From NCBI RefSeq assembly GCF_001424835.1, contig NZ_LMCQ01000003.1, positions 118,076 through 182,075 of the forward strand: DNA of 64,000 nucleotides, read 5' to 3'. The position numbers and the translations under genes are program-made. This DNA is from Variovorax sp. Root318D1. Its GTDB lineage: Bacteria; Pseudomonadota; Gammaproteobacteria; Burkholderiales; Burkholderiaceae_C. Under the pieces are notes generated by a model, which was not told the origin of the DNA, made no database searches, and saw only the letters and a list, made by a program, of their open reading frames with translations. This document shows positions 1-64,000 of this stretch, piece by piece; position 1 is the first letter of the stretch; the number at the start of each line of letters is the position of its first letter.

Positions 1-75
1 CTGCGCCCCAAGTTCGTCGAGACCTTCCTGGCCAAGCTGGTCAACTGGGACTTCGCGGCCAAGAACTTCGGTTGA
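1..75 (+). CDS. 3' end of an unidentified gene
   Basis: An open frame enters at the first base and ends at TGA 73-75, giving the last 24 residues of a protein (ending NWDFAAKNFG). The fragment is too short to assign to a family. A strong terminator follows within 20 bases, which supports this as a real gene end. The C-terminus does not look like that of the monomeric isocitrate dehydrogenase often found near icd in relatives, so that guess was not made. Confidence 0.7.
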   Translation: MRPKFVETFLAKLVNWDFAAKNFG

Positions 76-92
76 TCCGGATTTTTGGTTGA

Positions 93-121
93 AAAAAAGC
101 CGACCCTCGGGTCGGCTTTTT
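93..121. terminator. Bidirectional rho-independent terminator
   Basis: A perfect 13-bp stem (94-106 with 109-121) has a 2-base loop, with an A-run on the left arm and a T-run on the right arm. It can stop the plus-strand gene ending at 75 and the minus-strand DUF192 gene ending at 149. Confidence 0.9.
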
Positions 122-148
122 CATTGGGCCCGGGACGGCAGGCGAAGC

Positions 149-607
149 TCAGCGCTTGGTGGCGGCAAACAGCTCGCCGCCCAGCTTGGCGCCTTTCTTG
201 ATGTTCTTCTTGGCGAACCAACCCTGGTTCATTTCGAGCACGAAGCGAACCGGTTCTTCGGAGCAATGCGAGTTCTCGGTCATGGGCTGCATGTCGACCA
301 GGTTGACGATGCGGCCGTCGTCCGCCACGAAGGCGGCCGTCAGTGGCAGCAGCGTGTTGCGCATCCAGAAGCACTGGGTGGCCGGCTGATCGAAGACGAA
401 GATCATGCCCTCGGCCTGCGGCATTTCCTTGCGGAACATGAGGCCGATCTCGCGTTGCTGGGGCGTCTGCGCGACTTGCGCATCGATCTTGTACAAGCCG
501 ACCGATAACTTGGTGCGCTGCAGGTCGGTCTGGGGTTGCTGCTGGGCGTGCGCCGGGCCCATGAGGGAGGCGGCAAGCACGAGCAGGGCGGCAAAACGAT
601 GAAACAT
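149..607 (-). CDS. Exported DUF192 family protein
   Basis: This is a 152-residue protein with an N-terminal signal peptide ([20 protein letters not shown]) followed by a DUF192 domain. Family hallmarks are the stretches REIGLMFRKEMP and MIFVFDQP, then CFWMRNTLLPL. DUF192 proteins are small secreted or periplasmic domains of uncertain function. The ATG at 607 was chosen because it begins the signal peptide and has an AGAAG ribosome binding site just upstream; a longer in-frame start would bury the signal sequence. The gene stands alone, and a shared terminator lies downstream. Confidence 0.85.
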   Translation of the reverse strand: MFHRFAALLVLAASLMGPAHAQQQPQTDLQRTKLSVGLYKIDAQVAQTPQQREIGLMFRKEMPQAEGMIFVFDQPATQCFWMRNTLLPLTAAFVADDGRIVNLVDMQPMTENSHCSEEPVRFVLEMNQGWFAKKNIKKGAKLGGELFAATKR

Positions 608-650
608 CGAGCGGCTTCTTTCAGGGCAGGGTTCAAGGGCGGAAGGCCAA

Positions 651-677
651 TAAAAAATGCCCGCTGATGCGGGCATT
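651..677 (-). terminator. Rho-independent terminator of the small basic protein gene
   Basis: A 9-bp perfect stem (656-664 with 669-677) with loop TGAT is followed on the minus strand by a run of T. It lies just after the stop of the gene at 696-884. Confidence 0.85.
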
Positions 678-695
678 GCCGGTGACCGTGGCAGC

Positions 696-884
696 TTACA
701 CCTTCTTGGCGGCGTGCGCCTTGGTCACGTGGTGGCGAGCCTTGTGCTTCTTGACCGTGTGCTTCAACGGCTGCGCTGCCTTGTGGACCACGGCGGGCGC
801 GGCGGGTGCCGGAGCGGGCGGGGTTTGCGCGAATGCACCGGCTGCGAAGAGACCGGCGACGAGGGCTGCGAGCAGCTTGTTCAT
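696..884 (-). CDS. Small exported His/Lys-rich protein
   Basis: This 62-residue protein has a signal peptide (MNKLLAALVAGLFAAGAFA) and a mature part rich in Pro/Ala, then Lys and His (for example HKARHHVTKAHAAKK). I do not recognise a named family. The His and Lys content would suit metal or polyanion binding, which is inference. The start has an AAAGGATG ribosome binding site. The signal peptide closely resembles that of the neighbouring gene at 1039-1362 (AVMIAGLFAAGAYA), so the two are probably paralogous or share an exported-peptide origin. Both have their own terminator and a similar upstream dyad. Confidence 0.75.
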   Translation of the reverse strand: MNKLLAALVAGLFAAGAFAQTPPAPAPAAPAVVHKAAQPLKHTVKKHKARHHVTKAHAAKKV

Positions 885-916
885 GAAGACATCCTTTGAG
901 ATTGTTGATATGGATC

Positions 917-936
917 ACCTCCCGGTGGAAGGTCAA
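917..936 (-). promoter_or_regulatory. Candidate MerR/CueR-like operator-promoter of the His-rich protein gene
   Basis: Read on the minus strand, TTGACC (931-936) overlaps an imperfect dyad ACCTTCC-ACC-GGGAGGT (917-933), with a CATATC-like -10 about 18 bases further on. A dyad in the spacer after a TTGACC -35 is the layout of MerR-family promoters. CueR operators have ACCTTCC arms but a longer centre. The assignment is inference. Confidence 0.35.
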
Positions 937-991
937 CACTCAACGCGTCAGCCGCTTGCCCTGGTTGACAGCCCTTGTGCCATCGCAAGCG

Positions 992-1018
992 AAAAAAAAG
1001 CGCTCCGAAGAGCGCTTT
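992..1018 (-). terminator. Rho-independent terminator of the gene at 1039-1362
   Basis: A stem pairs 997-1005 with 1010-1018 around a 4-base loop, followed on the minus strand by a long T-run (complement of the A-run 992-999). Confidence 0.9.
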
Positions 1019-1038
1019 CCTGTACGGCCAAGGCCGAC

Positions 1039-1362
1039 TTACTGGGGCGTGCCGCCTTGGGTCGACTTGCGCTTCACGCTGCCGTCCTTGTTGCGACGAC
1101 GCTGGTCGCGCGTTTCGGCGCGCTTTTCGCCAGATGCTGCAGCCTTGTCGGTGCCGATTGCACCGCCTTCGGGGGTCTTGGCGATGTCGCCAGCGGGAGC
1201 AGCCACTTGACCAGCGGGCTTGGCTTCCTTCTTGGCTTCAGCGCGGGCTTGCGGCTTGCTGCCGGTGGCGTTCCCTTGCTCGGGCGTGGTGCCGGTGGGG
1301 TTCTGGGCGTAGGCGCCAGCGGCGAACAGGCCAGCGATCATGACTGCGAGAATTTTGCTCAT
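1039..1362 (-). CDS. Small exported charged protein
   Basis: This 107-residue protein starts with a signal peptide (MSKILAVMIAGLFAAGAYA). The mature part is low-complexity and hydrophilic: Gln/Asn/Gly/Thr-rich, then Ala/Lys/Glu-rich, ending with a basic patch (RDQRRRNKDGSVKRKS). No known domain is recognised. The ATG at 1362 is preceded by GAGGA and sits exactly at the start of the signal peptide. Its signal sequence and promoter-region dyad match those of the smaller gene at 696-884. The disordered composition suggests a periplasmic binding or protective role, but nothing in the sequence proves one. Confidence 0.75.
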   Translation of the reverse strand: MSKILAVMIAGLFAAGAYAQNPTGTTPEQGNATGSKPQARAEAKKEAKPAGQVAAPAGDIAKTPEGGAIGTDKAAASGEKRAETRDQRRRNKDGSVKRKSTQGGTPQ

Positions 1363-1397
1363 TGGATTGATTCCTCTATCGAGAATTGGTTGGAAAC

Positions 1398-1421
1398 GCC
1401 TCCCGGCGAGCAGAAGGTCAG
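1398..1421 (-). promoter_or_regulatory. Candidate operator shared with the paralogous gene
   Basis: On the minus strand CTGACC (1416-1421) overlaps the dyad-like ACCTTCT-GCTCGCC-GGGAGGC (1398-1418). Its 7-7-7 spacing is the same as the classical CueR operator, though the right arm is imperfect. The GGGAGG half and the (T)GACCTTC half also occur upstream of the gene at 696-884. No good -10 is visible. Confidence 0.3.
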
Positions 1422-1482
1422 CCACTAACGAGGTCCTTGCCTCGCAGGTTGACAAACGCCAGCTGATGGGTTGCGTCTAAAA

Positions 1483-1545
1483 TGTACAGCGATTTGTTCG
1501 CGGGCTGTACAGCGATTCCCCATCGCTGTCTGAATTCGCAGACAG
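1483..1545 (+). promoter_or_regulatory. Structured icd leader with two overlapping hairpins
   Basis: The icd upstream region holds a direct repeat TGTACAGCGATT (1483-1494 and 1506-1517). The second copy pairs with a downstream inverted copy to make an 8-bp stem (1509-1516 with 1522-1529). A second 7-bp stem, CTGTCTG (1526-1532) with CAGACAG (1539-1545), shares bases 1526-1529 with the first, so the two cannot form fully together. A TAAAAT at 1478-1483 could be a -10, but the nearest TTGACA (1449-1454) is 23 bases away. This may be a regulatory leader. Confidence 0.4.
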
Positions 1546-1583
1546 TCGTCCGAATTACGTCACTCCCGGAGTCATTCCCTCTC

Positions 1584-2843
1584 ATGTCCAGCTACCAGCA
1601 CATCAAAGTCCCGGCCGAAGGCCAGAAGATCACGGTCAACGCCGACAATTCGCTCAATGTGCCTGATCAGCCGATCATTCCCTTCATCGAAGGCGACGGC
1701 ACGGGTCTGGACATCACCCCGGTGATGCTGAAGGTGGTGGACGCGGCGGTGGCCAAGGCCTACGGCGGCAAGAAGAAGATCCACTGGATGGAAGTCTATG
1801 CCGGCGAAAAGTCGACCAAGGTCTACGGCCCCGACGTCTGGCTGCCGGAAGAAACGCTGCACGCTGTGCGCGACTACGTGGTTTCCATCAAGGGCCCGCT
1901 GACCACGCCCGTGGGCGGCGGCATCCGCTCGCTGAACGTTGCGCTGCGCCAGGAACTCGATCTGTACGTCTGCCTGCGCCCCATCCAGTACTTCGAAGGC
2001 GTGCCCAGCCCGGTTCGCGAGCCGCACAAGACCAATATGGTCATCTTCCGCGAGAACTCGGAAGACATCTACGCCGGCATCGAATTCGAAGCCGAAAGCG
2101 ACAAGGCCAAGAAGCTCATCAAGTTCCTGCAGGACGAACTGGGCGTCAAGAAGATCCGCTTCCCCAACACCTCCGGCATCGGCGTCAAGCCCGTCTCGAA
2201 GGAAGGCACCGAGCGCCTCGTTCGCAAGGCGCTGCAATATGCGGTGGACAACGACAAGCCCAGCGTCACCATCGTGCACAAGGGCAACATCATGAAGTTC
2301 ACCGAAGGTGGCTTCCGTGACTGGGCCTACTCCCTGGCTGCCAAGGAATTCGGCGCCGAGCTGATCGACGGCGGCCCCTGGATGAAGTTCAAGAATCCCA
2401 AGACGGGCAAGGAAATCACCGTCAAGGACAGCATCGCCGACGCCTTCCTGCAACAGATTCTTCTGCGTCCCGCCGAATACAGCGTCATTGCCACGCTCAA
2501 CCTCAACGGCGACTACGTGTCCGACGCGCTGGCGGCCCAGGTCGGCGGCATCGGCATTGCCCCTGGCGCGAACCTGAGCGACACCGTCGCCATGTTCGAA
2601 GCCACCCACGGCACGGCTCCCAAGTACGCTGGCAAGGACTACGTGAACCCCGGTTCCGAAATCCTCTCGGCCGAAATGATGCTGCGCCACATGGGCTGGA
2701 CCGAAGCAGCCGACCTGATCATCAGCTCGATGAAGAAGTCGATTGCCAGCAAGAAGGTCACCTATGACTTCGCCCGCCTGATGGACGGCGCCACGCAAGT
2801 GAGCTGCTCGGGCTTCGGCCAGGTCATGATCGACCACATGTAA
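1584..2843 (+). CDS. icd: NADP-dependent isocitrate dehydrogenase (dimeric type)
   Basis: The enzyme oxidatively decarboxylates isocitrate to 2-oxoglutarate in the TCA cycle, making NADPH. The 419-residue protein matches the Escherichia coli dimeric Icd family (416 residues). Visible hallmarks are IEGDGTG near the N-terminus, [13 protein letters not shown] with the substrate-binding and phosphorylatable serine at about residue 116, [11 protein letters not shown], and the C-terminal [11 protein letters not shown]. The ATG at 1584 was chosen because homology begins there; an upstream in-frame extension would run through the leader hairpins. GGAG lies 12 bases upstream. The conserved serine implies possible AceK control, although no aceK lies in the window. 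A strong terminator follows. Confidence 0.97.
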
Positions 2844-2890
2844 TTGCGCGAGCAATAGCGTTTTGGCGCCCAGGCGCCAAGAAGCCATGG

Positions 2891-2925
2891 GCCCTCGAGA
2901 CCGTGCCGGTCTCGAGGGCTTTTTC
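2891..2925 (+). terminator. Rho-independent terminator of icd
   Basis: A 12-bp perfect stem (2891-2902 with 2908-2919), loop GTGCC, is followed by TTTTT. A second short palindrome (TTGGCGCC at 2863-2870 with 2873-2880) lies just before it. Confidence 0.93.
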
Positions 2926-2947
2926 TTGCTGGCCTCGGCGCGGGGCA

Positions 2948-3124
2948 GTGTGACCAGTCGCGCAGCCGGGACAGACTGGTACACCTTGCTCCGGAGTCGG
3001 CATGCCACGGGATCGAAACCGTTTTAGCGGCGAGGAATCGGGCGCCGAGAATCCGGTACGCCGACTTTCCGGCCCGGCAAAGCGCAAATTTGAAAAGCGG
3101 CCGCCGGGCGGCTAAATTTTTTTA
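2948..3124 (+). ncRNA. Candidate structured RNA between icd and clpS
   Basis: No credible gene lies in 2926-3232. The stretch contains an 11-bp bulged hairpin (2948-2951 plus 2953-2959 with 2974-2984). A long-range helix pairs CCGGAGTCGGC (2991-3001) with GCCGAC and TCCGG (3060-3072). Small hairpins lie inside it, including TCGG-GCG-CCGA and CCG-TTTTAG-CGG. A GC stem followed by a T-run comes at 3100-3124. No promoter was recognised. GC-rich DNA folds easily, so this is a hypothesis. Confidence 0.3.
3100..3124 (+). terminator. Terminator-like hairpin upstream of clpS
   Basis: GCCGC (3100-3104), loop CGG, GCGGC (3108-3112) is followed by TAAA and eight T. The stem is short but the T-run is strong. 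It lies about 110 bases before clpS and would end any transcript from the 2948-3100 stretch. Confidence 0.5.
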
Positions 3125-3218
3125 AGCCGACCGTGCTGTCGCACACGGCGCAAGCCCCTTGATTTGTCGAATACGCGCCACCAAGTCTTCTTGCGCCGGC
3201 ACGTTGCTTGCACGCTCT

Positions 3219-3226
3219 ATAGAATC
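3219..3226 (+). promoter_or_regulatory. Possible -10 element of clpS giving a near-leaderless transcript
   Basis: TATAGAAT lies only about 7 bases before the clpS ATG. If used as a -10, transcription would begin almost at the start codon. No clear -35 at 16-18 bases was found, and there is no Shine-Dalgarno sequence. Confidence 0.35.
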
Positions 3227-3232
3227 TTTTTT

Positions 3233-3592
3233 ATGGCAACGAGAATTCCCAAGACTCCCAGCACTCCGCCGGCCCAGAAACCGGCCGGGGATGACGGAGA
3301 TTCGGTCGTTCTGGAGCGGCGGCCGCAAAAAACCGCGCCTCCCCAGATGTACCAGGTGGTGATGCTGAACGACGACTACACGCCCATGGAGTTCGTGATC
3401 GTCGTGCTGCAAGAATATTTCAACAAAGATCGTGAAACTGCGACCCAGATCATGTTAAAGATTCATCTGGATGGACGCGGGGTTTGCGGGGTCTATTCCC
3501 GCGACCTCGCGGCCACCAAAGTCAATCAGGTGATGGAGGCGGCGCATCAGGCCGGGCATCCGTTGCAGTGCGTGAGCGAGCCTGTTGCGTGA
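3233..3592 (+). CDS. clpS: ATP-dependent Clp protease adaptor ClpS
   Basis: ClpS is the N-degron adaptor that delivers substrates with destabilising N-terminal residues to ClpAP and binds the ClpA N-domain. The 119-residue protein has a flexible Pro/Thr/Lys-rich N-terminal arm of about 37 residues. The ClpS fold follows, with the substrate-pocket motif [10 protein letters not shown] at residues 46-55. The ATG at 3233 was chosen because the flexible arm is needed in this family. No Shine-Dalgarno is visible; the codon follows a T-run. clpA begins 67 bases downstream, the standard clpS-clpA arrangement. Confidence 0.95.
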
Positions 3593-3659
3593 ACCAGTTG
3601 AATTGCGCAAGCTCCAACCCATCTGAGAAGTTATTTACAGCAAGGCAAAAGGAAATCAC

Positions 3660-5981
<2,322 letters not shown>

Positions 5982-6026
5982 AGCGCGGCCGGCCAAGCCG
6001 GTTCCGCGGTATTTCTGGCAGTACCA

Positions 6027-6061
6027 AAAAGGCCGGTAGCATTCGCTGCCGGCTTTTTTTT
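6027..6061 (+). terminator. Rho-independent terminator of clpA
   Basis: GCCGGTAGC (6032-6040), loop ATTC, GCTGCCGGC (6045-6053) forms a 9-bp stem with one G-T pair, followed by eight T. It ends only 27 bases before the cls start. Confidence 0.92.
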
Positions 6062-6087
6062 GCCGGAAGCTACCTGTACCGCACACC

Positions 6088-7533
6088 TTGATTCTTCCCG
6101 AGCTCAGCCAGGAATGGAAAACCGGCCTCTCATTGGCCTGGAGCGGCTATATCGCCGTGCTTTCGGTCTGGATCGTGATGCAGAAGCGCGCGCCGGTGTC
6201 CACCATGAGCTGGATACTGTCGCTGGCGCTGCTGCCGTTTGCGGGCTTCGTCGTCTATTACTTCCTGGGGCCGCAGCGCTTGCGCAAGCAGCGCGTCAAG
6301 CGCCTGCGCAGCCGCGCCAAAGCCCACACCCAGGCCGAACTGGCACGTTTGCGCGACGCAGCGCAGAATGCGCCGCCGGCGCTGCAGCAGATGGCCCGGC
6401 TCGGCACCGCCGCTTGCGGGCTGCCGGTTTCCAGCGCCATCAGTGTCGAGTTGCTTTCGGGCGGTGCGCGTACCTTCGACGCGATTTTTGAGGCGGTACG
6501 CGCGGCGCGCGACCACATCCACCTCGAGTACTACATCTTCGAGCCCGACAAGATCGGCACCGCGCTGCGCGACCTGCTGGTGGAGCGTGCGGGGCAGGGC
6601 GTGGCCGTGCGCCTCCTGCTCGATGCGCTCGGTTCCAAGCGCATCGGCCGCAAGTTCATGGCGCCGCTGCATGCCGCCGGCGTGCAGGTCGCGCTTTTCC
6701 ACGACACGCGCATCGGCCGCCGCCTGCGGCCAGTGACCAACTACCGCACCCACCGAAAGATCGTGGTGTGCGACGGCCGCGTCGGTTTCACCGGCGGCGT
6801 CAACATCACTGACGAGGAAGACAAGCGCACCCGTCCTGACGCGTACCACGACGTGCACCTGCGCATCGAAGGCAGCGCGGTACGCTGGCTGCAGACGACC
6901 TTTCTCGAAGACTGGGCCTACGCCACCGGCGAAGACCTGCGGAACATGGACCCCCTGATGGACGCCATGCTGCCGCAGGTGGAGGCTGGCAACATTCCGG
7001 TGCAGATTGTGACCAGCGGACCGGACAACGCGCTGGAGCCCATCCACCGCATGCACGTGGAGGCCATTCATTCAGCGAGCGAGCGCGCGTGGCTCACCAC
7101 GCCATACTTCGTGCCCGGCGAGCCCGCCCTGATGGCGCTCACCAGCGCAGCGCTGCGCGGCGTGGACGTGCGCCTCCTGGTCCCGCGCCGCAGCGATTCG
7201 GCCATTGTGAGTGCCGCCGCGCGCTCCTATTTCGACGAGCTGATTGCGGCCGGAGTGAAGGTGTGGGAGTACAAGGCCCGCATGCTGCACTCCAAGACCT
7301 TGGTGGTCGACGACCATTGCGCGATGATCGGTACCGCGAATTTCGACAACCGCAGCTTCCGGCTCAATTTCGAAGTGAGCGCGGTGGTCTACGGCCCAGA
7401 GCTGGCGCGCCCGCTGGCCGCGCAGTTCGAAACCGATCTCCACAGCTCCGGCGCGGTGCGCGCCCACCGGCCGCAGAGTTTCTGGCGCCGCCTCGGCGAC
7501 GCGATTGCACGATTGCTTTCTCCCTTGCTCTGA
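6088..7533 (+). CDS. cls: Cardiolipin synthase (phospholipase D family)
   Basis: The enzyme makes cardiolipin in the inner membrane from phosphatidylglycerol or a similar donor. The 481-residue protein has two N-terminal membrane segments (about residues 13-30 and 41-58) and two HKD catalytic motifs. These are HRKIVVCDG near 222, with GGVNITDE after it, and HSKTLVVDD near 401, with GTANFDNRSF after it. The TTG at 6088 is the best start, since the next in-frame ATG (6178) would remove the first membrane segment. The ribosome binding site is weak. The sbcB ATG follows the stop directly with no gap. Confidence 0.9.
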   Translation: MILPELSQEWKTGLSLAWSGYIAVLSVWIVMQKRAPVSTMSWILSLALLPFAGFVVYYFLGPQRLRKQRVKRLRSRAKAHTQAELARLRDAAQNAPPALQQMARLGTAACGLPVSSAISVELLSGGARTFDAIFEAVRAARDHIHLEYYIFEPDKIGTALRDLLVERAGQGVAVRLLLDALGSKRIGRKFMAPLHAAGVQVALFHDTRIGRRLRPVTNYRTHRKIVVCDGRVGFTGGVNITDEEDKRTRPDAYHDVHLRIEGSAVRWLQTTFLEDWAYATGEDLRNMDPLMDAMLPQVEAGNIPVQIVTSGPDNALEPIHRMHVEAIHSASERAWLTTPYFVPGEPALMALTSAALRGVDVRLLVPRRSDSAIVSAAARSYFDELIAAGVKVWEYKARMLHSKTLVVDDHCAMIGTANFDNRSFRLNFEVSAVVYGPELARPLAAQFETDLHSSGAVRAHRPQSFWRRLGDAIARLLSPLL

Positions 7534-8973
7534 ATGAACCACACCTTTCTCTGGCACGACTACGAAACCTTCGGCGCCGTGCCGCGCCGCGACCGGCCCT
7601 CGCAGTTCGCAGCCATCCGCACCGACGCCGAGCTGAACGAGATCGGCGAGCCGCTGATGATCTATTGCAAGCCGGCGCCCGACTACCTGCCCAGCCCCGA
7701 GGCCTGCCTGATCACCGGCATCACGCCGCAGCTGTGCCTCGAGCGTGGCATCCCCGAGCACGCCTTCGCCGCGCAAATCGAAAAAGCCTTCTCGCAGCCC
7801 GGCACCATCGGCGTGGGCTACAACACCATCCGTTTCGACGACGAGGTGACGCGCTTCCTGTTCTGGCGCAACCTCATCGATCCGTACGCGCGTGAATGGC
7901 AGAACGACTGCGGCCGCTGGGACCTGCTCGACGTGGTGCGCCTCACCTACGCGCTGCGCCCCGACGGCATCGAGTGGCCAAAGAAGGAGGACGGCAAGCC
8001 CAGCTTCAAACTCGAAGACCTGGCGCGCGCCAACGGCCTTCTGCATGAGTCGGCGCACGATGCGCTCTCCGACGTGCGCGCCACCATCGCGCTGGCGCGG
8101 CTGATTCGCGATCGACAGCCCAAGCTGTTCGAGTTCGCCTTCGGCCTGCACAAGAAGGACCGCGTCGCCAGTGAGCTGGGCCTGCCGGCCATGCGTGAAA
8201 CAGCCAAGCCCTTTCTGCACATATCGGGCATGTTCCCGGTCGAGCGCGGCTGCTTGAGCGTGATGTGGCCGCTCGCGAGCCACCCGACCAACAAGAACGA
8301 GCTGCTCGCCTGGGATCTGGCCCACGACCCGAGCGAGTTGCGCGACATCGATGTAGAGACCTTGCGCCTGCGCCTCTTCACGCGCACCGCCGACCTGCCC
8401 GAGGGCGTGGTCCGCCTGCCGATGAAGGGCATTCACCTGAACAAGTCGCCGATGGTGGTCGGCAACCTGCGCACGCTCGCGCCGGCCATGGCCGAGCGCT
8501 GGAACGTCGATCTCGATGCGGCCATGCGCCATGCGGCCATCGCCCGCGACCTGCCCGACATGAGCGCCATCTGGTCGCAGGTGTATGCCCGTCCCAAGGA
8601 GGCCACGCCTGACGTCGATGAAGACCTGTACGGCGGCTTCGTCGGCAACGGCGACCGGCGGCGGCTGAACCAGCTGCGCGCGCTGTCGCCTGAAGAGCTT
8701 GCAAAAGATCGCACTGGCTTCGATGACGGGCGCCTCGAGGAAATTCTCTTTCGCTACCGTGCGCGCAATTGGCCCGAAACGCTCAGCCCGGAAGAAATCG
8801 AACGCTGGGAGGCGCTGCGCGTCGCGCGGCTCTTCAAGGGCGAGGGCGGGGTTCGCACCATCGAAATGCTGTTCAGCGAGGTCGATGCGCTGTCCGAAAC
8901 CGCCGACGAGCGTGGCGAGGAAATCCTTGGTGCGCTCTACGAGTACGCCGAGGCCATCGCACCCGACGCATGA
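7534..8973 (+). CDS. sbcB: Exodeoxyribonuclease I
   Basis: This is a 3'-5' single-strand DNA exonuclease acting in mismatch repair and recombination. The 479-residue length matches the family. The N-terminal DEDDh exonuclease core is seen in WHDYETFG (residues 7-14) and in SAHDALSDVRAT, which carries the general-base His and last Asp. SH3-like and helical C-terminal domains of ExoI follow. The ATG starts directly after the cls stop, so the pair is probably co-transcribed. It converges with codA on the opposite strand. Confidence 0.95.
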   Translation: MNHTFLWHDYETFGAVPRRDRPSQFAAIRTDAELNEIGEPLMIYCKPAPDYLPSPEACLITGITPQLCLERGIPEHAFAAQIEKAFSQPGTIGVGYNTIRFDDEVTRFLFWRNLIDPYAREWQNDCGRWDLLDVVRLTYALRPDGIEWPKKEDGKPSFKLEDLARANGLLHESAHDALSDVRATIALARLIRDRQPKLFEFAFGLHKKDRVASELGLPAMRETAKPFLHISGMFPVERGCLSVMWPLASHPTNKNELLAWDLAHDPSELRDIDVETLRLRLFTRTADLPEGVVRLPMKGIHLNKSPMVVGNLRTLAPAMAERWNVDLDAAMRHAAIARDLPDMSAIWSQVYARPKEATPDVDEDLYGGFVGNGDRRRLNQLRALSPEELAKDRTGFDDGRLEEILFRYRARNWPETLSPEEIERWEALRVARLFKGEGGVRTIEMLFSEVDALSETADERGEEILGALYEYAEAIAPDA

Positions 8974-8998
8974 ATTTTGTGGCGAGCGCCACGCCCAG

Positions 8999-10279
8999 CT
9001 AGGGCTTCTGGATCATCCAGCTGGTGGCCTGCGCGCGGCGTGGCAGATGCAGCGCGGCCGTGGCAGCGGGCGTTTCCGCCAGCAAACGTCCCTTGCGGAA
9101 CACCTTGAGCCGCGTGGCGCGCAGGCGGATCGCTTCGACCGGGTCGCGCGCCTGCAGCAGCACGAAGCTCGCGTCGCAGCCCGCCTCGAGCCCGTAGCCC
9201 TCCAGATGCATCACGCGCGCGGCATTCGTGGTCACGGCTTCGAAGCATTGGCGGATGCCGGCCTGGCTGGTCATCTGCGCCACGTGCAGGCCCATGTGCG
9301 CCACTTCGAGCATGTCACCCGAGCCCATGCCGTACCAGGGGTCCATCACGCAGTCGTGGCCGAAGGCGACGTTCACGCCAGCGGCCATCAGCTCTGGCAC
9401 GCGCGTCATGCCGCGGCGCTTGGGGTAGGTGTCGTGGCGGCCCTGCAGCGTGATGTTGATGAGCGGGTTCGACACCACGCCGACGCCGCTCTCGGCAATG
9501 AGCGGCAGTAGCTTGCTCACGTAGTAGTTGTCCATCGAATGCATCGACGTGCAGTGCGAGCCCGTCACGCGGCCCTGCATGCCCAAGCGTTGAGCCTCGA
9601 AGGCCAGCGTCTCGATATGGCGCGAGAGCGGATCGTCCGACTCGTCGCAGTGCATGTCGACCAGCTTGCCGCGCTCGGCCGCAAGCTCCATCAGAAGCTT
9701 CACGCTGGCGGCGCCATCGGCCATGGTGCGCTCGAAATGCGGAATGCCGCCGACCACGTCCACGCCCTTGTCGAGCGCGCGTTTCAGGTTCTCGACGCCG
9801 CCGGGAGAGCGCAGCACGCCGTCCTGCGGAAAGGCGACCAGCTGCAGGTTGAGGTAGGGCGCCACCTGCCGCTTGACTTCGAGCAGAGCATCGACCGCGA
9901 GCAGGCTCGGGTCGCTGGTGTCCACGTGAGAGCGAACGGCCAAAAGCCCCTTGGCCACGGCCCAGTCGCAATACGCCAGCGCACGCTCGATCAGCGCTTC
10001 TGCCGTGAGCAGCGGCTTCAGTTCGCCCCACAGCGCGATGCCTTCGAGCAGCGTGCCGCTCTGGTTCACGCGCGGCAGCCCGTAGCTCAGCGTGGCGTCC
10101 ATGTGGAAGTGCGGGTCGACGAAGTGAGGCGCGACGAGCAGGCCTTGCGCGTCCAGCGTTTCGTCGGCAGAGGCGACGAGGCCTTGGGTGACTTCGGCGA
10201 TGCGGCCTCCCTCGACGGCAATCGACATGCCGGTGCGGCCGTCGGGGAGGGTGGCGTTGGTGACGAGAAGATTCAGCAT
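8999..10279 (-). CDS. codA: Cytosine deaminase (CodA-type amidohydrolase)
   Basis: The enzyme deaminates cytosine to uracil and ammonia. The 426-residue protein aligns along its length with E. coli CodA. Metal ligands are seen in DPHFHMD (His57, His59), MHCDESDD (His210, Glu213 as catalytic acid) and FGHDCVMDPWY (Asp309). The substrate loop VAFPQDG (Gln152) and NPLINITLQGR with DTYPKRRG are also kept. An AGGT-type ribosome binding site precedes the ATG. The product uracil is the substrate of upp and the urc genes encoded on the same strand at 18.5-21.9 kb, which supports the call. Related deaminases of modified pyrimidines cannot be excluded. Confidence 0.88.
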   Translation of the reverse strand: MLNLLVTNATLPDGRTGMSIAVEGGRIAEVTQGLVASADETLDAQGLLVAPHFVDPHFHMDATLSYGLPRVNQSGTLLEGIALWGELKPLLTAEALIERALAYCDWAVAKGLLAVRSHVDTSDPSLLAVDALLEVKRQVAPYLNLQLVAFPQDGVLRSPGGVENLKRALDKGVDVVGGIPHFERTMADGAASVKLLMELAAERGKLVDMHCDESDDPLSRHIETLAFEAQRLGMQGRVTGSHCTSMHSMDNYYVSKLLPLIAESGVGVVSNPLINITLQGRHDTYPKRRGMTRVPELMAAGVNVAFGHDCVMDPWYGMGSGDMLEVAHMGLHVAQMTSQAGIRQCFEAVTTNAARVMHLEGYGLEAGCDASFVLLQARDPVEAIRLRATRLKVFRKGRLLAETPAATAALHLPRRAQATSWMIQKP

Positions 10280-10346
10280 TGGATGACCTGCGTGGCGGTG
10301 TTTCCAGTGGGCCCGAGATAGAGCCTAATTTTCATGTCAGAAAACT

Positions 10347-10370
10347 TTGCGCTGCGGAGACAAAGCGCAA
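10347..10370. promoter_or_regulatory. Inverted repeat in the codA-cysC divergent gap
   Basis: TTGCGCT (10347-10353) and AGCGCAA (10364-10370) form a dyad with a 10-base centre between the divergent codA and cysC genes. It could be a regulator site. No consensus promoter was recognised with confidence. Confidence 0.3.
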
Positions 10371-10430
10371 GAAAGTGCTGCCTATCCTCTCATGCTCCGA
10401 TATACCAAGCTTGTCCAAAGGCCGAAAGTC

Positions 10431-11012
10431 ATGAGGATTGATCGTGATCCGATATCGCCGCAAACGCAGCGCAGTGGCGGCCCGTGCGTTATTTGGCTGA
10501 CAGGACTTTCAGGCGCCGGTAAATCCACAATCGCCAAAAGTCTGCGCCAGCGCGCAATGGCCGACGGTGTTGCAGTCGCCATTCTTGACGGAGATGACGT
10601 TCGTCGCGGCCTGAGCCAAGGGTTGGGGTTTGGCCAGGCAGATCGCCGCGAGAACATCAGAAGAATTGCAGAAGTCGCCCGCTTGCTGAGTGACCAGGGG
10701 CTTGTGGTCATCGTGGCCGCCGTATCTCCGATGCGTGAACTCCGCGCCTTGGCGCGGAACATCATCGGCACGGCCTTCCGTGAGGTCTATGTAAGTGCCC
10801 CTCTCGCAACTTGCGAACGGCGTGATGTCAAAGGTCTGTACGCGCGTGCGCGCCGGGGCGAAGTCACTAAATTCACGGGCATTTCAGATGCCTACGAACC
10901 GCCCCTTCAGCCCGACCTGGTCATCGATACGTCGGACTGCGAAGTCGCTCATGCAACGAGCGCTCTGATGTTGGCTTTCCGCGCGTGGCGCATGAGGGAC
11001 GGAAGAAAATGA
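10431..11012 (+). CDS. cysC: Adenylyl-sulfate kinase
   Basis: The enzyme phosphorylates APS to PAPS, the sulfate donor. The 193-residue protein has the P-loop GLSGAGKST (residues 25-33), LDGDDVR (52-58), DRRENIRR and SPMRELR. The C-terminal signature includes KGLYARARRGE and FTGISDAYEPP. The ATG at 10431 gives the normal family length and has AAGG nine bases upstream; ATGs at 10347 and 10392 would add residues without homology. No cysD or cysN is adjacent. The stop overlaps the ATG of the next gene, a sulfotransferase, so PAPS is probably made for that enzyme. G+C is visibly lower than in neighbours, suggesting transfer. Confidence 0.92.
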   Translation: MRIDRDPISPQTQRSGGPCVIWLTGLSGAGKSTIAKSLRQRAMADGVAVAILDGDDVRRGLSQGLGFGQADRRENIRRIAEVARLLSDQGLVVIVAAVSPMRELRALARNIIGTAFREVYVSAPLATCERRDVKGLYARARRGEVTKFTGISDAYEPPLQPDLVIDTSDCEVAHATSALMLAFRAWRMRDGRK

Positions 11013-12085
11013 AGAATCATCTGCTCATCGCAGGGACGGGCCGTGCTGGCACGACATTCCTGGTGCAATACCTTGCCGAATGCGGTCTGGATACTCATCT
11101 TGCCCGCAATCCGCATCCTGGCTACGACGAGGATGCCAACGCGGGGCTGGAAGACTTGCTTCTGGATAATCCCGATGCGCCCTACGTCGTCAAGTCGCCC
11201 TGGTTGTACGAGTACGTGGAGCGCCTGCTGGCAGCTCGAGAGATCGTGGTGGATGCGGTCATTATTCCAATGCGAAGCATCGTCGAAGCGGCAACCAGCC
11301 GTTCCATCAACGAGTTGCGCGCACGTTACGGAAACCCGACGATGCCCGACGATTGCAAGCAATGGGAGTCCTGGGGAACGACGGCGGGCGGAATCGTCTA
11401 TTCACTCAATCCCCTCGACCAGGCGCGTCTTCTTGCACTTGGCTTTCATGAACTTCTGCACGCGCTCGTGAAGCGAAGCATTCCGGTCGTGCTGCTCGAT
11501 TTTCCGCGTTTCGTCGACGATCCAGACTATCTCTGCGAGGCGTTGCGTCCTGTCCTAGGGAACAAGGTCGATCGTGCATCGGCCCTGCGTGCGCATGAGC
11601 GAATTGCGGTGCCTTCGAAGGTTCGCATTGGCAAGGAACTGACTTCTGATGACGCTATGAAATGCCCACCAGAATCCGGCGCAATGCCGCCGGGCATTGC
11701 ATTCCCAAGCCACGCGGTGCTCGACAGAACCGCGTTGAAGCGCCAGTTGGAGAAGACGGTGATTCATGCCGAGCAACTGACCTTGGAAAATGCGGCGTTG
11801 GAACGGGAACTGGAAAAGGCTCGGATTCATGCCGAGCAATTGACGTCGGGCAAAACCGCACTGCAACGGGAGCGGGATGAAGCAACCACCCGTACTGCGC
11901 AACTGACGCTGGAAAAAACCGAACTGAATCAGAGGCTGAAGGAGTCGGCAATCTGCATTGCGCAAATGGAGCGGCGCGTTGTCTCATTGCAGGCATCGCA
12001 CTCGTGGCGTGTGACCGCGCCGATGCGCGCGGTATCTGGGGTGATGAAGAATTTTTGGCGAGTAGCGTTTTCTTCTCGTCCATGA
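11009..12085 (+). CDS. Sulfotransferase-like protein with coiled coil and SWR tail
   Basis: The 358-residue protein opens with LLIAGTGRAGTTFL (residues 4-17), a 5'-phosphosulfate-binding loop of PAPS sulfotransferases. RSIVEAATSRS near 89-99 is a plausible 3'-phosphate site, and LDFPRFVDDPDYL fits the family fold end. Residues 241-327 form a coiled coil with three 21-residue repeats built on HAEQLTLE or TAQLTLE. The C-terminus carries SHSWRVTAPMR (330-340), a motif I associate with bacterial glycan-modifying glycosyltransferases and methyltransferases. The ATG overlaps the cysC stop (ATGA). I infer sulfation of a surface polysaccharide or lipid; the acceptor is unknown. Base composition is lower in G+C than in flanking genes. 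Confidence 0.75.
   Translation: MKNHLLIAGTGRAGTTFLVQYLAECGLDTHLARNPHPGYDEDANAGLEDLLLDNPDAPYVVKSPWLYEYVERLLAAREIVVDAVIIPMRSIVEAATSRSINELRARYGNPTMPDDCKQWESWGTTAGGIVYSLNPLDQARLLALGFHELLHALVKRSIPVVLLDFPRFVDDPDYLCEALRPVLGNKVDRASALRAHERIAVPSKVRIGKELTSDDAMKCPPESGAMPPGIAFPSHAVLDRTALKRQLEKTVIHAEQLTLENAALERELEKARIHAEQLTSGKTALQRERDEATTRTAQLTLEKTELNQRLKESAICIAQMERRVVSLQASHSWRVTAPMRAVSGVMKNFWRVAFSSRP
11756..11944 (+). repeat. Three 63-bp repeats encoding the coiled coil
   Basis: Three diverged 63-bp units each encode 21 residues of the sulfotransferase coiled coil. Copies one and two share the residues IHAEQLT. The unit length is three heptads, so unit gain or loss would keep the coil in register. Confidence 0.7.
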
Positions 12086-12109
12086 AAGGGGCGCCGACCG
12101 AGATTTGGC

Positions 12110-12559
12110 TTAGCGCGTGCGTTGCGCCCGATACCGGTATTGCCCCGGCGCAGGTCCAACCTCGATCATCACGCGGCGCAGCTTGTCGTCGTGGCTCGAA
12201 TCCGCCTTGGCCGAAACCACGATGCCCCGCGGCGTGGCGCGGCAGGTCAGGTCGCTGAGCACAATTTCAGCGTGGTCGTTGTCGAGTTCGGCAATCGCCA
12301 CCGTGTGCTCTGCATGCAGGTTGCCAGCGGCGTCGCGGCCCATCCATTGCACGTACAGGAAAGACTGCGCGTCCAAGTCGGCGTGGATCACGCGGTAGGT
12401 GCCCTTGTGGTCCTTGCCCCAAGTGCCGCACAACTGCACCCAATCGACCGCGTCAGGCGTCTTGAAGCGCTCATAGGGCTGGTCGATGCCCAGCGCGTGC
12501 ACGGCCGCGCAACACAATGCCATGAGCAGCCCCGCGCACATCGTGGCCGGCTTGCGCAT
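12110..12559 (-). CDS. Exported protein of unknown function
   Basis: This 149-residue protein has a signal peptide (RKPATMCAGLLMALCCAAVHA). The mature domain of about 125 residues has two Cys (in QLCGTW and DLTCRAT), which could form a periplasmic disulfide. I do not recognise the family. The ATG (12557-12559) overlaps the stop codon of the upstream permease gene (TGATG), so it is the last gene of the nucleoside transporter operon. A helper role in nucleoside uptake is possible but not shown. It converges with the sulfotransferase gene. Confidence 0.75.
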   Translation of the reverse strand: MRKPATMCAGLLMALCCAAVHALGIDQPYERFKTPDAVDWVQLCGTWGKDHKGTYRVIHADLDAQSFLYVQWMGRDAAGNLHAEHTVAIAELDNDHAEIVLSDLTCRATPRGIVVSAKADSSHDDKLRRVMIEVGPAPGQYRYRAQRTR

Positions 12560-13482
12560 CAGCGTTCCCCCTTGCGATAAGGCTTCATCAGTGCCTGCGG
12601 ATAGCTGGCCTTTCGCGCCACCAGCACCAGCGCGAGGATCGACAACAGGTAGGGCAGCATCAGGTAGATCTGGTAGGGGAGCACCGCATCGCCCGATTGT
12701 TGCAGCCGTAGTTGCAGCGTGTCGAAAAACGCGAACAGCAGCGCACCCAGCAGGGCTTTGCCCGGCCGCCACGAGGCAAACACCACCAGCGCCACGCAGA
12801 TCCAGCCGCGGCCGTTCACCATGTTGAAGAAGAAGGCATTAAAGGCGGAAAGCGTGAGGAACGAGCCCGCCACGCCCATCAGCGCCGAGCCCGCCACGAT
12901 GGCGCCGGTGCGAGTGGCCGCGACCGACACGCCCTGGCTCTCGGCCGCCTGCGGGTTCTCGCCGACCATGCGCAGCGCGAGCCCGAGCGGCGTGCGGTAC
13001 AGCACCCAGGCGATGGCCGGCACCAGCAACAGGGCGAACAGGGTGAGCGAGGTCTGCGCGTTCAGAATCGGCACCGGCAGCCACTCCATCGGCGCGAAGG
13101 GCGCGATGGTCGGGGGCGTATTCACCTTCGGAAAGCTCACGCGGTAGCCGAAGTAGCTGAGCGCCGTAGCCAAGAGCGTGATGCCCAGCCCCGACACGTG
13201 CTGCGACAGCGCAAGGCCCACGGTGAGAAAGGCATGCAGCAGCCCGAACACCATGCCTGTGAGCGCGGCCACGGCGACCCCGGCCCAGAGCGGCGCACCG
13301 GCATACACCGCGAGCCAGCCCGTGAAGGCGCCTGCGACCATGATCCCCTCGATGCCCAGGTTGAGCACGCCCGCGCGCTCGCACAACAGCACGCCGAGCG
13401 TGCCGAGAATGAGCGGGGTGGCGATGCGCAGCACAGCGACCCAGAAGGCCGGGTTGGCGAGGATGTCCAATAAATCCGTCAT
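12559..13482 (-). CDS. Nucleoside ABC transporter permease (second subunit)
   Basis: This 307-residue inner-membrane permease of the BPD_transp_2 type has about eight to ten hydrophobic segments. It carries the motifs LNLGIEGIMVAGAF near residues 42-55 and GENPQAAESQGV in the cytoplasmic coupling loop. It resembles the YufQ/NupC/BmpG class of nucleoside importers. The ATG at 13482 has a GGAGGGAGAAA ribosome binding site, which is the outer end of the palindromic repeat at 13492-13589. It is encoded after the first permease and before the small exported protein, all on the minus strand. Confidence 0.9.
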   Translation of the reverse strand: MTDLLDILANPAFWVAVLRIATPLILGTLGVLLCERAGVLNLGIEGIMVAGAFTGWLAVYAGAPLWAGVAVAALTGMVFGLLHAFLTVGLALSQHVSGLGITLLATALSYFGYRVSFPKVNTPPTIAPFAPMEWLPVPILNAQTSLTLFALLLVPAIAWVLYRTPLGLALRMVGENPQAAESQGVSVAATRTGAIVAGSALMGVAGSFLTLSAFNAFFFNMVNGRGWICVALVVFASWRPGKALLGALLFAFFDTLQLRLQQSGDAVLPYQIYLMLPYLLSILALVLVARKASYPQALMKPYRKGER

Positions 13483-13491
13483 GTCGAATTT

Positions 13492-13589
13492 CTCCCTCCC
13501 CTTCCGGGGGAGGGTTGGGGTGGGGGCAGGCGGCGCTCGCTGTGGACGCCGATGCCCCCATCCCAGCCTTCCCCCGGGAGGGGAAGGAG
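13492..13589. repeat. GC-rich palindromic intergenic repeat (BIME-like)
   Basis: Two arms of about 37 bp (13492-13528 and 13553-13589) are near-perfect inverted copies of a CCCCCA(C/T)CCCAGCC(T/C)-type unit, separated by about 24 bases. It fills the gap between the two permease genes. Its left end supplies the ribosome binding site of the downstream permease gene. A related copy lies at 16286-16400. Confidence 0.85.
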
Positions 13590-13612
13590 CAAGACCGAAG
13601 AGCGCAGACTCG

Positions 13613-14677
13613 TCATTTCAGCCTGAGCCGGTATTTCGTCAGCAAGGTCGCCACCAGCACCGCGATCAGCGAGGCCGCCACGATCACGTCGGCGATGTAG
13701 GTCGGCACGCCCACGGCGCGGCTCATGGTGTCAGCGCCGACCAGCACGCCCGCCACGAACACGCCCGCGGCGATCACGCCCAGCGGATGCAGGCCCGCGA
13801 GCATCGCGATCACGATGCCGGTGTAGCCATAGCCCGGCGACATGTCGAGCGTGACGTAGCTCGTGCGGCCTGCTACCTCGATGGCACCCGCGAGGCCGGC
13901 CAGCGCGCCCGAGAGCAGCGCCACCAGCACCACGGTGCGCGTGACTGGCACGCCGGCAAATGCGGCGGCGCGTGCGCTGGCGCCCATGGCGCGAATGTCG
14001 AAGCCCAGCACCGTGTACTTGAAGATCGCCCACACCACCACCGCCAGCGACACGGCCCACACGAGCCCGGTGTGCACCCTCGTCTGGGCGATGAGCTTGC
14101 CGAGTTCGAGGTCGGGCTGCAGCGACACGCTCTGCGGCCAGCCCATGGCGGTCGGGTCTTTCATCGGTCCGTCGAGCAGGGCCGAGACGCCCAGCAGCAC
14201 GATGAAGTTGATCAAGAGCGTGGTCACCACTTCGTCGACGCCGAGCTTGTTCTTCATCAGCGCCGGGCCTAGCAGCAGCAGGGCGCCAGCGAGGGCCGCG
14301 GCCAGCATCATCAGTGGGAACAGCAGCCAGGGCGCGAGCTCGAAGCCGGTGCCGCCGTGCATGCCGCCCACGGCCACGGCGGCAAGGGCGCCGGCGAACA
14401 GCTGCCCCTCGGCGCCGATGTTGAAAAGCCGTGCCTTGAAGGCGACCGTCGCGGCCAGCCCGGTGAGGATCAGCGGCACCGCGCGCGTCAGCGTCTCGCT
14501 CCATGCGAACACCGAGCCGAAGCCGCCCTGCAACAGCAGCGCGTAGGTGCGGCCGACCGGTGCGCCGGCCCACAGCACGAGCAGCGCGCTCACGAGCATT
14601 GTGAACGCCACAGCGCCGATCGGGGCCAGCACCAGTGCGGCGCGCGAGGTTTCGTGGCGCTGTTCGAGACGCATCAT
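13613..14677 (-). CDS. Nucleoside ABC transporter permease (first subunit)
   Basis: This 354-residue integral membrane protein of the BPD_transp_2 family has about ten hydrophobic segments. It carries the family motifs FNIGAEGQLFAGALAAV and GASARAAAFAGV in the loop that contacts the ATPase. It pairs with the permease at 12559-13482 to form the channel of a BmpDEFG/NupABC-type nucleoside importer. AGGAG lies upstream of the ATG at 14677, which overlaps the ATPase stop (ATGA). The next codon is also ATG (14674) and could be the start. Confidence 0.9.
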   Translation of the reverse strand: MMRLEQRHETSRAALVLAPIGAVAFTMLVSALLVLWAGAPVGRTYALLLQGGFGSVFAWSETLTRAVPLILTGLAATVAFKARLFNIGAEGQLFAGALAAVAVGGMHGGTGFELAPWLLFPLMMLAAALAGALLLLGPALMKNKLGVDEVVTTLLINFIVLLGVSALLDGPMKDPTAMGWPQSVSLQPDLELGKLIAQTRVHTGLVWAVSLAVVVWAIFKYTVLGFDIRAMGASARAAAFAGVPVTRTVVLVALLSGALAGLAGAIEVAGRTSYVTLDMSPGYGYTGIVIAMLAGLHPLGVIAAGVFVAGVLVGADTMSRAVGVPTYIADVIVAASLIAVLVATLLTKYRLRLK

Positions 14678-16275
14678 GGCAAGGCTCCTGCGCTTGGCTG
14701 CTGCTGCGTCGCGCCGGCCATCGCCAGCCCGATGGCTTCGCGCGTCCAGGCCGCGGCCGGGCGCGCTTCGCCCAATTGGCCGCCATGCATTACGGCCACG
14801 CGGTCGCCCAGCGCGAGCACTTCGTCGAGGTCGTCGGAAATCACCAGCACCGCCGCGCCCGCATCCCGCGCGGCGATCAGCTGCTGCTGCACATAGGCCA
14901 CGGCGCCAATGTCGAGGCCCCAGGTTGGCTGGTGCGCGACGATCAGGCGCGGCGCGCGTGTCGGGTATTTCTTGTTGTCGGCGTCTTCGGCCTGCTCGGG
15001 CGCGAGCAGCGCCCGCCCCAGAATCAACTTCTGCATGTTCCCGCCGGAGAGCGAGCGGGCCGGCGCCATCAGGCCGGCGCCGCGCACGTCGAATGCTTTT
15101 TCGATGCGCCGGGCATGAAGCCGCGCGGCCGCACGCCGCACGAACCACGACCAGCGCGAGAACACCGGGCTGCGCAACCGTTCCGACACCGCGTTTTCCC
15201 ACACCGGCAGATCGCCGACCACGCCCACCGCATGACGGTCTTCGGGAATGCGCGCCACGCCGCGCTGCACCAGCCGGGCAGGCGAGGGCGGCAGCGCGCG
15301 GCCCATCAGCTGGGCCGTGCCCGAAGTGGCGCGGCGCGTGCCGCACAGCAACTCGGCCAACGCCACTTGGCCGTTGCCCGAAACACCCGCGATCGCGGTG
15401 ATTTCTCCAGCGCGCAGCGTCAGCGACACATCGCGAAGGGCGCTCGAATGGTCCTGCCCGTCGTCCCTGGCCGATGCGGTGCTCACGTGGTCAAGCACGC
15501 AGACCGCATCGCCCACCGACTTGGCCGGCCGGCGCTGCGGGGCGTCGACCGCATGCCCGACCATCCAGAGCGCCAGCTGCGCCTGCGTGGTCTCGGCCGT
15601 GCGCGCCTCGGCCACGAGCTTGCCGCCGCGCAACACGGCAATGCGCTGCGACACGCGCAGCACCTCGCCCAGCTTGTGGCTGATGAAGATGACCGAGAGG
15701 CCCTGCGCCACCATCTGCGCGAGCGTGGCAAACAGCGCTTCGCTTTCCTGCGGCGTCAGCACTGCGGTCGGCTCGTCGAGGATCAGGATGCGCGCGCCGC
15801 GGTATAGCGCTTTCAGTATTTCGACGCGCTGCCGCTCGCCGACCGAGAGGTTGCCGATCATCGCGTCGGGCTGCACCGGCAGGCCAAAGCGCTGCGCCAC
15901 TTCGAGCAACCGGGCACGCGCGGCCGCACGGCGCGAGAACACCCGCCACAACGGCTCGGTGCCCATGCTCACGTTGTCGAGCACGCTGAGGTTGTCGGCC
16001 AGCGTGAAGTGCTGGTGCACCATGCCCACGCCAGCGGCCAGTGCGGCCTTGGGATTGCCGGGAGGCAACGGCGCACCGAACACCTCGATGGTGCCCTCGT
16101 CGGTGACGTAGTGGCCGAACAGGATCGACATCAAGGTCGACTTGCCCGCGCCGTTCTCGCCCAGCAGTGCGAGCACCTCGCCGGCTTGCAGGTCGAGCGA
16201 GATGCCGTCGTTCGCAACGAGAGAGCCGAAGCGCTTGGTGATGCCCTGAAGACGCAGAACGGTGGCGTTGCTCAT
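14674..16275 (-). CDS. Nucleoside ABC transporter ATP-binding protein (two NBDs)
   Basis: The 533-residue protein has two fused ABC ATPase domains, as in the YufO/NupA/BmpE class. The first is canonical: GENGAGKST (residues 39-47), LSVGERQR, ILILDEPTAVL. The second is degenerate, as usual for the class: GVSGNGQVAL in place of Walker A, then LSGGNMQK and IVAHQPTWGLD. Between signature and Walker B of the second domain sits a charged stretch, EQAEDADNKKYPTRAP, that looks like an insertion. The ATG at 16275 uses AAGGAGCAAG as ribosome binding site, again at the end of a palindromic repeat. The stop overlaps the permease start. Confidence 0.93.
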   Translation of the reverse strand: MSNATVLRLQGITKRFGSLVANDGISLDLQAGEVLALLGENGAGKSTLMSILFGHYVTDEGTIEVFGAPLPPGNPKAALAAGVGMVHQHFTLADNLSVLDNVSMGTEPLWRVFSRRAAARARLLEVAQRFGLPVQPDAMIGNLSVGERQRVEILKALYRGARILILDEPTAVLTPQESEALFATLAQMVAQGLSVIFISHKLGEVLRVSQRIAVLRGGKLVAEARTAETTQAQLALWMVGHAVDAPQRRPAKSVGDAVCVLDHVSTASARDDGQDHSSALRDVSLTLRAGEITAIAGVSGNGQVALAELLCGTRRATSGTAQLMGRALPPSPARLVQRGVARIPEDRHAVGVVGDLPVWENAVSERLRSPVFSRWSWFVRRAAARLHARRIEKAFDVRGAGLMAPARSLSGGNMQKLILGRALLAPEQAEDADNKKYPTRAPRLIVAHQPTWGLDIGAVAYVQQQLIAARDAGAAVLVISDDLDEVLALGDRVAVMHGGQLGEARPAAAWTREAIGLAMAGATQQQPSAGALP

Positions 16276-16285
16276 GGATATCTTG

Positions 16286-16400
16286 CTCCTTCCCCCTCTG
16301 GGGGAAGGCCGGGATGGGGGCAAGCAGCGCTTGCCACACCACCGTGATCATTCGAGAGCCGCGTGCCCCCACCCCAGCCCTCCCCCGGGAGGGGAGGGAG
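16286..16400. repeat. GC-rich palindromic intergenic repeat (BIME-like)
   Basis: Inverted arms 16286-16322 and 16364-16400 match those of the repeat at 13492-13589 and flank about 41 bases. The element fills the gap between the nucleosidase gene and the ATPase gene. One arm lies beside the upstream gene's stop, and the other provides the Shine-Dalgarno of the ATPase gene. Confidence 0.85.
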
Positions 16401-16411
16401 TGAAAGCGGGA

Positions 16412-17353
16412 TCACTTCCATGCAGCCAGGAACGCCAGCATGACCTTGGCCGAGTTGTCCGCCGCAATGCCCATGAAGGTGCCCATCTCGTTCTCGCCGT
16501 CTCCGCCGCCCGCAAGATCGCTGAGGGAACGGAAAGCGATGTAGGGCACGCCGTTGCTGTAGGCCACCATGCCCACGGCGGCGGTCTCCATGTCGAGCAC
16601 ATTGGCCTGGAAGGTCTTGAAGGTGTATTCGCGATACGCCTTGTTGTCCATGAAGGCCTGTCCTGAAACGCCGTTGCCGCCCACCACCAGCTGAGGCTTG
16701 CGCGCCAGGCACTTGCCGGCACTGCAGTTCGCCAGGTCGACATTGCGAATGCTGCGCGCGACGTCGAGCATCTTCGGATCGGCCTCGAACCAAAACTTGC
16801 GCACGATCTGTGGATGCGCCGCCGAGCGCACTTCGACCGGGCGCGGATGCATCATGCCGAAATTGGGCAGCGTGGCATCCTTGATAAAGGGCGGCGCTGT
16901 GTATTTGCCCGGCGTGGTTTCGCGCGCCATCAGCACTTCGAGGTACTGACCCCATTGCGCCGGCACCGTGACGTCGCCAACGTGCAGCTGCGGATTCACA
17001 CCGCCCGCGATACCGCTGAAGACGATATTGGTGATGCGAAACCGGTCGAGCACCACCTGCGTGTTCATCGTCGCGTTGGTCATGCTGATGCCCGAGAGGA
17101 ACAGCACGACCGGCTTGCCTTCGAGCGTGCCGGTGGTGAACTCGACGCCGTTGACGCTGTGCTTCGCCGGTGCCTGAATGCGGTTCAGCAGCAGCGTGAG
17201 TTCGGGCTGAAAAGCGGAGATCACGGCGATGCGCGGCGTGTCGTCCAGCCGGGCGCTGAGGCTGCCATCGCTACCGGTCTTGTAGACGCCAGCGCAACCC
17301 GAAAGGCCGAGTGCCAGCACGCTGGCCGCTAGAAGGGAGCGCCAGCGCATCAT
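16412..17353 (-). CDS. Lipoprotein nucleosidase of the PNP/UDP phosphorylase superfamily
   Basis: The 313-residue protein begins with a lipoprotein signal (ALGLSGC, lipid-accepting Cys20). It continues with a PNP_UDP_1 domain like 5'-methylthioadenosine/S-adenosylhomocysteine nucleosidase: SGIAGGVNPQLHVGDV, DMETAAVG with the catalytic Glu, and FRSLSDLAGG with the catalytic Asp. A lipobox on this fold puts it in the periplasm or outer membrane, unlike cytosolic MtnN. A GAGGAAG ribosome binding site precedes the first of two tandem ATGs. It lies 11 bases after the BMP gene and before the ABC transporter genes, so I infer periplasmic cleavage of nucleosides before or during import. The natural substrate is unknown. 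Confidence 0.85.
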   Translation of the reverse strand: MMRWRSLLAASVLALGLSGCAGVYKTGSDGSLSARLDDTPRIAVISAFQPELTLLLNRIQAPAKHSVNGVEFTTGTLEGKPVVLFLSGISMTNATMNTQVVLDRFRITNIVFSGIAGGVNPQLHVGDVTVPAQWGQYLEVLMARETTPGKYTAPPFIKDATLPNFGMMHPRPVEVRSAAHPQIVRKFWFEADPKMLDVARSIRNVDLANCSAGKCLARKPQLVVGGNGVSGQAFMDNKAYREYTFKTFQANVLDMETAAVGMVAYSNGVPYIAFRSLSDLAGGGDGENEMGTFMGIAADNSAKVMLAFLAAWK

Positions 17354-17364
17354 CGTCGGCTTCC

Positions 17365-18369
17365 TCACTTCGCCGTTGACTTGGGTTGCGAGTCGTCGAC
17401 CTTCACCGTGAACTTGCCGGCCAAAATGTCGGCCTGCCTGGCCTTCACCTTGGCGACGATGTCGGGCGGCACCTTCTTCTCGAAAGTGCCGAGCGGCGCG
17501 AGTTCCGAGCCCTTGTGCTTCATGGTCGAGTAGACGCCGTAGTCCTCGGCCGTGAACTTGCCTTCCTTCACGAGCTTGATTGCGCGGTCGGCCGAGGGCT
17601 CGAAGTTCCACAGGGCCGAGGCCACCACCGTGTCGGGGTACTGCGCTTGCGTGTCGATCACGTTGCCGATGGCGAGCTTGCCTTTTTCCTTGGCCGCATC
17701 CGAGACACCGAAGCGTTCGGCGTACATCACGTCGGCGCCCTTGTCGATCATCGCGAAAGCCGCTTCCTTGGCCTTGGGCGGATCGAACCAGCTGTTGATG
17801 AAGCTCACGCTGAACTCGACCTTGGGGTTGGTTTCCTTCGCGCCGGCCATGAAAGCGTTCATGAGCCGGTTCACTTCAGGAATCGGGAAGCCGCCGACCA
17901 TGCCGATGCGATTGGTCTTGGTCATGCCGCCGGCCACCATGCCGGAGAGATACGCCGGCTCCTGGATGTAGTTGTCGAACACGCTGAAGTTGGGCGCCTG
18001 CGGCTTGAGCGACGAGCCCATCAAGAAGGCGACCTTGGGAAAGTCTTTCGCGACCTTGCGCGCCGCCGCTTCCACGCCGAACACCTCGCCGAAGATCAGC
18101 TGGTTGCCGCCCGTGGCGTACTCGCGCATCACGCGCTCGTAGTCGGCGTTGCTGACGTTCTCAGTGGCCTTGTATTCGATCTCGCCACGCGCCTCGGCCG
18201 CCTTGAGCGCCTTGTGGATGCGGCCCACCCATTGCTGCTCGAAGGGCACGGTGTACACCGCCGCCACCTTGAGTTTGGTCTGCGCGAGCGCAAAGCCGGG
18301 CGCGCCCGCTGCAAGCGCTGCCGCTGCGATGGCGACCGAACGAATGATCAACTGACGGCGTGCTGTCAC
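17365..18369 (-). CDS. BMP-family nucleoside-binding periplasmic protein
   Basis: This is the solute receptor for the downstream ABC transporter. The 334-residue protein has a signal peptide (about residues 1-28, cut near FALAQ) and a full Bmp domain: VAAVYTVPFEQQWVGRIH, YATGGNQLIFGEVFG, GMVGGFPIPEVNR and VMYAERFGVSDAA. The family binds purine or other nucleosides. GTG at 18369 is the start, supported by GAGGAGAAG eight bases upstream and by the signal peptide beginning there. It heads the transporter part of the operon and lies after upp across a repeat-containing gap. Confidence 0.92.
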   Translation of the reverse strand: MTARRQLIIRSVAIAAAALAAGAPGFALAQTKLKVAAVYTVPFEQQWVGRIHKALKAAEARGEIEYKATENVSNADYERVMREYATGGNQLIFGEVFGVEAAARKVAKDFPKVAFLMGSSLKPQAPNFSVFDNYIQEPAYLSGMVAGGMTKTNRIGMVGGFPIPEVNRLMNAFMAGAKETNPKVEFSVSFINSWFDPPKAKEAAFAMIDKGADVMYAERFGVSDAAKEKGKLAIGNVIDTQAQYPDTVVASALWNFEPSADRAIKLVKEGKFTAEDYGVYSTMKHKGSELAPLGTFEKKVPPDIVAKVKARQADILAGKFTVKVDDSQPKSTAK

Positions 18370-18430
18370 GGTGCTTCTCCTCGGTATAAAAAATTCTCGA
18401 CCGCGCTCCCCGTGCCTCTTCCAGAAACAC

Positions 18431-18516
18431 CGCGGAACCGGCTTTGCCGGGCCGCTGGTGTTGCCCCCTTGAGGGGGGAGTCGAGCTACACGAAGTGAGC
18501 GAGGGACGGGGGTGGG
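18431..18516. repeat. GC-rich intergenic repeat between upp and the BMP gene
   Basis: The stretch holds GGCTTTGCCGG and CCCCCTTGAGGGGGG palindromes and a TCGAGCTACACGAAGTGAGCGA segment split across arms, ending in GGGGGTGGG beside the upp stop. This composition is of a type I recall as recurrent between genes in Comamonadaceae. The family is different from the 13492 and 16286 elements. Confidence 0.6.
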
Positions 18517-18517
18517 T

Positions 18518-19147
<630 letters not shown>

Positions 19148-19182
19148 TGGATTTTATTTCTGCCGTTGCTGATGCGGGGAGT

Positions 19183-20588
19183 CTAAAAGACGGTGCCGTC
19201 GCTTTCGATCAGGAGCGGTGGCGCTCCGTCTCGCAAGCGCTGTGCCAAGACGCGGCCGGCCGCCCAGGTGCCGCCCTCGAGCACGCACGCCAAGGGCAGT
19301 TCCTGTTCGGTGCGGTCGAGCATCTTGCGCACGTGCGGGGCCAGCTCGTCGAGAAGCGCCACGGTGAGCGCGCGCCACTCGACGATGAACTCGTCGCCGG
19401 CCTTCCAGGTGCGCGAAAGAAAGGCCGGGTCCTTCGGCACGATCACGCCGCTGTCGAGCAGGAGGCCGCCGTTGCGGTACTCGGGCAGGGCGGTGAGCGC
19501 ATCGAGATGACGCACCTTCACGCCCGCCCATTCGAAGGGCTCAAGCAGCGAATAGGTGAGCCATTGCGACAGCTTGTGGAACGGCATCCAGCCATTGGTG
19601 AGGCCCGGGCCGCGCACCGCGCTGTGGCGCCAGCAGTCGCCGAGCGCGAGGGCCGGGTCGCTCCAGCCGACGCCGCCCGCGGCATCGCTGCCATCGGCAG
19701 CAATGCTGTCGATGGCATTGGCGGAGGGCCAGATACCCGAGAGAGTTTCGAGCAGCAGCGACAGGATCTGGTGGGCCGTGATCTCGGCCGTGGGCGGCGC
19801 GGCAGCGCCGAACGGCGCGACCAGCGCATCGAACATGCCGGCGGGCCGGCCTTCGTCGCCGAAGGTCTCGGGTTGCTCGCTCATGGCTTCACCGAGCCGG
19901 CGCAGCAGCACCGTGCGGCCGGCCAGGCCGACCAGCGGGTTGACGTCGCTGACCTGGAAGGCGTCGCCGAGCCTGTCGGTCACGAGGCCGCGCAAGCCGG
20001 CCGCATCCACTTGCAGCGGATGGTCGGGGTCGGATGAGAACAGGCCGCTGGTGAAGGCATGGAAGCTTGCGACCGCCAGTCCTTCGGAGCGTGCAAAGCG
20101 CTCACCCGAGGCGGGCTCGGTGTAGTGCCAGTCGGGCCCCGCGCCGGCATCGAGCAGCACGCTCACCAGCACCAGGTCGATGTGTGCGCGGGCGCGCTGC
20201 CGCGCGTCGATGCGCTTGCCGAGCAGTTGGTCGAGCTGCTTCAGCCGGTCGACGCCGCCGGCCTCGAAGTGGCGCCAGCGGCTGTGATACGGAATGGTGT
20301 CCCAGGGGTAGCGCTCGCGCGTGACCTCGGCCACCGTGCGTGCCGCGTCGTCCAGCGCGTCGGCGCCGCCAATGCGGAACCACTGCGACTCGCCCCGGCG
20401 TGCGCGCGCCAGAAGCGCGGCCGCACGCTCGCGGATTGCAGCCGTGGTGCGCAGCACGGTGGCGGCACCTGCGGGGTGGCTGGTGTCCGGTGCGAACTCG
20501 ATGGCCGGATCGATGTCGCCCGCACTGCCCGGCGGCAGGTTGCCTGAACCGTCTGCGGGCAGGTAGTCGCTGCTTTGCTTGTTGCCGC

Positions 20589-20592
<4 letters not shown>
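19183..20592 (-). CDS. URC4/urg3 family protein (DUF1688), uracil catabolism
   Basis: The 469-residue protein matches the DUF1688 family. The recognised hallmark is YPWDTIPYHSRWRHFEAGGVDR-like sequence around residues 98-119, preceded by helical IRERAAALLARARRGES and followed by NPLVGLAGR and GVIVPKDP. Yeast Urc4 and fungal Urg3 of this family are needed to use uracil as nitrogen source in the URC route; the chemistry is not fully established. The ATG (20590-20592) overlaps the urc1 stop (ATGA). The order urc1-urc4-upp is the main support for function. Confidence 0.88.
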
Positions 20593-21917
<1,325 letters not shown>

Positions 21918-21996
21918 TGGAGGCCCTCAAAAAATGCAATGTACCGATCACTCGCGCAGCTGGCAAGCAGGGCGCGAATGTCGTCATTGCCGCCGG

Positions 21997-22020
21997 TGGC
22001 CGCGCCATCTAGCGCGGCCA
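21997..22020. other. 9-bp perfect hairpin between urc1 and the DUF6152 gene
   Basis: TGGCCGCGC (21997-22005), loop CATCTA, GCGCGGCCA (22012-22020) is a perfect stem just after the stop of the gene at 22030-22500. No T-run follows, so it could be a weak terminator or an mRNA-stabilising structure. Confidence 0.5.
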
Positions 22021-22029
22021 GAGTGCCGT

Positions 22030-22500
22030 TCAGGCTGGCGAGGAGCGCAGGCCGTAGGCCTTGCCGCCGACGAACAGGTATTCGGCGCGCAGCACCGGGT
22101 CCCCCTTTTCGCCGGTGAAGGTGAAGCCCAGCACCGCGACGGAAGTGCCGGGCTTGATCTCGTCCACGCCCCAGGCTTGCAGACGCGTGAGGGGTGCCAG
22201 TTCGATGGTCCACTTGCGGTCGCGGCGCGAAGGCAATTGCGCCTTGGCCAGCAGACCGGGGCCATCTACGGCCGCGCTTTGGCTGGGCAACGCACGCTGC
22301 TTCAGGTCGGACGGCAGGGTGGGGTTCTCGGGGAGTTCGAGTTCCAGCTCACCATGCGGATTGCGCCACATGACCTTGGTCGCACGCCCCTCCAGGTAGA
22401 GCGGCCGGTCCTGGTCGAAGCTGCTCCATCCATGGTGCGCCCAGGCCGGCAAAGCCAGGCCCAGCGAACCGGCAACGAACAAGTGTCTTCTCTGAATCAT
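22030..22500 (-). CDS. Secreted DUF6152-like protein
   Basis: The 156-residue protein has a signal peptide with a twin-arginine-like start (IQRRHLFVAGSLGLALPAWA). The mature N-terminus is HHGWSSFDQDRP, typical of the DUF6152 group of small secreted proteins that start with a His pair. WRNPHGELELELP and TRLQAWGVDEIKPGTSV follow. Function is unknown; the two N-terminal His suggest metal binding. It lies 15 bases after the membrane protein gene and is probably co-transcribed with it. Divergent to them is the sigF-nrsF pair, whose systems respond to metals in Caulobacter. Confidence 0.75.
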   Translation of the reverse strand: MIQRRHLFVAGSLGLALPAWAHHGWSSFDQDRPLYLEGRATKVMWRNPHGELELELPENPTLPSDLKQRALPSQSAAVDGPGLLAKAQLPSRRDRKWTIELAPLTRLQAWGVDEIKPGTSVAVLGFTFTGEKGDPVLRAEYLFVGGKAYGLRSSPA

Positions 22501-22515
22501 CTCGGTCTCCTTGGC

Positions 22516-22935
22516 TTAGATGTAGGCAATCCAGCGCCCGCAGATGATGACAGCGAGCCAAAACCCCAGCGACAACATGCATTGGGCCTTGGCCACTCCG
22601 CCAGTTGCGGCGGGGCCGCCGCGAACGTGAAACCAGATGGCGTTGGCGCCTGCCAGGCCGATCAGGACCAGCTTGACCCGGAACGCGTTGTTGGCCAGCA
22701 GTTCGCTCGGCTGCGTGGAGAACATGGTGAGGCCGGTAGCGGCGCACAGCCCAAAGCCGACCAATGCCGGCAGCAGTGTCAGGCGGGCCAGTTGCGGCGC
22801 CGAAAGCTCGCGGCCGAGGCCGAGCACGCGCAACTCGAAAACCAGCAGGCCACCGAACAGCAGCGCAATGCCGACGATGTGCACTACTTCCAGCGCCGGA
22901 TAGGCCCACGGGTTCGAAGCGAGGCCGGACAGCAT
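22516..22935 (-). CDS. Small integral membrane protein (DUF6644-like)
   Basis: This 139-residue protein has four predicted membrane helices (about residues 14-33, 47-69, 84-103 and 117-137). The first helix carries His19 in LEVVHIVGIALLFGG, which could bind heme or metal as in related quinol-oxidase-like or CopD-like domains. The family call is tentative. The ATG at 22935 has no ribosome binding site of its own. A short reading frame with a strong site ends 5 bases upstream, so translation may be coupled to it. It is followed by the DUF6152-like gene. Confidence 0.72.
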   Translation of the reverse strand: MLSGLASNPWAYPALEVVHIVGIALLFGGLLVFELRVLGLGRELSAPQLARLTLLPALVGFGLCAATGLTMFSTQPSELLANNAFRVKLVLIGLAGANAIWFHVRGGPAATGGVAKAQCMLSLGFWLAVIICGRWIAYI

Positions 22936-22940
22936 CGGCT

Positions 22941-22997
22941 TCAGGCCCCGGTTGGGCGCTGTTCACGGCCCGGGAGACATGAGGTGACTGCTTGCAT
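22941..22997 (-). CDS. Possible 18-residue leader peptide
   Basis: MQAVTSCLPGREQRPTGA is encoded from an ATG preceded by AAGGAG at ideal spacing. It ends at TGA 22941-22943, five bases before the ATG of the membrane protein gene, in a different frame. The downstream gene lacks its own ribosome binding site. The peptide is too short to prove by sequence. Confidence 0.3.
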   Translation of the reverse strand: MQAVTSCLPGREQRPTGA

Positions 22998-23098
22998 GAG
23001 CGCTCCTTGCATGGGTTCGGCCGAGCTTAGCCGACCACGGAGCCTGGCGCCGCCGCCGGGCACGGCACAATTCGGCGGAATCTTTTTTCGAAAGGGCT

Positions 23099-23124
23099 GT
23101 AACCAGCCGGTCCGATGGTACGAA
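23099..23124 (+). promoter_or_regulatory. SigF-type ECF promoter of sigF-nrsF
   Basis: GTAACC (23099-23104), a 16-base spacer and CGAA (23121-23124) match the layout I recall for Caulobacter sigma-F promoters. Position fits autoregulation: transcription would start near 23130, just before the ATG at 23148. This also argues against the alternative start at 23115, which lies inside the promoter. Confidence 0.6.
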
Positions 23125-23147
23125 ACACAGTGGACAGCAGGACGCGA

Positions 23148-23696
23148 ATGAGCGAAGCCGAGGCGGCGCTGCGGAGCCTGTTCCTGCGCGGCCTGGACGG
23201 CGACGCAGTGGCTTATCGCGAGTTCCTGCAAAAACTCAGCGCGCACTTGCGCGCCTTTCTGGGCAAGCGCCTGTTCGGCTGGCCCGATGAAGTGGAAGAT
23301 CTTGTCCAGGAATGCCTGCTCGCCATGCACAACCAGCGCCACACGTATCAAAGCGACCAGCCGTTGACGGCCTGGGTGCATGCGATTGCGCGGTACAAGA
23401 TGATCGACCTGCTGCGCGCCAAGTCGGCACGCGAAGCGTTGCATGACCCGTTGGACGACGACCTGGCGGTGTTCGCCGAATCGGCCACCGATGCCAGCGA
23501 CGCGCGCCGCGACCTGGGTGGTCTGCTGCAGACGCTGCCCGAGCGCCAGCGCCTGCCGATCGTGCACGTGAAGCTCGAAGGCCTTTCGGTGGCCGAGACC
23601 GCAAGCCTGACCGGCATGTCCGAGTCGGCCGTGAAGGTCGGCATTCATCGCGGGCTCAAGGCGCTCGCGGCAAAGATGGGAGGCAAGGCATCATGA
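23148..23696 (+). CDS. sigF: ECF RNA polymerase sigma factor, SigF type
   Basis: The 182-residue extracytoplasmic-function sigma factor has region 2 ([15 protein letters not shown], then [17 protein letters not shown]) and region 4 ([22 protein letters not shown], then [15 protein letters not shown]). The ATG at 23148 has AGGA eight bases upstream and lies after the putative autoregulated promoter. The stop overlaps the ATG of a DUF1109/NrsF anti-sigma gene. In Caulobacter the paired SigF-NrsF system responds to chromium and cadmium, so a metal or thiol stress role is likely here. Confidence 0.88.
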
Positions 23697-24334
23697 AGAC
23701 CGACGACCTCGTCGCCATGCTGGCCAGCGGCCCCACGGCCGCGCCGCGCCGTGCCGCGGGGCGCCGCCTGGCCTTTGCGCTGCTGGCGGCGCTGCCCTTG
23801 TCGTTCGCCATCCTGTTCACCGAGTACGGCCTGCGCCGCGATCTGGTCCAGGCCATGTTCTGGCCGATGTTCTGGGTCAAGGTGCTGTTTCCGCTGTGCA
23901 TTGCGGCGGCCGCCTTCGTGATGGTGCAGCGCCTCGCGCGCCCCGGCGTGCAGGTGCGGCGCGCCTGGCTCGGCGTCGCCGTGCCGGTGCTCGCGGTGTG
24001 GGTGCTGGCGGCCATGGCCTGGTTCAATGCGCCGCCGCAGGAGCGCATGCCCCTGCTCATGGGCGAGTCGTGGCGCGTTTGCGCACTCAGCATCGGGCTG
24101 ATGGCACTGCCGGTCTTCGCCGCGGCGCTGATGGCGTTGAAAGGCCTGGCGCCCACGCGGCCGGCTCTAGCTGGTGCGGTCGCCGGCGGACTGGCGGGCG
24201 GGGTGGGGGCGGCCGTCTATGCGCTGCACTGCATGGAACTGACGGCACCTTTCCTGGCGGTCTGGTACGTCAGCGGCATCGCGCTGCCCGTGCTGGTGGG
24301 CGCCGTGCTCGGGCCGCGCTTGCTGCGCTGGTAA
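23693..24334 (+). CDS. nrsF: NrsF-type membrane anti-sigma factor (DUF1109)
   Basis: The 213-residue protein begins [10 protein letters not shown], the family N-terminus that binds the sigma factor, and then has six predicted membrane helices. Cys130 (SWRVC) and Cys180 (ALHC) fall where two functionally important cysteines occur in Caulobacter NrsF; a third is Cys69. It is translationally coupled to sigF (ATGA overlap) and should hold SigF inactive at the inner membrane until the cysteines sense the stress. Downstream it converges with the HerA-like gene, with a GGCCGG palindrome (24342-24360) in the gap. Confidence 0.87.
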
Positions 24335-24372
24335 GCCGATTGGCCGGCCCGGAACCGGCCGGCCCACCTCGG

Positions 24373-25881
<1,509 letters not shown>

Positions 25882-25931
25882 GCGGGGCTCCGGGTCGTAT
25901 CGAAGCGGGCAGTCTAATCAAGCGGCCCTCC

Positions 25932-25937
25932 TATAAT
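25932..25937 (+). promoter_or_regulatory. -10 element of the pigment cluster promoter
   Basis: A perfect TATAAT lies 46 bases before the acyl carrier protein start, in the gap divergent to the DUF853 gene. The -35 region (near 25909-25914) is not consensus, which suggests activator help or weak activity. Confidence 0.45.
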
Positions 25938-25982
25938 CCACGACCCCCGAGGTAGTAACCGAAAAAGTTTCAGGAGGTTTTC

Positions 25983-26294
25983 TTGTCATCGACTGCTCAG
26001 CCCCCCATTCCCGCCGTTGGCGATTCACCTGAACAGTCGCCGATTGAAAAAGAATTGGCCGTCCTGCTTGTGAACGCGCTCAATCTAGAAGTGGCACCCG
26101 AAGACATCGTGCCGACCGATCCGCTGTACGGCGAAGGCCTCGGCCTCGACTCGATCGATATCCTCGAAGTTGCGCTCGAAGTCTCCCGGCGCTACGGCTT
26201 CCAGCTGCGCTCTGACGACGAGCGCAACCAACAGATCTTCCAGTCGCTGCGCACGCTCGCGACCCACGTCGCCCAGCATCGCAGCGCTTCCTGA
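25983..26294 (+). CDS. Acyl carrier protein of the aryl-polyene/xanthomonadin-like cluster
   Basis: This 103-residue acyl carrier protein has the phosphopantetheine attachment motif GLDSIDILE (Ser57). It has an N-terminal extension of about 20 residues compared with housekeeping AcpP. The start is TTG at 25983, fixed by a strong AGGAGG six to eleven bases upstream. It should carry the growing polyene chain. It is the first gene of a run of ten closely spaced plus-strand genes ending at 35511; the next gene starts three bases after its stop. Confidence 0.9.
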   Translation: MSSTAQPPIPAVGDSPEQSPIEKELAVLLVNALNLEVAPEDIVPTDPLYGEGLGLDSIDILEVALEVSRRYGFQLRSDDERNQQIFQSLRTLATHVAQHRSAS

Positions 26295-26297
26295 TCC

Positions 26298-26942
26298 ATG
26301 TCACGATGGCGACTGGCGCTCCTGCTGCTGGTGGGGGTGGCCTATGCCGGCCTCTCTCACTGGATGATGCTGTTCCACCCCACCGAGCCGTGGGCGGTGG
26401 TGGTGCTGCTCGGCCCGCTCTGGCTTGCCGCCATGGGCTTTGCCGCCAGCAAGTTCGGCCGCCTGGGTTTCATTGCGGCAATGCTGCTCGGCATTGCTGG
26501 CTTCGCGCTCGTGTTCCTGGGTGAAGCGGGCGACACCAACCGGCTCTATGTATTCCAGCACGTGGCCATCAACGGCCTGCTGTGCGGCTGGTTCGGCGCT
26601 TCGCTGCGCGGGCCGGGGCTTCCGCTGATCACGCAGTTCGCGCAGCGCGTGCATCCGCTCAAAGGCCACATGCTGGCCTACACCACGCAGCTCACCCGCA
26701 TCTGGACCGCTTATTTCGCTCTGGTGGTGGTGTCGTCCATCGTGGTTTACCTGACGCTGCCTTTTTCAGCCTGGTCGTTGCTCGCGAACGTGCTGACCCC
26801 GCTTTCGGTGACGCTTCTTTTCGTGGGCGAGCACCTGGTGCGCTATCGGCTGCATCCCGAATTCGAGCGCACGCGGCTCATCGATGCGGTGCGTGCGTTC
26901 CAGGGCACATCGACCATCGACCACGGCACCGGCGGCCGGTGA
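26298..26942 (+). CDS. COG4648 integral membrane protein of the polyene cluster
   Basis: The 214-residue protein has about six membrane helices and a basic loop. COG4648-type proteins occur consistently in aryl-polyene and xanthomonadin clusters next to the acyl carrier protein. Their job is unknown; database names such as ketosynthase are not supported by any ketosynthase motif here. The ATG follows the ACP stop by three bases. The C-terminal tail (RLIDAVRAFQGTSTI) is cytosolic by prediction. Confidence 0.8.
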   Translation: MSRWRLALLLLVGVAYAGLSHWMMLFHPTEPWAVVVLLGPLWLAAMGFAASKFGRLGFIAAMLLGIAGFALVFLGEAGDTNRLYVFQHVAINGLLCGWFGASLRGPGLPLITQFAQRVHPLKGHMLAYTTQLTRIWTAYFALVVVSSIVVYLTLPFSAWSLLANVLTPLSVTLLFVGEHLVRYRLHPEFERTRLIDAVRAFQGTSTIDHGTGGR

Positions 26943-26958
26943 AACAGGGGCCACCCGC

Positions 26959-28668
26959 GTGACCGCCGAAACCCGACTGCTGCCGCTGATTGCCAACCGG
27001 GACCTCGATGCCCCGCTGGCTTGGCGGGCCGGCGTGCCGGTCAGCACGCGGCAGTTCCTGGCCGACGTGGCCCGCTTCGCGCCAGAGCTACCGGCGGAGG
27101 GGAAGGCCGTCAACCTGTGCGTCGACCGCTACGCCTTTGCCGTCAGCCTGGCGGCTGCGCTGGTGCGCGGCCATGCGAGCCTGTTGCCGCCCGACGCGCG
27201 GCCCGACACGCTGGCGCGCCTGCTCGAATCCGGCGGATCGAAGCTTTTCGCGCTGACCGACAATGCCGATCTCGCCACGCTTGGCATGCCGCGCGTGCTG
27301 ATCGAGGACCGCTCCAGCCCTGAAGGCGGGGACGGCCTGGAGGTACCGCTCATCGACGGTGCCATGCACGCGGTGAGCCTGCTGACTTCCGGCTCCACCG
27401 GCGTGCCCCAGCCGCACGCCAAGCGATGGGAAACGCTGGTCGGCGATGTTGCGGTGGCCGTAGAGAGGCTCTCCAGCCTGCTCGGGCTGCCGTCACTCGC
27501 CGGCCTGACGCTGGTGGCAACCGTGCCGGTGCAACATAGCTATGGGTTGGAATCGTCCGCACTGCTGGCCATGCTCGGCGGCGCCGCGTTCGAAAGCGGA
27601 CGGCCGTTCTTTCCGGCCGATGTCGCCAGAACCCTGGAATCGGTTCCACGTCCGCGCGCGCTGGTCACCACGCCTTTCCACCTGAAGACGCTGCTTCTGT
27701 CGGGCACTGAACTGCCGGCGGTCGACCTGATTCTTTCTGCCACCGCGCCGCTGTCGCCGCAACTTGCGGCCCAGGCCGAGCAGGCGCTCGGGGGCGTGCT
27801 GATCGAAATTTACGGCAGCACCGAATCGGGACAAGTCGCCACCCGCCGCACCACGCAGAGCGAAATCTGGGAAAACTTCGGCAGCATCCGCGTGCATGTC
27901 GAGCCAGGCGAGGGCGACGGTCCCGAGCGCTTCATCTTCAGCGGCGATTTCCTGCCCGAGCCCACGCCCATGGCCGACGTGCTCGAACTGCTCGACGCGC
28001 GCCGCTTCCGGCTGTTCGGCCGCGCCAACGACCTGATCCACGTGGCGGGCCGGCGCAGTTCGCTCGCGCACCTGAACTATCACCTCAACAGCATTGCTGG
28101 CGTGCAGGACGGCGCGTTCTGGCTCCCCGACGAAGTGGCCGACGGCGTGGTGCGCCCCGTGGCCTTCGTGGTGGCGCCCACGCTCTCGGCCGGCGAAATC
28201 ATCGCCGCGCTGCGGCAGAGGCTGGAGCCGGTGTTCGTGCCGCGCCGCGTGGTGCAGGTGAAGGCTTTTCCGCGCGAAGGCACCGGCAAGCTCACGGTGC
28301 GGGCACTGCGTGAATTCGCACTCGCTCAGCTTGCGGACGACACCACCCCGGTGCAACTGGCGCATGCGGTGCCCATCGACCATCCGGCGTTCGCCGGCCA
28401 CTTTCCGGGCCAGCCGCTGTTGCCGGGCGCGCTGATCCTGGCCGAGGTGATGGAAGCCGTGCAGCGCGTGCCGGCGCTGGTCGCGCGCCTCGGCAGCCAT
28501 CCCACGCTGGCGGCCGCCAAGTTTCTCGCGCCCGTGCGGCCCGGCAGCATGCTCTTGATCGAGCTGCATCCCGAGTCCGGCGCCGCGCGCGGCGTGCGCT
28601 TCGACGTGCGCTGCGACGGCGTGGTGGCTGTCACCGGCCGCTTGGCCGCTGTGCAAGAGTCCGCGTGA
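26959..28668 (+). CDS. AMP-dependent acyl ligase fused to a hotdog dehydratase domain
   Basis: The 569-residue protein has an adenylate-forming domain: LLTSGSTGVPQPHAK at residues 141-155, IYGSTESGQVATRR, and RLFGRANDLIHVAGRR. From about residue 469 a FabZ/FabA-like hotdog domain follows (IDHPAFAGHFPGQPLLPGAL, then AEVMEAV with the catalytic acid). The ligase would activate a 3- or 4-hydroxybenzoate starter for loading onto the ACP, and the hotdog would dehydrate 3-hydroxyacyl intermediates. GTG at 26959 was chosen as start: AGGGG lies upstream, and an earlier ATG (26884) would overlap the previous gene by 59 bases. Confidence 0.87.
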   Translation: MTAETRLLPLIANRDLDAPLAWRAGVPVSTRQFLADVARFAPELPAEGKAVNLCVDRYAFAVSLAAALVRGHASLLPPDARPDTLARLLESGGSKLFALTDNADLATLGMPRVLIEDRSSPEGGDGLEVPLIDGAMHAVSLLTSGSTGVPQPHAKRWETLVGDVAVAVERLSSLLGLPSLAGLTLVATVPVQHSYGLESSALLAMLGGAAFESGRPFFPADVARTLESVPRPRALVTTPFHLKTLLLSGTELPAVDLILSATAPLSPQLAAQAEQALGGVLIEIYGSTESGQVATRRTTQSEIWENFGSIRVHVEPGEGDGPERFIFSGDFLPEPTPMADVLELLDARRFRLFGRANDLIHVAGRRSSLAHLNYHLNSIAGVQDGAFWLPDEVADGVVRPVAFVVAPTLSAGEIIAALRQRLEPVFVPRRVVQVKAFPREGTGKLTVRALREFALAQLADDTTPVQLAHAVPIDHPAFAGHFPGQPLLPGALILAEVMEAVQRVPALVARLGSHPTLAAAKFLAPVRPGSMLLIELHPESGAARGVRFDVRCDGVVAVTGRLAAVQESA

Positions 28669-29666
28669 TGAAGCACACCGATGCCGAAACGCGCGCCGTG
28701 AACGACGCAGCGCAAGCGGGGCACCGCGGCGACTGGGCGCACACGCCCGAGCGCAGCAACATGCTGGCCCTGCGTCTCATCTGCCTTGTGGCGCTGGTGT
28801 GCGGCCGGCATGTCACGCGCCTGCTGCTGCCGCCGATCAGCCTGTACTTTCTCTTGTTCGCGCCCGCGCCGCGTCGCCACATCAAGCGCTACCTGTTCAG
28901 GGCCATCGGTCCGCACGCCGGCTGGATCGACGGCTACCGCCTGCTGCATGCCTTTGCCTCCACCGTGCTCGACCGCGTGTATTTCTTGCGCGGGCGCATG
29001 AACCTGTTCGACGTGAATGTAAAAGGCAACCCCGCGCTGGAAGCCGAGGCGCTGGGCGGACGCGGCGCCTTCCTGCTGGGTGCGCACGTCGGCAGCTTCG
29101 AGGCAATGGGCGCCTGCAAGCAAAAAAGCGAGCACAAGCAAGAGCTTCGGCTCGCGATGCTGATGTATCCCGACAATGCGCAGCGCATCAACGCCATCCT
29201 CAACGCCATCAGCCTGCCCGAACTGCGGCCTCACGTGATCGCGCTGGGCCGCCCCCATTCGATGCTGGCGCTGCGCGACTGGCTCGATGGCGGCGGCCTC
29301 GGCGGCATGCTCGCCGACCGCACCCTGCCGGGCAGCGAAGACCAGCCGGCGCAGCAGCGCGGCAACACCATCGTGCTGCCATTCCTCGGCCAGCCGGCAA
29401 GTTTCAACGACGGCCCGTTCCGCCTTGCGGCGCTGCTGCGGCGCAAGGTGTTCTTCATGGCCGGCCTCTATGGCGGGGGCGCGCGCTACGATGTTCAGTT
29501 CGACCTTTTGGCCGACTTCAGCGAGCGGTCAATCGATCCCGCCGAGCGGGAACGCCGCATCCAGGCGGCGGTCGAAGCCTACGTGGCGCGCCTGGAAGCG
29601 CTGTGCCGCGCCTATCCGTACAACTGGTTCAACTTTCATGATTTCTGGCTCGAAGATTCGGTTTGA
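28668..29666 (+). CDS. LpxL/HtrB-like acyltransferase of the polyene cluster
   Basis: The 332-residue protein belongs to the lauroyl-type lipid acyltransferases. It has an N-terminal membrane segment (about residues 33-60), the HX4E catalytic pair in GAHVGSFEAMG, and LADRTLPGS. Homologues in aryl-polyene clusters are thought to attach the polyene or a fatty acid to a lipid anchor in the inner membrane. The ATG overlaps the preceding stop (TGATG); a GTG one codon earlier is possible. The 3' end overlaps the next gene by 29 bases. Confidence 0.85.
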   Translation: MKHTDAETRAVNDAAQAGHRGDWAHTPERSNMLALRLICLVALVCGRHVTRLLLPPISLYFLLFAPAPRRHIKRYLFRAIGPHAGWIDGYRLLHAFASTVLDRVYFLRGRMNLFDVNVKGNPALEAEALGGRGAFLLGAHVGSFEAMGACKQKSEHKQELRLAMLMYPDNAQRINAILNAISLPELRPHVIALGRPHSMLALRDWLDGGGLGGMLADRTLPGSEDQPAQQRGNTIVLPFLGQPASFNDGPFRLAALLRRKVFFMAGLYGGGARYDVQFDLLADFSERSIDPAERERRIQAAVEAYVARLEALCRAYPYNWFNFHDFWLEDSV

Positions 29667-30252
29667 CTGGCTGTGCAGGAGCTTGCTGCTGGCAATGGCC
29701 TGCTGCGCCGCGCCGGCCTGGGCTCTCGACCTGCCCGAGCTGATGGGGCTGCTCTCCAAGCAGAAAAGCGGTGAGGCCCGCTTCACCGAACAGCGCTTTG
29801 TGCACGGCCTCGAAGGCCCGCTCGATTCGCGCGGCACGCTGAGTTTCAACGCCCCCGACAAGCTGGTGCGGCGCACCTTGTCGCCACGCGAGGAGACGAT
29901 GGCGGTGGAAGGCAACACGCTCACGCTGTCGCGCGGCGGCCGCAACCGCACTCTGACGCTCGACAGCATGCCCGAACTGCTCGGCCTGGTCGAAGCCATG
30001 CGCGGCACACTGAGCGGCGACGGCACGACCTTGCAGCGGTATTTCCGCAGCACGGTGAGCGGCTCGGCCGCCAACTGGACGCTCGACCTGCTGCCGGCCG
30101 ACAGCCGGCTTGCCGCCCAGGTGCGCAGCATCCGCATCAGCGGGCGCGCCAGCGAGGTGATCGGCCTCGAAATGGAATTCGTGGGCGGTGACCGCTCGGT
30201 CATGAGCATCACGCCCGAACGCCCGGGCGCCGCCGGACGCACCACGCCGTGA
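29638..30252 (+). CDS. LolA-like outer-membrane lipoprotein carrier of the polyene cluster
   Basis: This 204-residue periplasmic protein has a signal peptide (about residues 1-29, ending PAWA). It has a LolA-related domain with KQKSGEARFTEQRFV and SPREETMAVEGNTLTLSRGG. Cluster-linked LolA-like proteins are thought to move lipid-anchored polyene across the periplasm together with an MMPL exporter. The ATG at 29638 starts the signal peptide inside the end of the acyltransferase gene. The stop overlaps the MMPL start (GTGA), which supports a joint role. Confidence 0.83.
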   Translation: MISGSKIRFDWLCRSLLLAMACCAAPAWALDLPELMGLLSKQKSGEARFTEQRFVHGLEGPLDSRGTLSFNAPDKLVRRTLSPREETMAVEGNTLTLSRGGRNRTLTLDSMPELLGLVEAMRGTLSGDGTTLQRYFRSTVSGSAANWTLDLLPADSRLAAQVRSIRISGRASEVIGLEMEFVGGDRSVMSITPERPGAAGRTTP

Positions 30253-32648
30253 AGGCACGCGAGGCCGGAGGAGGGCCGCCGAGCTGGCAGCGCCGCGCGG
30301 TGGTGCTGCTGGTGTGGGCCCTGGTCCTGCTCGGCGGCGCGCTGCAGATTGCGCGCACGCACTTCAGCGCAGACCTTTCGGCCTTCCTGCCCAAGAGCCC
30401 CGACGTGCGGCAGCAGGTGCTCATCGAGCAGCTGCAAAGCGGCGTGGCATCGCGCACGCTGATGCTCGGCATCGAAGGCGGTGCCAGCGCGGAGGTGCGC
30501 GCCGCGGTGTCGCGCGCTGTCGCCAAGGCCATGCGCGAAAGCCAGCTGTTCGACCTGATCCAGAACGGCGACACCGGTGATTGGAGCGAAGCCGGCACCT
30601 GGGTCTTCGAGCACCGCTACCAGCTCTCGCCCGGCGTGCGGCCCGAGCAGTTCACGGTCGCCGGCCTGCGCGACGCGATCTACGAAACGCTGTCGATGCT
30701 GGGCACGCCGGCCGGCAATGCGATCAAGCCATTGCTCGACCGCGATCCGACCGGCGAAACGCAGCGCATCGCCGTGGAGTTGACGCCGGCCAGCGCGCCG
30801 CGCAGCGAAAACGGCGTCTGGATGTCCCGCACCGCGCCGCGCGCGCTAATGATCGCCACCACACGCGCGGCGGGCAGCGATCTCGACGCGCAGGCCGTGG
30901 CCATCGCACGGGTGCAAGCAGCTTTCGATGCTGCAACGCAGGGCATCGCCGAGGCCAACAAGCCGAAGCTGCTGCTGAGCGGCCCGCCCGTTTTCTCGGT
31001 GCTGAGCCGCGACAAGATCAAGACCGAGGCGATTCACCTCGCCATCGTGGGCGGTATCGTGATGGGAGGCCTGCTGCTGCTCGCGTTCGCCTCGCCGCGC
31101 GCGCTGGTCATCGCGTTCCTGCCGGTGGCCACCGGCGTGGTGGTCGGAACCGCCGCGGTGAGCGTGGTGTTCGGCTCGGTGCACGGCATGACGTTGGGTT
31201 TCGGCAGCACGCTGATCGGGGAGACGGTCGACTACGCCATCTATTACCTGATCCAGGCCCGCGGCGCCGCCGTGGCCGGCACCGGCTGGGCCCGCTGGCG
31301 CGAGGTGCATTGGCCTACCGTGCGGCTCGGACTGCTGACCTCGGTGTGCGGTTTCGCGGCTCTGGTGTTCTCGGGATTTCCGGGCCTGGCGCAACTGGGT
31401 GTGTTTTCCATCGCGGGGCTCGTGGCTGCCGCGCTGGCCACGCGCTATGCGCTGCCTATGCTCGCGCCGGATGGCGCCACCGGCATGGGCATGCGCAGGT
31501 ACATGGCGCAGGCTGCCGGCATGCTCGTTCGCGGCCTCCCGCGCCTGCGCTGGGTGTTGGCCGGGCTTGGCGCCGCCGCGCTGGTGGTGGTGATCTGGCA
31601 GGGCGGCCATCTCTGGCGCGCCGACCTCGGTGCGATGAGCCCGGTGCCCAAGTCGGCACAGCAACTCGACGAAATGCTGCGTGCCGATATCGGCACTGGC
31701 GACGGCGGCACGCTGGTGGTGGTCTACGGCGCCGATGAAGAAACGGCATTGCGCAACACTGAAGCCGCCACGGCACGGCTCGAGGCGCTGGTCGACAAGG
31801 GCGAGCTCGGCGGTTTCGAGGCCGTCACCCGCGTGCTGCCGAGCGTGGCGACGCAGGCGGCGCGCCTGGCCAGCCTGCCCGAGAGCGAAGCGCTGCGCAC
31901 CCGGCTGGCCGAGGCCACGCAAGGCTCGCCGCTTCCGGCCACGCGGCTCGGGCCTTTCCTGGCCGACGTCGAGGCCGCGCGCAAGCTGGCACCGGTGCGG
32001 CGCGCCGACCTGACCGGCGGGCCACTCGGCTCGGTGGTCAACACGCTCATGTACCAGCGCCCGGGCGGCGGCTGGTCGACGCTGGTGGTTCTGCACCCTG
32101 GTCCGAACTTCAACGCAGGCCGGCTCGAAAAGGCGCTCGCGGGCGTGCCCGAAGTGCAGGTGGTCGACGTCGGCCGCGAGTTGGCGGGGCTGTATCAGCG
32201 CTACCTGCACGAGGCCTTCGTGCAGGTGCTGCTCGGCGCGCTGGCCGTGGTGGTGCTGCTCGGCATCTACCTGCGTTCAGGCAAGCGCCTGCTCGCGGTG
32301 TGCCAGCCGTTGGTCGTCGCAGTGGTGCTCACACTCGGCGGCATGGCCGTGCTTCAGGTCCCATTGGGCATCCTGCATCTGGTCGGGTTGTTGCTGATCG
32401 TGGCGGTGGGTTCCAACTACGCGCTGTTCTTCGACCAGTTGCGCGTGGCCGGGCGGGCCGACGAGGACACGCTGGCGTCGCTGATGCTGGCCAACCTGAC
32501 CACGGTGGTGTCTTTCGGGTTGATTGCGATCTCGGACATCCCGGCGCTGTCGTCGATCGGCCGTGTGGTCGCGCCGGGTGCCTTGCTGGCCTTGTTGCTG
32601 TCGGCCGCATTTGCCCGGCGATTGGGGCCACCGCCCGCGCACGGCTGA
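30249..32648 (+). CDS. MMPL/RND-type exporter of the polyene cluster
   Basis: This 799-residue inner-membrane transporter has two halves. Each half has one N-terminal helix, a periplasmic loop, and a five-helix bundle. Motifs include FGSTLIGETVDYAIYYLIQ in the first half and VAVGSNYALFFDQLR in the second, where the acidic residues serve proton coupling. It matches the COG4258 exporters found in aryl-polyene and xanthomonadin clusters. GTG at 30249 overlaps the LolA-like stop. It probably exports the lipid-linked pigment towards the outer membrane. Confidence 0.88.
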   Translation: MKAREAGGGPPSWQRRAVVLLVWALVLLGGALQIARTHFSADLSAFLPKSPDVRQQVLIEQLQSGVASRTLMLGIEGGASAEVRAAVSRAVAKAMRESQLFDLIQNGDTGDWSEAGTWVFEHRYQLSPGVRPEQFTVAGLRDAIYETLSMLGTPAGNAIKPLLDRDPTGETQRIAVELTPASAPRSENGVWMSRTAPRALMIATTRAAGSDLDAQAVAIARVQAAFDAATQGIAEANKPKLLLSGPPVFSVLSRDKIKTEAIHLAIVGGIVMGGLLLLAFASPRALVIAFLPVATGVVVGTAAVSVVFGSVHGMTLGFGSTLIGETVDYAIYYLIQARGAAVAGTGWARWREVHWPTVRLGLLTSVCGFAALVFSGFPGLAQLGVFSIAGLVAAALATRYALPMLAPDGATGMGMRRYMAQAAGMLVRGLPRLRWVLAGLGAAALVVVIWQGGHLWRADLGAMSPVPKSAQQLDEMLRADIGTGDGGTLVVVYGADEETALRNTEAATARLEALVDKGELGGFEAVTRVLPSVATQAARLASLPESEALRTRLAEATQGSPLPATRLGPFLADVEAARKLAPVRRADLTGGPLGSVVNTLMYQRPGGGWSTLVVLHPGPNFNAGRLEKALAGVPEVQVVDVGRELAGLYQRYLHEAFVQVLLGALAVVVLLGIYLRSGKRLLAVCQPLVVAVVLTLGGMAVLQVPLGILHLVGLLLIVAVGSNYALFFDQLRVAGRADEDTLASLMLANLTTVVSFGLIAISDIPALSSIGRVVAPGALLALLLSAAFARRLGPPPAHG

Positions 32649-33490
32649 TGGGACAATCCCGCGCCATGTCTTCCGCTTCCGCCGCATCGTCCGAATCCTG
32701 GCCCTGGCCCCCAGCCATTCGCGCCAGCGCGGCCTGGCACGTGGCGGCCATCGGCGTGGGCGCCCTGGTGCCGGGCGCCATGCCCTGGGCCATCGGTGCC
32801 ATCGTGCTGAACCATGCGCTGATCACTGGCGCGGGGCTTACGCCGCGCAGCAACCTGCTGGGCCCCAACGTCACGCGCCTGCCCGAGGCGGCCGGCGCCC
32901 GGCGCCAGGTGGCCATCACAATCGACGACGGGCCAGATCCCGAGGTCACGCCGAGGGTGCTGGACCTGCTGGATGCGCACGGCCAGCGCGCCACCTTCTT
33001 CTGCATTGCCGAGCGCGTGCTTGCCCACCCGGCATTGGCGCGCGAGATCGTGGCGCGGGGCCACAGCATCCAGAACCACACCGCGCGGCATCGGCACAAT
33101 TTTTCTTTTCTAGGCCCCCGCGGCTTTGCCAGCGAGATTGCGCGGGCGCAAGACATCCTGGCCGAAACCACCGGCCAAAGGCCTACCTGTTTCCGCGCGC
33201 CAGCCGGCTTGCGCAATCCGTTCCTGGAGCCCGTGCTGCACCGGCTCGGCTTGTCGCTCGTAAGCTGGACGCGCCGCGGCTTCGACACGCGCGAAGGCGA
33301 CCCGGCCAAGGTCATGGCGCGCCTCGCCCGCAACCTACAGGCGCGCGACATCCTGCTTCTGCACGACGGCAACGCCGCGCGCACCCCTGAAGGAACCCCC
33401 GTTTTGCTGGAGGTATTGCCCTTGCTTCTCGAACGCTTGCGCGCTGGCGGACTGCGTGCCGTCACCCTGCCGGAAGGCCTTGAACCATGA
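32648..33490 (+). CDS. Polysaccharide deacetylase (NodB domain) with N-terminal membrane segment
   Basis: The 280-residue protein has a hydrophobic N-terminal hairpin (about residues 25-62) and then a NodB domain. Metal and catalytic residues are seen in ITIDDGPDPEVT and GHSIQNHTARHRH, and LLLHDGN is the final motif. Family members remove N- or O-acetyl groups from glycans. Its place inside the pigment cluster suggests it trims a sugar on the pigment or its anchor, perhaps added by the facing family 2 glycosyltransferase; this is inference. The ATG at 32648 overlaps the exporter stop; ATG 32666 is an alternative. Confidence 0.85.
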   Translation: MGQSRAMSSASAASSESWPWPPAIRASAAWHVAAIGVGALVPGAMPWAIGAIVLNHALITGAGLTPRSNLLGPNVTRLPEAAGARRQVAITIDDGPDPEVTPRVLDLLDAHGQRATFFCIAERVLAHPALAREIVARGHSIQNHTARHRHNFSFLGPRGFASEIARAQDILAETTGQRPTCFRAPAGLRNPFLEPVLHRLGLSLVSWTRRGFDTREGDPAKVMARLARNLQARDILLLHDGNAARTPEGTPVLLEVLPLLLERLRAGGLRAVTLPEGLEP

Positions 33491-34251
33491 GCGCCATGCC
33501 GCCTCTTTCCACCGATACAGCCTGGCGCGAACTTCACGAGGCCGCCACGGTTCCCTACAAGAAGGGAGGCACCTTCGCCTGGCATTTCGCGCGCGGCAAG
33601 CTGGGGCGCGACCCCGTGTTTCGCGGGCTGCTCGAACGCGGCCTGATCGACTCGGCGCATCGCCGTGTGGTCGATATCGGCTGCGGGCAGGGGCTCTTCG
33701 CGAGCTTGCTGGCGTCGATGAGCCGCATGCAGGCGCATGGCCGCTGGCCCTCGTCGTGGAAGGCCACGCCGGTAGCAGCCGACTACACGGGCATCGAACT
33801 GATGCCCAAGGACGTGGCGCGTGCCGCGGCGTCCATCGGGCACCTGCAACCGGCGCCACGGCTGCTTTGTGCCGACATGTGCACGGCACCGCTGCCCGAG
33901 TGCGACCTGGTCGTGATTCTCGACGTGCTGCACTATGTCGACATCGAGGCGCAAGACAGCGTGCTGCAGCGCGTGCGCGACGCGTTGCGGCGCGGCAGCA
34001 ATACGAATGCCCGGCTGCTGCTGCGCATTGGCGACGCGTCGAGCAAGCGTGGGTTCGCCATCAGCCAGTGGGTCGATCGCACCGTGACACGCATTCGCGG
34101 CCACAAGGTGTCGCCCACCTGGGGCCGCCCGCTGGCCGATTGGGTGGCGGTGCTGCAGCGGCTGGAGTTTCGCGTGCAGAGCATTCCGATGAGCGAAGGC
34201 ACGCCCTTCGCCAACGTGCTGCTCGTGGCCGACCTGGAGCCCACCGCGTGA
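33487..34251 (+). CDS. SAM-dependent methyltransferase of the polyene cluster
   Basis: The 254-residue class I methyltransferase has the SAM-binding motif VVDIGCGQGLFASLL near residues 61-75, LVVILDVLHYVD as motif II, and an RWGRPLADW-like C-terminal part. Aryl-polyene clusters contain such an enzyme, which methylates the aromatic head. The ATG overlaps the deacetylase stop (ATGA). The stop overlaps a GTG just before the dehydratase gene, so translation is coupled. Confidence 0.82.
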   Translation: MSAMPPLSTDTAWRELHEAATVPYKKGGTFAWHFARGKLGRDPVFRGLLERGLIDSAHRRVVDIGCGQGLFASLLASMSRMQAHGRWPSSWKATPVAADYTGIELMPKDVARAAASIGHLQPAPRLLCADMCTAPLPECDLVVILDVLHYVDIEAQDSVLQRVRDALRRGSNTNARLLLRIGDASSKRGFAISQWVDRTVTRIRGHKVSPTWGRPLADWVAVLQRLEFRVQSIPMSEGTPFANVLLVADLEPTA

Positions 34252-34253
34252 CC

Positions 34254-34721
34254 ATGGCTCCGCAGACACTCGACCGCGCGGGGATTGCCGAGCGCATTCC
34301 GCACAGCGGCAGCATGTGCCTGCTCGAGCGGCTCGAGCGCTGGGACGCCGAGTCCATCCATTGCAGCACCCACACGCACCTGCAGCCCGACAATCCGTTG
34401 CGGACGACGGGTGGATTGCTTGCGCCCAACGCGATCGAGTACGCGGCCCAGGCCATGGCGCTGCATGGCGGCCTGCTGGCCGCCGAGGGAAGCACACCAT
34501 CGGCCGGCTTTCTGGCGAGCGCGCGCAACGTGCGCTTCTCGGTCGTGCGGCTCGACGACATTGCTGGCGCGCTGCAGGTGCAGGCGAGACGCCTTTCGGG
34601 CGACACGAACCAGATCCTCTATGAATTCGCGGTGAACGACAGCGCCGGGCGTGTGCTGGCCGAGGGCCGCGCCGTGGTGGTGCTGAACACGCCGCTTGCA
34701 ACCGGAGCCACGACGCCATGA
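34254..34721 (+). CDS. 3-hydroxyacyl-ACP dehydratase-like hotdog protein (COG4706)
   Basis: This 155-residue hotdog-fold protein has the COG4706 opening IAERIPHSGSMCLLERL, APNAIEYAAQAMALHGG with the helix-borne Glu and His, and a beta-rich C-terminus (ALQVQARRLSG). It would dehydrate the 3-hydroxyacyl chain during polyene growth, working with the hotdog domain fused to the ligase. The ATG at 34254 is preferred; a GTG two codons earlier overlaps the methyltransferase stop. The stop overlaps a mini frame that links it to the reductase gene. Confidence 0.82.
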   Translation: MAPQTLDRAGIAERIPHSGSMCLLERLERWDAESIHCSTHTHLQPDNPLRTTGGLLAPNAIEYAAQAMALHGGLLAAEGSTPSAGFLASARNVRFSVVRLDDIAGALQVQARRLSGDTNQILYEFAVNDSAGRVLAEGRAVVVLNTPLATGATTP

Positions 34722-34783
34722 GTCCCGCCGGCCGCCCGAAGGGGACTTGCACCACAGCCCGCAGGGCGGAGGTTTACCCATGA
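34718..34783 (+). CDS. Possible 21-residue linker frame through an intergenic repeat
   Basis: An ATG overlaps the dehydratase stop (ATGA at 34718-34721), and the frame's TGA overlaps the reductase start (ATGA at 34780-34783). The 21 codons run through the repeat at 34722-34779. It may carry ribosomes across the gap and keep the two genes coupled; a functional peptide is not implied. Confidence 0.3.
   Translation: MSPAGRPKGTCTTARRAEVYP
34722..34779. repeat. Short palindromic intergenic repeat before the reductase gene
   Basis: CCGCCC (34732-34737) and GGGCGG (34764-34769) frame a segment with GAAGGGGACTTGCACCACAG. The right arm runs into GGAGG (34768-34772), the ribosome binding site of the reductase gene. 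It is a type that I recall as recurrent in related genomes, but I cannot confirm this here. Confidence 0.5.
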
Positions 34784-35511
34784 CTCTTGAAGGAAAACGC
34801 GCGCTGATTACCGGCGCCAGCGGTGCCTTGGGCGCCGCCATGGCCGAGCGCCTGGCGCGCGACGGCGCCACGGTGCTGTTGCATGCCAACTCGCGCCCCG
34901 AGGCGGTGGAGCAACTGGCGGCTGCCATCGTGGCCGCGGGCGGCAAGGCCGAGTGCCACGTGTTCGACCTGCGCAGCGACGACGCCTGCCGGGTGGCGTG
35001 CGAACGCATGCTCGAAGGCGGGCCGGTGCAGATCGTCGTCAACAACGCGGGCGTGCACGACGACGCCGTGCTGCCCGGCATGCGCGCCGAGCAGTGGCAC
35101 AAGGTCATCGACATTTCGCTCAACGGATTTTTCCGTGTGACGCAGCCGTTGCTGCTGCCGATGATGCGGACGCGCTGGGGGCGCGTCATCAATCTTTCTT
35201 CGGTGTCGGCACTGACCGGTAATCGCGGGCAGGTCAACTATGCCGCGGCCAAGGGCGCGCTCAACAGCGCGACCAAGGCGCTCTCGCTCGAAGTGGCGTC
35301 GCGCGGCGTGACCGTCAACGCCATTGCGCCGGGCATCATCGCCTCGCCCATGGCCGATGCGGTGTTCGACCCCGCCATGGTCAACCAGATGGTCCCGATG
35401 AAGCGTGCCGGAACGCCGCAGGAAGTGGCGGCGCTGGCTTCTTTTCTGGTGAGCGACGAGGCGGCCTACATCACGGGGCAGGTGATCTCGATCAACGGCG
35501 GGATGATCTAG
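34780..35511 (+). CDS. FabG-like 3-oxoacyl-ACP reductase of the polyene cluster
   Basis: This 243-residue short-chain dehydrogenase has the NADPH motif TGASGALG (residues 12-19), NNAG, a catalytic Ser in NLSSVSALTG, and YAAAKGA holding the Tyr-Lys pair. It would reduce the 3-oxo group of the ACP-bound chain, matching the ketoreductase of aryl-polyene clusters. The ATG at 34780 is fixed by GGAGG 8-12 bases upstream; a longer frame runs back through the repeat. It is the last plus-strand gene of the cluster. Confidence 0.9.
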   Translation: MTLEGKRALITGASGALGAAMAERLARDGATVLLHANSRPEAVEQLAAAIVAAGGKAECHVFDLRSDDACRVACERMLEGGPVQIVVNNAGVHDDAVLPGMRAEQWHKVIDISLNGFFRVTQPLLLPMMRTRWGRVINLSSVSALTGNRGQVNYAAAKGALNSATKALSLEVASRGVTVNAIAPGIIASPMADAVFDPAMVNQMVPMKRAGTPQEVAALASFLVSDEAAYITGQVISINGGMI

Positions 35512-35524
35512 CCCGCCGAGTTTC

Positions 35525-36301
35525 TCAAGACTGGAACGGCGGCATGCGCCGCGCCTTGCGCCACAGAAGCCCGGGCAGGCGCAAGGCGAATTCGAACATC
35601 AGCCGCGTGTGCATCCAGGTCAGCAGCACGTTGTCGCGCCCATAGCGAAAGTGCGACACCCCGCCTTCCGCGGCCGTCAGGTATTTCACCGGCGCATCGA
35701 TGTTCACTGGCTTGACGCCGCGCCATGCGAGCCGCACGACGGCTTCGGTGTCGAAGTCGAATCGGCGCATCCACGGCTGACGCGTCATCACGCCGATCAG
35801 TTCGGCCACCGGGTACACGCGAAATCCGTAGAGCGAGTCGCCCACGCCGGCAAACAGGGTCTCGAGCTGGGTCCAGCCGTTGGACACGCGCCGCCCGCGC
35901 ACCCGCAGCAGCGGGGCGGAAGCATCGAATACTGGTCGGCCTAGCACCATGGTTTCCGGCCGGGCCTGCGATGCATGCATGAAAGCAGGAATCAGATCGG
36001 CCGGATGCTGGCCGTCGGAATCCATGGTCAATGCGTGGGTGAAGCCAGCTTTCCGAGCCTCGCGCAGGCCGTGCAGCACGGCCGCGCCCTTGCCCTGGTT
36101 CTGCGGCAGCAGCCACACCCGCAGACCCGGGTCGCCTTCGGCCATTTGCTGCAGGCGCTCGCCGGTGCCATCGGTGCTGCCGTCCACCACCACCCAGACA
36201 GGATTCCACTGAGCGCGCGCCGCTTCGACCGTCGAGAACAGGCGTTCGCCCGTGTTGTAGCTGGGGATCAGGACAAGGTGTGTGCGCGAGGCGTCTGGCA
36301 T
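35525..36301 (-). CDS. Family 2 glycosyltransferase
   Basis: This 258-residue GT2 enzyme has VLIPSYNTGE near residue 10, VVVDGSTDGTGE near 36, and the DxD-like metal motif in TMDSDGQHPADL near 92. RFDFDTEAVVRLAWRGV and a C-terminal amphipathic region follow. It resembles dolichyl-phosphate-mannose-synthase-like enzymes. In this setting it may glycosylate the pigment or its anchor lipid. It overlaps the upstream acyltransferase gene by 34 bases on the same strand and has no visible ribosome binding site, so it is probably coupled. It converges with the reductase gene across 13 bases. Confidence 0.85.
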   Translation of the reverse strand: MPDASRTHLVLIPSYNTGERLFSTVEAARAQWNPVWVVVDGSTDGTGERLQQMAEGDPGLRVWLLPQNQGKGAAVLHGLREARKAGFTHALTMDSDGQHPADLIPAFMHASQARPETMVLGRPVFDASAPLLRVRGRRVSNGWTQLETLFAGVGDSLYGFRVYPVAELIGVMTRQPWMRRFDFDTEAVVRLAWRGVKPVNIDAPVKYLTAAEGGVSHFRYGRDNVLLTWMHTRLMFEFALRLPGLLWRKARRMPPFQS

Positions 36302-37071
36302 GCGGGGGACGCGTCGGTGGCGCGCTGTTCCATGTTTTTGCGAAAGTATTGTTCCAGCTCCGCTTGCAGCAGGTGGCTGTCCGGAAGCGGCGCGAACCGC
36401 TCGCCCAGCCGCAGCTTGAAGACGATGGGTAGCGGCGGCACGCGCCACAGCGGCCAGCCCTTGCTGAGGTAGGGCGAGTCGGTCTCGATGAACACGGTCT
36501 GGATCGGCGCCTGCGCGAGCTTGGCGATCAGCGTCACGCCGTGGCCGAAGGGGTTGACCGGCGGAGTTACCGTGCGCGTGCCTTCGGGAAAGATCACCAG
36601 CTGGCCGCCGTTGCGCAAGTCGGCCACGGCCAGCCGCACCATGGTGCGCGCGGATTCGTTGCTGATGTAGCGCGCGAGCCGCGCACCCGCGCCAAGGAAG
36701 ATGTTGTGCAGCAGGTCGGCCTTCATGATGCAGGCGCTGCGCGGCAGCCGCGCCACCAGCAGCAGGGCGTCGAGCATCGTGGGATGGTTGGCGACGAAGA
36801 TCACGCCGGGCTCGTTGCGCATCGGGTCCAGGCAGCTGGCGTCGATGCGCATCATCCCGGTCACGGAGGCCAGGCCCCAGAACATGCGGTACGCAAGGGC
36901 GATGGTCAGCCGCCCCAGCGTGCGGGCAGGCGCCTCCGGCATCACCGGATAAAGCAGCATGGCGACGAAATTCCAGGCCAGCGAAATGAGGCCGAGGAAA
37001 AGCAGCTGCGCGTAGAGCATCAACGCGAGTGGAATGGCCGTGAGAATGCGCAGCACGCGGGTCATCGACAT
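36268..37071 (-). CDS. PlsC-like 1-acyl-glycerol-phosphate acyltransferase family protein
   Basis: This 267-residue acyltransferase has two N-terminal membrane segments (about residues 8-45). The catalytic HX4D motif is NHPTMLD near residue 95, followed by the glycerol-phosphate-binding FPEGTRT. Homologues occur in xanthomonadin clusters, where an acyltransferase is needed for pigment attachment to lipid. The 3' end overlaps the glycosyltransferase start. The ATG at 37071 begins SMTRVLRIL; no strong ribosome binding site is seen. Confidence 0.85.
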   Translation of the reverse strand: MSMTRVLRILTAIPLALMLYAQLLFLGLISLAWNFVAMLLYPVMPEAPARTLGRLTIALAYRMFWGLASVTGMMRIDASCLDPMRNEPGVIFVANHPTMLDALLLVARLPRSACIMKADLLHNIFLGAGARLARYISNESARTMVRLAVADLRNGGQLVIFPEGTRTVTPPVNPFGHGVTLIAKLAQAPIQTVFIETDSPYLSKGWPLWRVPPLPIVFKLRLGERFAPLPDSHLLQAELEQYFRKNMEQRATDASPACQTPRAHTLS

Positions 37072-37101
37072 GGGGTCGTCGGTCCGATCGATCGCAACGG
37101 G

Positions 37102-38139
37102 TCAGGCCCGCAGGCGACCCGGCGCGACCGCATGGGCTTCGATCTCGACCAAGAGGTCGCTGCGGCAGATGTCCGCCTCCAGGTAGACGGCATGACGGAT
37201 CATCGGCGCGCCGGCACCGACCGCGCTTTCGATCACGCCGCGCACCTTGTCGGTGTCCGCCGGATGTCGGACGTAGACCACGCAGTCGAGCGTGGCGAGC
37301 GAGAACGCTCCCGAGACGTGGGTGACCTGGCTGTTGGCGGCCGCAATCACGGCTTCGAGATTGCGCAGCGTTTCTCGGGTTTGCTCCAGTACGTCGCCGT
37401 GATGAACGGTTTCGTGGCCCACGATGCTCGCGGTGCCCGAGATGAATAGCGCCACCTCGCCATTGCCGATGTCGGCCAGCGCGGCACGCGAGAAGGTGGG
37501 CGAACGCGGCCCGTAGGTTTCCGGGTAGCGGTAGGCCGAGACCTGGCGCGGATTTTCGACCGGCAACGGCGCCTTCTGGCCGGCCAGGAAGCGGATCGAC
37601 AACGCGCCCTGGTGGATGCCCAGCGCGCAAGCCGCGGGCGCGCCTTCGAAGGCGGCGCGGCCGGCTTCGAAGAAGGCCTCCTGGCGTCCGAGGTTGAACT
37701 GGCGGTAGCGCTCCAGCCCGCCGCCGTCGGCATTGATCTGCGGCAGGTAGTTCCAGATGCGCAGCAGGTGCGGTGTGGCGGCCTGGTCCAGCGTCTTGAA
37801 CAGATCGCGATAGGCGCGGTGGGCAATTTCGGCGAGGTTCTGCTTTTCGACCGATTCATCGATATCGATGGCGCCCAGCAGCCAATGGCCGTCGCTGCGC
37901 CAGCGGACGATGCCGGTGGTGCCCGATTCGACGTGCGCCGCGGTCACGTGCCAGACATCGGCCATGGCGCCTTGCGCCGAGAGAACGCGCGCATTGACCG
38001 TGGGCATCCACGCCAGCTCGTGCGGCGTGCCGTAGCCGAGCGCCGCAAAAGGCGCGGCACCGTTCGCGGCCAGCGCGAGGCAGGCGGGCAGTGAAAGGCG
38101 CTCGACGCGCAGAGGTGAGGTTTCGCCCTGGACTTGCAC
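37102..38139 (-). CDS. xanB2: Chorismatase (XanB2/Hyg5 type), hydroxybenzoate synthase
   Basis: The 345-residue protein belongs to the chorismatase family (FkbO, Hyg5, XanB2), distant in fold to YjgF/RidA trimers. Hallmarks are ENPRQVSAYRYPETYGPRSP and RAALADIG, then GTASIVGHETVHHGDV, and a C-terminal DLLVEIEA. XanB2 in Xanthomonas turns chorismate into 3- and 4-hydroxybenzoate, feeding xanthomonadin and ubiquinone. The cluster context points to this activity rather than FkbO-type hydrolysis, but sequence alone does not settle the subtype. GTG at 38139 lies two bases after the stop of the UbiE-like gene. It replaces the tyrosine ammonia-lyase that primes other aryl polyenes. Confidence 0.85.
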   Translation of the reverse strand: MQVQGETSPLRVERLSLPACLALAANGAAPFAALGYGTPHELAWMPTVNARVLSAQGAMADVWHVTAAHVESGTTGIVRWRSDGHWLLGAIDIDESVEKQNLAEIAHRAYRDLFKTLDQAATPHLLRIWNYLPQINADGGGLERYRQFNLGRQEAFFEAGRAAFEGAPAACALGIHQGALSIRFLAGQKAPLPVENPRQVSAYRYPETYGPRSPTFSRAALADIGNGEVALFISGTASIVGHETVHHGDVLEQTRETLRNLEAVIAAANSQVTHVSGAFSLATLDCVVYVRHPADTDKVRGVIESAVGAGAPMIRHAVYLEADICRSDLLVEIEAHAVAPGRLRA

Positions 38140-38141
38140 GG

Positions 38142-38930
38142 TCAGCCGGCCTCGACGATGGTTTCCGGTTTGCGGGCCATGTACTCGGAGAAGACACCCA
38201 GGCTTGCGTGCCGGCGCACGTCGGTGAAACCGGCGGCGCGCAGTGCCTCAAGCACGCGTTCGGGCGGAATGCAGGCCTCGATGGTGTCCCAGTAATAGCG
38301 CCACAGCTCCGAGGTATTGGAACGGCGTCCGACCACGCGGGCGATCAGCGGCACCACCGCGCGCATGTAGCCCTTGAGCAGCGCGGTGGCGATGCGGCCG
38401 TTCGGCTTGGTGATCTCGAGCACCACCAGACGTCCGCCGGGGCGCAGCACGCGATGGAACTCACTGAAGGCCGCCGCCACGTCGCTGATGTGGCGCATGG
38501 CATAGCCCATGCTCACGAAGTCGCAGCTGGCGTCGGGCCGGGGCAGTGCTTCTGCCACGCCGGCAACCAGTTCGACGCCAGGCAGGTCGATCTGCTCCAT
38601 CATGCCGACGCTGGGATCGACACCCGTCAATTTGCCGGTCGGGCCGATGATCTTGAGCGCCTCGCGGGCGACCAAGCCGGTGCCGATGCCGACGTCGAGC
38701 ACCTGCGCGCCCTGGGCCAGCCCGGCCTGCGTCAGCGCGTCCCGCCGGTAGGACGGGCCCGTGCCGAAGGCGAGCACGCTCTCGATGCGGTCGTAGTCGG
38801 CGGCGGTGCTGTCGAAGATGCGACGCAGGAACGCCTGGTGCTCCGTCTCGTTCTTGTAGTACAGCGGCAGGGGGGTGTGAGGCGGCAGGATGGTCGGTTT
38901 CCCGGGCCCGACGGAAGGCGATGGCGTCAT
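38142..38930 (-). CDS. UbiE-like class I methyltransferase
   Basis: This 262-residue SAM-dependent methyltransferase has VLDVGIGTGLVAREAL, GVDPSVGMM, and FVSMGYAMRHISDVAAAFSE, which resembles UbiE/COQ5. A C-terminal YYWDTIEACIPPERVLEALR segment is outside typical UbiE. It lies directly before the chorismatase gene, two bases apart. It may act on a hydroxybenzoate-derived product, either pigment head or quinone. The ATG at 38930 was chosen because homology starts soon after; an upstream ATG at 39083 would overlap the yebC start region. The ribosome binding site is weak. Confidence 0.8.
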   Translation of the reverse strand: MTPSPSVGPGKPTILPPHTPLPLYYKNETEHQAFLRRIFDSTAADYDRIESVLAFGTGPSYRRDALTQAGLAQGAQVLDVGIGTGLVAREALKIIGPTGKLTGVDPSVGMMEQIDLPGVELVAGVAEALPRPDASCDFVSMGYAMRHISDVAAAFSEFHRVLRPGGRLVVLEITKPNGRIATALLKGYMRAVVPLIARVVGRRSNTSELWRYYWDTIEACIPPERVLEALRAAGFTDVRRHASLGVFSEYMARKPETIVEAG

Positions 38931-39047
38931 CGGGGGATTATCACCAAAAGGGAGCGCCGCCTCGGCGCCGACTCGCCAGCCGTTGTGTGCGCCGGACAGT
39001 AAACTCGGAGCCTGCTTTGAAAACACAAGACTGCGAGATAGAAAGCC

Positions 39048-39773
39048 ATGGCCGGACATAGCAAATGGGCAAACATTCAGCACCGGAAGGGCCGCCAGGA
39101 CGAGAAGCGCGGCAAGCTCTGGACGCGCGCCATTCGCGAAATCACGGTGGCAGCGCGCGCCGGCGGGGGTGACCTGAGCGCCAACCCCCGGCTGCGGCTG
39201 GCGGTAGAAAAAGCCAAGGCAGTCAACCTGCCGATCGACACCGTCAAGCGCAACATCGACAAGGCCACCGGCAATCTAGAAGGCGTCAATTACGAAGAAA
39301 TTCGTTACGAAGGGTACGGCATCGGTGGCGCGGCGATCATTGTCGACACCATGACCGACAACCGGGTGCGCACCGTGGCCGAAGTACGCCACGCCTTCTC
39401 CAAGCACGGCGGCAACATGGGAACGGAAAACTCGGTGGCCTTCCAGTTCAAGCACTGCGGGCAGATCATCTTCGCGCCCGGCACCGATGAAGACAAAGTC
39501 ATGGAAGCCGCGCTCGAAGTCGGCGCCGAAGACGTCGTCACCGACGATGACGGCGCCATCGAGGTGATCACGGCCGTTGCCGATTTCGAAACCGTCAAGA
39601 ACGCGCTCGAAGCCGCCGGCCTCAAGCCCGAGGTGGCCGAGGTCACCATGCGGGCCGAAAACACGATCGAACTGACCGGCGAAGACGCCGCCAGGATGCA
39701 GAAGCTGCTCGATGTGCTGGAAGACCTGGACGATGTCCAAGAGGTCTATCACAACGCCGCACTTTCCGAATGA
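39048..39773 (+). CDS. yebC: YebC/PmpR family transcriptional regulator or translation factor
   Basis: The 241-residue protein has the canonical start [18 protein letters not shown] and the three-domain YebC fold, with [14 protein letters not shown] in the middle and [19 protein letters not shown] near the end. Family members have been described as DNA-binding regulators and, more recently, as factors that relieve ribosome stalling. The ATG has an AGAAAG site upstream. It is divergent from the UbiE-like gene and 38 bases before purD. Confidence 0.94.
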
Positions 39774-39811
39774 ATGACCATTGATCCACAGCGAATGAAG
39801 AAGGCCCACGA

Positions 39812-41110
39812 ATGAAGGTACTGGTAATTGGAGGAGGGGGCCGGGAACACGCATTGGCGTGGCGGCTGGCGCAGGCCAGCCGGGTCAGCCGCGTGTACGT
39901 GGCGCCGGGCAACGGCGGCACCGTGAGCGACGAGCGCTACGACTGCATCGACATCACCGAGCCCGCCGCGCTGCGCGAGTGGGCCGCCAAGGAAAAGATC
40001 TCGCTCACCGTCGTCGGCCCCGAAGCACCCCTTGCGGCCGGCGTGGTGGACGAATTTCGCGCCCACGGTCTGCGCATCTTCGGGCCCACGCGGGCCGCTG
40101 CGCAACTGGAGAGCTCCAAGGCGTTCTCCAAGGCGTTCATGAAGCGCCACAAGATCCCCACCGCCGAGTACGAGGCCTTCACCGATGCGGCCGCGGCCCA
40201 TGCCTACATCGACGCCAAGGGCGCTCCCATCGTCGTCAAGGCCGACGGCCTGGCCGCCGGCAAGGGCGTGGTGGTGGCCATGACCGCGCAAGAGGCGCAC
40301 GAGGCGGTCGACTTCATGCTGGTCGACAACAAGTTCGGCGTGTCGCACAACGACGGCGGCGCGCGCGTCGTCATCGAAGAATTCCTGCAGGGCGAGGAAG
40401 CCAGCTTCATCGTGCTGTGCGACGGCAAGAACGTGACCGCACTGGCCACCAGCCAGGATCACAAGCGCCTGCTCGACAACGACGAAGGGCCCAACACGGG
40501 CGGCATGGGCGCGTATTCGCCCGCGCCGGTGGTCACGGCCGAGGTGCATGCGCGCGCCATGCGCGAGATCATCCTGCCGACCATCCGCGGCATGGAAAAG
40601 GACGGCATTCCGTTCACGGGCTTCCTGTACGCCGGTCTCATGATCGACGCGGCAGGGCACCCGAAGACGCTCGAATTCAATTGCCGCATGGGCGACCCCG
40701 AAACGCAGCCGATCATGATGCGGCTCAAGTCCGACCTGTTCGAAGTGTTCTGGCACGCCACCGACGGCACGCTCGACCAGGTCGAGCTGCAGTGGGACCG
40801 GCGCGTGGCGCTTGGCGTGGTGATGGCGGCGCACGGCTATCCGCTCGCGCCGCGCAAGGGCGACCGCATCACCGGCATTCCGGCAGAAGCGCCCGATGCC
40901 GTGGTGTTCCACGCCGGCACCACGCAGCAGGACGGCGAGCTCAAGACCAGCGGCGGCCGCGTGCTGTGCGTGACGGCGCTGGCCGACAGCGTCAAGCTTG
41001 CGCAGCAAAGGGCCTACGAGGTCGCCGCGCGCATCAATTTCGACGGAGCGCAATACCGCAAGGACATCGGGCACCGCGCGGTCCACGCGCGCGGCAACCC
41101 GCACGCCTGA
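39812..41110 (+). CDS. purD: Phosphoribosylamine-glycine ligase
   Basis: The enzyme is GAR synthetase, step two of purine synthesis. The 432-residue ATP-grasp protein has [30 protein letters not shown], the ATP-binding [17 protein letters not shown], and [16 protein letters not shown]. Length matches E. coli PurD (429). GAAGAAGG lies upstream of the ATG. The stop overlaps the hemF ATG (TGATG), the first coupling in a seven-gene run to rng. Confidence 0.97.
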
Positions 41111-42027
41111 TGCAACAGACCAATCCGGCCGCGGTCGGCGATTACCTGCGCAAACTGCAGCAGGACATCGTCGCGGCCGTTGAAGCGGCCGACGGTGGTA
41201 CCTGCACGCGCGACACCTGGCAAAAAGATCCCGGCGAGGCGCTGCAAGGCAGCGGCCTCACCTGCATCCTCGAGGGCGGCGAGCTGTTCGAGCGCGCGGG
41301 CTGCGGCTTCTCGCAGGTGCGCGGGCCCAAGCTTCCGCCATCGGCCACGCAGAACCGGCCTGAACTCGCGGGGGCGCCTTTCGAGGCCATGGGCGTTTCG
41401 CTGGTGTTCCATCCGCGCAACCCCTACGTGCCCATCGTTCACATGAACGTGCGCATGCTGGCCGCGCTGCCCGAGGGCAAGGAGCCGGTGTGCTGGTTCG
41501 GCGGCGGCATGGATCTGACGCCCTGCTACGGTTTCGAAGAAGACGCGGTGCACTTTCACACCGCGTGCCGCGATGCGCTCGCTGCTTTCGGCGACGACAA
41601 ATACCCCCGCTTCAAGACCTGGTGCGACGAGTATTTCTTTCTCAAGCACCGCAACGAACAGCGCGGCATCGGCGGCATCTTTTTCGACGACTTCGCCGAG
41701 GGCGGATTCGAGAACGCGTTTGCAATGCTGCGCTCCGTGGGCAATGCCTTCTTGCCGGCTTATCTTCCCATCGTGGAGCGCCGCCGCGCCATGCCTTGGG
41801 GCGAGCGCGAACGGACATTTCAGCTCTACCGGCGCGGACGCTACGTGGAGTTCAACCTCGTGTGGGACCGCGGTACGCACTTCGGGCTTCAGTCGGGCGG
41901 GCGCACCGAATCGATTCTGCTGTCGATGCCGCCGCTCGCAAGCTGGGCCTACCGCCAGCAGCCGGAGCCGGGCAGCCCCGAAGCCGCGCTCTACAGCGAC
42001 TTCATCGTGCGGCGCGAATGGTTGTGA
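41110..42027 (+). CDS. hemF: Oxygen-dependent coproporphyrinogen III oxidase
   Basis: The enzyme converts coproporphyrinogen III to protoporphyrinogen IX with O2 in heme synthesis. The 305-residue protein has the family signatures [61 protein letters not shown] and [21 protein letters not shown]. The ATG at 41110 overlaps the purD stop. The 3' end overlaps nadD by 10 bases. Confidence 0.97.
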
Positions 42028-42659
42028 ACACTTCCGCCAGCAAATCACCCCCGCGCATCGGCATTTTTGGCGGCGCCTTCGATCCGCCGCATAACGCCCA
42101 CGTGGCATTGGCCGAGGCGGCGCTTGCGCAGCTCGGCCTGGCCGAATTGCACGTCATACCCACGGGACAGGCCTGGCACAAGAGCCGGGCCCTGACGCCA
42201 GCACAAGACCGCTTGGCAATGACCCAGCTGGCCTTCTCGGGATTGAAGGGCACGGTGGTGATCGACAGCCGTGAAGTGCTGCGCAACGGACCCACCTACA
42301 CGCTCGACACCCTGCACGAATTGCAGCAAGAGCAGCCCGGCGCCCAACTGGTTCTGATCATGGGCGCCGACCAGGCCAGCGCGTTGCCGACATGGCACGG
42401 CTGGCAGGCTATACTCGGCATTGCTATTGTTTCTGTAGCGTATCGCGCATTATCGACGGGCGGCACTGCTCGTTTTGATCCGAAGTTGCTGCCCGGCCTT
42501 CCGGCTGGCGCGCGTTTCGAAGCGCTCGAACTGCCGGCCATGGACACCAGCGCCACCGACATACGGCGGCGCGCGGCGCTTGGCGAGAACATTTCCTCGC
42601 TGGTTCCGCCAGCCGTTGCACGCTATATTGACCAACACCACCTTTACCGCCCTGCCTGA
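42018..42659 (+). CDS. nadD: Nicotinate-nucleotide adenylyltransferase
   Basis: The enzyme makes nicotinate adenine dinucleotide from NaMN and ATP in NAD synthesis. The 213-residue protein has the nucleotidyltransferase motif [15 protein letters not shown] near residue 15. It also has the [11 protein letters not shown] loop, [17 protein letters not shown] and the C-terminal TSATDIRRR motif (ISSTxIR type). The ATG at 42018 overlaps the end of hemF; a GTG at 42024 is an alternative start. The TGA overlaps the rsfS ATG, keeping the common nadD-rsfS-rlmH order. Confidence 0.95.
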
Positions 42660-43339
42660 TGACCACTGAAGCCGCCGCCAAGAAAGACACCCAAAAACTC
42701 CAGCGAGCCATCATCGATGGACTCGAAGACGTCAAGGCGCAGGACATCCAGGTTTTCGACACAGAGCATCTTTCACCGCTGTTCGAACGCGTGATCGTTG
42801 CCTCGGGCACCTCCAACCGCCAGACCAAGGCGCTGGCCGCCAGCGTTCGCGATGCGGTGCGAGAGGCCGGCTTCGGCAAGCCGCGCATCGAGGGCGAGGA
42901 CAACGGCGAGTGGATCATCGTGGACTGCGGCGCCGCTGTTGCGCACATCATGCAGCCCGCCATCCGCCAGTACTACCACCTCGAAGAGATCTGGGGCGAC
43001 AAGCCCGTGCGCGCCAAGCTCGGCGGCACCAAGCCGGCGCTTGCCACGGCCTCCAAGGTCATCGAGGAGAAGAAGCCGGTGGCGGCCAAAATGCCCAACC
43101 TGCGCCGTACCAGTGCGGCCAAGACCGCCATCCGCGCGGCCGAGCAGGAAGCCAAGGCCGAGAAGGCCAGCCGCAGCCCAGCCAAGAAAACCGCCGCCAG
43201 GAAGGCGCCGGCCAAGAAGACCACGACCGCGCGCGTGCCGGTCAAGGTGGTCGGCAAGCCGGACGCAAAGAAACCCGCGGCAAAGAAGCCCGCGGCAAAG
43301 AAGGCGCCTGCCAAGAAGGCGCCAGCCCGCCGCGCATGA
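42659..43339 (+). CDS. rsfS: Ribosomal silencing factor RsfS with histone-H1-like tail
   Basis: Residues 1 to about 120 are a normal RsfS/Iojap domain: [41 protein letters not shown], and [18 protein letters not shown], then [12 protein letters not shown]. RsfS binds ribosomal protein L14 and blocks subunit joining in starvation. Residues about 130-226 form a tail of Lys, Ala, Pro and Arg (repeats such as [17 protein letters not shown]) like AlgP or bacterial histone-H1 proteins. RsfS is usually only 105-130 residues. The tail should be disordered and bind rRNA or DNA. Coupled by overlap to nadD and rlmH. Confidence 0.93.
43268..43327 (+). repeat. Four tandem 15-bp repeats in the rsfS tail
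   Basis: Four in-frame 15-bp units begin AAGAA(A/G) and encode Lys-Lys-(Pro/Ala)-(Ala/Pro)-Ala. The first two differ at one base, as do the last two in their third-codon-position bases. Such a run can change length by slippage without frameshift, so tail length may vary between strains. Confidence 0.8.
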
Positions 43340-43803
43340 AGCTCCTGGTGGTCGCCGTCGGGCAACGCATGCCCGACTGGGCGCAGACTGCCTGGGACGA
43401 CTACGCCAAGCGCTTCCCGCCCGAGCTCAAGCTTGAGCTGCGGGCCGTCAAGACCGAACCCCGCGGTTCCAAGTCGCTCGAAACCATCTACGCTGCCGAG
43501 CGCGAGCGCATCGAAGGCGCCATTGCCAGGGGCATGCGCATCGTGGTGCTCGATGAGCGCGGCACCGCGCTCACCACCAAGGCGCTGGCCTCGCGCCTGC
43601 AAGCCTGGCAGGGCGGGGGCGATGACGTGGCCCTCGTCATCGGCGGGCCCGACGGGCTCGACCCGGCCTTCAAGGCCGCGGCGCATGAGCGCATCCGCCT
43701 TTCCGACCTGACCCTGCCGCATGCGATGGCGCGCGTGCTGCTCGTGGAGCAGCTGTATCGGGCCTGGTCGGTCAACGCGGGCCATCCGTACCACCGGGAA
43801 TGA
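43336..43803 (+). CDS. rlmH: 23S rRNA (pseudouridine1915-N3)-methyltransferase RlmH
   Basis: This SPOUT methyltransferase acts on position 1915 of 23S rRNA in the assembled ribosome. The 155-residue protein has [31 protein letters not shown] and [20 protein letters not shown] with the final NAGHPYHRE, all typical. Its length equals E. coli RlmH. The ATG overlaps the rsfS stop (ATGA), and the stop overlaps the maf ATG. Confidence 0.96.
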
Positions 43804-44405
43804 CACCAGACTTCATCTACCTCGCGTCGCAGAGCCCGCGCCGCGCCCAACTGCTCGGCCAATTCGGCGTTCGCCACGAGCTCCTCCTTGCCGGTCCTGA
43901 AGAAGATGCCGAATCGCTCGAGGCGGTGCTGGCCAACGAATCTCCCACCGCCTACGTACAGCGCGTCACTGCGCTCAAGCTGGATGCCGCGGTTGCGCGG
44001 CGCAAGCGCCTCGGGCTCGCCGATGCACCGGTGCTCTGCGCCGACACCACGGTGGCCTTGGGGCGCAGCATCCTCGGCAAGCCCGACGATGCCCGCGATG
44101 CCGAGCGCATGCTCGCGCTCTTGTCTGGCACCACGCATCGCGTGCTAACGGCCGTGGCGCTGCAGCATGGCCGCCGCCGCCATGCGGCACTCAGTGTTTC
44201 GCGCGTGCGCTTCGCGGCCATAACCAAGAAGCAGATCGCGCGCTATGCCGAGAGCGGCGAGCCGCTCGGCAAGGCTGGCGCCTATGCGATCCAAGGCGCG
44301 GCGGCCGCGTTCATCGAGCACATCAGCGGCTCCTATTCGGGCATCATGGGACTCCCGATGTTCGAGACCGCGCAGCTCCTTCGCAGCGCCGGTTTCAATA
44401 CCTGA
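43800..44405 (+). CDS. maf: Maf-like nucleotide pyrophosphatase (YhdE type)
   Basis: The protein hydrolyses non-canonical or surplus nucleoside triphosphates; YhdE-type members prefer dTTP and UTP. The 201-residue protein has [12 protein letters not shown] at residues 8-19, [24 protein letters not shown] with the key Gln, and [13 protein letters not shown]. The ATG overlaps the rlmH stop. rng starts 13 bases after it, a common maf-rng pairing. Confidence 0.95.
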
Positions 44406-44418
44406 GAATTCCAATCCC

Positions 44419-45945
44419 ATGCAAGACATCCTGATCAACTGGTCCCCGCAGGAGACCCGTGTGGCGCTGGTCGAGCACGGCGCGGTACAAGAGCTGCACG
44501 TCGAACGCACGTTGGAGCGCGGGCTGGTCGGAAACATCTACCTTGGCAAGGTGTCGCGCGTGCTGCCAGGCATGCAGTCGGCCTTCATCGATGTGGGCCT
44601 GGAACGCACGGCCTTTCTGCACGTGGCCGACATCGTGGCGCCGTTCACGCCGGGTTCGCGCCCCAGCACACCGGCACCCGAGCGCGACCACCGCAACGGC
44701 GGGCCGATCGTGCCCATCGAGAAGCAGGTGTTTGAAGGCCAGTCGCTGCTGGTGCAGGTGATCAAGGATCCGATCGGCACCAAGGGCGCGCGGCTGTCGA
44801 CGCAGATCAGCATTGCCGGTCGGCTGCTGGTGTTTCTGCCGCAGGACAATCACATCGGCGTTTCGCAGAAGATCCCTTCGGACCAGCGCGAATCGTTGCG
44901 CACGCGCATGCTCGCCTTGATCGAGGCGGCCGCGGCGGCCGACAGCGGCGGCGTGGTGCCCGCCAACACGGGCGGCTTCATCCTGCGTACCAACGGCGAA
45001 GACTCGTCCGATGCCGAACTGGCCGAAGACATCGCCTACCTGCGCAAGACCTGGTCGCGCATCCGTGAGGCGTCGGGCAAGATGCCGCCAATGTCGTTGT
45101 TGCACCAGGACCTGAGCCTGCTGCAGCGCGTGCTGCGCGACATGACCAGCGAAGACACGCAGACCATCCGCATTGATTCGCGCGAACAGTTCGAGGTGCT
45201 GCTCAAGTTCGGGCTCGAATACATGCCGCAGGCGGCCGGCAAGCTGCAGCACTACAAGGGTGAACGGCCGATCTTCGACCTGTATTCGGTCGACGAGGAA
45301 ATTGCCAAGGCGCTGGGCCGGCGGGTCGAACTCAAGTCGGGCGGCTACCTTGTGGTGGACCAGACCGAGGCCCTCACCACGGTGGACGTGAACACCGGCG
45401 GCTTCGTCGGTGCGCGCAATTTCGACGACACCATCTTCAAGACCAACCTGGAAGCGGCGCAAGCCATTGCGCGGCAATTGCGGCTGCGCAACCTGGGCGG
45501 GATCATCATCGTCGACTTCATCGACATGGGCCGCGACGACCACCGCGAACAGGTGCTGGCGGAGTTTCGCAAGCAGCTTGCGCGCGACCGCGTCAAGACA
45601 ACGGCCGGCGGCTTCTCGCAGCTCGGGCTTGTCGAGATGACGCGCAAGCGCACGCGCGAATCGCTGGCCCACATGCTGTGCGAGCCCTGCGTCGCGTGCG
45701 GCGGGCAGGGCATCGTGAAGACCGCGCGCAGCGTGGCCTACGACGCCATGCGCGAGATATTGCGCGAGGCGCGGCAGTTCACGCCGCGTGAGTTCCGCAT
45801 CGTGTCATCGCCGCAGGTGATCGAGCTTTTTCTCGATGAGGAAAGCCAGCACCTGGCGGGCCTCAGCGACTTCATCGGCAAGCCGATTTCGTTGCAGTCC
45901 GAGCCCGCCATCGGGCAGGGCCAGTACGACATCGTGCTGCTCTGA
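44419..45945 (+). CDS. rng: Ribonuclease G
   Basis: This endoribonuclease acts in 16S rRNA 5' maturation and mRNA decay. The 508-residue protein has an N-terminal S1-like region (GLVGNIYLGKVSRVLPGMQSA-like, split here for length), and a DNase I-like catalytic core with VDVNTGGFVGAR and IIIVDFIDMGRDDHR. The zinc-link Cys pair is in CEPCVACGGQG. It lacks the long C-terminal scaffold of RNase E, so RNase G is the right call. The ATG at 44419 follows maf. It converges with the ABC exporter gene; the two stops lie within one palindrome. Confidence 0.96.
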   Translation: MQDILINWSPQETRVALVEHGAVQELHVERTLERGLVGNIYLGKVSRVLPGMQSAFIDVGLERTAFLHVADIVAPFTPGSRPSTPAPERDHRNGGPIVPIEKQVFEGQSLLVQVIKDPIGTKGARLSTQISIAGRLLVFLPQDNHIGVSQKIPSDQRESLRTRMLALIEAAAAADSGGVVPANTGGFILRTNGEDSSDAELAEDIAYLRKTWSRIREASGKMPPMSLLHQDLSLLQRVLRDMTSEDTQTIRIDSREQFEVLLKFGLEYMPQAAGKLQHYKGERPIFDLYSVDEEIAKALGRRVELKSGGYLVVDQTEALTTVDVNTGGFVGARNFDDTIFKTNLEAAQAIARQLRLRNLGGIIIVDFIDMGRDDHREQVLAEFRKQLARDRVKTTAGGFSQLGLVEMTRKRTRESLAHMLCEPCVACGGQGIVKTARSVAYDAMREILREARQFTPREFRIVSSPQVIELFLDEESQHLAGLSDFIGKPISLQSEPAIGQGQYDIVLL

Positions 45946-45959
45946 CGGCCTGTCAGAGC
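45939..45959. other. Palindrome spanning two convergent stop codons
   Basis: GCTCTGAC (45939-45946) and GTCAGAGC (45952-45959) form an 8-bp stem. It contains the stop of rng (TGA 45943-45945) in one arm and the stop of the facing exporter gene (TCA 45953-45955) in the other. There is no T-run, so this is at most a weak bidirectional end. Confidence 0.6.
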
Positions 45960-47737
45960 GTCGGGTCCTGTCCCGGAGTCGCGCTGCGCACGGCCAGCGT
46001 CTGCAGGCGGGCGTAGAGCCCGTCAAGCGCCATCAGCTGCGCATGGCTGCCTTGCTCGGCCACCCGGCCTTGTTCCATCACGATGATGCGGTCGGCATGC
46101 TGGATGGTCGATAACCGGTGCGCGACGATGAGCGTGGTGCGGTTCTGCATCAAGCGGTGCAGGGCGTCCTGAACCAGCCGCTCCGATTCCGTGTCGAGGG
46201 CCGAGGTGGCTTCGTCGAGCAGCAGGATGGGCGCATTCTTGTAGAGAGCGCGCGCAATAGCCAGGCGCTGGCGCTGGCCGCCCGACAACTGCGTCGCGTT
46301 GTGGCCAAGCACCGTGTCCACGCCCTCCGGCAGGCTCTCGACATGGCTCGCGAGGTTAGCGGCCTCGATGCATTGCTGCACCCGCGCGCGATCGATTTCG
46401 GAGCCCAGCGCCACATTGGCGGCCAGCGTGTCGTTGAGCATCACCACGTCCTGGCTCACCATGGCGAATTGCGCGCGCAGGCTCTTGAGTTCCCATTCGC
46501 TGGTGTCGTGGCCGTCGAGCAGCACTTGTCCGCCGCTGGGCAGCACGAAGCGCGGCAGCAGATTGACCAGCGTCGTCTTGCCCGATCCCGAGGGGCCGAC
46601 GAAGGCGACCACCTGGCCCGGCTCGATGGCCAGGTTGACGCCGTCGAGCGCACGGGCTTCATCCTCCCCGCGGTAGCTGACCTTCACGTCGCGAAGTTCG
46701 ATGCGGCCTTGCGCATGCGCGAGGCTGAACGTGCCCTGCGGCTCGGGGGCCACGTCGTCGATGAGCACCAGGCCGCGCTCGAGCGCGGCGAGGCCTCGTG
46801 TGATCGGCGCGGCCATGTCGGCCAGGCGACGGATCGGTGCGATCAGCATCAGCATGGCCGTGATGTAGGCGACAAATCCGCCCACGGTCAGCCCCTGCTC
46901 GCCGCTCTGCCAGAGCGCGATCATCACCACGACCGACAGCGCGAGCGACGCCATCATCTGCGTGAGCGGCGTGGTGGCCGCTTGCGCGATGGTTGATTTC
47001 ACGGCCAGCCGGTTCAGGCGCTGGCTCAGTTGCTCGAAGCGCTCGCCTTGCGCTTCCTCGGCCCCGTGCAGCCGCACCATGCGGTGCGCAAGCACGTTTT
47101 CTTCCACCACATAGGCCAGCTCGTCGGTGGCCTGCTGTCCCTGCTGCGTGAGGCGGTACAGGCGCTTGGAAAACACCTTCATGATCCACGAGATGCTCGG
47201 CACCAGGAAGGCGACGATGAGCGTGAGCTTCCAATTCAGATAGACGAGGTAGGCGAGCAGCGCCACCAGCGTGAAGCCGTCGCGCGAAAGGCCGAGCAGT
47301 GCCTGCACCAGCAGCATGGAGCCGGTCTGCACTTCGTACACCACGGTGTTGGAAAGCGTGCTTGCCGACTGGCGCGAGAACAGGGCCAGCTCTGCGCCCA
47401 GCAAGCGCTGGAACAGCACGCGGCGCAGCCGCTGCATGCCTTCGTTGGCAATGCGCGAGAGCGCATACTGCGAAATGAACTGGGCAATGCCGCGCACCGC
47501 AAACAGCAGCAGCACAGCCGCCGGCACCATCCACAGCGCCAGCTGCCCACGGTTGAAGCCGCGGTCGAGCAGCGGCTTCAGCAGTGCGGCCATCAGCGGC
47601 TCGGTGATGGCCGCCATCAGGGCGCCAATGAGCGCGACCGCCCACCATTGGCGCGAGCCGCCGAACCAGGTCATGAGTCGCGCCAGCCGGCGCATCAGGG
47701 GAGGGCGCGCGGTCTCGCTGCCGGGGGATGCTTGCAT
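45953..47737 (-). CDS. msbA: MsbA-like lipid A export ABC transporter
   Basis: This 594-residue half-transporter has six membrane helices in the first 330 residues and one ATPase domain. ATPase motifs are GPSGSGKTT, LSGGQRQRLAIARAL, ILLLDEATSALD and VAHRLSTIQHADRI. It resembles MsbA, which flips lipid A core across the inner membrane; other lipid or drug exporters of the same class are possible. The ATG at 47735-47737 begins MQASPGSETARPP. It is divergent from tolB across 161 bases, in which no consensus promoter was identified. Confidence 0.87.
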   Translation of the reverse strand: MQASPGSETARPPLMRRLARLMTWFGGSRQWWAVALIGALMAAITEPLMAALLKPLLDRGFNRGQLALWMVPAAVLLLFAVRGIAQFISQYALSRIANEGMQRLRRVLFQRLLGAELALFSRQSASTLSNTVVYEVQTGSMLLVQALLGLSRDGFTLVALLAYLVYLNWKLTLIVAFLVPSISWIMKVFSKRLYRLTQQGQQATDELAYVVEENVLAHRMVRLHGAEEAQGERFEQLSQRLNRLAVKSTIAQAATTPLTQMMASLALSVVVMIALWQSGEQGLTVGGFVAYITAMLMLIAPIRRLADMAAPITRGLAALERGLVLIDDVAPEPQGTFSLAHAQGRIELRDVKVSYRGEDEARALDGVNLAIEPGQVVAFVGPSGSGKTTLVNLLPRFVLPSGGQVLLDGHDTSEWELKSLRAQFAMVSQDVVMLNDTLAANVALGSEIDRARVQQCIEAANLASHVESLPEGVDTVLGHNATQLSGGQRQRLAIARALYKNAPILLLDEATSALDTESERLVQDALHRLMQNRTTLIVAHRLSTIQHADRIIVMEQGRVAEQGSHAQLMALDGLYARLQTLAVRSATPGQDPTL

Positions 47738-47898
47738 GGCGGCGGATTCTACGGGGGGCCCGACAGACGCTTTGATGGCGCCGCTGTAGGACTGCACCGA
47801 CCGATACACCTTTTGTGATTTTGCGGCCAAACCAGTGTGTAACATGTGGCCCGTCGCACTTGGGGAGAACTTTTTACCCCGAAACATCTCCGAACCGC

Positions 47899-49215
47899 AT
47901 GAACAAGCCGTTGCCAGTTTCCTTTTCAACTCCTTCTTCATCGTTTTTTGCACGCCGCACGTTGATTGCGGCTCTTGCTGGAACTCCCATGCTGCCCGCG
48001 CTCGCCCAGTTCCGGGTCGAGGTGTCGGGCGTGGGCCTCACGCAGCGGCCGATCGCGCTGGTTCCGTTCAAGGGACAGGACGCATCGCCGCAGAAAATCT
48101 CCGACATCGTTCAGGCCGACTTGGAACGCAGCGGCCAGTTCCGGGGCGTCGATGCCTCGGGCCAGGCGCTCGACGAAGCCTCGCGCCCCGATCTCTCGCT
48201 CTGGCGCCAGCGCACGGCGGATTCGCTCGTGGTCGGCAGCGTCACGCGCTTGGCCGACGGCCGCTTCGATGTGCGCTTTCGCCTGTGGGACGTGGTGCGC
48301 GGGCAAGACCTCGGCGGCCAGAGCTACACCGTGCCGCAAGGCGACCTGCGGCTCGCATCGCACCGCATTGCCGACTACGTCTACGAGAAACTGACGGGTG
48401 ACAAGGGCATCTTCTCGACGCGCATCGCCTATGTGACCAAGGGCGGCAACCGATACGCGCTGTGGGTGGCGGACGCCGATGGCGAGAACTCGCAGGCCGC
48501 GCTCGCAAGCCCGGAACCCATCATCTCGCCGTGCTGGTCGCCCAACGGGCAGCAGTTGGCCTACGTGTCCTTCGAATCGCGCAAGCCCGTGGTTTACGTG
48601 CACAACGTGGCGAGCGGACAGCGCCGCCTGCTGGCGAACTTCCGCGGCTCCAACAGCGCACCGGCATGGGCACCCGATGGCGGCTCGCTGGCCGTCACGC
48701 TGAGCCGCGACGGCGGCTCGCAGCTCTACACCATTCCGGCAGGCGGCGGCGAGCCGCGCCGCCTGACGCAAAGCGCCAGCATCGACACCGAACCTGCATA
48801 CTCGGCCGACGGCAGCACCATCTACTTCGTGAGCGATCGCGGCGGTGCACCGCAGATCTACAAGATGGGCGCCAGCGGCGGCGCGCCGACCCGTGTGACC
48901 TTCAGCGGCACCTACAACATTTCTCCGTCTGTCAGCGGCGATGGCCGGTGGTTGGCCTACATCTCCCGCGTGGGGGGTGCGTTCAAACTCCATGTGATGG
49001 AGTTGGCCACCGGCAACGTCTCGGCCATCACCGACACCTCGGCAGACGAGAGTCCAAGTTTCGCACCCAACAGCAAGCTGATCGTCTATGCAACGCAGCT
49101 GCAAGGCCGCGAAGCGCTCATGACGACCACGCTCGACGGCAAGATAAAAGCACGGCTGGCCGGGCAGGCGGGAGACATAAGAGAACCGGACTGGGGTCCG
49201 TTTCAAAAGCAATGA
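47899..49215 (+). CDS. tolB: Tol-Pal system protein TolB
   Basis: This periplasmic beta-propeller protein of the Tol-Pal envelope system helps outer-membrane constriction at division. The 438-residue protein has a signal peptide containing FFARRTLIAALAGTP and ending ALA-QF. An N-terminal TolB domain follows (VPFKGQDASPQKISDIVQADL), then propeller blades with repeated motifs such as SPCWSPNGQQLAYVSFES and TEPAYSADGSTIYFVSDR. The ATG at 47899 was chosen because it begins the signal peptide. pal follows after 25 bases. tolQ, tolR and tolA are not in the window. Confidence 0.96.
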   Translation: MNKPLPVSFSTPSSSFFARRTLIAALAGTPMLPALAQFRVEVSGVGLTQRPIALVPFKGQDASPQKISDIVQADLERSGQFRGVDASGQALDEASRPDLSLWRQRTADSLVVGSVTRLADGRFDVRFRLWDVVRGQDLGGQSYTVPQGDLRLASHRIADYVYEKLTGDKGIFSTRIAYVTKGGNRYALWVADADGENSQAALASPEPIISPCWSPNGQQLAYVSFESRKPVVYVHNVASGQRRLLANFRGSNSAPAWAPDGGSLAVTLSRDGGSQLYTIPAGGGEPRRLTQSASIDTEPAYSADGSTIYFVSDRGGAPQIYKMGASGGAPTRVTFSGTYNISPSVSGDGRWLAYISRVGGAFKLHVMELATGNVSAITDTSADESPSFAPNSKLIVYATQLQGREALMTTTLDGKIKARLAGQAGDIREPDWGPFQKQ

Positions 49216-49240
49216 TCAAGGTTTATTTGAGGAGTACCCA

Positions 49241-49762
49241 ATGTTGAAACGTACGATTTATTCGCTGGCCATCGTGGCCCTGATTGCCGGTTGCTCGTCG
49301 GGCACCAAGCTCAACGATGCACCGGTAACCGACCGCTCCGGCTCCGCCGGTGGCCAGCAGCAGGGCAGCGCGAGTGCAGTCGCTCCCGTCTCCATCGATC
49401 CCAATGCCTCCACCGCGCAAGGCCCGGTCGGGATCGAACGGATCGTCTATTTTGACTTCGACAGCTACACGGTCAAGCCCGAGTTCCAAGCCCTGATCGA
49501 CGGCCATGCCCGTTTCCTCAAGGCCAACCAGCAGCGCCGCATTTCCATTGAAGGCCACACCGACGAACGCGGCGGCCGCGAGTACAACCTGGCACTCGGC
49601 CAGAAGCGCTCCGAAGCCGTCCGCCGCGCGCTCACGCTCCTGGGTGTGAACGACGCCCAGATCGAAGCCGTGAGCTTCGGTAAGGAAAAGCCGGCGGCCC
49701 AGGGTTCGGGCGAAGAAGCCTGGGCGCAGAACCGCCGCGCTGAAATTCGATACACACGGTGA
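49241..49762 (+). CDS. pal: Peptidoglycan-associated lipoprotein Pal
   Basis: This outer-membrane lipoprotein binds peptidoglycan and TolB. The 173-residue protein has a lipobox ALIAGC (Cys18), a Gly/Ser/Gln-rich tether to about residue 65, and an OmpA-like domain with VYFDFDSYTVKPEFQ and GHTDERGGREYNLALGQKRSE. A GAGGAG ribosome binding site precedes the ATG. The stop overlaps the cpoB ATG. Confidence 0.97.
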   Translation: MLKRTIYSLAIVALIAGCSSGTKLNDAPVTDRSGSAGGQQQGSASAVAPVSIDPNASTAQGPVGIERIVYFDFDSYTVKPEFQALIDGHARFLKANQQRRISIEGHTDERGGREYNLALGQKRSEAVRRALTLLGVNDAQIEAVSFGKEKPAAQGSGEEAWAQNRRAEIRYTR

Positions 49763-50511
49763 TGCAACGCGCCTTGTTGCGAGGCGCGGCCCTGGCTGCC
49801 GCCTTGCTTTGCGTTTCGATCGGCTCGCAAGCTGCATTGTTCGAGGATGATGAGGCGCGCCGAGCCATCCTTGACCTGCGGCAGCGGGTGGAGGCGATGC
49901 GCCAGCAGACCGATCAGCGGCTGACCGACGAAAACGGCCAGCTGCGCCGCAGCCTGCTCGAACTGCAAAACCAGATCGAGCAGATGCGGGGCGACCTTGC
50001 ACGTATGACCGGGCAGAACGAGCAGTTGCAGCGCACGCTGAGCGAACTGCAGTCGCGCCAGACCACCATCGACGACCGGCTCAAGCAGAACGAACCCGCA
50101 AAGGTTTCGGTGGACGGTCGCGAATTCACTGCCGATCCCAAGGAAAAAGCCGACTTCGATGCGGCGCTCGGTATCTTCCGCGCGGGCCAGTTCGCGCAGG
50201 CGCAAACCGCGTTCGCGGAGTTCGTCAAGCGCTACCCGCAAAGCGGCTACAACGCATCCGCGCTGTTCTGGCTCGGCAATGCGCAGTACGCCACGCGCAA
50301 CTACAACGAGGCCATTGCCAACTTCCGCTCCATGCTGTCGCTGGCACCCGACCACGCCAAGGCTCCCGAGGCCGTGCTGTCGATTGCCAACTGCCAGATC
50401 GAGCTGAAGGACACGCGCGCCGCGCGCCGCACGCTGGAAGACCTGACCAAGGCCTATCCGCAATCCGAAGCCGCACAGGCGGGCCGCGAGCGTCTCTCGC
50501 GTCTGCGCTGA
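49762..50511 (+). CDS. cpoB: Cell division coordinator CpoB (YbgF)
   Basis: This 249-residue periplasmic protein has a signal peptide ending GSQA, a trimerising coiled coil at about residues 30-100 rich in Gln/Leu/Arg, and a C-terminal TPR domain (FDAALGIFRAGQFAQAQTAF, then GNAQYATRNYNEAIANF). CpoB couples Tol-Pal energy use to peptidoglycan synthesis at the septum. The ATG overlaps the pal stop; a GTG one codon earlier is possible. The order tolB-pal-cpoB is standard. Confidence 0.94.
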   Translation: MQRALLRGAALAAALLCVSIGSQAALFEDDEARRAILDLRQRVEAMRQQTDQRLTDENGQLRRSLLELQNQIEQMRGDLARMTGQNEQLQRTLSELQSRQTTIDDRLKQNEPAKVSVDGREFTADPKEKADFDAALGIFRAGQFAQAQTAFAEFVKRYPQSGYNASALFWLGNAQYATRNYNEAIANFRSMLSLAPDHAKAPEAVLSIANCQIELKDTRAARRTLEDLTKAYPQSEAAQAGRERLSRLR

Positions 50512-50530
50512 CGCCGGCGGAGCTCTCCGC

Positions 50531-51373
50531 TTGAGCGCAGCAACCCTTTCGCAAGCATCGAACGCCGCCGTGGATGTCGTCACCGACACCGCGGCGGCGC
50601 CCGACTATGCGCGCCGCTTCGGCGGCCTCGAACGCCTTTACGGCGTGGCTGGTGCTGCGCGCATCCGGAACGCCCATGTGCTCGTCGTCGGCATCGGCGG
50701 TGTCGGCTCGTGGGCCGTCGAAGCGTTGGCGCGCAGTGGAGTGGGTCGGCTGACGCTGGTCGATCTCGACCATGTGTCGGAGTCGAACATCAACCGGCAG
50801 ATCCATGCGCTCGACTCGACGGTTGGGCGAGCCAAGGTCGAGGCCATGCGTGACCGCATTGCGCAGATCAACCCGGAGTGCAAGGTGCTCGCGATCGACG
50901 AGTTCGTCGAACCAGGCAACTGGACGACGCTGCTCGAAACGGCGCAGCAAGCCAATGGCCCCGCAACTGCCATCATCGATGCCTGCGACCAGGTGAAGGC
51001 CAAGCTCACTATGGCCGCATGGGCGCGCGCCTCGGGCACGGCTTTCGTTACCGCAGGTGCGGCTGGCGGCAAGCGACAGGCGCACAAGGTCGACATCGAC
51101 GATCTCTCGCTCGTCACTCACGACCCGCTGCTGGCCCAGCTGCGCCAGCGCCTTCGCAAGGAGCATGGCGCTCCGCGCGAGGGCCGCAAGATCGGCGTCA
51201 CCTGCGTCTTCAGCCGCGAGAGCGTCGCGCCGCCCGATGCCTCCTGCGCCATCGAAGGCGACGGCTCGCTCAACTGCCACGGCTACGGCTCGGTGGTGAG
51301 CGTGACGGCCACTTTCGGCCAATGTGCGGCAGGTTGGGTTCTCGACAAGATTGCGAGCAGCGCCGCGCTATAA
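50531..51373 (+). CDS. tcdA: tRNA threonylcarbamoyladenosine dehydratase
   Basis: This E1-like ThiF/MoeB-family enzyme cyclises t6A37 of tRNAs to ct6A. The 280-residue protein has an adenylate-binding motif VVGIGGVGSWAVEALARSG, LVDLDHVSESNINRQ, and DACDQVKAK. A C-terminal region with ASCAIEGDGSLNCHGYG carries the family Cys residues. The TTG at 50531 is supported by GGCGGAG about 10 bases upstream; no in-frame ATG lies near the homology start. The stop codon is part of a TATAAT that may serve the tRNA gene downstream. Confidence 0.92.
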   Translation: MSAATLSQASNAAVDVVTDTAAAPDYARRFGGLERLYGVAGAARIRNAHVLVVGIGGVGSWAVEALARSGVGRLTLVDLDHVSESNINRQIHALDSTVGRAKVEAMRDRIAQINPECKVLAIDEFVEPGNWTTLLETAQQANGPATAIIDACDQVKAKLTMAAWARASGTAFVTAGAAGGKRQAHKVDIDDLSLVTHDPLLAQLRQRLRKEHGAPREGRKIGVTCVFSRESVAPPDASCAIEGDGSLNCHGYGSVVSVTATFGQCAAGWVLDKIASSAAL

Positions 51374-51374
51374 T
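51369..51374 (+). promoter_or_regulatory. -10 element of the tRNA-Lys promoter inside the tcdA stop
   Basis: A perfect TATAAT contains the tcdA stop TAA (51371-51373) and lies 55 bases before the tRNA. The -35 is unclear; TCGACA at 51342-51347 is 21 bases away. Confidence 0.5.
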
Positions 51375-51428
51375 CTTTGGCTTTGCTGCATTTGCTACTG
51401 GCAAATCTTCAAAACGAAAAATGGTTCC

Positions 51429-51504
51429 GGGACGTTAGCTCAGTTGGTAGAGCAGCGGACTTTTAATCCGTTGGTCACTGGTTCGAATCCAGTACGTCCT
51501 ACCA
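51429..51504 (+). tRNA. tRNA-Lys (anticodon TTT)
   Basis: The 76-base gene folds into a full cloverleaf with acceptor arms GGGACGT and ACGTCCT (first pair G-U). It has the D-loop AGCTCAGTTGGTAGAGC, anticodon loop CTTTTAA with anticodon TTT, T-loop TTCGAAT, and an encoded CCA end. It is close to E. coli tRNA-Lys. No integrase gene or duplicated 3' end is seen beside it, so it does not mark a genomic island here. Confidence 0.97.
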
Positions 51505-51513
51505 CCCCTCAAG

Positions 51514-51540
51514 AAGCCGCTCCATCGAGCGGCTTTTTTT
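51514..51540 (+). terminator. Rho-independent terminator of tRNA-Lys
   Basis: AAGCCGCTC (51514-51522), loop CATC, GAGCGGCTT (51527-51535) is followed by T up to 51540. Confidence 0.93.
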
Positions 51541-51576
51541 ATGCTGCGTCGGCTGAATCACTTCTTGCTGCACAGC

Positions 51577-51606
51577 AAAAAAAGCAGCCCGCACAAAGGC
51601 GGGCTG
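51577..51606 (-). terminator. Rho-independent terminator of the minus-strand dap/ABC-F run
   Basis: On the minus strand CAGCCCGC, loop CTTTGT, GCGGGCTG (51585-51606) is followed by C and seven T (complement of 51577-51583). It lies 125 bases after the stop at 51732; the space between (51607-51731) holds no gene that I can support. Confidence 0.88.
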
Positions 51607-51731
51607 GAAGGTGACCTGCTGGAGGAGGGAGGATCAGAGGGAGTGCAGGCCACAGGGAGAGCCTTCACTATGTTCGCTGAACCTGCATGCCACCTGACCA
51701 GAAGAAATTGTCTTGTTCGACGATTGCGCCT

Positions 51732-52235
51732 TCAGGCGGGCGAATGCGGTTCGGGCGGCGACAGGGCGAGCGTCGTGCTCACGCGAACGCAATCCTTGAT
51801 GTGCTGCTCGCCGAGGGCTCGCAAGGCCGCATAGCCGAGCGCGGCGGACACGATCTGCCCGGCAACCGGCACGTACTTGGTGGCCTGCTTGGCAGTGAGC
51901 TTCACGCCCGCATACCGGGCGAGTTTGATCAGCAGCTCGCGCGTGACGAGCCGGCCCACCAGCAAGGCACCCACCGTGGTGGCGGCCTTCTGGATGCGTT
52001 CGCGTTGATGCGGTGCGAGCTTTTCGACCTGCGTGACGGAAAGGCCGAACTCGGCGCTGATCTGCGGCACCAGGCGTGTGAGCAGGGCCGCGTCGGCGGC
52101 CCAGTCGATGCCCGGCAACGGAATGGCACTGGCGGCCGCGGCCATCAACGCCTTGCGGCCGATCAGGCGGCGGCTGCGGTGGATGGCCGCAATCAGCTTT
52201 TCGTCGCCCCGGGCCAGTTCGATGGCAGACGGCAT
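51732..52235 (-). CDS. DUF697-like membrane-associated protein
   Basis: The 167-residue protein has IHRSRRLIGRKALMAAAASAIPLPGIDWAADAA-like sequence near residues 18-50 and two more hydrophobic glycine-rich segments (VGALLVGRLVTREL, then YVPVAGQIVSAALGYAALRAL). This pattern is typical of the DUF697/YcjF C-terminal or EcsC-like domains, whose function is uncertain. A strong AAGGAGG precedes the ATG at 52235. It lies 23 bases after the ABC-F gene and ends the minus-strand run. Confidence 0.75.
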   Translation of the reverse strand: MPSAIELARGDEKLIAAIHRSRRLIGRKALMAAAASAIPLPGIDWAADAALLTRLVPQISAEFGLSVTQVEKLAPHQRERIQKAATTVGALLVGRLVTRELLIKLARYAGVKLTAKQATKYVPVAGQIVSAALGYAALRALGEQHIKDCVRVSTTLALSPPEPHSPA

Positions 52236-52258
52236 GCGAGGTGCCTCCTTTGCAGGGT

Positions 52259-54280
52259 TCAGGCCGCCAGCGTCTCGAGCTGGTCCGACAGGGCCAGCCA
52301 GCGCTCTTCGAGTCGGCCGATTTCGTCGTTGAGGGTCTTCAGGCGCTTGCCCGCCTCTGCAATCTCGGCGGACGGCAGGGGCTGTGCCAGGCGCGCTTCG
52401 AGCGCGGCGCGCTCGGTGCCTGCCGCGGCCAGCCGTTCGTCGATCTGCGCGATCTCGCGCTTGATCGGCTTGGCCTGGTCGCTGCGCTGCTGGCGCCCCT
52501 GGGCGTCCTGCTTGCGCTGCTGCGGATTCTTGTTTGCGGCGGCAGCTTCGATGGCGGCGGGTGCAGGAGCAGCAATGGCCACGGGTTCGGCGGCGATCGC
52601 GGCGGCGGCGTCCCGTACGGCAATCTTGGCTTCCTCTCGCAGCCGCTTGGCTTCGTCGAGCAGGTAGCGCTGGTAGTCGTCCAGGTCGCCGTCGAAATCG
52701 GCGACCACGCCGCGTCCCACGAGCCAGAACTCGTCGCACACCGAGCGCAGCAGTGCGCGGTCGTGACTCACCAGCATCAGCGTGCCTTCGAACTCGTTCA
52801 GCGCCACGGCCAGGGCCTCGCGCGTGGCCAGGTCCAGGTGGTTGGTGGGCTCGTCCAGCAGCAGCAGGTTGGGGCGCTGCCACACCATCATCGCGAGCAC
52901 CAGGCGCGCCTTTTCGCCGCCGCTCATGGTGCCGACGGGTTGCTTCACCATGTCGCCGCTGAAGTTGAAGCTGCCGAGGAAGCCGCGCAAGGCCTGCTCT
53001 CCGGTGCTTTCCTTGACGGCGCTGCCCAGCTCGCGGGCCATGCGAACCATGTGTTCGAGCGGGTTGTCCTGCGGGCGCAGCACGTCGAGTTCCTGTTGCG
53101 CGAAGTAGCCGATGTTGAGGCCCTTGCCTTCGGTGACCTGGCCGGCCAATGCGCCCATTTCGCGCGCGATGGTCTTCACCAGCGTCGACTTGCCCTGGCC
53201 GTTGGCGCCCAGGATGCCGATGCGCTGGCCTGCCAGCACCGAGCGGCTCACGCCGCGCAGGATGGTCTTGGGTTCTTCGCCTTCGATCTCGTAGCCGAAG
53301 CTGGCGTTGCTGATCGACAGCATCGGGTTGGGGATGTTGCCCGGCTCCTTGAACTCGAAGGTGAAGTCGGCTTCGGCCAGGAGCGGCGCAACCCTTTCCA
53401 TGCGCTCCAGCGCCTTGACCCGGCTTTGCGCCTGCTTGGCTTTGCTGGCCTTGGCCTTGAAGCGGTCGATGAACTTTTGCAGGTGGGCGATCTTGTCCTG
53501 CTGCTTGGAGAAGGCGACCTGCTGTTGCTCCATCTGCAGCGCACGCATGTCCTCGAACTTGCTGTAGTTGCCGCCGTAGCGCGTGAGCTGGGCGTTGGCG
53601 ATGTGCAAGGTCACGTCGGTCACGGCGTCGAGAAACTCGCGGTCGTGGCTGATGACGATCATGGTGCCGGCGTATTTCTGCAGCCAGGCTTCCAGCCACA
53701 CCAATGCGTCCAGGTCCAGGTGGTTGGTGGGTTCGTCGAGCAGCAGCAGGTCGCTCGGGCACATCAGCGCGCGGGCCAGTTGCAGGCGCATGCGCCAGCC
53801 GCCCGAAAAGCTGTTGACGGGGCCGTCGAGTTCGTGCGACTTGAATCCCAGTCCGAGGATCAGGGCCTGGGCCCGCGGCACGGCATCGTGCTCGCCGGCG
53901 TCGGCCAGGTCGGTGTAGGCGTGGGCCAACTCCATGCCGATGTCGGAGTCGTCGGGGTTGGCCTCGTAGGCGGCCTCAATGGCCGCCAGCGTGGCGCGCA
54001 GCTCGGCCAGGCGGGTGTCGCCCCCCACCACGAAGTCGGTGGCCGACTCCTCGGTTTCAGGCATGTCCTGCGCGACCTGGGCCATGCGCCACTGCTTGGG
54101 CACGTAGAAGTCGCCGCCGTCCTCGTGCAGCGAGCCGTTGAAGAGCGCGAACAGGGTCGACTTGCCGGCGCCGTTTCGCCCGACGAGGCCGACCTTTTCA
54201 CCAGGGTTGATGGTGACGGTGGCGCCGTCGAGCAGAACCTTGGCGCTGCGGCGAAGAATGACGTTTTTGAGAGTAATCAT
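52259..54280 (-). CDS. yheS: ABC-F family ATPase, YheS type
   Basis: This 673-residue soluble protein has two ABC ATPase domains and no membrane part. Domain one has GLVGRNGAGKST, SGGWRMRLQLARAL and LLLLDEPTNHLD; domain two has ILGANGQGKST and SGGEKARLVLAMM. A linker with Lys-rich KAKASKAKQAQSRVKALERMERV joins the domains. A C-terminal Ala/Gln-rich stretch leads to a coiled coil (residues about 590-670). It matches E. coli YheS throughout. ABC-F proteins act on the ribosomal E site in translation. The ATG at 54280 starts MITLKNVILRR; the ribosome binding site is weak. The 147-base gap upstream to prmB holds only a GC-rich stretch. Confidence 0.93.
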   Translation of the reverse strand: MITLKNVILRRSAKVLLDGATVTINPGEKVGLVGRNGAGKSTLFALFNGSLHEDGGDFYVPKQWRMAQVAQDMPETEESATDFVVGGDTRLAELRATLAAIEAAYEANPDDSDIGMELAHAYTDLADAGEHDAVPRAQALILGLGFKSHELDGPVNSFSGGWRMRLQLARALMCPSDLLLLDEPTNHLDLDALVWLEAWLQKYAGTMIVISHDREFLDAVTDVTLHIANAQLTRYGGNYSKFEDMRALQMEQQQVAFSKQQDKIAHLQKFIDRFKAKASKAKQAQSRVKALERMERVAPLLAEADFTFEFKEPGNIPNPMLSISNASFGYEIEGEEPKTILRGVSRSVLAGQRIGILGANGQGKSTLVKTIAREMGALAGQVTEGKGLNIGYFAQQELDVLRPQDNPLEHMVRMARELGSAVKESTGEQALRGFLGSFNFSGDMVKQPVGTMSGGEKARLVLAMMVWQRPNLLLLDEPTNHLDLATREALAVALNEFEGTLMLVSHDRALLRSVCDEFWLVGRGVVADFDGDLDDYQRYLLDEAKRLREEAKIAVRDAAAAIAAEPVAIAAPAPAAIEAAAANKNPQQRKQDAQGRQQRSDQAKPIKREIAQIDERLAAAGTERAALEARLAQPLPSAEIAEAGKRLKTLNDEIGRLEERWLALSDQLETLAA

Positions 54281-54427
54281 GAAATAGGAACCGTAGGGGC
54301 GATTATCCCGCCCGGCCATGGCGGCTCGGCGCGAAGGGGCAAATGGGAAGGCCGCCCGGTAGAAAGTAGGGTTCGCAGCCGTGGCTGCGGAACGTGGCAG
54401 AGGAGGAAGGGGGGAGGGCTGGCGCAG

Positions 54428-55309
54428 CTAACGAGCGCCGGCACCGGCCAGCAGCGCGGCCCGGGTCACGAGCAGAACCTGGTCCTCGCCCGCGGAGGTT
54501 TCAAGCCACACGACTTCGAGCTGCGGAAACGCCGCTTCGAAGTAGTCGCGCTCGTTGCCGATTTCCAGTACCAGCACGGCCTCTTCGCTCATGCGCGAGG
54601 GGGCGTCGGCAAAAAGCCGGCGCACGAAGTCCATGCCGTCGTCTCCGCCGGCCAGTGCCAGTTCGGGCTCGGCGCGGTATTCGGCGGGCAGGGCGGCCAT
54701 GCTCGCGCTGTTCACGTACGGCGGGTTGCAAAGCACCAGGTCGTACGGGCCGGGCAGGTTGGCCAGGCCGTCGGATTCGATCAACCTGATGCGGCTGTCG
54801 AGCTGGTGTCGCGAGACATTGATGGCGGCCACCTCGAGCGCTTCGACCGACAGGTCAGCCGCGTCCACGGTGGTCTCCGGATAGGTCATGGCCGCGAGGA
54901 TGGCCAGGCTGCCATTGCCCGTGCACAGGTCGAGCACGCGCTGCGTGTGCTCGCCAAGCCAGTAATCGATGCTGCCGTCGGCCATCAGCTCGGCAATGAA
55001 GCTGCGCGGCACGATGGCGCGTTCGTCCACGTAGAAGGGCACGCCCTGCAGCCAGGCTTCCTTGGTCAGGTAGGCGGCAGGCTTGCGTGTGGCAATGCGC
55101 TCGTCCAACAGCGCGGCGACCTTGCCCGCATCGGCCGGGGAGACGGGTGTGTTGGCCACGGCGTCGATGTCGTCGAGCGGCAGCTTCAGCCGCCACAGAA
55201 CCAGCCAGGCGGCCTCGTCGAAGGCGTTGGCCGTGCCGTGGCCGAAGGCGACGCCGGCGTCTTCGAGCCGCTTGGCGCCGGCCTCGATCAGCTCGATGAC
55301 CGTGCTCAC
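54428..55309 (-). CDS. prmB: Ribosomal protein L3 N5-glutamine methyltransferase
   Basis: The enzyme methylates a glutamine of ribosomal protein L3. The 293-residue protein has an N-terminal helical domain, then the SAM site VLDLCTGNGSLAILAA near residues 124-139 and the catalytic NPPYVNSASMAALPAEYR. GTG at 55309 is the start, with a strong GGAGGTAA upstream. It follows dapE by 61 bases on the same strand. The related PrmC was considered, but the CTGNGSLA and VNSASM sequences fit PrmB better. Confidence 0.93.
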   Translation of the reverse strand: MSTVIELIEAGAKRLEDAGVAFGHGTANAFDEAAWLVLWRLKLPLDDIDAVANTPVSPADAGKVAALLDERIATRKPAAYLTKEAWLQGVPFYVDERAIVPRSFIAELMADGSIDYWLGEHTQRVLDLCTGNGSLAILAAMTYPETTVDAADLSVEALEVAAINVSRHQLDSRIRLIESDGLANLPGPYDLVLCNPPYVNSASMAALPAEYRAEPELALAGGDDGMDFVRRLFADAPSRMSEEAVLVLEIGNERDYFEAAFPQLEVVWLETSAGEDQVLLVTRAALLAGAGAR

Positions 55310-55370
55310 TGAATTACCTCCGCGCTTCGCGCTGCGGTGCGAGGTTGCTTGGGGAGGCCCGGCGCGGCGC

Positions 55371-56546
55371 TCATCCGACCAGCGACGCTTCGAGCCGCTC
55401 CATCGTGCGCCTGTAGATGTTCTTCAGCGTCTCGATCTCGGCCACGTCGATGTGCTCGTCGATCTTGTGGATGCTCGCATTGACCGGGCCGAGCTCGACC
55501 ACCTGCTTGCAGATCTTGGCGATGAAGCGCGCGTCGCTGGTGCCGCCGCTGGTCGAGAGCTCGGTCGCGATGCCGGTTTCATCGGCGATGGCTGCCTGCA
55601 CCGACGAGACGAGTTCGCCCGGCGTGGTCAGGAAAGGCAGGCCGCCGACGGTCCAGGCCAGCGTGTAGTCGACGCCATGGGCATCGAGCACCGCATGCAC
55701 GCGCTTCTGCAAGGATTCGGGCGTCGACTCGGTCGAGAAGCGGAAATTGAAATCGATCACCGCGTTGCCCGGAATCACGTTGCTCGCACCGGTGCCCGCG
55801 TGAAAGTTGCTGATCTGCCAACTGGTCGGCTGGAAGTAGTCGTTGCCCGCATCCCAGCCGCCGGCGGTGTTGATGGCCACGAGTTCGGCCAGCGCAGGCG
55901 CCACCGAGTGCACGGGGTTGCTTGCGAGGTGCGGGTAGGCGATGTGCCCCTGCACGCCCTTGACCGTGAGCTTGCCGCTCATGGTGCCGCGGCGGCCGTT
56001 CTTGATCATGTCGCCGCAGCGCTCGACGGCGGTGGGCTCGCCGACGATGCAGTAGTCGAGCACCTCGCCGCGCGCCGCCAGCGTGTTGCAGACGACGACG
56101 GTGCCGTCGACGGCCGGGCCTTCCTCATCGCTGGTGAGCAGCAGCGCCAGCGTGAGCTTCGGATCGGGCGTGGCCCGCAGGAATTCTTCGATGGAGACAA
56201 CGAAGGCCGCGACCGAGGTCTTCATGTCGCATGCGCCCCGGCCATAGAGCTTGCCGCCCCGGTGCGTGGGCGTGAAAGGGTGGCTGGTCCATTGCTCGAC
56301 CGGGCCGGTGGGCACCACATCGGTGTGACCGGCGAACACCAGCGTCTTTGTGGCCGCGGCAGCGGCCGGCCGGCGCACCGCCCAGAGGTTGGTCACGCGG
56401 AAATCCGCAGGACCGCTCTCGATGGTCTCCAGCGTGAAGCCCAGTGGCGCCAGCCGCTCGCCAAGGATCCGTTGGCAGCCCGCATCGTCAGGAGTAACCG
56501 AGGGGCGCGAGATGAGTTGTTCGGCGAGCTGGAGCGTACGGGACAT
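55371..56546 (-). CDS. dapE: Succinyl-diaminopimelate desuccinylase
   Basis: This dinuclear zinc hydrolase releases LL-diaminopimelate in lysine and peptidoglycan synthesis. The 391-residue M20 protein has [11 protein letters not shown] (His74), [11 protein letters not shown] (Asp107 bridging), [14 protein letters not shown] (catalytic Glu), and [18 protein letters not shown]. Near the end, [16 protein letters not shown] and [15 protein letters not shown] are typical DapE. It is in a minus-strand run with dapC, dapD and pilU, 24 bases after pilU. Confidence 0.96.
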
Positions 56547-56570
56547 CGGAAAAAAGCCAAAGAGACTGGG

Positions 56571-57719
56571 TCAGAACTTCACGTCGAGCGTGATGTCGGT
56601 AAAGGTGGGTTCGTCCACCTGGTCCATCAGGTTGCGCTCTTCGGCCTTCTGCTTGGGCGCGGCGCGGTTCTGCAGCCGCCACATCAGGTTGGTGGGCGAG
56701 TCGGACTGGGCCAAACCTTCCTCTCGCGTCACGCGCTCTTCGGTAATGAGGCGGGCAATGTCTTCCTCGAAGGTCTGCGAGCCTTCGGCCATCGATTGCT
56801 CCATGGCTTCCTTGACGGCGGAGAAATCGCCCTTTTCGATCAGCTCGGCCACCAGGGCGGTGTTGAGCATGACCTCGAGCGCTGGCACGCGGCCGCCCGT
56901 GGGCGTGCGCAGCAGCCGCTGCGACACGATGGCGCGCAGCGCCGAGCCCAGGTCGCCCAGCAACGTGGGACGCACCTCGACCGGGAAGAAGCTCAGGATG
57001 CGGTTCAGCGCGCGGTAGCTGTTGTTGGCATGCAGCGTGGCCACGCACAGGTGGCCCGACTGCGCGTAGGCAATGGCCGCCGTCATGGTCTCGCGGTCGC
57101 GGATTTCGCCGATCTGGATCACGTCGGGCGCCTGCCGCAGCGCGTTCTTGAGCGCGACATGCAGCGACTCGGTGTCGCTGCCCACGTCGCGCTGGTTCAC
57201 CAGCGACTTCTTGTTGGTGTAGGTGAACTCGATGGGCTCTTCCACCGTAAGGATGTGGCCCGTGGCGTGCTCGTTGCGGTAGTCGAGCATCGACGCCAGC
57301 GTGGTGGTCTTGCCTGCACCGGTAGCGCCAACCATCAGGATCAGGCCCCGCTTCTCCATGATCAGCGTCTTGAGAATGTCGGGCAGGTTCAGGTCGGCAA
57401 AGCTGGGAATGGTCGAGGCAATGTGCCGCACCACAACCGCATAACTGCCGCGCTGGCGCATGGCGCTGATGCGGTAGTTGCCGGCGCCTTCGAGCATCAC
57501 GGCCATGTTGAGCTCGCCCTTGCTCTCCAGCTCCTGGATGCGGGCTTCGGGCACCACTTCGGCCAGCAGCGCCAGCGGCGCGGTGGCCGGCAGCACTTGG
57601 GCGTTGATCGGCACGCAGGTGCCGTTGATGCGGATCAGCACCGGGGAGTGCGCCGAGAGGTAGATGTCGGATGCCTTGCGCTCGGCCATCAGACGAAGGA
57701 TTCGCTCCATCATGTTCAT
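56571..57719 (-). CDS. pilU: PilT/PilU family type IV pilus retraction ATPase
   Basis: This 382-residue hexameric ATPase is located at the pilus base. It has Walker A GATGAGKTT at residues 131-139, the Asp box region ILTVEEPIEFTYTN, Walker B VIQIGEIRDRETM and the His box HLCVATLHANNSY. The C-terminal extension (DQVDEPTFTDITLDVKF) fits PilU better than PilT. The ATG at 57719 was chosen because GAGGAG lies at better spacing than for the GTG at 57728. It is embedded between dapD and dapE with no other pilus gene in the window. Confidence 0.9.
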   Translation of the reverse strand: MNMMERILRLMAERKASDIYLSAHSPVLIRINGTCVPINAQVLPATAPLALLAEVVPEARIQELESKGELNMAVMLEGAGNYRISAMRQRGSYAVVVRHIASTIPSFADLNLPDILKTLIMEKRGLILMVGATGAGKTTTLASMLDYRNEHATGHILTVEEPIEFTYTNKKSLVNQRDVGSDTESLHVALKNALRQAPDVIQIGEIRDRETMTAAIAYAQSGHLCVATLHANNSYRALNRILSFFPVEVRPTLLGDLGSALRAIVSQRLLRTPTGGRVPALEVMLNTALVAELIEKGDFSAVKEAMEQSMAEGSQTFEEDIARLITEERVTREEGLAQSDSPTNLMWRLQNRAAPKQKAEERNLMDQVDEPTFTDITLDVKF

Positions 57720-57779
57720 CGCTCTCACTCTCCTCGGGTGCTGTTGTTTTCTAACGGGACAAAGGCGGGAACCTGTCGA

Positions 57780-58613
57780 TCAATCGCGCAGCAGGTCGTT
57801 CAGGCTGGTCTTGGAGCGCGTTTGCGCATCGACCGTCTTGACGATGATCGCCGCGTAGGTGCTGTAGTCCTGGCCCGACTTGGTCTTCTTGGGCAGGTTG
57901 CCGCTGATGACGACGCTGCCGGACGGCACACGGCCGAAGAAAGTCTCGCCGGTGTCGCGGTTGAAGATCGGGGTGCTCTGGCCGATGTACACGCCCATGC
58001 CGAGCACCGAGTTTTCTTCGATCACCACGCCTTCGACCACTTCGGAGCGGGCGCCGATGAAGCAGTTGTCTTCGATGATGGTGGGGCCGGCCTGCAGGGG
58101 CTCGAGCACGCCGCCGATGCCGACACCGCCCGACAGGTGCACGTTGGCGCCGATCTGCGCGCATGAACCCACGGTGGCCCAGGTGTCGACCATGGTGCCT
58201 TCACCCACGTAGGCGCCGATGTTCACGTACGAGGGCATCAGGATCGCGCCCTTGGCGATGTAGCTGCCGCGGCGTGCGACGGCCGGGGGCACGATGCGAA
58301 CGCCCGATTCCTTCAGCTCGCCGGCCGACAGGTGCGAGAACTTGGTCGGCACCTTGTCATAGAAGCCGAGCGAGCCGGCCTGCATCTGCTCGTTGTCCTT
58401 CAGGCGGAACGACAGCAGCACGGCCTTCTTGATCCACTGGTGCACCGTCCACTTGCCCACGCTCTCGCGGGTGGCAACGCGCAGCTTGCCGTTGTTGAGC
58501 TCGGAGATCACGTGCTCGACGGCGTCGCGCACTTCGGCCGAGGCGGCGCTGGGCGAAACGTTGGCGCGGTCTTCCCACGCGGCGTCGATGATTTGTTGCA
58601 GTTGCTGGGTCAT
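57780..58613 (-). CDS. dapD: Tetrahydrodipicolinate N-succinyltransferase
   Basis: The enzyme succinylates tetrahydrodipicolinate in the lysine pathway. The 277-residue protein has an N-terminal helical domain ([15 protein letters not shown], then [19 protein letters not shown]). A left-handed beta-helix of hexapeptide repeats follows ([21 protein letters not shown], in parts, then [21 protein letters not shown]). Length equals E. coli DapD (274) nearly. The ATG at 58613 lacks a clear ribosome binding site. It follows dapC by 44 bases. Confidence 0.96.
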
Positions 58614-58657
58614 GGAGAAAGTCTCGTGTGAAAAATGGGAGCCGGGAAAGCAGCGGT

Positions 58658-59878
58658 TCAGCCCCGGCCTGTTTGGCCGGATTGCACGAAGCGGACGATG
58701 CGCTCGGCGGCTTCCACGCATTCGGCCGTTTCGGCCACCAAGGCCATGCGGATGCGGCCACGGCCGGGGTTGGCGCTGTGTGCCGTGCCGCGCGCCAGAT
58801 AGCTCCCCGGCAGAACCGTAACATTGTATTGAGCGTAGAGCGCACGGGCGAAGGATTCGTCGTCGCCAGCCCACACTTCGGGCACCCCCGCCCAGAGGTA
58901 GAAGCTGGCATCGGGCAGCCGCACGTCGAGCACCGGTTCGAGCAGGGGCGTCACGGCGGCGAATTTGGCCCGGTACTTGGCGCGGTTTTCGACCACGTGG
59001 GTTTCGTCGCCCCAGGCCGCGATGCTGGCCGCGGCCACGGTGCCGCTCATGGCGCTGCCGTGGTAGGTGCGGTAGAGCAGAAAGCTCTTGATGATGGCCG
59101 CGTCGCCCGCCACGAAGCCGCTGCGCAAGCCCGGCACGTTGCTGCGCTTGGACAGCGACGTGAGCGCAATCAGGTTCTTGAAGTCGCCCCGGCCGAGCTT
59201 GGCGGCGGCTTCCAGCCCGCTGAGCGGCGGCTCGTCGCGGAAGTAGATCTCGCTGTAGCACTCGTCGGCTGCAATCACGAAACCATAGCGGTCCGAAAGA
59301 GCAAAGAGCTTGCGCCACTCGTCCAGCGGCATCACTGCGCCGGTCGGGTTGCCGGGCGAGCAGACGAACACCAGTTGCGTACGTTCCCAGACGGCTTCGG
59401 GCACGCTGTCCCAATCCACCGCGAAGTTGCGCGCCGCCACGCTCGGCACGTAGTAAGGCTCGGCGCCCGAGAGCAGAGCCGCGCCTTCATAGATTTGATA
59501 GAACGGATTGGGCGAAACCACCACCGGCGCCGGGGTCTTGCTGCCATCGATCACCGTTTGCGCGAGCGAGAACAGCGCCTCGCGCGACCCGTTGACCGGC
59601 AGCACCTGCGTAGCCGGGTCCACCTGCAGGGCGTAGCGGCGCTGCAGCCAGTCGGTGAAGGCGGTGCGCAGCGCCAGGGTGCCGGCCGTGGCGGGGTAGG
59701 CTGCGAGCGTGGCCATGCTCGCGGCCAGCGCTTCCTTGATAAAGGCCGGCGTGGCGTGCTTGGGCTCGCCGATGCCCAGGCTAATGGGTGCGAAATCGGC
59801 ATTGGGCGTGACGCCCTCGAACAGGCGCCGCAGCCGCTCGAAGGGGTAGGGCTGAAGCTTGGAAAGCAGGGGATTCAT
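58658..59878 (-). CDS. dapC: Succinyldiaminopimelate transaminase DapC
   Basis: This PLP enzyme transfers an amino group to N-succinyl-2-amino-6-oxopimelate. The 406-residue class I aminotransferase has [33 protein letters not shown], and the PLP lysine in [16 protein letters not shown]. DapC is the form used in Betaproteobacteria, and its place before dapD and dapE settles the substrate. The ATG at 59878 ([13 protein letters not shown]) is a better start than the TTG at 59887. Confidence 0.94.
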
Positions 59879-59928
59879 GGAGAGCAATTATCGGCGACGG
59901 GTCGCCGGCCGCTCAGGCCCCGCGCCGC

Positions 59929-60576
59929 TCAGGGGCCGCTGCGCCGGTAGAACGCCAGCGAGCCGGCCAGCGCCAGCAGCATCGCGCCGCAGGTGCGGTC
60001 GATCCAGCGGCCTGCGGCGACCGTCAGCAGCCGCATTGCCCGTGCGCCCACGAAGGCGTAGACCAGCATCACCAACGCGTCCAGCGAGGCGAACAGCACG
60101 GCGATGATGGCGTACTGCATGCCCTGCGCGGCGGCGGGGTCGATGAACTGCGGCATCAGTGCCGAGCAGAACAGATAGCCCTTCGGGTTGGTGACCGCCA
60201 CCAGGAACGACTTGAGAAAGACCTTGCGGCCGTCTCCATTCATGCCTGTAGCGGGCTCGCCAGCCTCGGCGCGCGGCGCATCGAAGCTGCCACCCTTGGA
60301 GCGCAGCATGCGAATGCCCAGCCAGGCAAGGTACACGGCGCCCACCCACTTGAGCATGGAGAACCAGAACTCCGAGGCTGCCAGCAGCGCGCCCAGGCCC
60401 AGCGCCACGGCGCCGACCAGGACGAAGTCGGACAGCACGGCGCCCAGGATGCCTGGCAGCGCGCCGCGCACGCCGCGCCGCGATCCGTTGCTCAGCGCCA
60501 GCAGCACGGTCGGCCCGGGAGTTGCGATGGCGGCCAGCGCGACGATGGAGAACAGCAAGGCGGTGGCGAACGTCAT
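59929..60576 (-). CDS. LysE/RhtB family amino acid exporter
   Basis: This 215-residue inner-membrane protein has about six helices. The family motif PGPTVLLALSNGSRRG is near residues 20-35, then GAVLSDFVLVGAVALGLG and FLVAVTNPKGYLFCSALMPQF. It should export an amino acid; lysine, arginine or homoserine-like substrates are typical. Its position between argA and dapC hints at lysine or arginine but does not prove it. GAGGAAAG lies upstream of the ATG. Confidence 0.88.
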   Translation of the reverse strand: MTFATALLFSIVALAAIATPGPTVLLALSNGSRRGVRGALPGILGAVLSDFVLVGAVALGLGALLAASEFWFSMLKWVGAVYLAWLGIRMLRSKGGSFDAPRAEAGEPATGMNGDGRKVFLKSFLVAVTNPKGYLFCSALMPQFIDPAAAQGMQYAIIAVLFASLDALVMLVYAFVGARAMRLLTVAAGRWIDRTCGAMLLALAGSLAFYRRSGP

Positions 60577-60608
60577 GGCGGCGGGCTTTCCTCTAAAGGT
60601 TCAAAGGT

Positions 60609-61955
60609 TCAGATTTTCTTGACCAGCACCTGGCTCTTGCGGTCCCAGTTGTACTTGCGCTTGCGGGCCTCGGGCAGCCAGTCGGGGTTGACCTGTTGGA
60701 AGCCGCGCTTCAGGAACCAGTGCATGGTGCGCGTGGTGAGCACGAAGATGCTTTCCAGGCCCATGGCCTTGGCGCGGTGCTCGACGCGCTTGAGGATGCG
60801 TTCGCCGTCGCCCTGCGACTGCGATTGAGGCGAGACGGTCAGCGCGGCCATCTCGGCGGTCTTGGCCTCCGGGTAGGGGTAGAGCGCCGCGCAGCCGAAG
60901 ATCACGCCGTCGTGCTCGATGACCGTGTAGTGGCCCACGTCGCGCTCGATCTCGGTGCGGTCACGCTTGACCAGCGTGCCGTCGCGCTCGAACGGCTCGA
61001 TCAGCTGCAAGATGCCGCCGATGTCGTCGACCGTGGCTTCGCGCAGGCTCTCGAGCTTTTCGTCGATCACCATGGTGCCGACGCCGTCGTGCACGTACAC
61101 CTCGAGCAGCAGCGCGCCGTCGAGCGCAAAAGGCAGGATGTGGTTGCGCTCCACGCCGCCCTTGCAGGCCTTCACGCAGTGCTGCAGGTAGAAGGCGGTG
61201 TCGGTCGGCTTCTGCGGTGGCGGCAGTGACGCCAGCAGCTTTTCGGCCGCGGCAAGCGGCAGCTCGGTGTCGATGGGGTTGTCTTCGCTCTCCGGCAGTT
61301 CGCTGTCGATGCGAATGCCCGGAATTTCGGTCAGGAAGATCAGCTTGTCGGCCTGGATCGAAATGGCCACGCTGGTGGCCACTTCCTCCATCGTCAGGTT
61401 GAAGGCCTCCCCGGTGGGCGAGAAGCCGAAGGGCGACATCAGCACCATGGCGCCGAAATCGAGCGTGCGCCGGATGCCCACGGCATCGACCTTGCGGACC
61501 AAACCCGAATGCTTGAAGTCCACGCCGTCGACCACGCCCACGGGTCGGGCGGTGATGAAGTTGCCCGAAATCATGCGGACGGTCGAACCAGCCATCGGCG
61601 TGTTTGGCAGGCCTTGGCTGAAGGCGGCCTCGATCTCGTAGCGCAGCTGGCCGGCGGCTTCCTGGGCGGAGTCGAGCGCCACCTCGTCGGTGATGCGGAT
61701 GCCGTGCGAGTAGCGCGCCTCGTGCCCCTTGGCCGCGAGCTGCTCGTTGACCTGCGGGCGAAAACCGTGCACCAGCACGATCTTGACGCCCATGCTCTGG
61801 ATCAGCGCCAGGTCTTGCGCAATGTTCTGCAGCTTGCCCGCCGCGATCGCCTCACCCGCCAGGGCGACCACGAAAGTCTTGCCGCGGTGCGTGTGGATGT
61901 AGGGCGCGACCGAGCGGAACCAGGGCACGAAGGTGAAGTTGAAAACGGTGGACAT
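60609..61955 (-). CDS. argA: Amino-acid N-acetyltransferase (N-acetylglutamate synthase)
   Basis: The enzyme acetylates glutamate, the first step of arginine synthesis. The 448-residue protein has an amino acid kinase-like domain (residues 1 to about 285: KTFVVALAGEAIAAGK, KIVLVHGFRPQVNEQL) that binds arginine. A C-terminal GNAT domain (about 300-448) has LTVSPQSQSQGDGERIL as acetyl-CoA motif. The ATG at 61955 (MSTVFNFTFVPWFR) fits the family start; an upstream in-frame extension has no homology. It is divergent from hrpA across 149 bases, where no clear promoter was found. Confidence 0.95.
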   Translation of the reverse strand: MSTVFNFTFVPWFRSVAPYIHTHRGKTFVVALAGEAIAAGKLQNIAQDLALIQSMGVKIVLVHGFRPQVNEQLAAKGHEARYSHGIRITDEVALDSAQEAAGQLRYEIEAAFSQGLPNTPMAGSTVRMISGNFITARPVGVVDGVDFKHSGLVRKVDAVGIRRTLDFGAMVLMSPFGFSPTGEAFNLTMEEVATSVAISIQADKLIFLTEIPGIRIDSELPESEDNPIDTELPLAAAEKLLASLPPPQKPTDTAFYLQHCVKACKGGVERNHILPFALDGALLLEVYVHDGVGTMVIDEKLESLREATVDDIGGILQLIEPFERDGTLVKRDRTEIERDVGHYTVIEHDGVIFGCAALYPYPEAKTAEMAALTVSPQSQSQGDGERILKRVEHRAKAMGLESIFVLTTRTMHWFLKRGFQQVNPDWLPEARKRKYNWDRKSQVLVKKI

Positions 61956-62104
61956 GGAGCGTGATTGTGCATTCTTGAAGGGCGTTTCGCGCGGGGCGGG
62001 CTGTCCGCCCGCAGCAGCCGGCGTGTCGCAAGGCGTGCAGCAGGGGTGGCGCGGACCGATAATCGCCGGTTTGCCCGCCGCGCCTTCGCGAATCAGCTTT
62101 TCCC

Positions 62105-64000
62105 TTGACGACCACGACACCTTCCGCTCCCTTGCGCATCGACTTTCCCGAATCGCTTCCGGTCTCCGGCCGGCGCGACGAAATCATGGCCGCCATCGAG
62201 GCGCACCAGGTGGTGATCGTCTGCGGCGAAACCGGCTCGGGCAAGACCACGCAGCTGCCGAAGATCGCCCTGGCGCTCGGCCGCGGCAAGCTCAATGCGC
62301 CGCCGGGCAAGGGCCGGCTCATCGGCCATACGCAGCCTCGGCGCATTGCCGCCAGCTCGGTGGCCAAGCGCATTGCCGAAGAGCTGAAAACGCCGCTGGG
62401 CGACGTGGTCGGCTTCAAGGTGCGCTTTCAGGACAGGCTGAGCCGCGACGCCTCGGTCAAGCTCATGACGGACGGCATTCTGCTGGCCGAGACCCAGACC
62501 GATCCGCTGCTCAAGGCCTACGACACGCTGATCATCGACGAGGCGCACGAGCGCTCGCTGAACATCGATTTCCTGCTGGGTTACCTGCGCGAGATTCTTC
62601 CGCGCCGGCCCGACCTGAAGGTGATCGTCACCTCCGCCACCATCGATGCCGACCGCTTTGCGCAGCACTTTGCGTCGAGCAGGGGGCCGGCGCCGATCAT
62701 CTATGTATCGGGGCGCACCTTTCCGGTCGAGCAGCGCTACCGGCCCTTCGAAGAATCCCGTGAGCATGACCTGAACGATGCGATCGCTGACGGCGTCGAC
62801 GAGCTCTGGCGCGATCCGCACAACGCGGGCGACATCCTCGTGTTCCTGCCCGGGGAGCGCGAAATCCGCGAGGCGGCCGACCATCTGCGCCGCCACCTGA
62901 GCCACCAGCCGCTGCTGCGCAATGCCGAGGTGCTGCCGCTGTTCGCGCGGCTGTCGGGCCCCGAGCAGGACCGCATCTTCGACAGCCATTCGGGCCGGCG
63001 CATTGTGCTCGCCACCAACGTGGCGGAAACCTCGCTCACCGTGCCGGGCATCCGCTACGTGATCGACACCGGCACCGCGCGCGTCAAGCGCTACAGCTTC
63101 CGCAGCAAGGTCGAGCAGCTGCTTGTCGAGCCGATCAGCCAGGCCGCGGCCAACCAGCGCGCGGGCCGCTGCGGCCGCGTGGCCAACGGCATCTGCATCC
63201 GCCTCTATGACGAGAAGGATTTCGAAGGCCGCCCGCGCTTCACCGACCCCGAAATCCTGCGTTCGTCGCTGGCGGGCGTGATCTTGCGGATGAAGTCGCT
63301 GCGCCTTGGCGACGTGGCGCGGTTCCCGTTTCTCGAGGCGCCTTCGCCGCGTGCCATTGCCGACGGCTATCAGCTGCTCAACGAACTCGGCGCGGTCGAC
63401 GATGCCAACGAGCTCACCGCCACCGGCGGCGAGCTCGCCAAGCTGCCGCTCGACCCGCGCGTGGGCCGCATGATTCTGGAAGCGCGCACGCGCGGCGCGC
63501 TCGAAGAAGTGCTGGTCATCGCGTCGGCCCTCAGCGTGCAGGACGTACGCGACCGCCCGATGGACGCGCAGCAGCAGGCCGACCAGGCGCATTCGAAATT
63601 CGACGACGAGAAGAGCGAGTTCAGCGGCTACCTGCGGCTGTGGAAATGGATCGCCGATGCGCGCGGCGGCCACGGAGACACTCACAAGCTCAGCAACCGG
63701 CAGTACGAGCAGCTGCTGCGGCAGAACTTCATCAACATCCGCCGCGTGCGTGAATGGCGCGACATCCACTCGCAGCTGCTCACTGTGGTGACAGAGCACA
63801 AGTGGCGCATCAACGCGGAGCCTGCCGGCTACGAACCGCTGCACCTGTCGATGCTGGCAGGCCTGCTCGGCAACGTGGGCTGGAAGCTGGAAGACGACGA
63901 GGCGTATCTGGGTGCGCGCGGCATCAAGTTCTACCGCCATCCGGGCGCGCACCTGAAGAAGAAGCCGGGCCGCTGGATCGTCGCGGCCGAGCTGGTCGAG
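62105..64000 (+). CDS. hrpA: ATP-dependent RNA helicase HrpA (5' part, runs off the window)
   Basis: This DEAH-box RNA helicase resolves ribosomes stalled on mRNA in E. coli. The visible 632 codons include Walker A GETGSGKT at residues 41-48, DEAH near 145, TSAT, and VATNVAETSLTVPGIRYVID with QRAGRCGRVANG. The winged-helix and ratchet region follows (LAGVILRMKSLRLGDVARFPF), then the start of the OB-fold domain. The frame is open to the last base, so the C-terminus is missing. TTG at 62105 is the chosen start, since homology (RIDFPESLPVSGRRDEIMAA) begins a few residues later. An internal ATG (62186) would cut into the helicase domain. Confidence 0.92.
   Translation, partial: MTTTTPSAPLRIDFPESLPVSGRRDEIMAAIEAHQVVIVCGETGSGKTTQLPKIALALGRGKLNAPPGKGRLIGHTQPRRIAASSVAKRIAEELKTPLGDVVGFKVRFQDRLSRDASVKLMTDGILLAETQTDPLLKAYDTLIIDEAHERSLNIDFLLGYLREILPRRPDLKVIVTSATIDADRFAQHFASSRGPAPIIYVSGRTFPVEQRYRPFEESREHDLNDAIADGVDELWRDPHNAGDILVFLPGEREIREAADHLRRHLSHQPLLRNAEVLPLFARLSGPEQDRIFDSHSGRRIVLATNVAETSLTVPGIRYVIDTGTARVKRYSFRSKVEQLLVEPISQAAANQRAGRCGRVANGICIRLYDEKDFEGRPRFTDPEILRSSLAGVILRMKSLRLGDVARFPFLEAPSPRAIADGYQLLNELGAVDDANELTATGGELAKLPLDPRVGRMILEARTRGALEEVLVIASALSVQDVRDRPMDAQQQADQAHSKFDDEKSEFSGYLRLWKWIADARGGHGDTHKLSNRQYEQLLRQNFINIRRVREWRDIHSQLLTVVTEHKWRINAEPAGYEPLHLSMLAGLLGNVGWKLEDDEAYLGARGIKFYRHPGAHLKKKPGRWIVAAELVE

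Follow-up and report, generated by a model that had tools for sequence, protein, structure and literature searches.

A xanthomonadin/arcuflavin-type aryl-polyene pathway very probably encoded at unlinked loci in Variovorax sp. Root318D1

The analyzed stretch of DNA (hereafter the window) comprises 64,000 nucleotides of contig C3 of Variovorax sp. Root318D1. At positions 25983-39083 it carries fourteen genes arranged in two converging arms. All fourteen frames are open, and those passing a composition filter had coding-type third positions. The following genes, families, and positions were observed:

25983..26294, + strand: ACP of polyene synthase (PRK09184 family); NF006617/PRK09184, 126.6 bits (cut-off 70)
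26298..26942, + strand: membrane protein in the position of ApeG/COG4648; positional orthologues in relatives
26959..28668, + strand: candidate hydroxybenzoate:ACP ligase fused to a hotdog dehydratase domain; PF00501, PF13193 (AMP-binding_C), and PF07977 (FabA-like) in one frame
28665..29666, + strand: LpxL-like acyltransferase, weak assignment; NF005120, E 2e-5, below cut-off; position conserved
29638..30252 (start uncertain, 29638-29695), + strand: LolA-like periplasmic carrier; PF19574 (LolA_3), 80.4 bits
30249..32648, + strand: RND/MMPL exporter; TIGR03480 (HpnN-like), E 1e-17, below cut-off
32648..33490, + strand: polysaccharide-deacetylase-like protein; PF01522, 106 bits
33487..34251, + strand: methyltransferase MT1; PF13649 / PF08241
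34251..34254, + strand: junction of MT1 and dehydratase; 2 bases from the stop to the ATG used
34254..34721, + strand: ApeP-like dehydratase; profile match to 6qsr_B, 7.8e-10
34780..35511, + strand: FabG-type ketoreductase; NF004200, 340.8 bits (cut-off 273)
35525..36301, - strand: GT2 glycosyltransferase; PF00535, 71.8 bits
36268..37071, - strand: PlsC-type acyltransferase; PF01553, 54.7 bits
37102..38139, - strand: chorismatase, predicted 3-hydroxybenzoate-forming (Hyg5/XanB2-like); PF21168 (N domain), 141 bits (cut-off 27)
38142..39083, - strand: UbiE-like methyltransferase MT2; PF01209, 106 bits

The original prediction described two facing arms of fourteen genes that include a chorismatase and lack a ketosynthase (KS), in agreement with the frames, the families, and the gene order of relatives. 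Specifically, for thirteen of the fourteen genes, relatives (G143 and G058, for example) have homologues in an unchanged order, with a pair of KS and chain-length factor (CLF) genes inserted. The fourteenth gene, MT2, has homologues at the cluster in some relatives only; it adjoins the chorismatase gene in G122 and stands apart from it in several others, and its frame extends to 39083 with a plausible internal start near 38930. Most of the gene names proposed earlier were borne out, among them the AMP-ligase-hotdog fusion, whose three domains lie in one ORF. The LpxL-like name stayed weak, with no PDB match when an alignment of the protein was searched against solved structures, and family searches of the membrane protein yielded no consistent Pfam family and did not confirm its COG4648 identity. 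The hotdog domain of the fusion is presumably ApeI-like, judging by its position, and ligase and hotdog are two separate genes in many relatives. The window ACP shares 50-93% identity with the ACPs that relatives carry in their xanthomonadin-type arms. The LolA-like protein also matched NF053544 (flexirubin LolA2) with E 3e-9, below cut-off. Searched alone, the dehydratase had no Pfam or NCBIfam match; the 6qsr_B hit, a FabA/FabZ-type dehydratase, was obtained with a profile of 12 orthologues, one of which matched the Pfam ApeP-like family (0.0023).

The chorismatase scored 233.6 bits against TIGR04444, short of the cut-off of 325. It retains Gly240, Cys327, and Glu334 of Hyg5 (residue list taken from the available part of PMC7170507), and Hyg5 Gly173 is replaced by Ala, because of which the Hyg5 and XanB2 types are not distinguishable here. 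The sequence points to an enzyme that would supply 3-hydroxybenzoate, as belongs to a xanthomonadin/arcuflavin-type pathway. The earlier preference for the xanthomonadin type over the Ape type, with a hydroxybenzoate starter made via the chorismatase, was upheld.

A search of contig C3 for a KS gave no PF00109 match, and tblastn over 22-42 kb with KS, CLF, and ACP queries returned the one ACP as its sole match. In a comparison of gene order, arms of relatives carry a KS-CLF pair between the methyltransferase and dehydratase genes, and this pair is cleanly absent from the window junction. No thioesterase was found in the window cluster by reading of the open frames. This absence and that of a second ACP had been taken as oddities, a view that was overstated, since neither is unusual for the xanthomonadin type: the available text of PMC3691225 lists the thioesterase as missing from the Lysobacter cluster, and that of the E. 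coli paper (PMC8253772) describes xanthomonadin clusters without a second ACP. Therefore, only the KS and CLF are truly absent. An Ape-type cluster would include a second ACP, an ApeK thioesterase, and an ApeR KS; the window cluster has one ACP, and no KS match was obtained in 22-42 kb.

That the KS is encoded elsewhere, one of the options offered by the original prediction, was supported by a whole-genome search. It found a KS-CLF pair followed by a halogenase on contig C12 (G000:C12, 62.3-66.1 kb), no less than some 190 kb from the window cluster:

L018 8788-10083: C12 KS; NF006618/PRK09185, 512 bits (cut-off 407)
adjoining the KS: half-length CLF; PF13723, 99 bits
after the half-length CLF: flavin halogenase; PF04820, 45.6 bits (cut-off 21)

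The C12 KS is the sole KS of the genome above the PRK09185 cut-off. The combination of a PRK09185 KS beside a half-length CLF, which belongs to the pathway, is therefore present on C12 instead of in the window. Among solved structures, the best matches of the KS were 7f28_B and then 6qsp_A, and those of the CLF were 6qsp_B (2e-17) and then 7f28_A, so that the KS and the CLF each match one chain in both of these complexes; 6qsp and 6qsr we take to be Xenorhabdus Ape proteins. The Cys and both His are retained in the C12-type KS. Gln162 is invariant in the C12-type CLF and is probably the counterpart of Gln166 in Lysobacter, without which pigment is lost according to the available part of PMC3691225. 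At all 74 readable named loci the C12-type CLF has a Cys at the KS nucleophile position, which 22 of 26 canonical half-length CLFs lack; it may therefore differ from them in priming or chain length. The other KSs of the genome include a dialkylresorcinol KS, a FabF-like KS, and type I PKS (two frames of PKS size). These two PKS-size frames and three loci were set aside as sources of the polyene KS by reading; the loci are L019, where a KS has its own ACP, L020, with a 736-aa frame beside an ACP, and L021, the fab operon.

Co-occurrence was observed at two scales. Of 150 genomes of the family, 21 had a genuine chorismatase match (G017, a 6e-4 fragment, being excluded), and a KS above the PRK09185 cut-off was present in 20 of these versus 20 of the 129 others. 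A set of 49 related genomes was drawn from the first 50 of 80 loci minus L122, the last 30 loci lying outside it. Genomes and loci were found via the C12 KS and come mostly from one genus, so that co-occurrence and KS retention partly reflect selection in the following counts: the chorismatase in all 49 and the ligase in 48, and exactly one PRK09185-type KS in all 49 among the candidates scored (in some genomes, 30 of 31-38 first-look candidates). A single match spanned the ligase and hotdog domains in 46 of the 49, and the ligase and chorismatase were 65-97% identical to the window proteins. KS and ligase lay on different contigs in 46 genomes, which does not prove distance for genes near a contig end, and 2.4-2.9 Mb apart in two. 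The CLF was retained at 74 of 74 readable loci and the halogenase was absent from 15 of them, a count made without the six loci that run into a contig end (L121, L129, L141, L156, L175, and L180). Root473 is one relative without the halogenase. At locus L189, from a MAG, a pair of the C12 type sits beside ketoreductase, dehydratase, exporter, LolA, LpxL, and ACP genes.

We consider it very probable that the window encodes most of a xanthomonadin/arcuflavin-type aryl-polyene pathway, predicted to give a yellow pigment, whose genes lie at unlinked loci, with the KS-CLF on C12. The ACP with the AMP-ligase and the ketoreductase with the dehydratase, also part of such a pathway, are all in the window. 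From these genes we infer the reaction order, the product, and the joint action of the C12 pair with the window genes. The chorismatase would form 3-hydroxybenzoate, which the ligase domain would load on the ACP; the C12 KS-CLF would elongate this starter with malonyl units, and the window ketoreductase and two dehydratases would yield the polyene. Tailoring of the ring may fall to the methyltransferases and, in this strain, also to the halogenase that adjoins the C12 KS. Attachment of the polyene and its transfer to the outer membrane may involve the acyltransferases, GT2, LolA-like carrier, and RND exporter. A dialkylresorcinol cluster lies on a third contig, C22, with a DarB-type KS (NF005293, 591 over a cut-off of 450; the narrower NF053539 (DarB), 462.5, below 550), a BtrH-type DarH (NF053550, 489.8 over a cut-off of 300), and a DarA assigned by position and gene order only, with no family match. 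By analogy with arcuflavin, this cluster and its BtrH-type acyltransferase would probably supply the ester partner. Because 20 of the 49 related genomes lack DarA, the dialkylresorcinol part is optional and a hybrid product is a guess.

The C22 cluster, too, combines a KS with a small partner gene adjoining an ACP, and in G005 dialkylresorcinol genes lie inside the polyene cluster, as would fit a role of the dialkylresorcinol KS (DarJ with DarK) in building the polyene as well. We regard this as highly improbable, as the C22 KS reaches 154 bits against the PRK09185 cut-off of 407, branches far from the C12-type KS in the KS tree (rows shortened), and at least 19 of the 20 genomes without DarA retain the ligase, the chorismatase, and the C12-type KS. 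An equally small chance is given to extension of the polyene by housekeeping FabF/FabB, with the C12 trio making something else: the trio does lie apart from the window cluster and the genome contains a FabF-bearing fab operon (L021, by reading), but the C12-type KS is the only aryl-polyene-family KS in the 49 genomes that share the ligase (48) and the chorismatase (49), and at L189 the C12-type pair adjoins polyene genes. The original prediction had named a FabB/FabF-built chain and an unusual pathway as options; no result favoured a FabB/FabF-built chain or a pathway without a KS, and the presence of an aryl-polyene KS of the PRK09185 family on C12 led us to reject the KS-less pathway. Least likely of all is that the window cluster no longer functions, having decayed and lost its KS. 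The canonical pair is indeed missing between MT1 and the dehydratase, but fourteen frames remain open, and the ligase and chorismatase are conserved throughout the 49 genomes at the identities given above.

Turning to the origin of the KS in a pathway split between the window and C12, the C12-type KS forms a clade separate from the canonical in-cluster KS (100/99, with the KS of G053, where C12-type KS and CLF are fused in one reading frame). It occurs alongside a canonical pair in three relatives and without one in Variovorax, Xenophilus, and a Rhizobacter MAG. The arms counted in relatives number 17, Ape-type arms (e.g., G111, G030, G076, and G139) and the G005 arm, which ends at a contig end, being outside this count. 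The idea that the C12 KS is the canonical pair moved was rejected: an AU test (p 5e-8) spoke against placing it among the in-cluster KSs from those genomes whose other cluster proteins are nearest; that group was taken from the tree of those proteins plus G094 and was named after a KS tree was known, and the test excludes the C12-type KS of G053 and three dialkylresorcinol KSs. Tentatively, and with less than even confidence, we suggest that the C12 pair is a second, halogenase-associated kind of polyene synthase that displaced the canonical KS-CLF at least twice and acts in trans. A KS displacement of this kind was not found in the literature searched.

A view of the cluster only can call a complete pathway incomplete: among the Variovorax-type genomes searched, the chain-building enzyme lies apart. 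Some relatives carry the canonical pair, some the second pair, and some both, and the halogenase has repeatedly been lost or gained next to a pair that was retained; these are natural experiments that make the determinants of aryl-polyene chain length and halogenation testable.

Unlinked loci of this type are known from Azoarcus and the pathway has been noted in Variovorax. With the Ape clusters of E. coli and Xenorhabdus, the Variovorax genes share KS:CLF, ACP, ligase, two dehydratases, and ketoreductase of related families. Ape clusters additionally hold a second ACP, a thioesterase, and ApeR as a third KS (available part of PMC8253772); the window cluster showed none of these extras and contains a chorismatase in their stead. 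With Lysobacter enzymogenes they share one ACP, two dehydratases, a KS and half-length CLF (ORF17/ORF16), a LolA-like carrier, and exporters; there the genes form one compact cluster, with no dialkylresorcinol genes mentioned in the available text, whereas the Variovorax KS-CLF is unlinked (PMC3691225). The Figure 5 legend of that paper places Variovorax paradoxus among the genomes with a KS-CLF pair; the ones it gives as lacking the halogenase are L. enzymogenes and Xylella. In Azoarcus sp. BH72, arcuflavin is made from unlinked arc loci, both essential by insertion mutants, and Variovorax paradoxus S110 is named as carrying both cluster types (PMC3949708, available part). Common to both systems are the chorismatase, ligase, ACP, KS and half-length CLF, ketoreductase, and dehydratases, as well as LolA, exporter, deacetylase, methyltransferase, glycosyltransferase, and halogenase, along with dialkylresorcinol clusters of similar make-up (PMC3949708). 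Ligase and dehydratase are separate genes in Azoarcus and fused in Variovorax. In Azoarcus, the chorismatase, reductase, and halogenase accompany the KS-CLF at a site distinct from the ACP/ligase arm (PMC3949708), whereas in Variovorax the chorismatase, ketoreductase, and ACP/ligase arm are together and it is the KS-CLF-halogenase trio that lies elsewhere.

The fourteen genes of the cluster, facing each other in two arms, were borne out by reading frames and base composition in a genome (5.75 Mb, 25 contigs) that is 99.99% complete. Assignment of gene families with NCBIfam and Pfam gave good support for the ACP (PRK09184), LolA_3, deacetylase, FabG, GT2 and PlsC genes, and confirmed the predicted fusion of an AMP-ligase to a hotdog domain, which is FabA-like. 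The chorismatase scored above the Pfam cut-off and under the NCBIfam cut-off, and the exporter was HpnN-like with a score under the cut-off. Two further calls fared less well in the family searches: the LpxL-like acyltransferase stayed weak and the COG4648 protein unconfirmed. The small dehydratase on its own had no match in NCBIfam or Pfam; a profile of 12 orthologues matched the FabA/FabZ-type dehydratase 6qsr_B (7.8e-10), and one of these 12 orthologues matched ApeP-like (0.0023). The window chorismatase keeps Gly240, Cys327 and Glu334 of Hyg5 (numbering from 5ag3). In the available text of PMC7170507, Gly and Cys at the corresponding sites are marks of 3-hydroxybenzoate formers and the corresponding Glu belongs to the chorismatase active site; a third mark described there, Gly at Hyg5 position 173, is Ala in the window.

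The observation that a chorismatase cluster stands here without a ketosynthase (KS) proved right. Contig C3, which carries the window, has no PF00109 match, and tblastn queries with KS and half-length chain-length factor (CLF) had no match at 22-42 kb of the window, where the dehydratase gene (start 34254) follows the first methyltransferase gene (MT1, end 34251). A PF00109 search of the whole genome yielded 15 matches, and reading around several of them led to three nearly abutting or overlapping genes at 62.3-66.1 kb of contig C12, which the lengths of the contigs place at least about 190 kb from the window cluster.

KS-CLF locus on contig C12 (coordinates of the extracted locus L018)
6302-7939, flavin halogenase, PF04820 match
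7946-8791, half-length CLF, PF13723, 99 bits
8788-10083, KS, NF006618/PRK09185, 512 bits (cut-off 407)

In the KS, the Cys and the two His are conserved. Against solved structures the KS profile matched 7f28_B and 6qsp_A and the CLF profile 6qsp_B and 7f28_A, so the two proteins match both chains of two entries. One of the earlier guesses, a KS encoded elsewhere, was confirmed by the genome-wide search: an unlinked KS-CLF pair solves the puzzle of the missing KS.

We then surveyed 150 genomes of the family. A PRK09185 KS was found above the cut-off in 40 and a chorismatase match in 22, including a fragment in G017 (6e-4). With G017 left out, the KS was present in 20 of 21 chorismatase genomes versus 20 of the remaining 129. 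The single exception was G081, whose chorismatase homologue (L072) was found without a ligase match and without an aryl-polyene KS above the cut-off. In those 20 genomes the KS lay within 10 kb of the chorismatase in 10, and farther away or on another contig in the other 10. Gene order in relatives, read by tblastn, was usually ACP, COG4648, ligase, hotdog, LpxL, LolA, MMPL, deacetylase, (MT1), KS, CLF, dehydratase and ketoreductase, with GT2, PlsC and chorismatase on the opposite strand, and rearrangements occur. KS-CLF preceded the dehydratase in 12 of the 17 xanthomonadin-type arms readable through to that gene. The five arms without it were those of the window, G122 (same genus), G071, G090 and one of the two G053 arms; all five genomes carry a KS of a separate clade, that of contig C12 (C12-type). 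G122 has the counterparts of the window's two arms (L074, L075) about 110 kb apart, with a second UbiE-like methyltransferase match after the first.

A scan with the C12-type KS as query gave 526 loci, of which the best 80 were kept, mostly from Variovorax and also from Xenophilus, Pseudacidovorax, Schlegelella and MAGs. The nearest KS among the matches listed was that of V. paradoxus DS1452 (99%). In 70 of these 80 loci the genes lie between an AmpG-like transporter and a response regulator. Beside the pair, 59 loci had the halogenase and 15 had none, with 6 loci unreadable at this point; when the other 74 were placed in a quick KS tree, presence of the halogenase switched 7 times, and well-supported branches force 5 of these switches. 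The CLF was present in all 74, where the KS is there by selection. In one MAG (Bin_66_1, L189) the C12-type KS, CLF and halogenase adjoin ketoreductase, dehydratase, exporter, LolA, LpxL and ACP genes, a direct link of this KS type to polyene genes, which means that it is not unlinked everywhere.

Searching 49 genomes, from the first 50 of the 80 loci, we found exactly one PRK09185 KS (E up to 1e-80) in each, a ligase in 48 and a chorismatase in all 49; since these genomes were chosen via the KS, the counts show how rarely the KS is found where the rest is missing, and not how often the rest lacks the KS. The KS and ligase were on different contigs in 46 genomes and 2.4-2.9 Mb apart in 2. The ligase and chorismatase lay within 20 kb in 27, farther apart in 10 and on different contigs in 11, so that the two-arm arrangement of the window is merely one state. 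Ligase and hotdog domain (window 26959-28668) are fused into a single gene here and in G122, G071 and 46 of the 49 genomes; many other relatives have them as two separate genes.

One clade of the KS tree (support 100/99) comprised the C12-type KSs of the source genome, G122, G071, G090, G005, G100 and G053. A tree of eight joined arm proteins grouped the source genome, G122 and G071 with G074, G060, G143, G053 and G098, and G090, G005 and G100 with G119 and G058. If the C12 KS were the canonical in-cluster KS moved elsewhere, the KSs of the source genome, G122 and G071 would group with those inside the clusters of G094 and of their relatives in the arm tree; this forced grouping was rejected (p 5e-8). 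Both KS kinds coexist in G005, G100 and G053. The simplest reading is that an old second KS-CLF pair took over upon loss of the canonical pair on two occasions, in the Variovorax-Xenophilus line and in G090. Acquisition of the C12-type pair by transfer in some lineages is also possible. Gln162 is invariant in C12-type CLFs and is probably the Gln needed in Lysobacter, as described in the available text of PMC3691225. A Cys occupies the KS nucleophile position of the CLF in 74 of 74 readable named C12-type loci versus 4 of 26 canonical CLFs. In G053 a single frame (L085, contig C2, minus strand, about 11907-14036) encodes the C12-type KS and CLF as a fusion, whose CLF part is without this Cys; the fusion directly adjoins a canonical KS-CLF pair and a halogenase.

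The genome also carries other KSs, including those of a second cluster:

7929-15732 of locus L016 (contig C22), dialkylresorcinol cluster

Its StlD/DarB-type KS scored 591 with NF005293 (cut-off 450) and did not reach the cut-off of the narrower DarB model NF053539, and its DarH, a BtrH-related acyltransferase, scored 489.8 (cut-off 300). Also in the cluster are ABC transporter genes, an ACP and a further KS with a small partner gene, and DarA was assigned by comparing its position and the order of the genes with the Azoarcus table in the available part of PMC3949708. DarA was found in 29 of the 49 related genomes. The two pathways are tied together by G005, whose polyene cluster contains the dialkylresorcinol genes. 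Elsewhere, two long frames of type I PKS size (1764 and 2525 aa; L001 on contig C5 and L002 on C23) have strong KS domains, and a small ACP and KS pair beyond the fab operon (L019 9348-10795, contig C21) adjoins, by reading, a PAP2-like membrane protein.

Displacement or separation of the KS in Variovorax was absent from the titles and abstracts of the open-licence papers listed by literature searches; the split may already be drawn for V. paradoxus S110 in figures or supplements of PMC3949708 or PMC3691225. In the available text of PMC3949708, the loci from which Azoarcus makes arcuflavin are unlinked, and S110 is named as having a xanthomonadin-like as well as a dialkylresorcinol cluster. 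Likewise, the Lysobacter study counts V. paradoxus among genomes with a KS and half-CLF pair (PMC3691225, available text). The window system belongs to a known kind of pathway and has had an interesting history.
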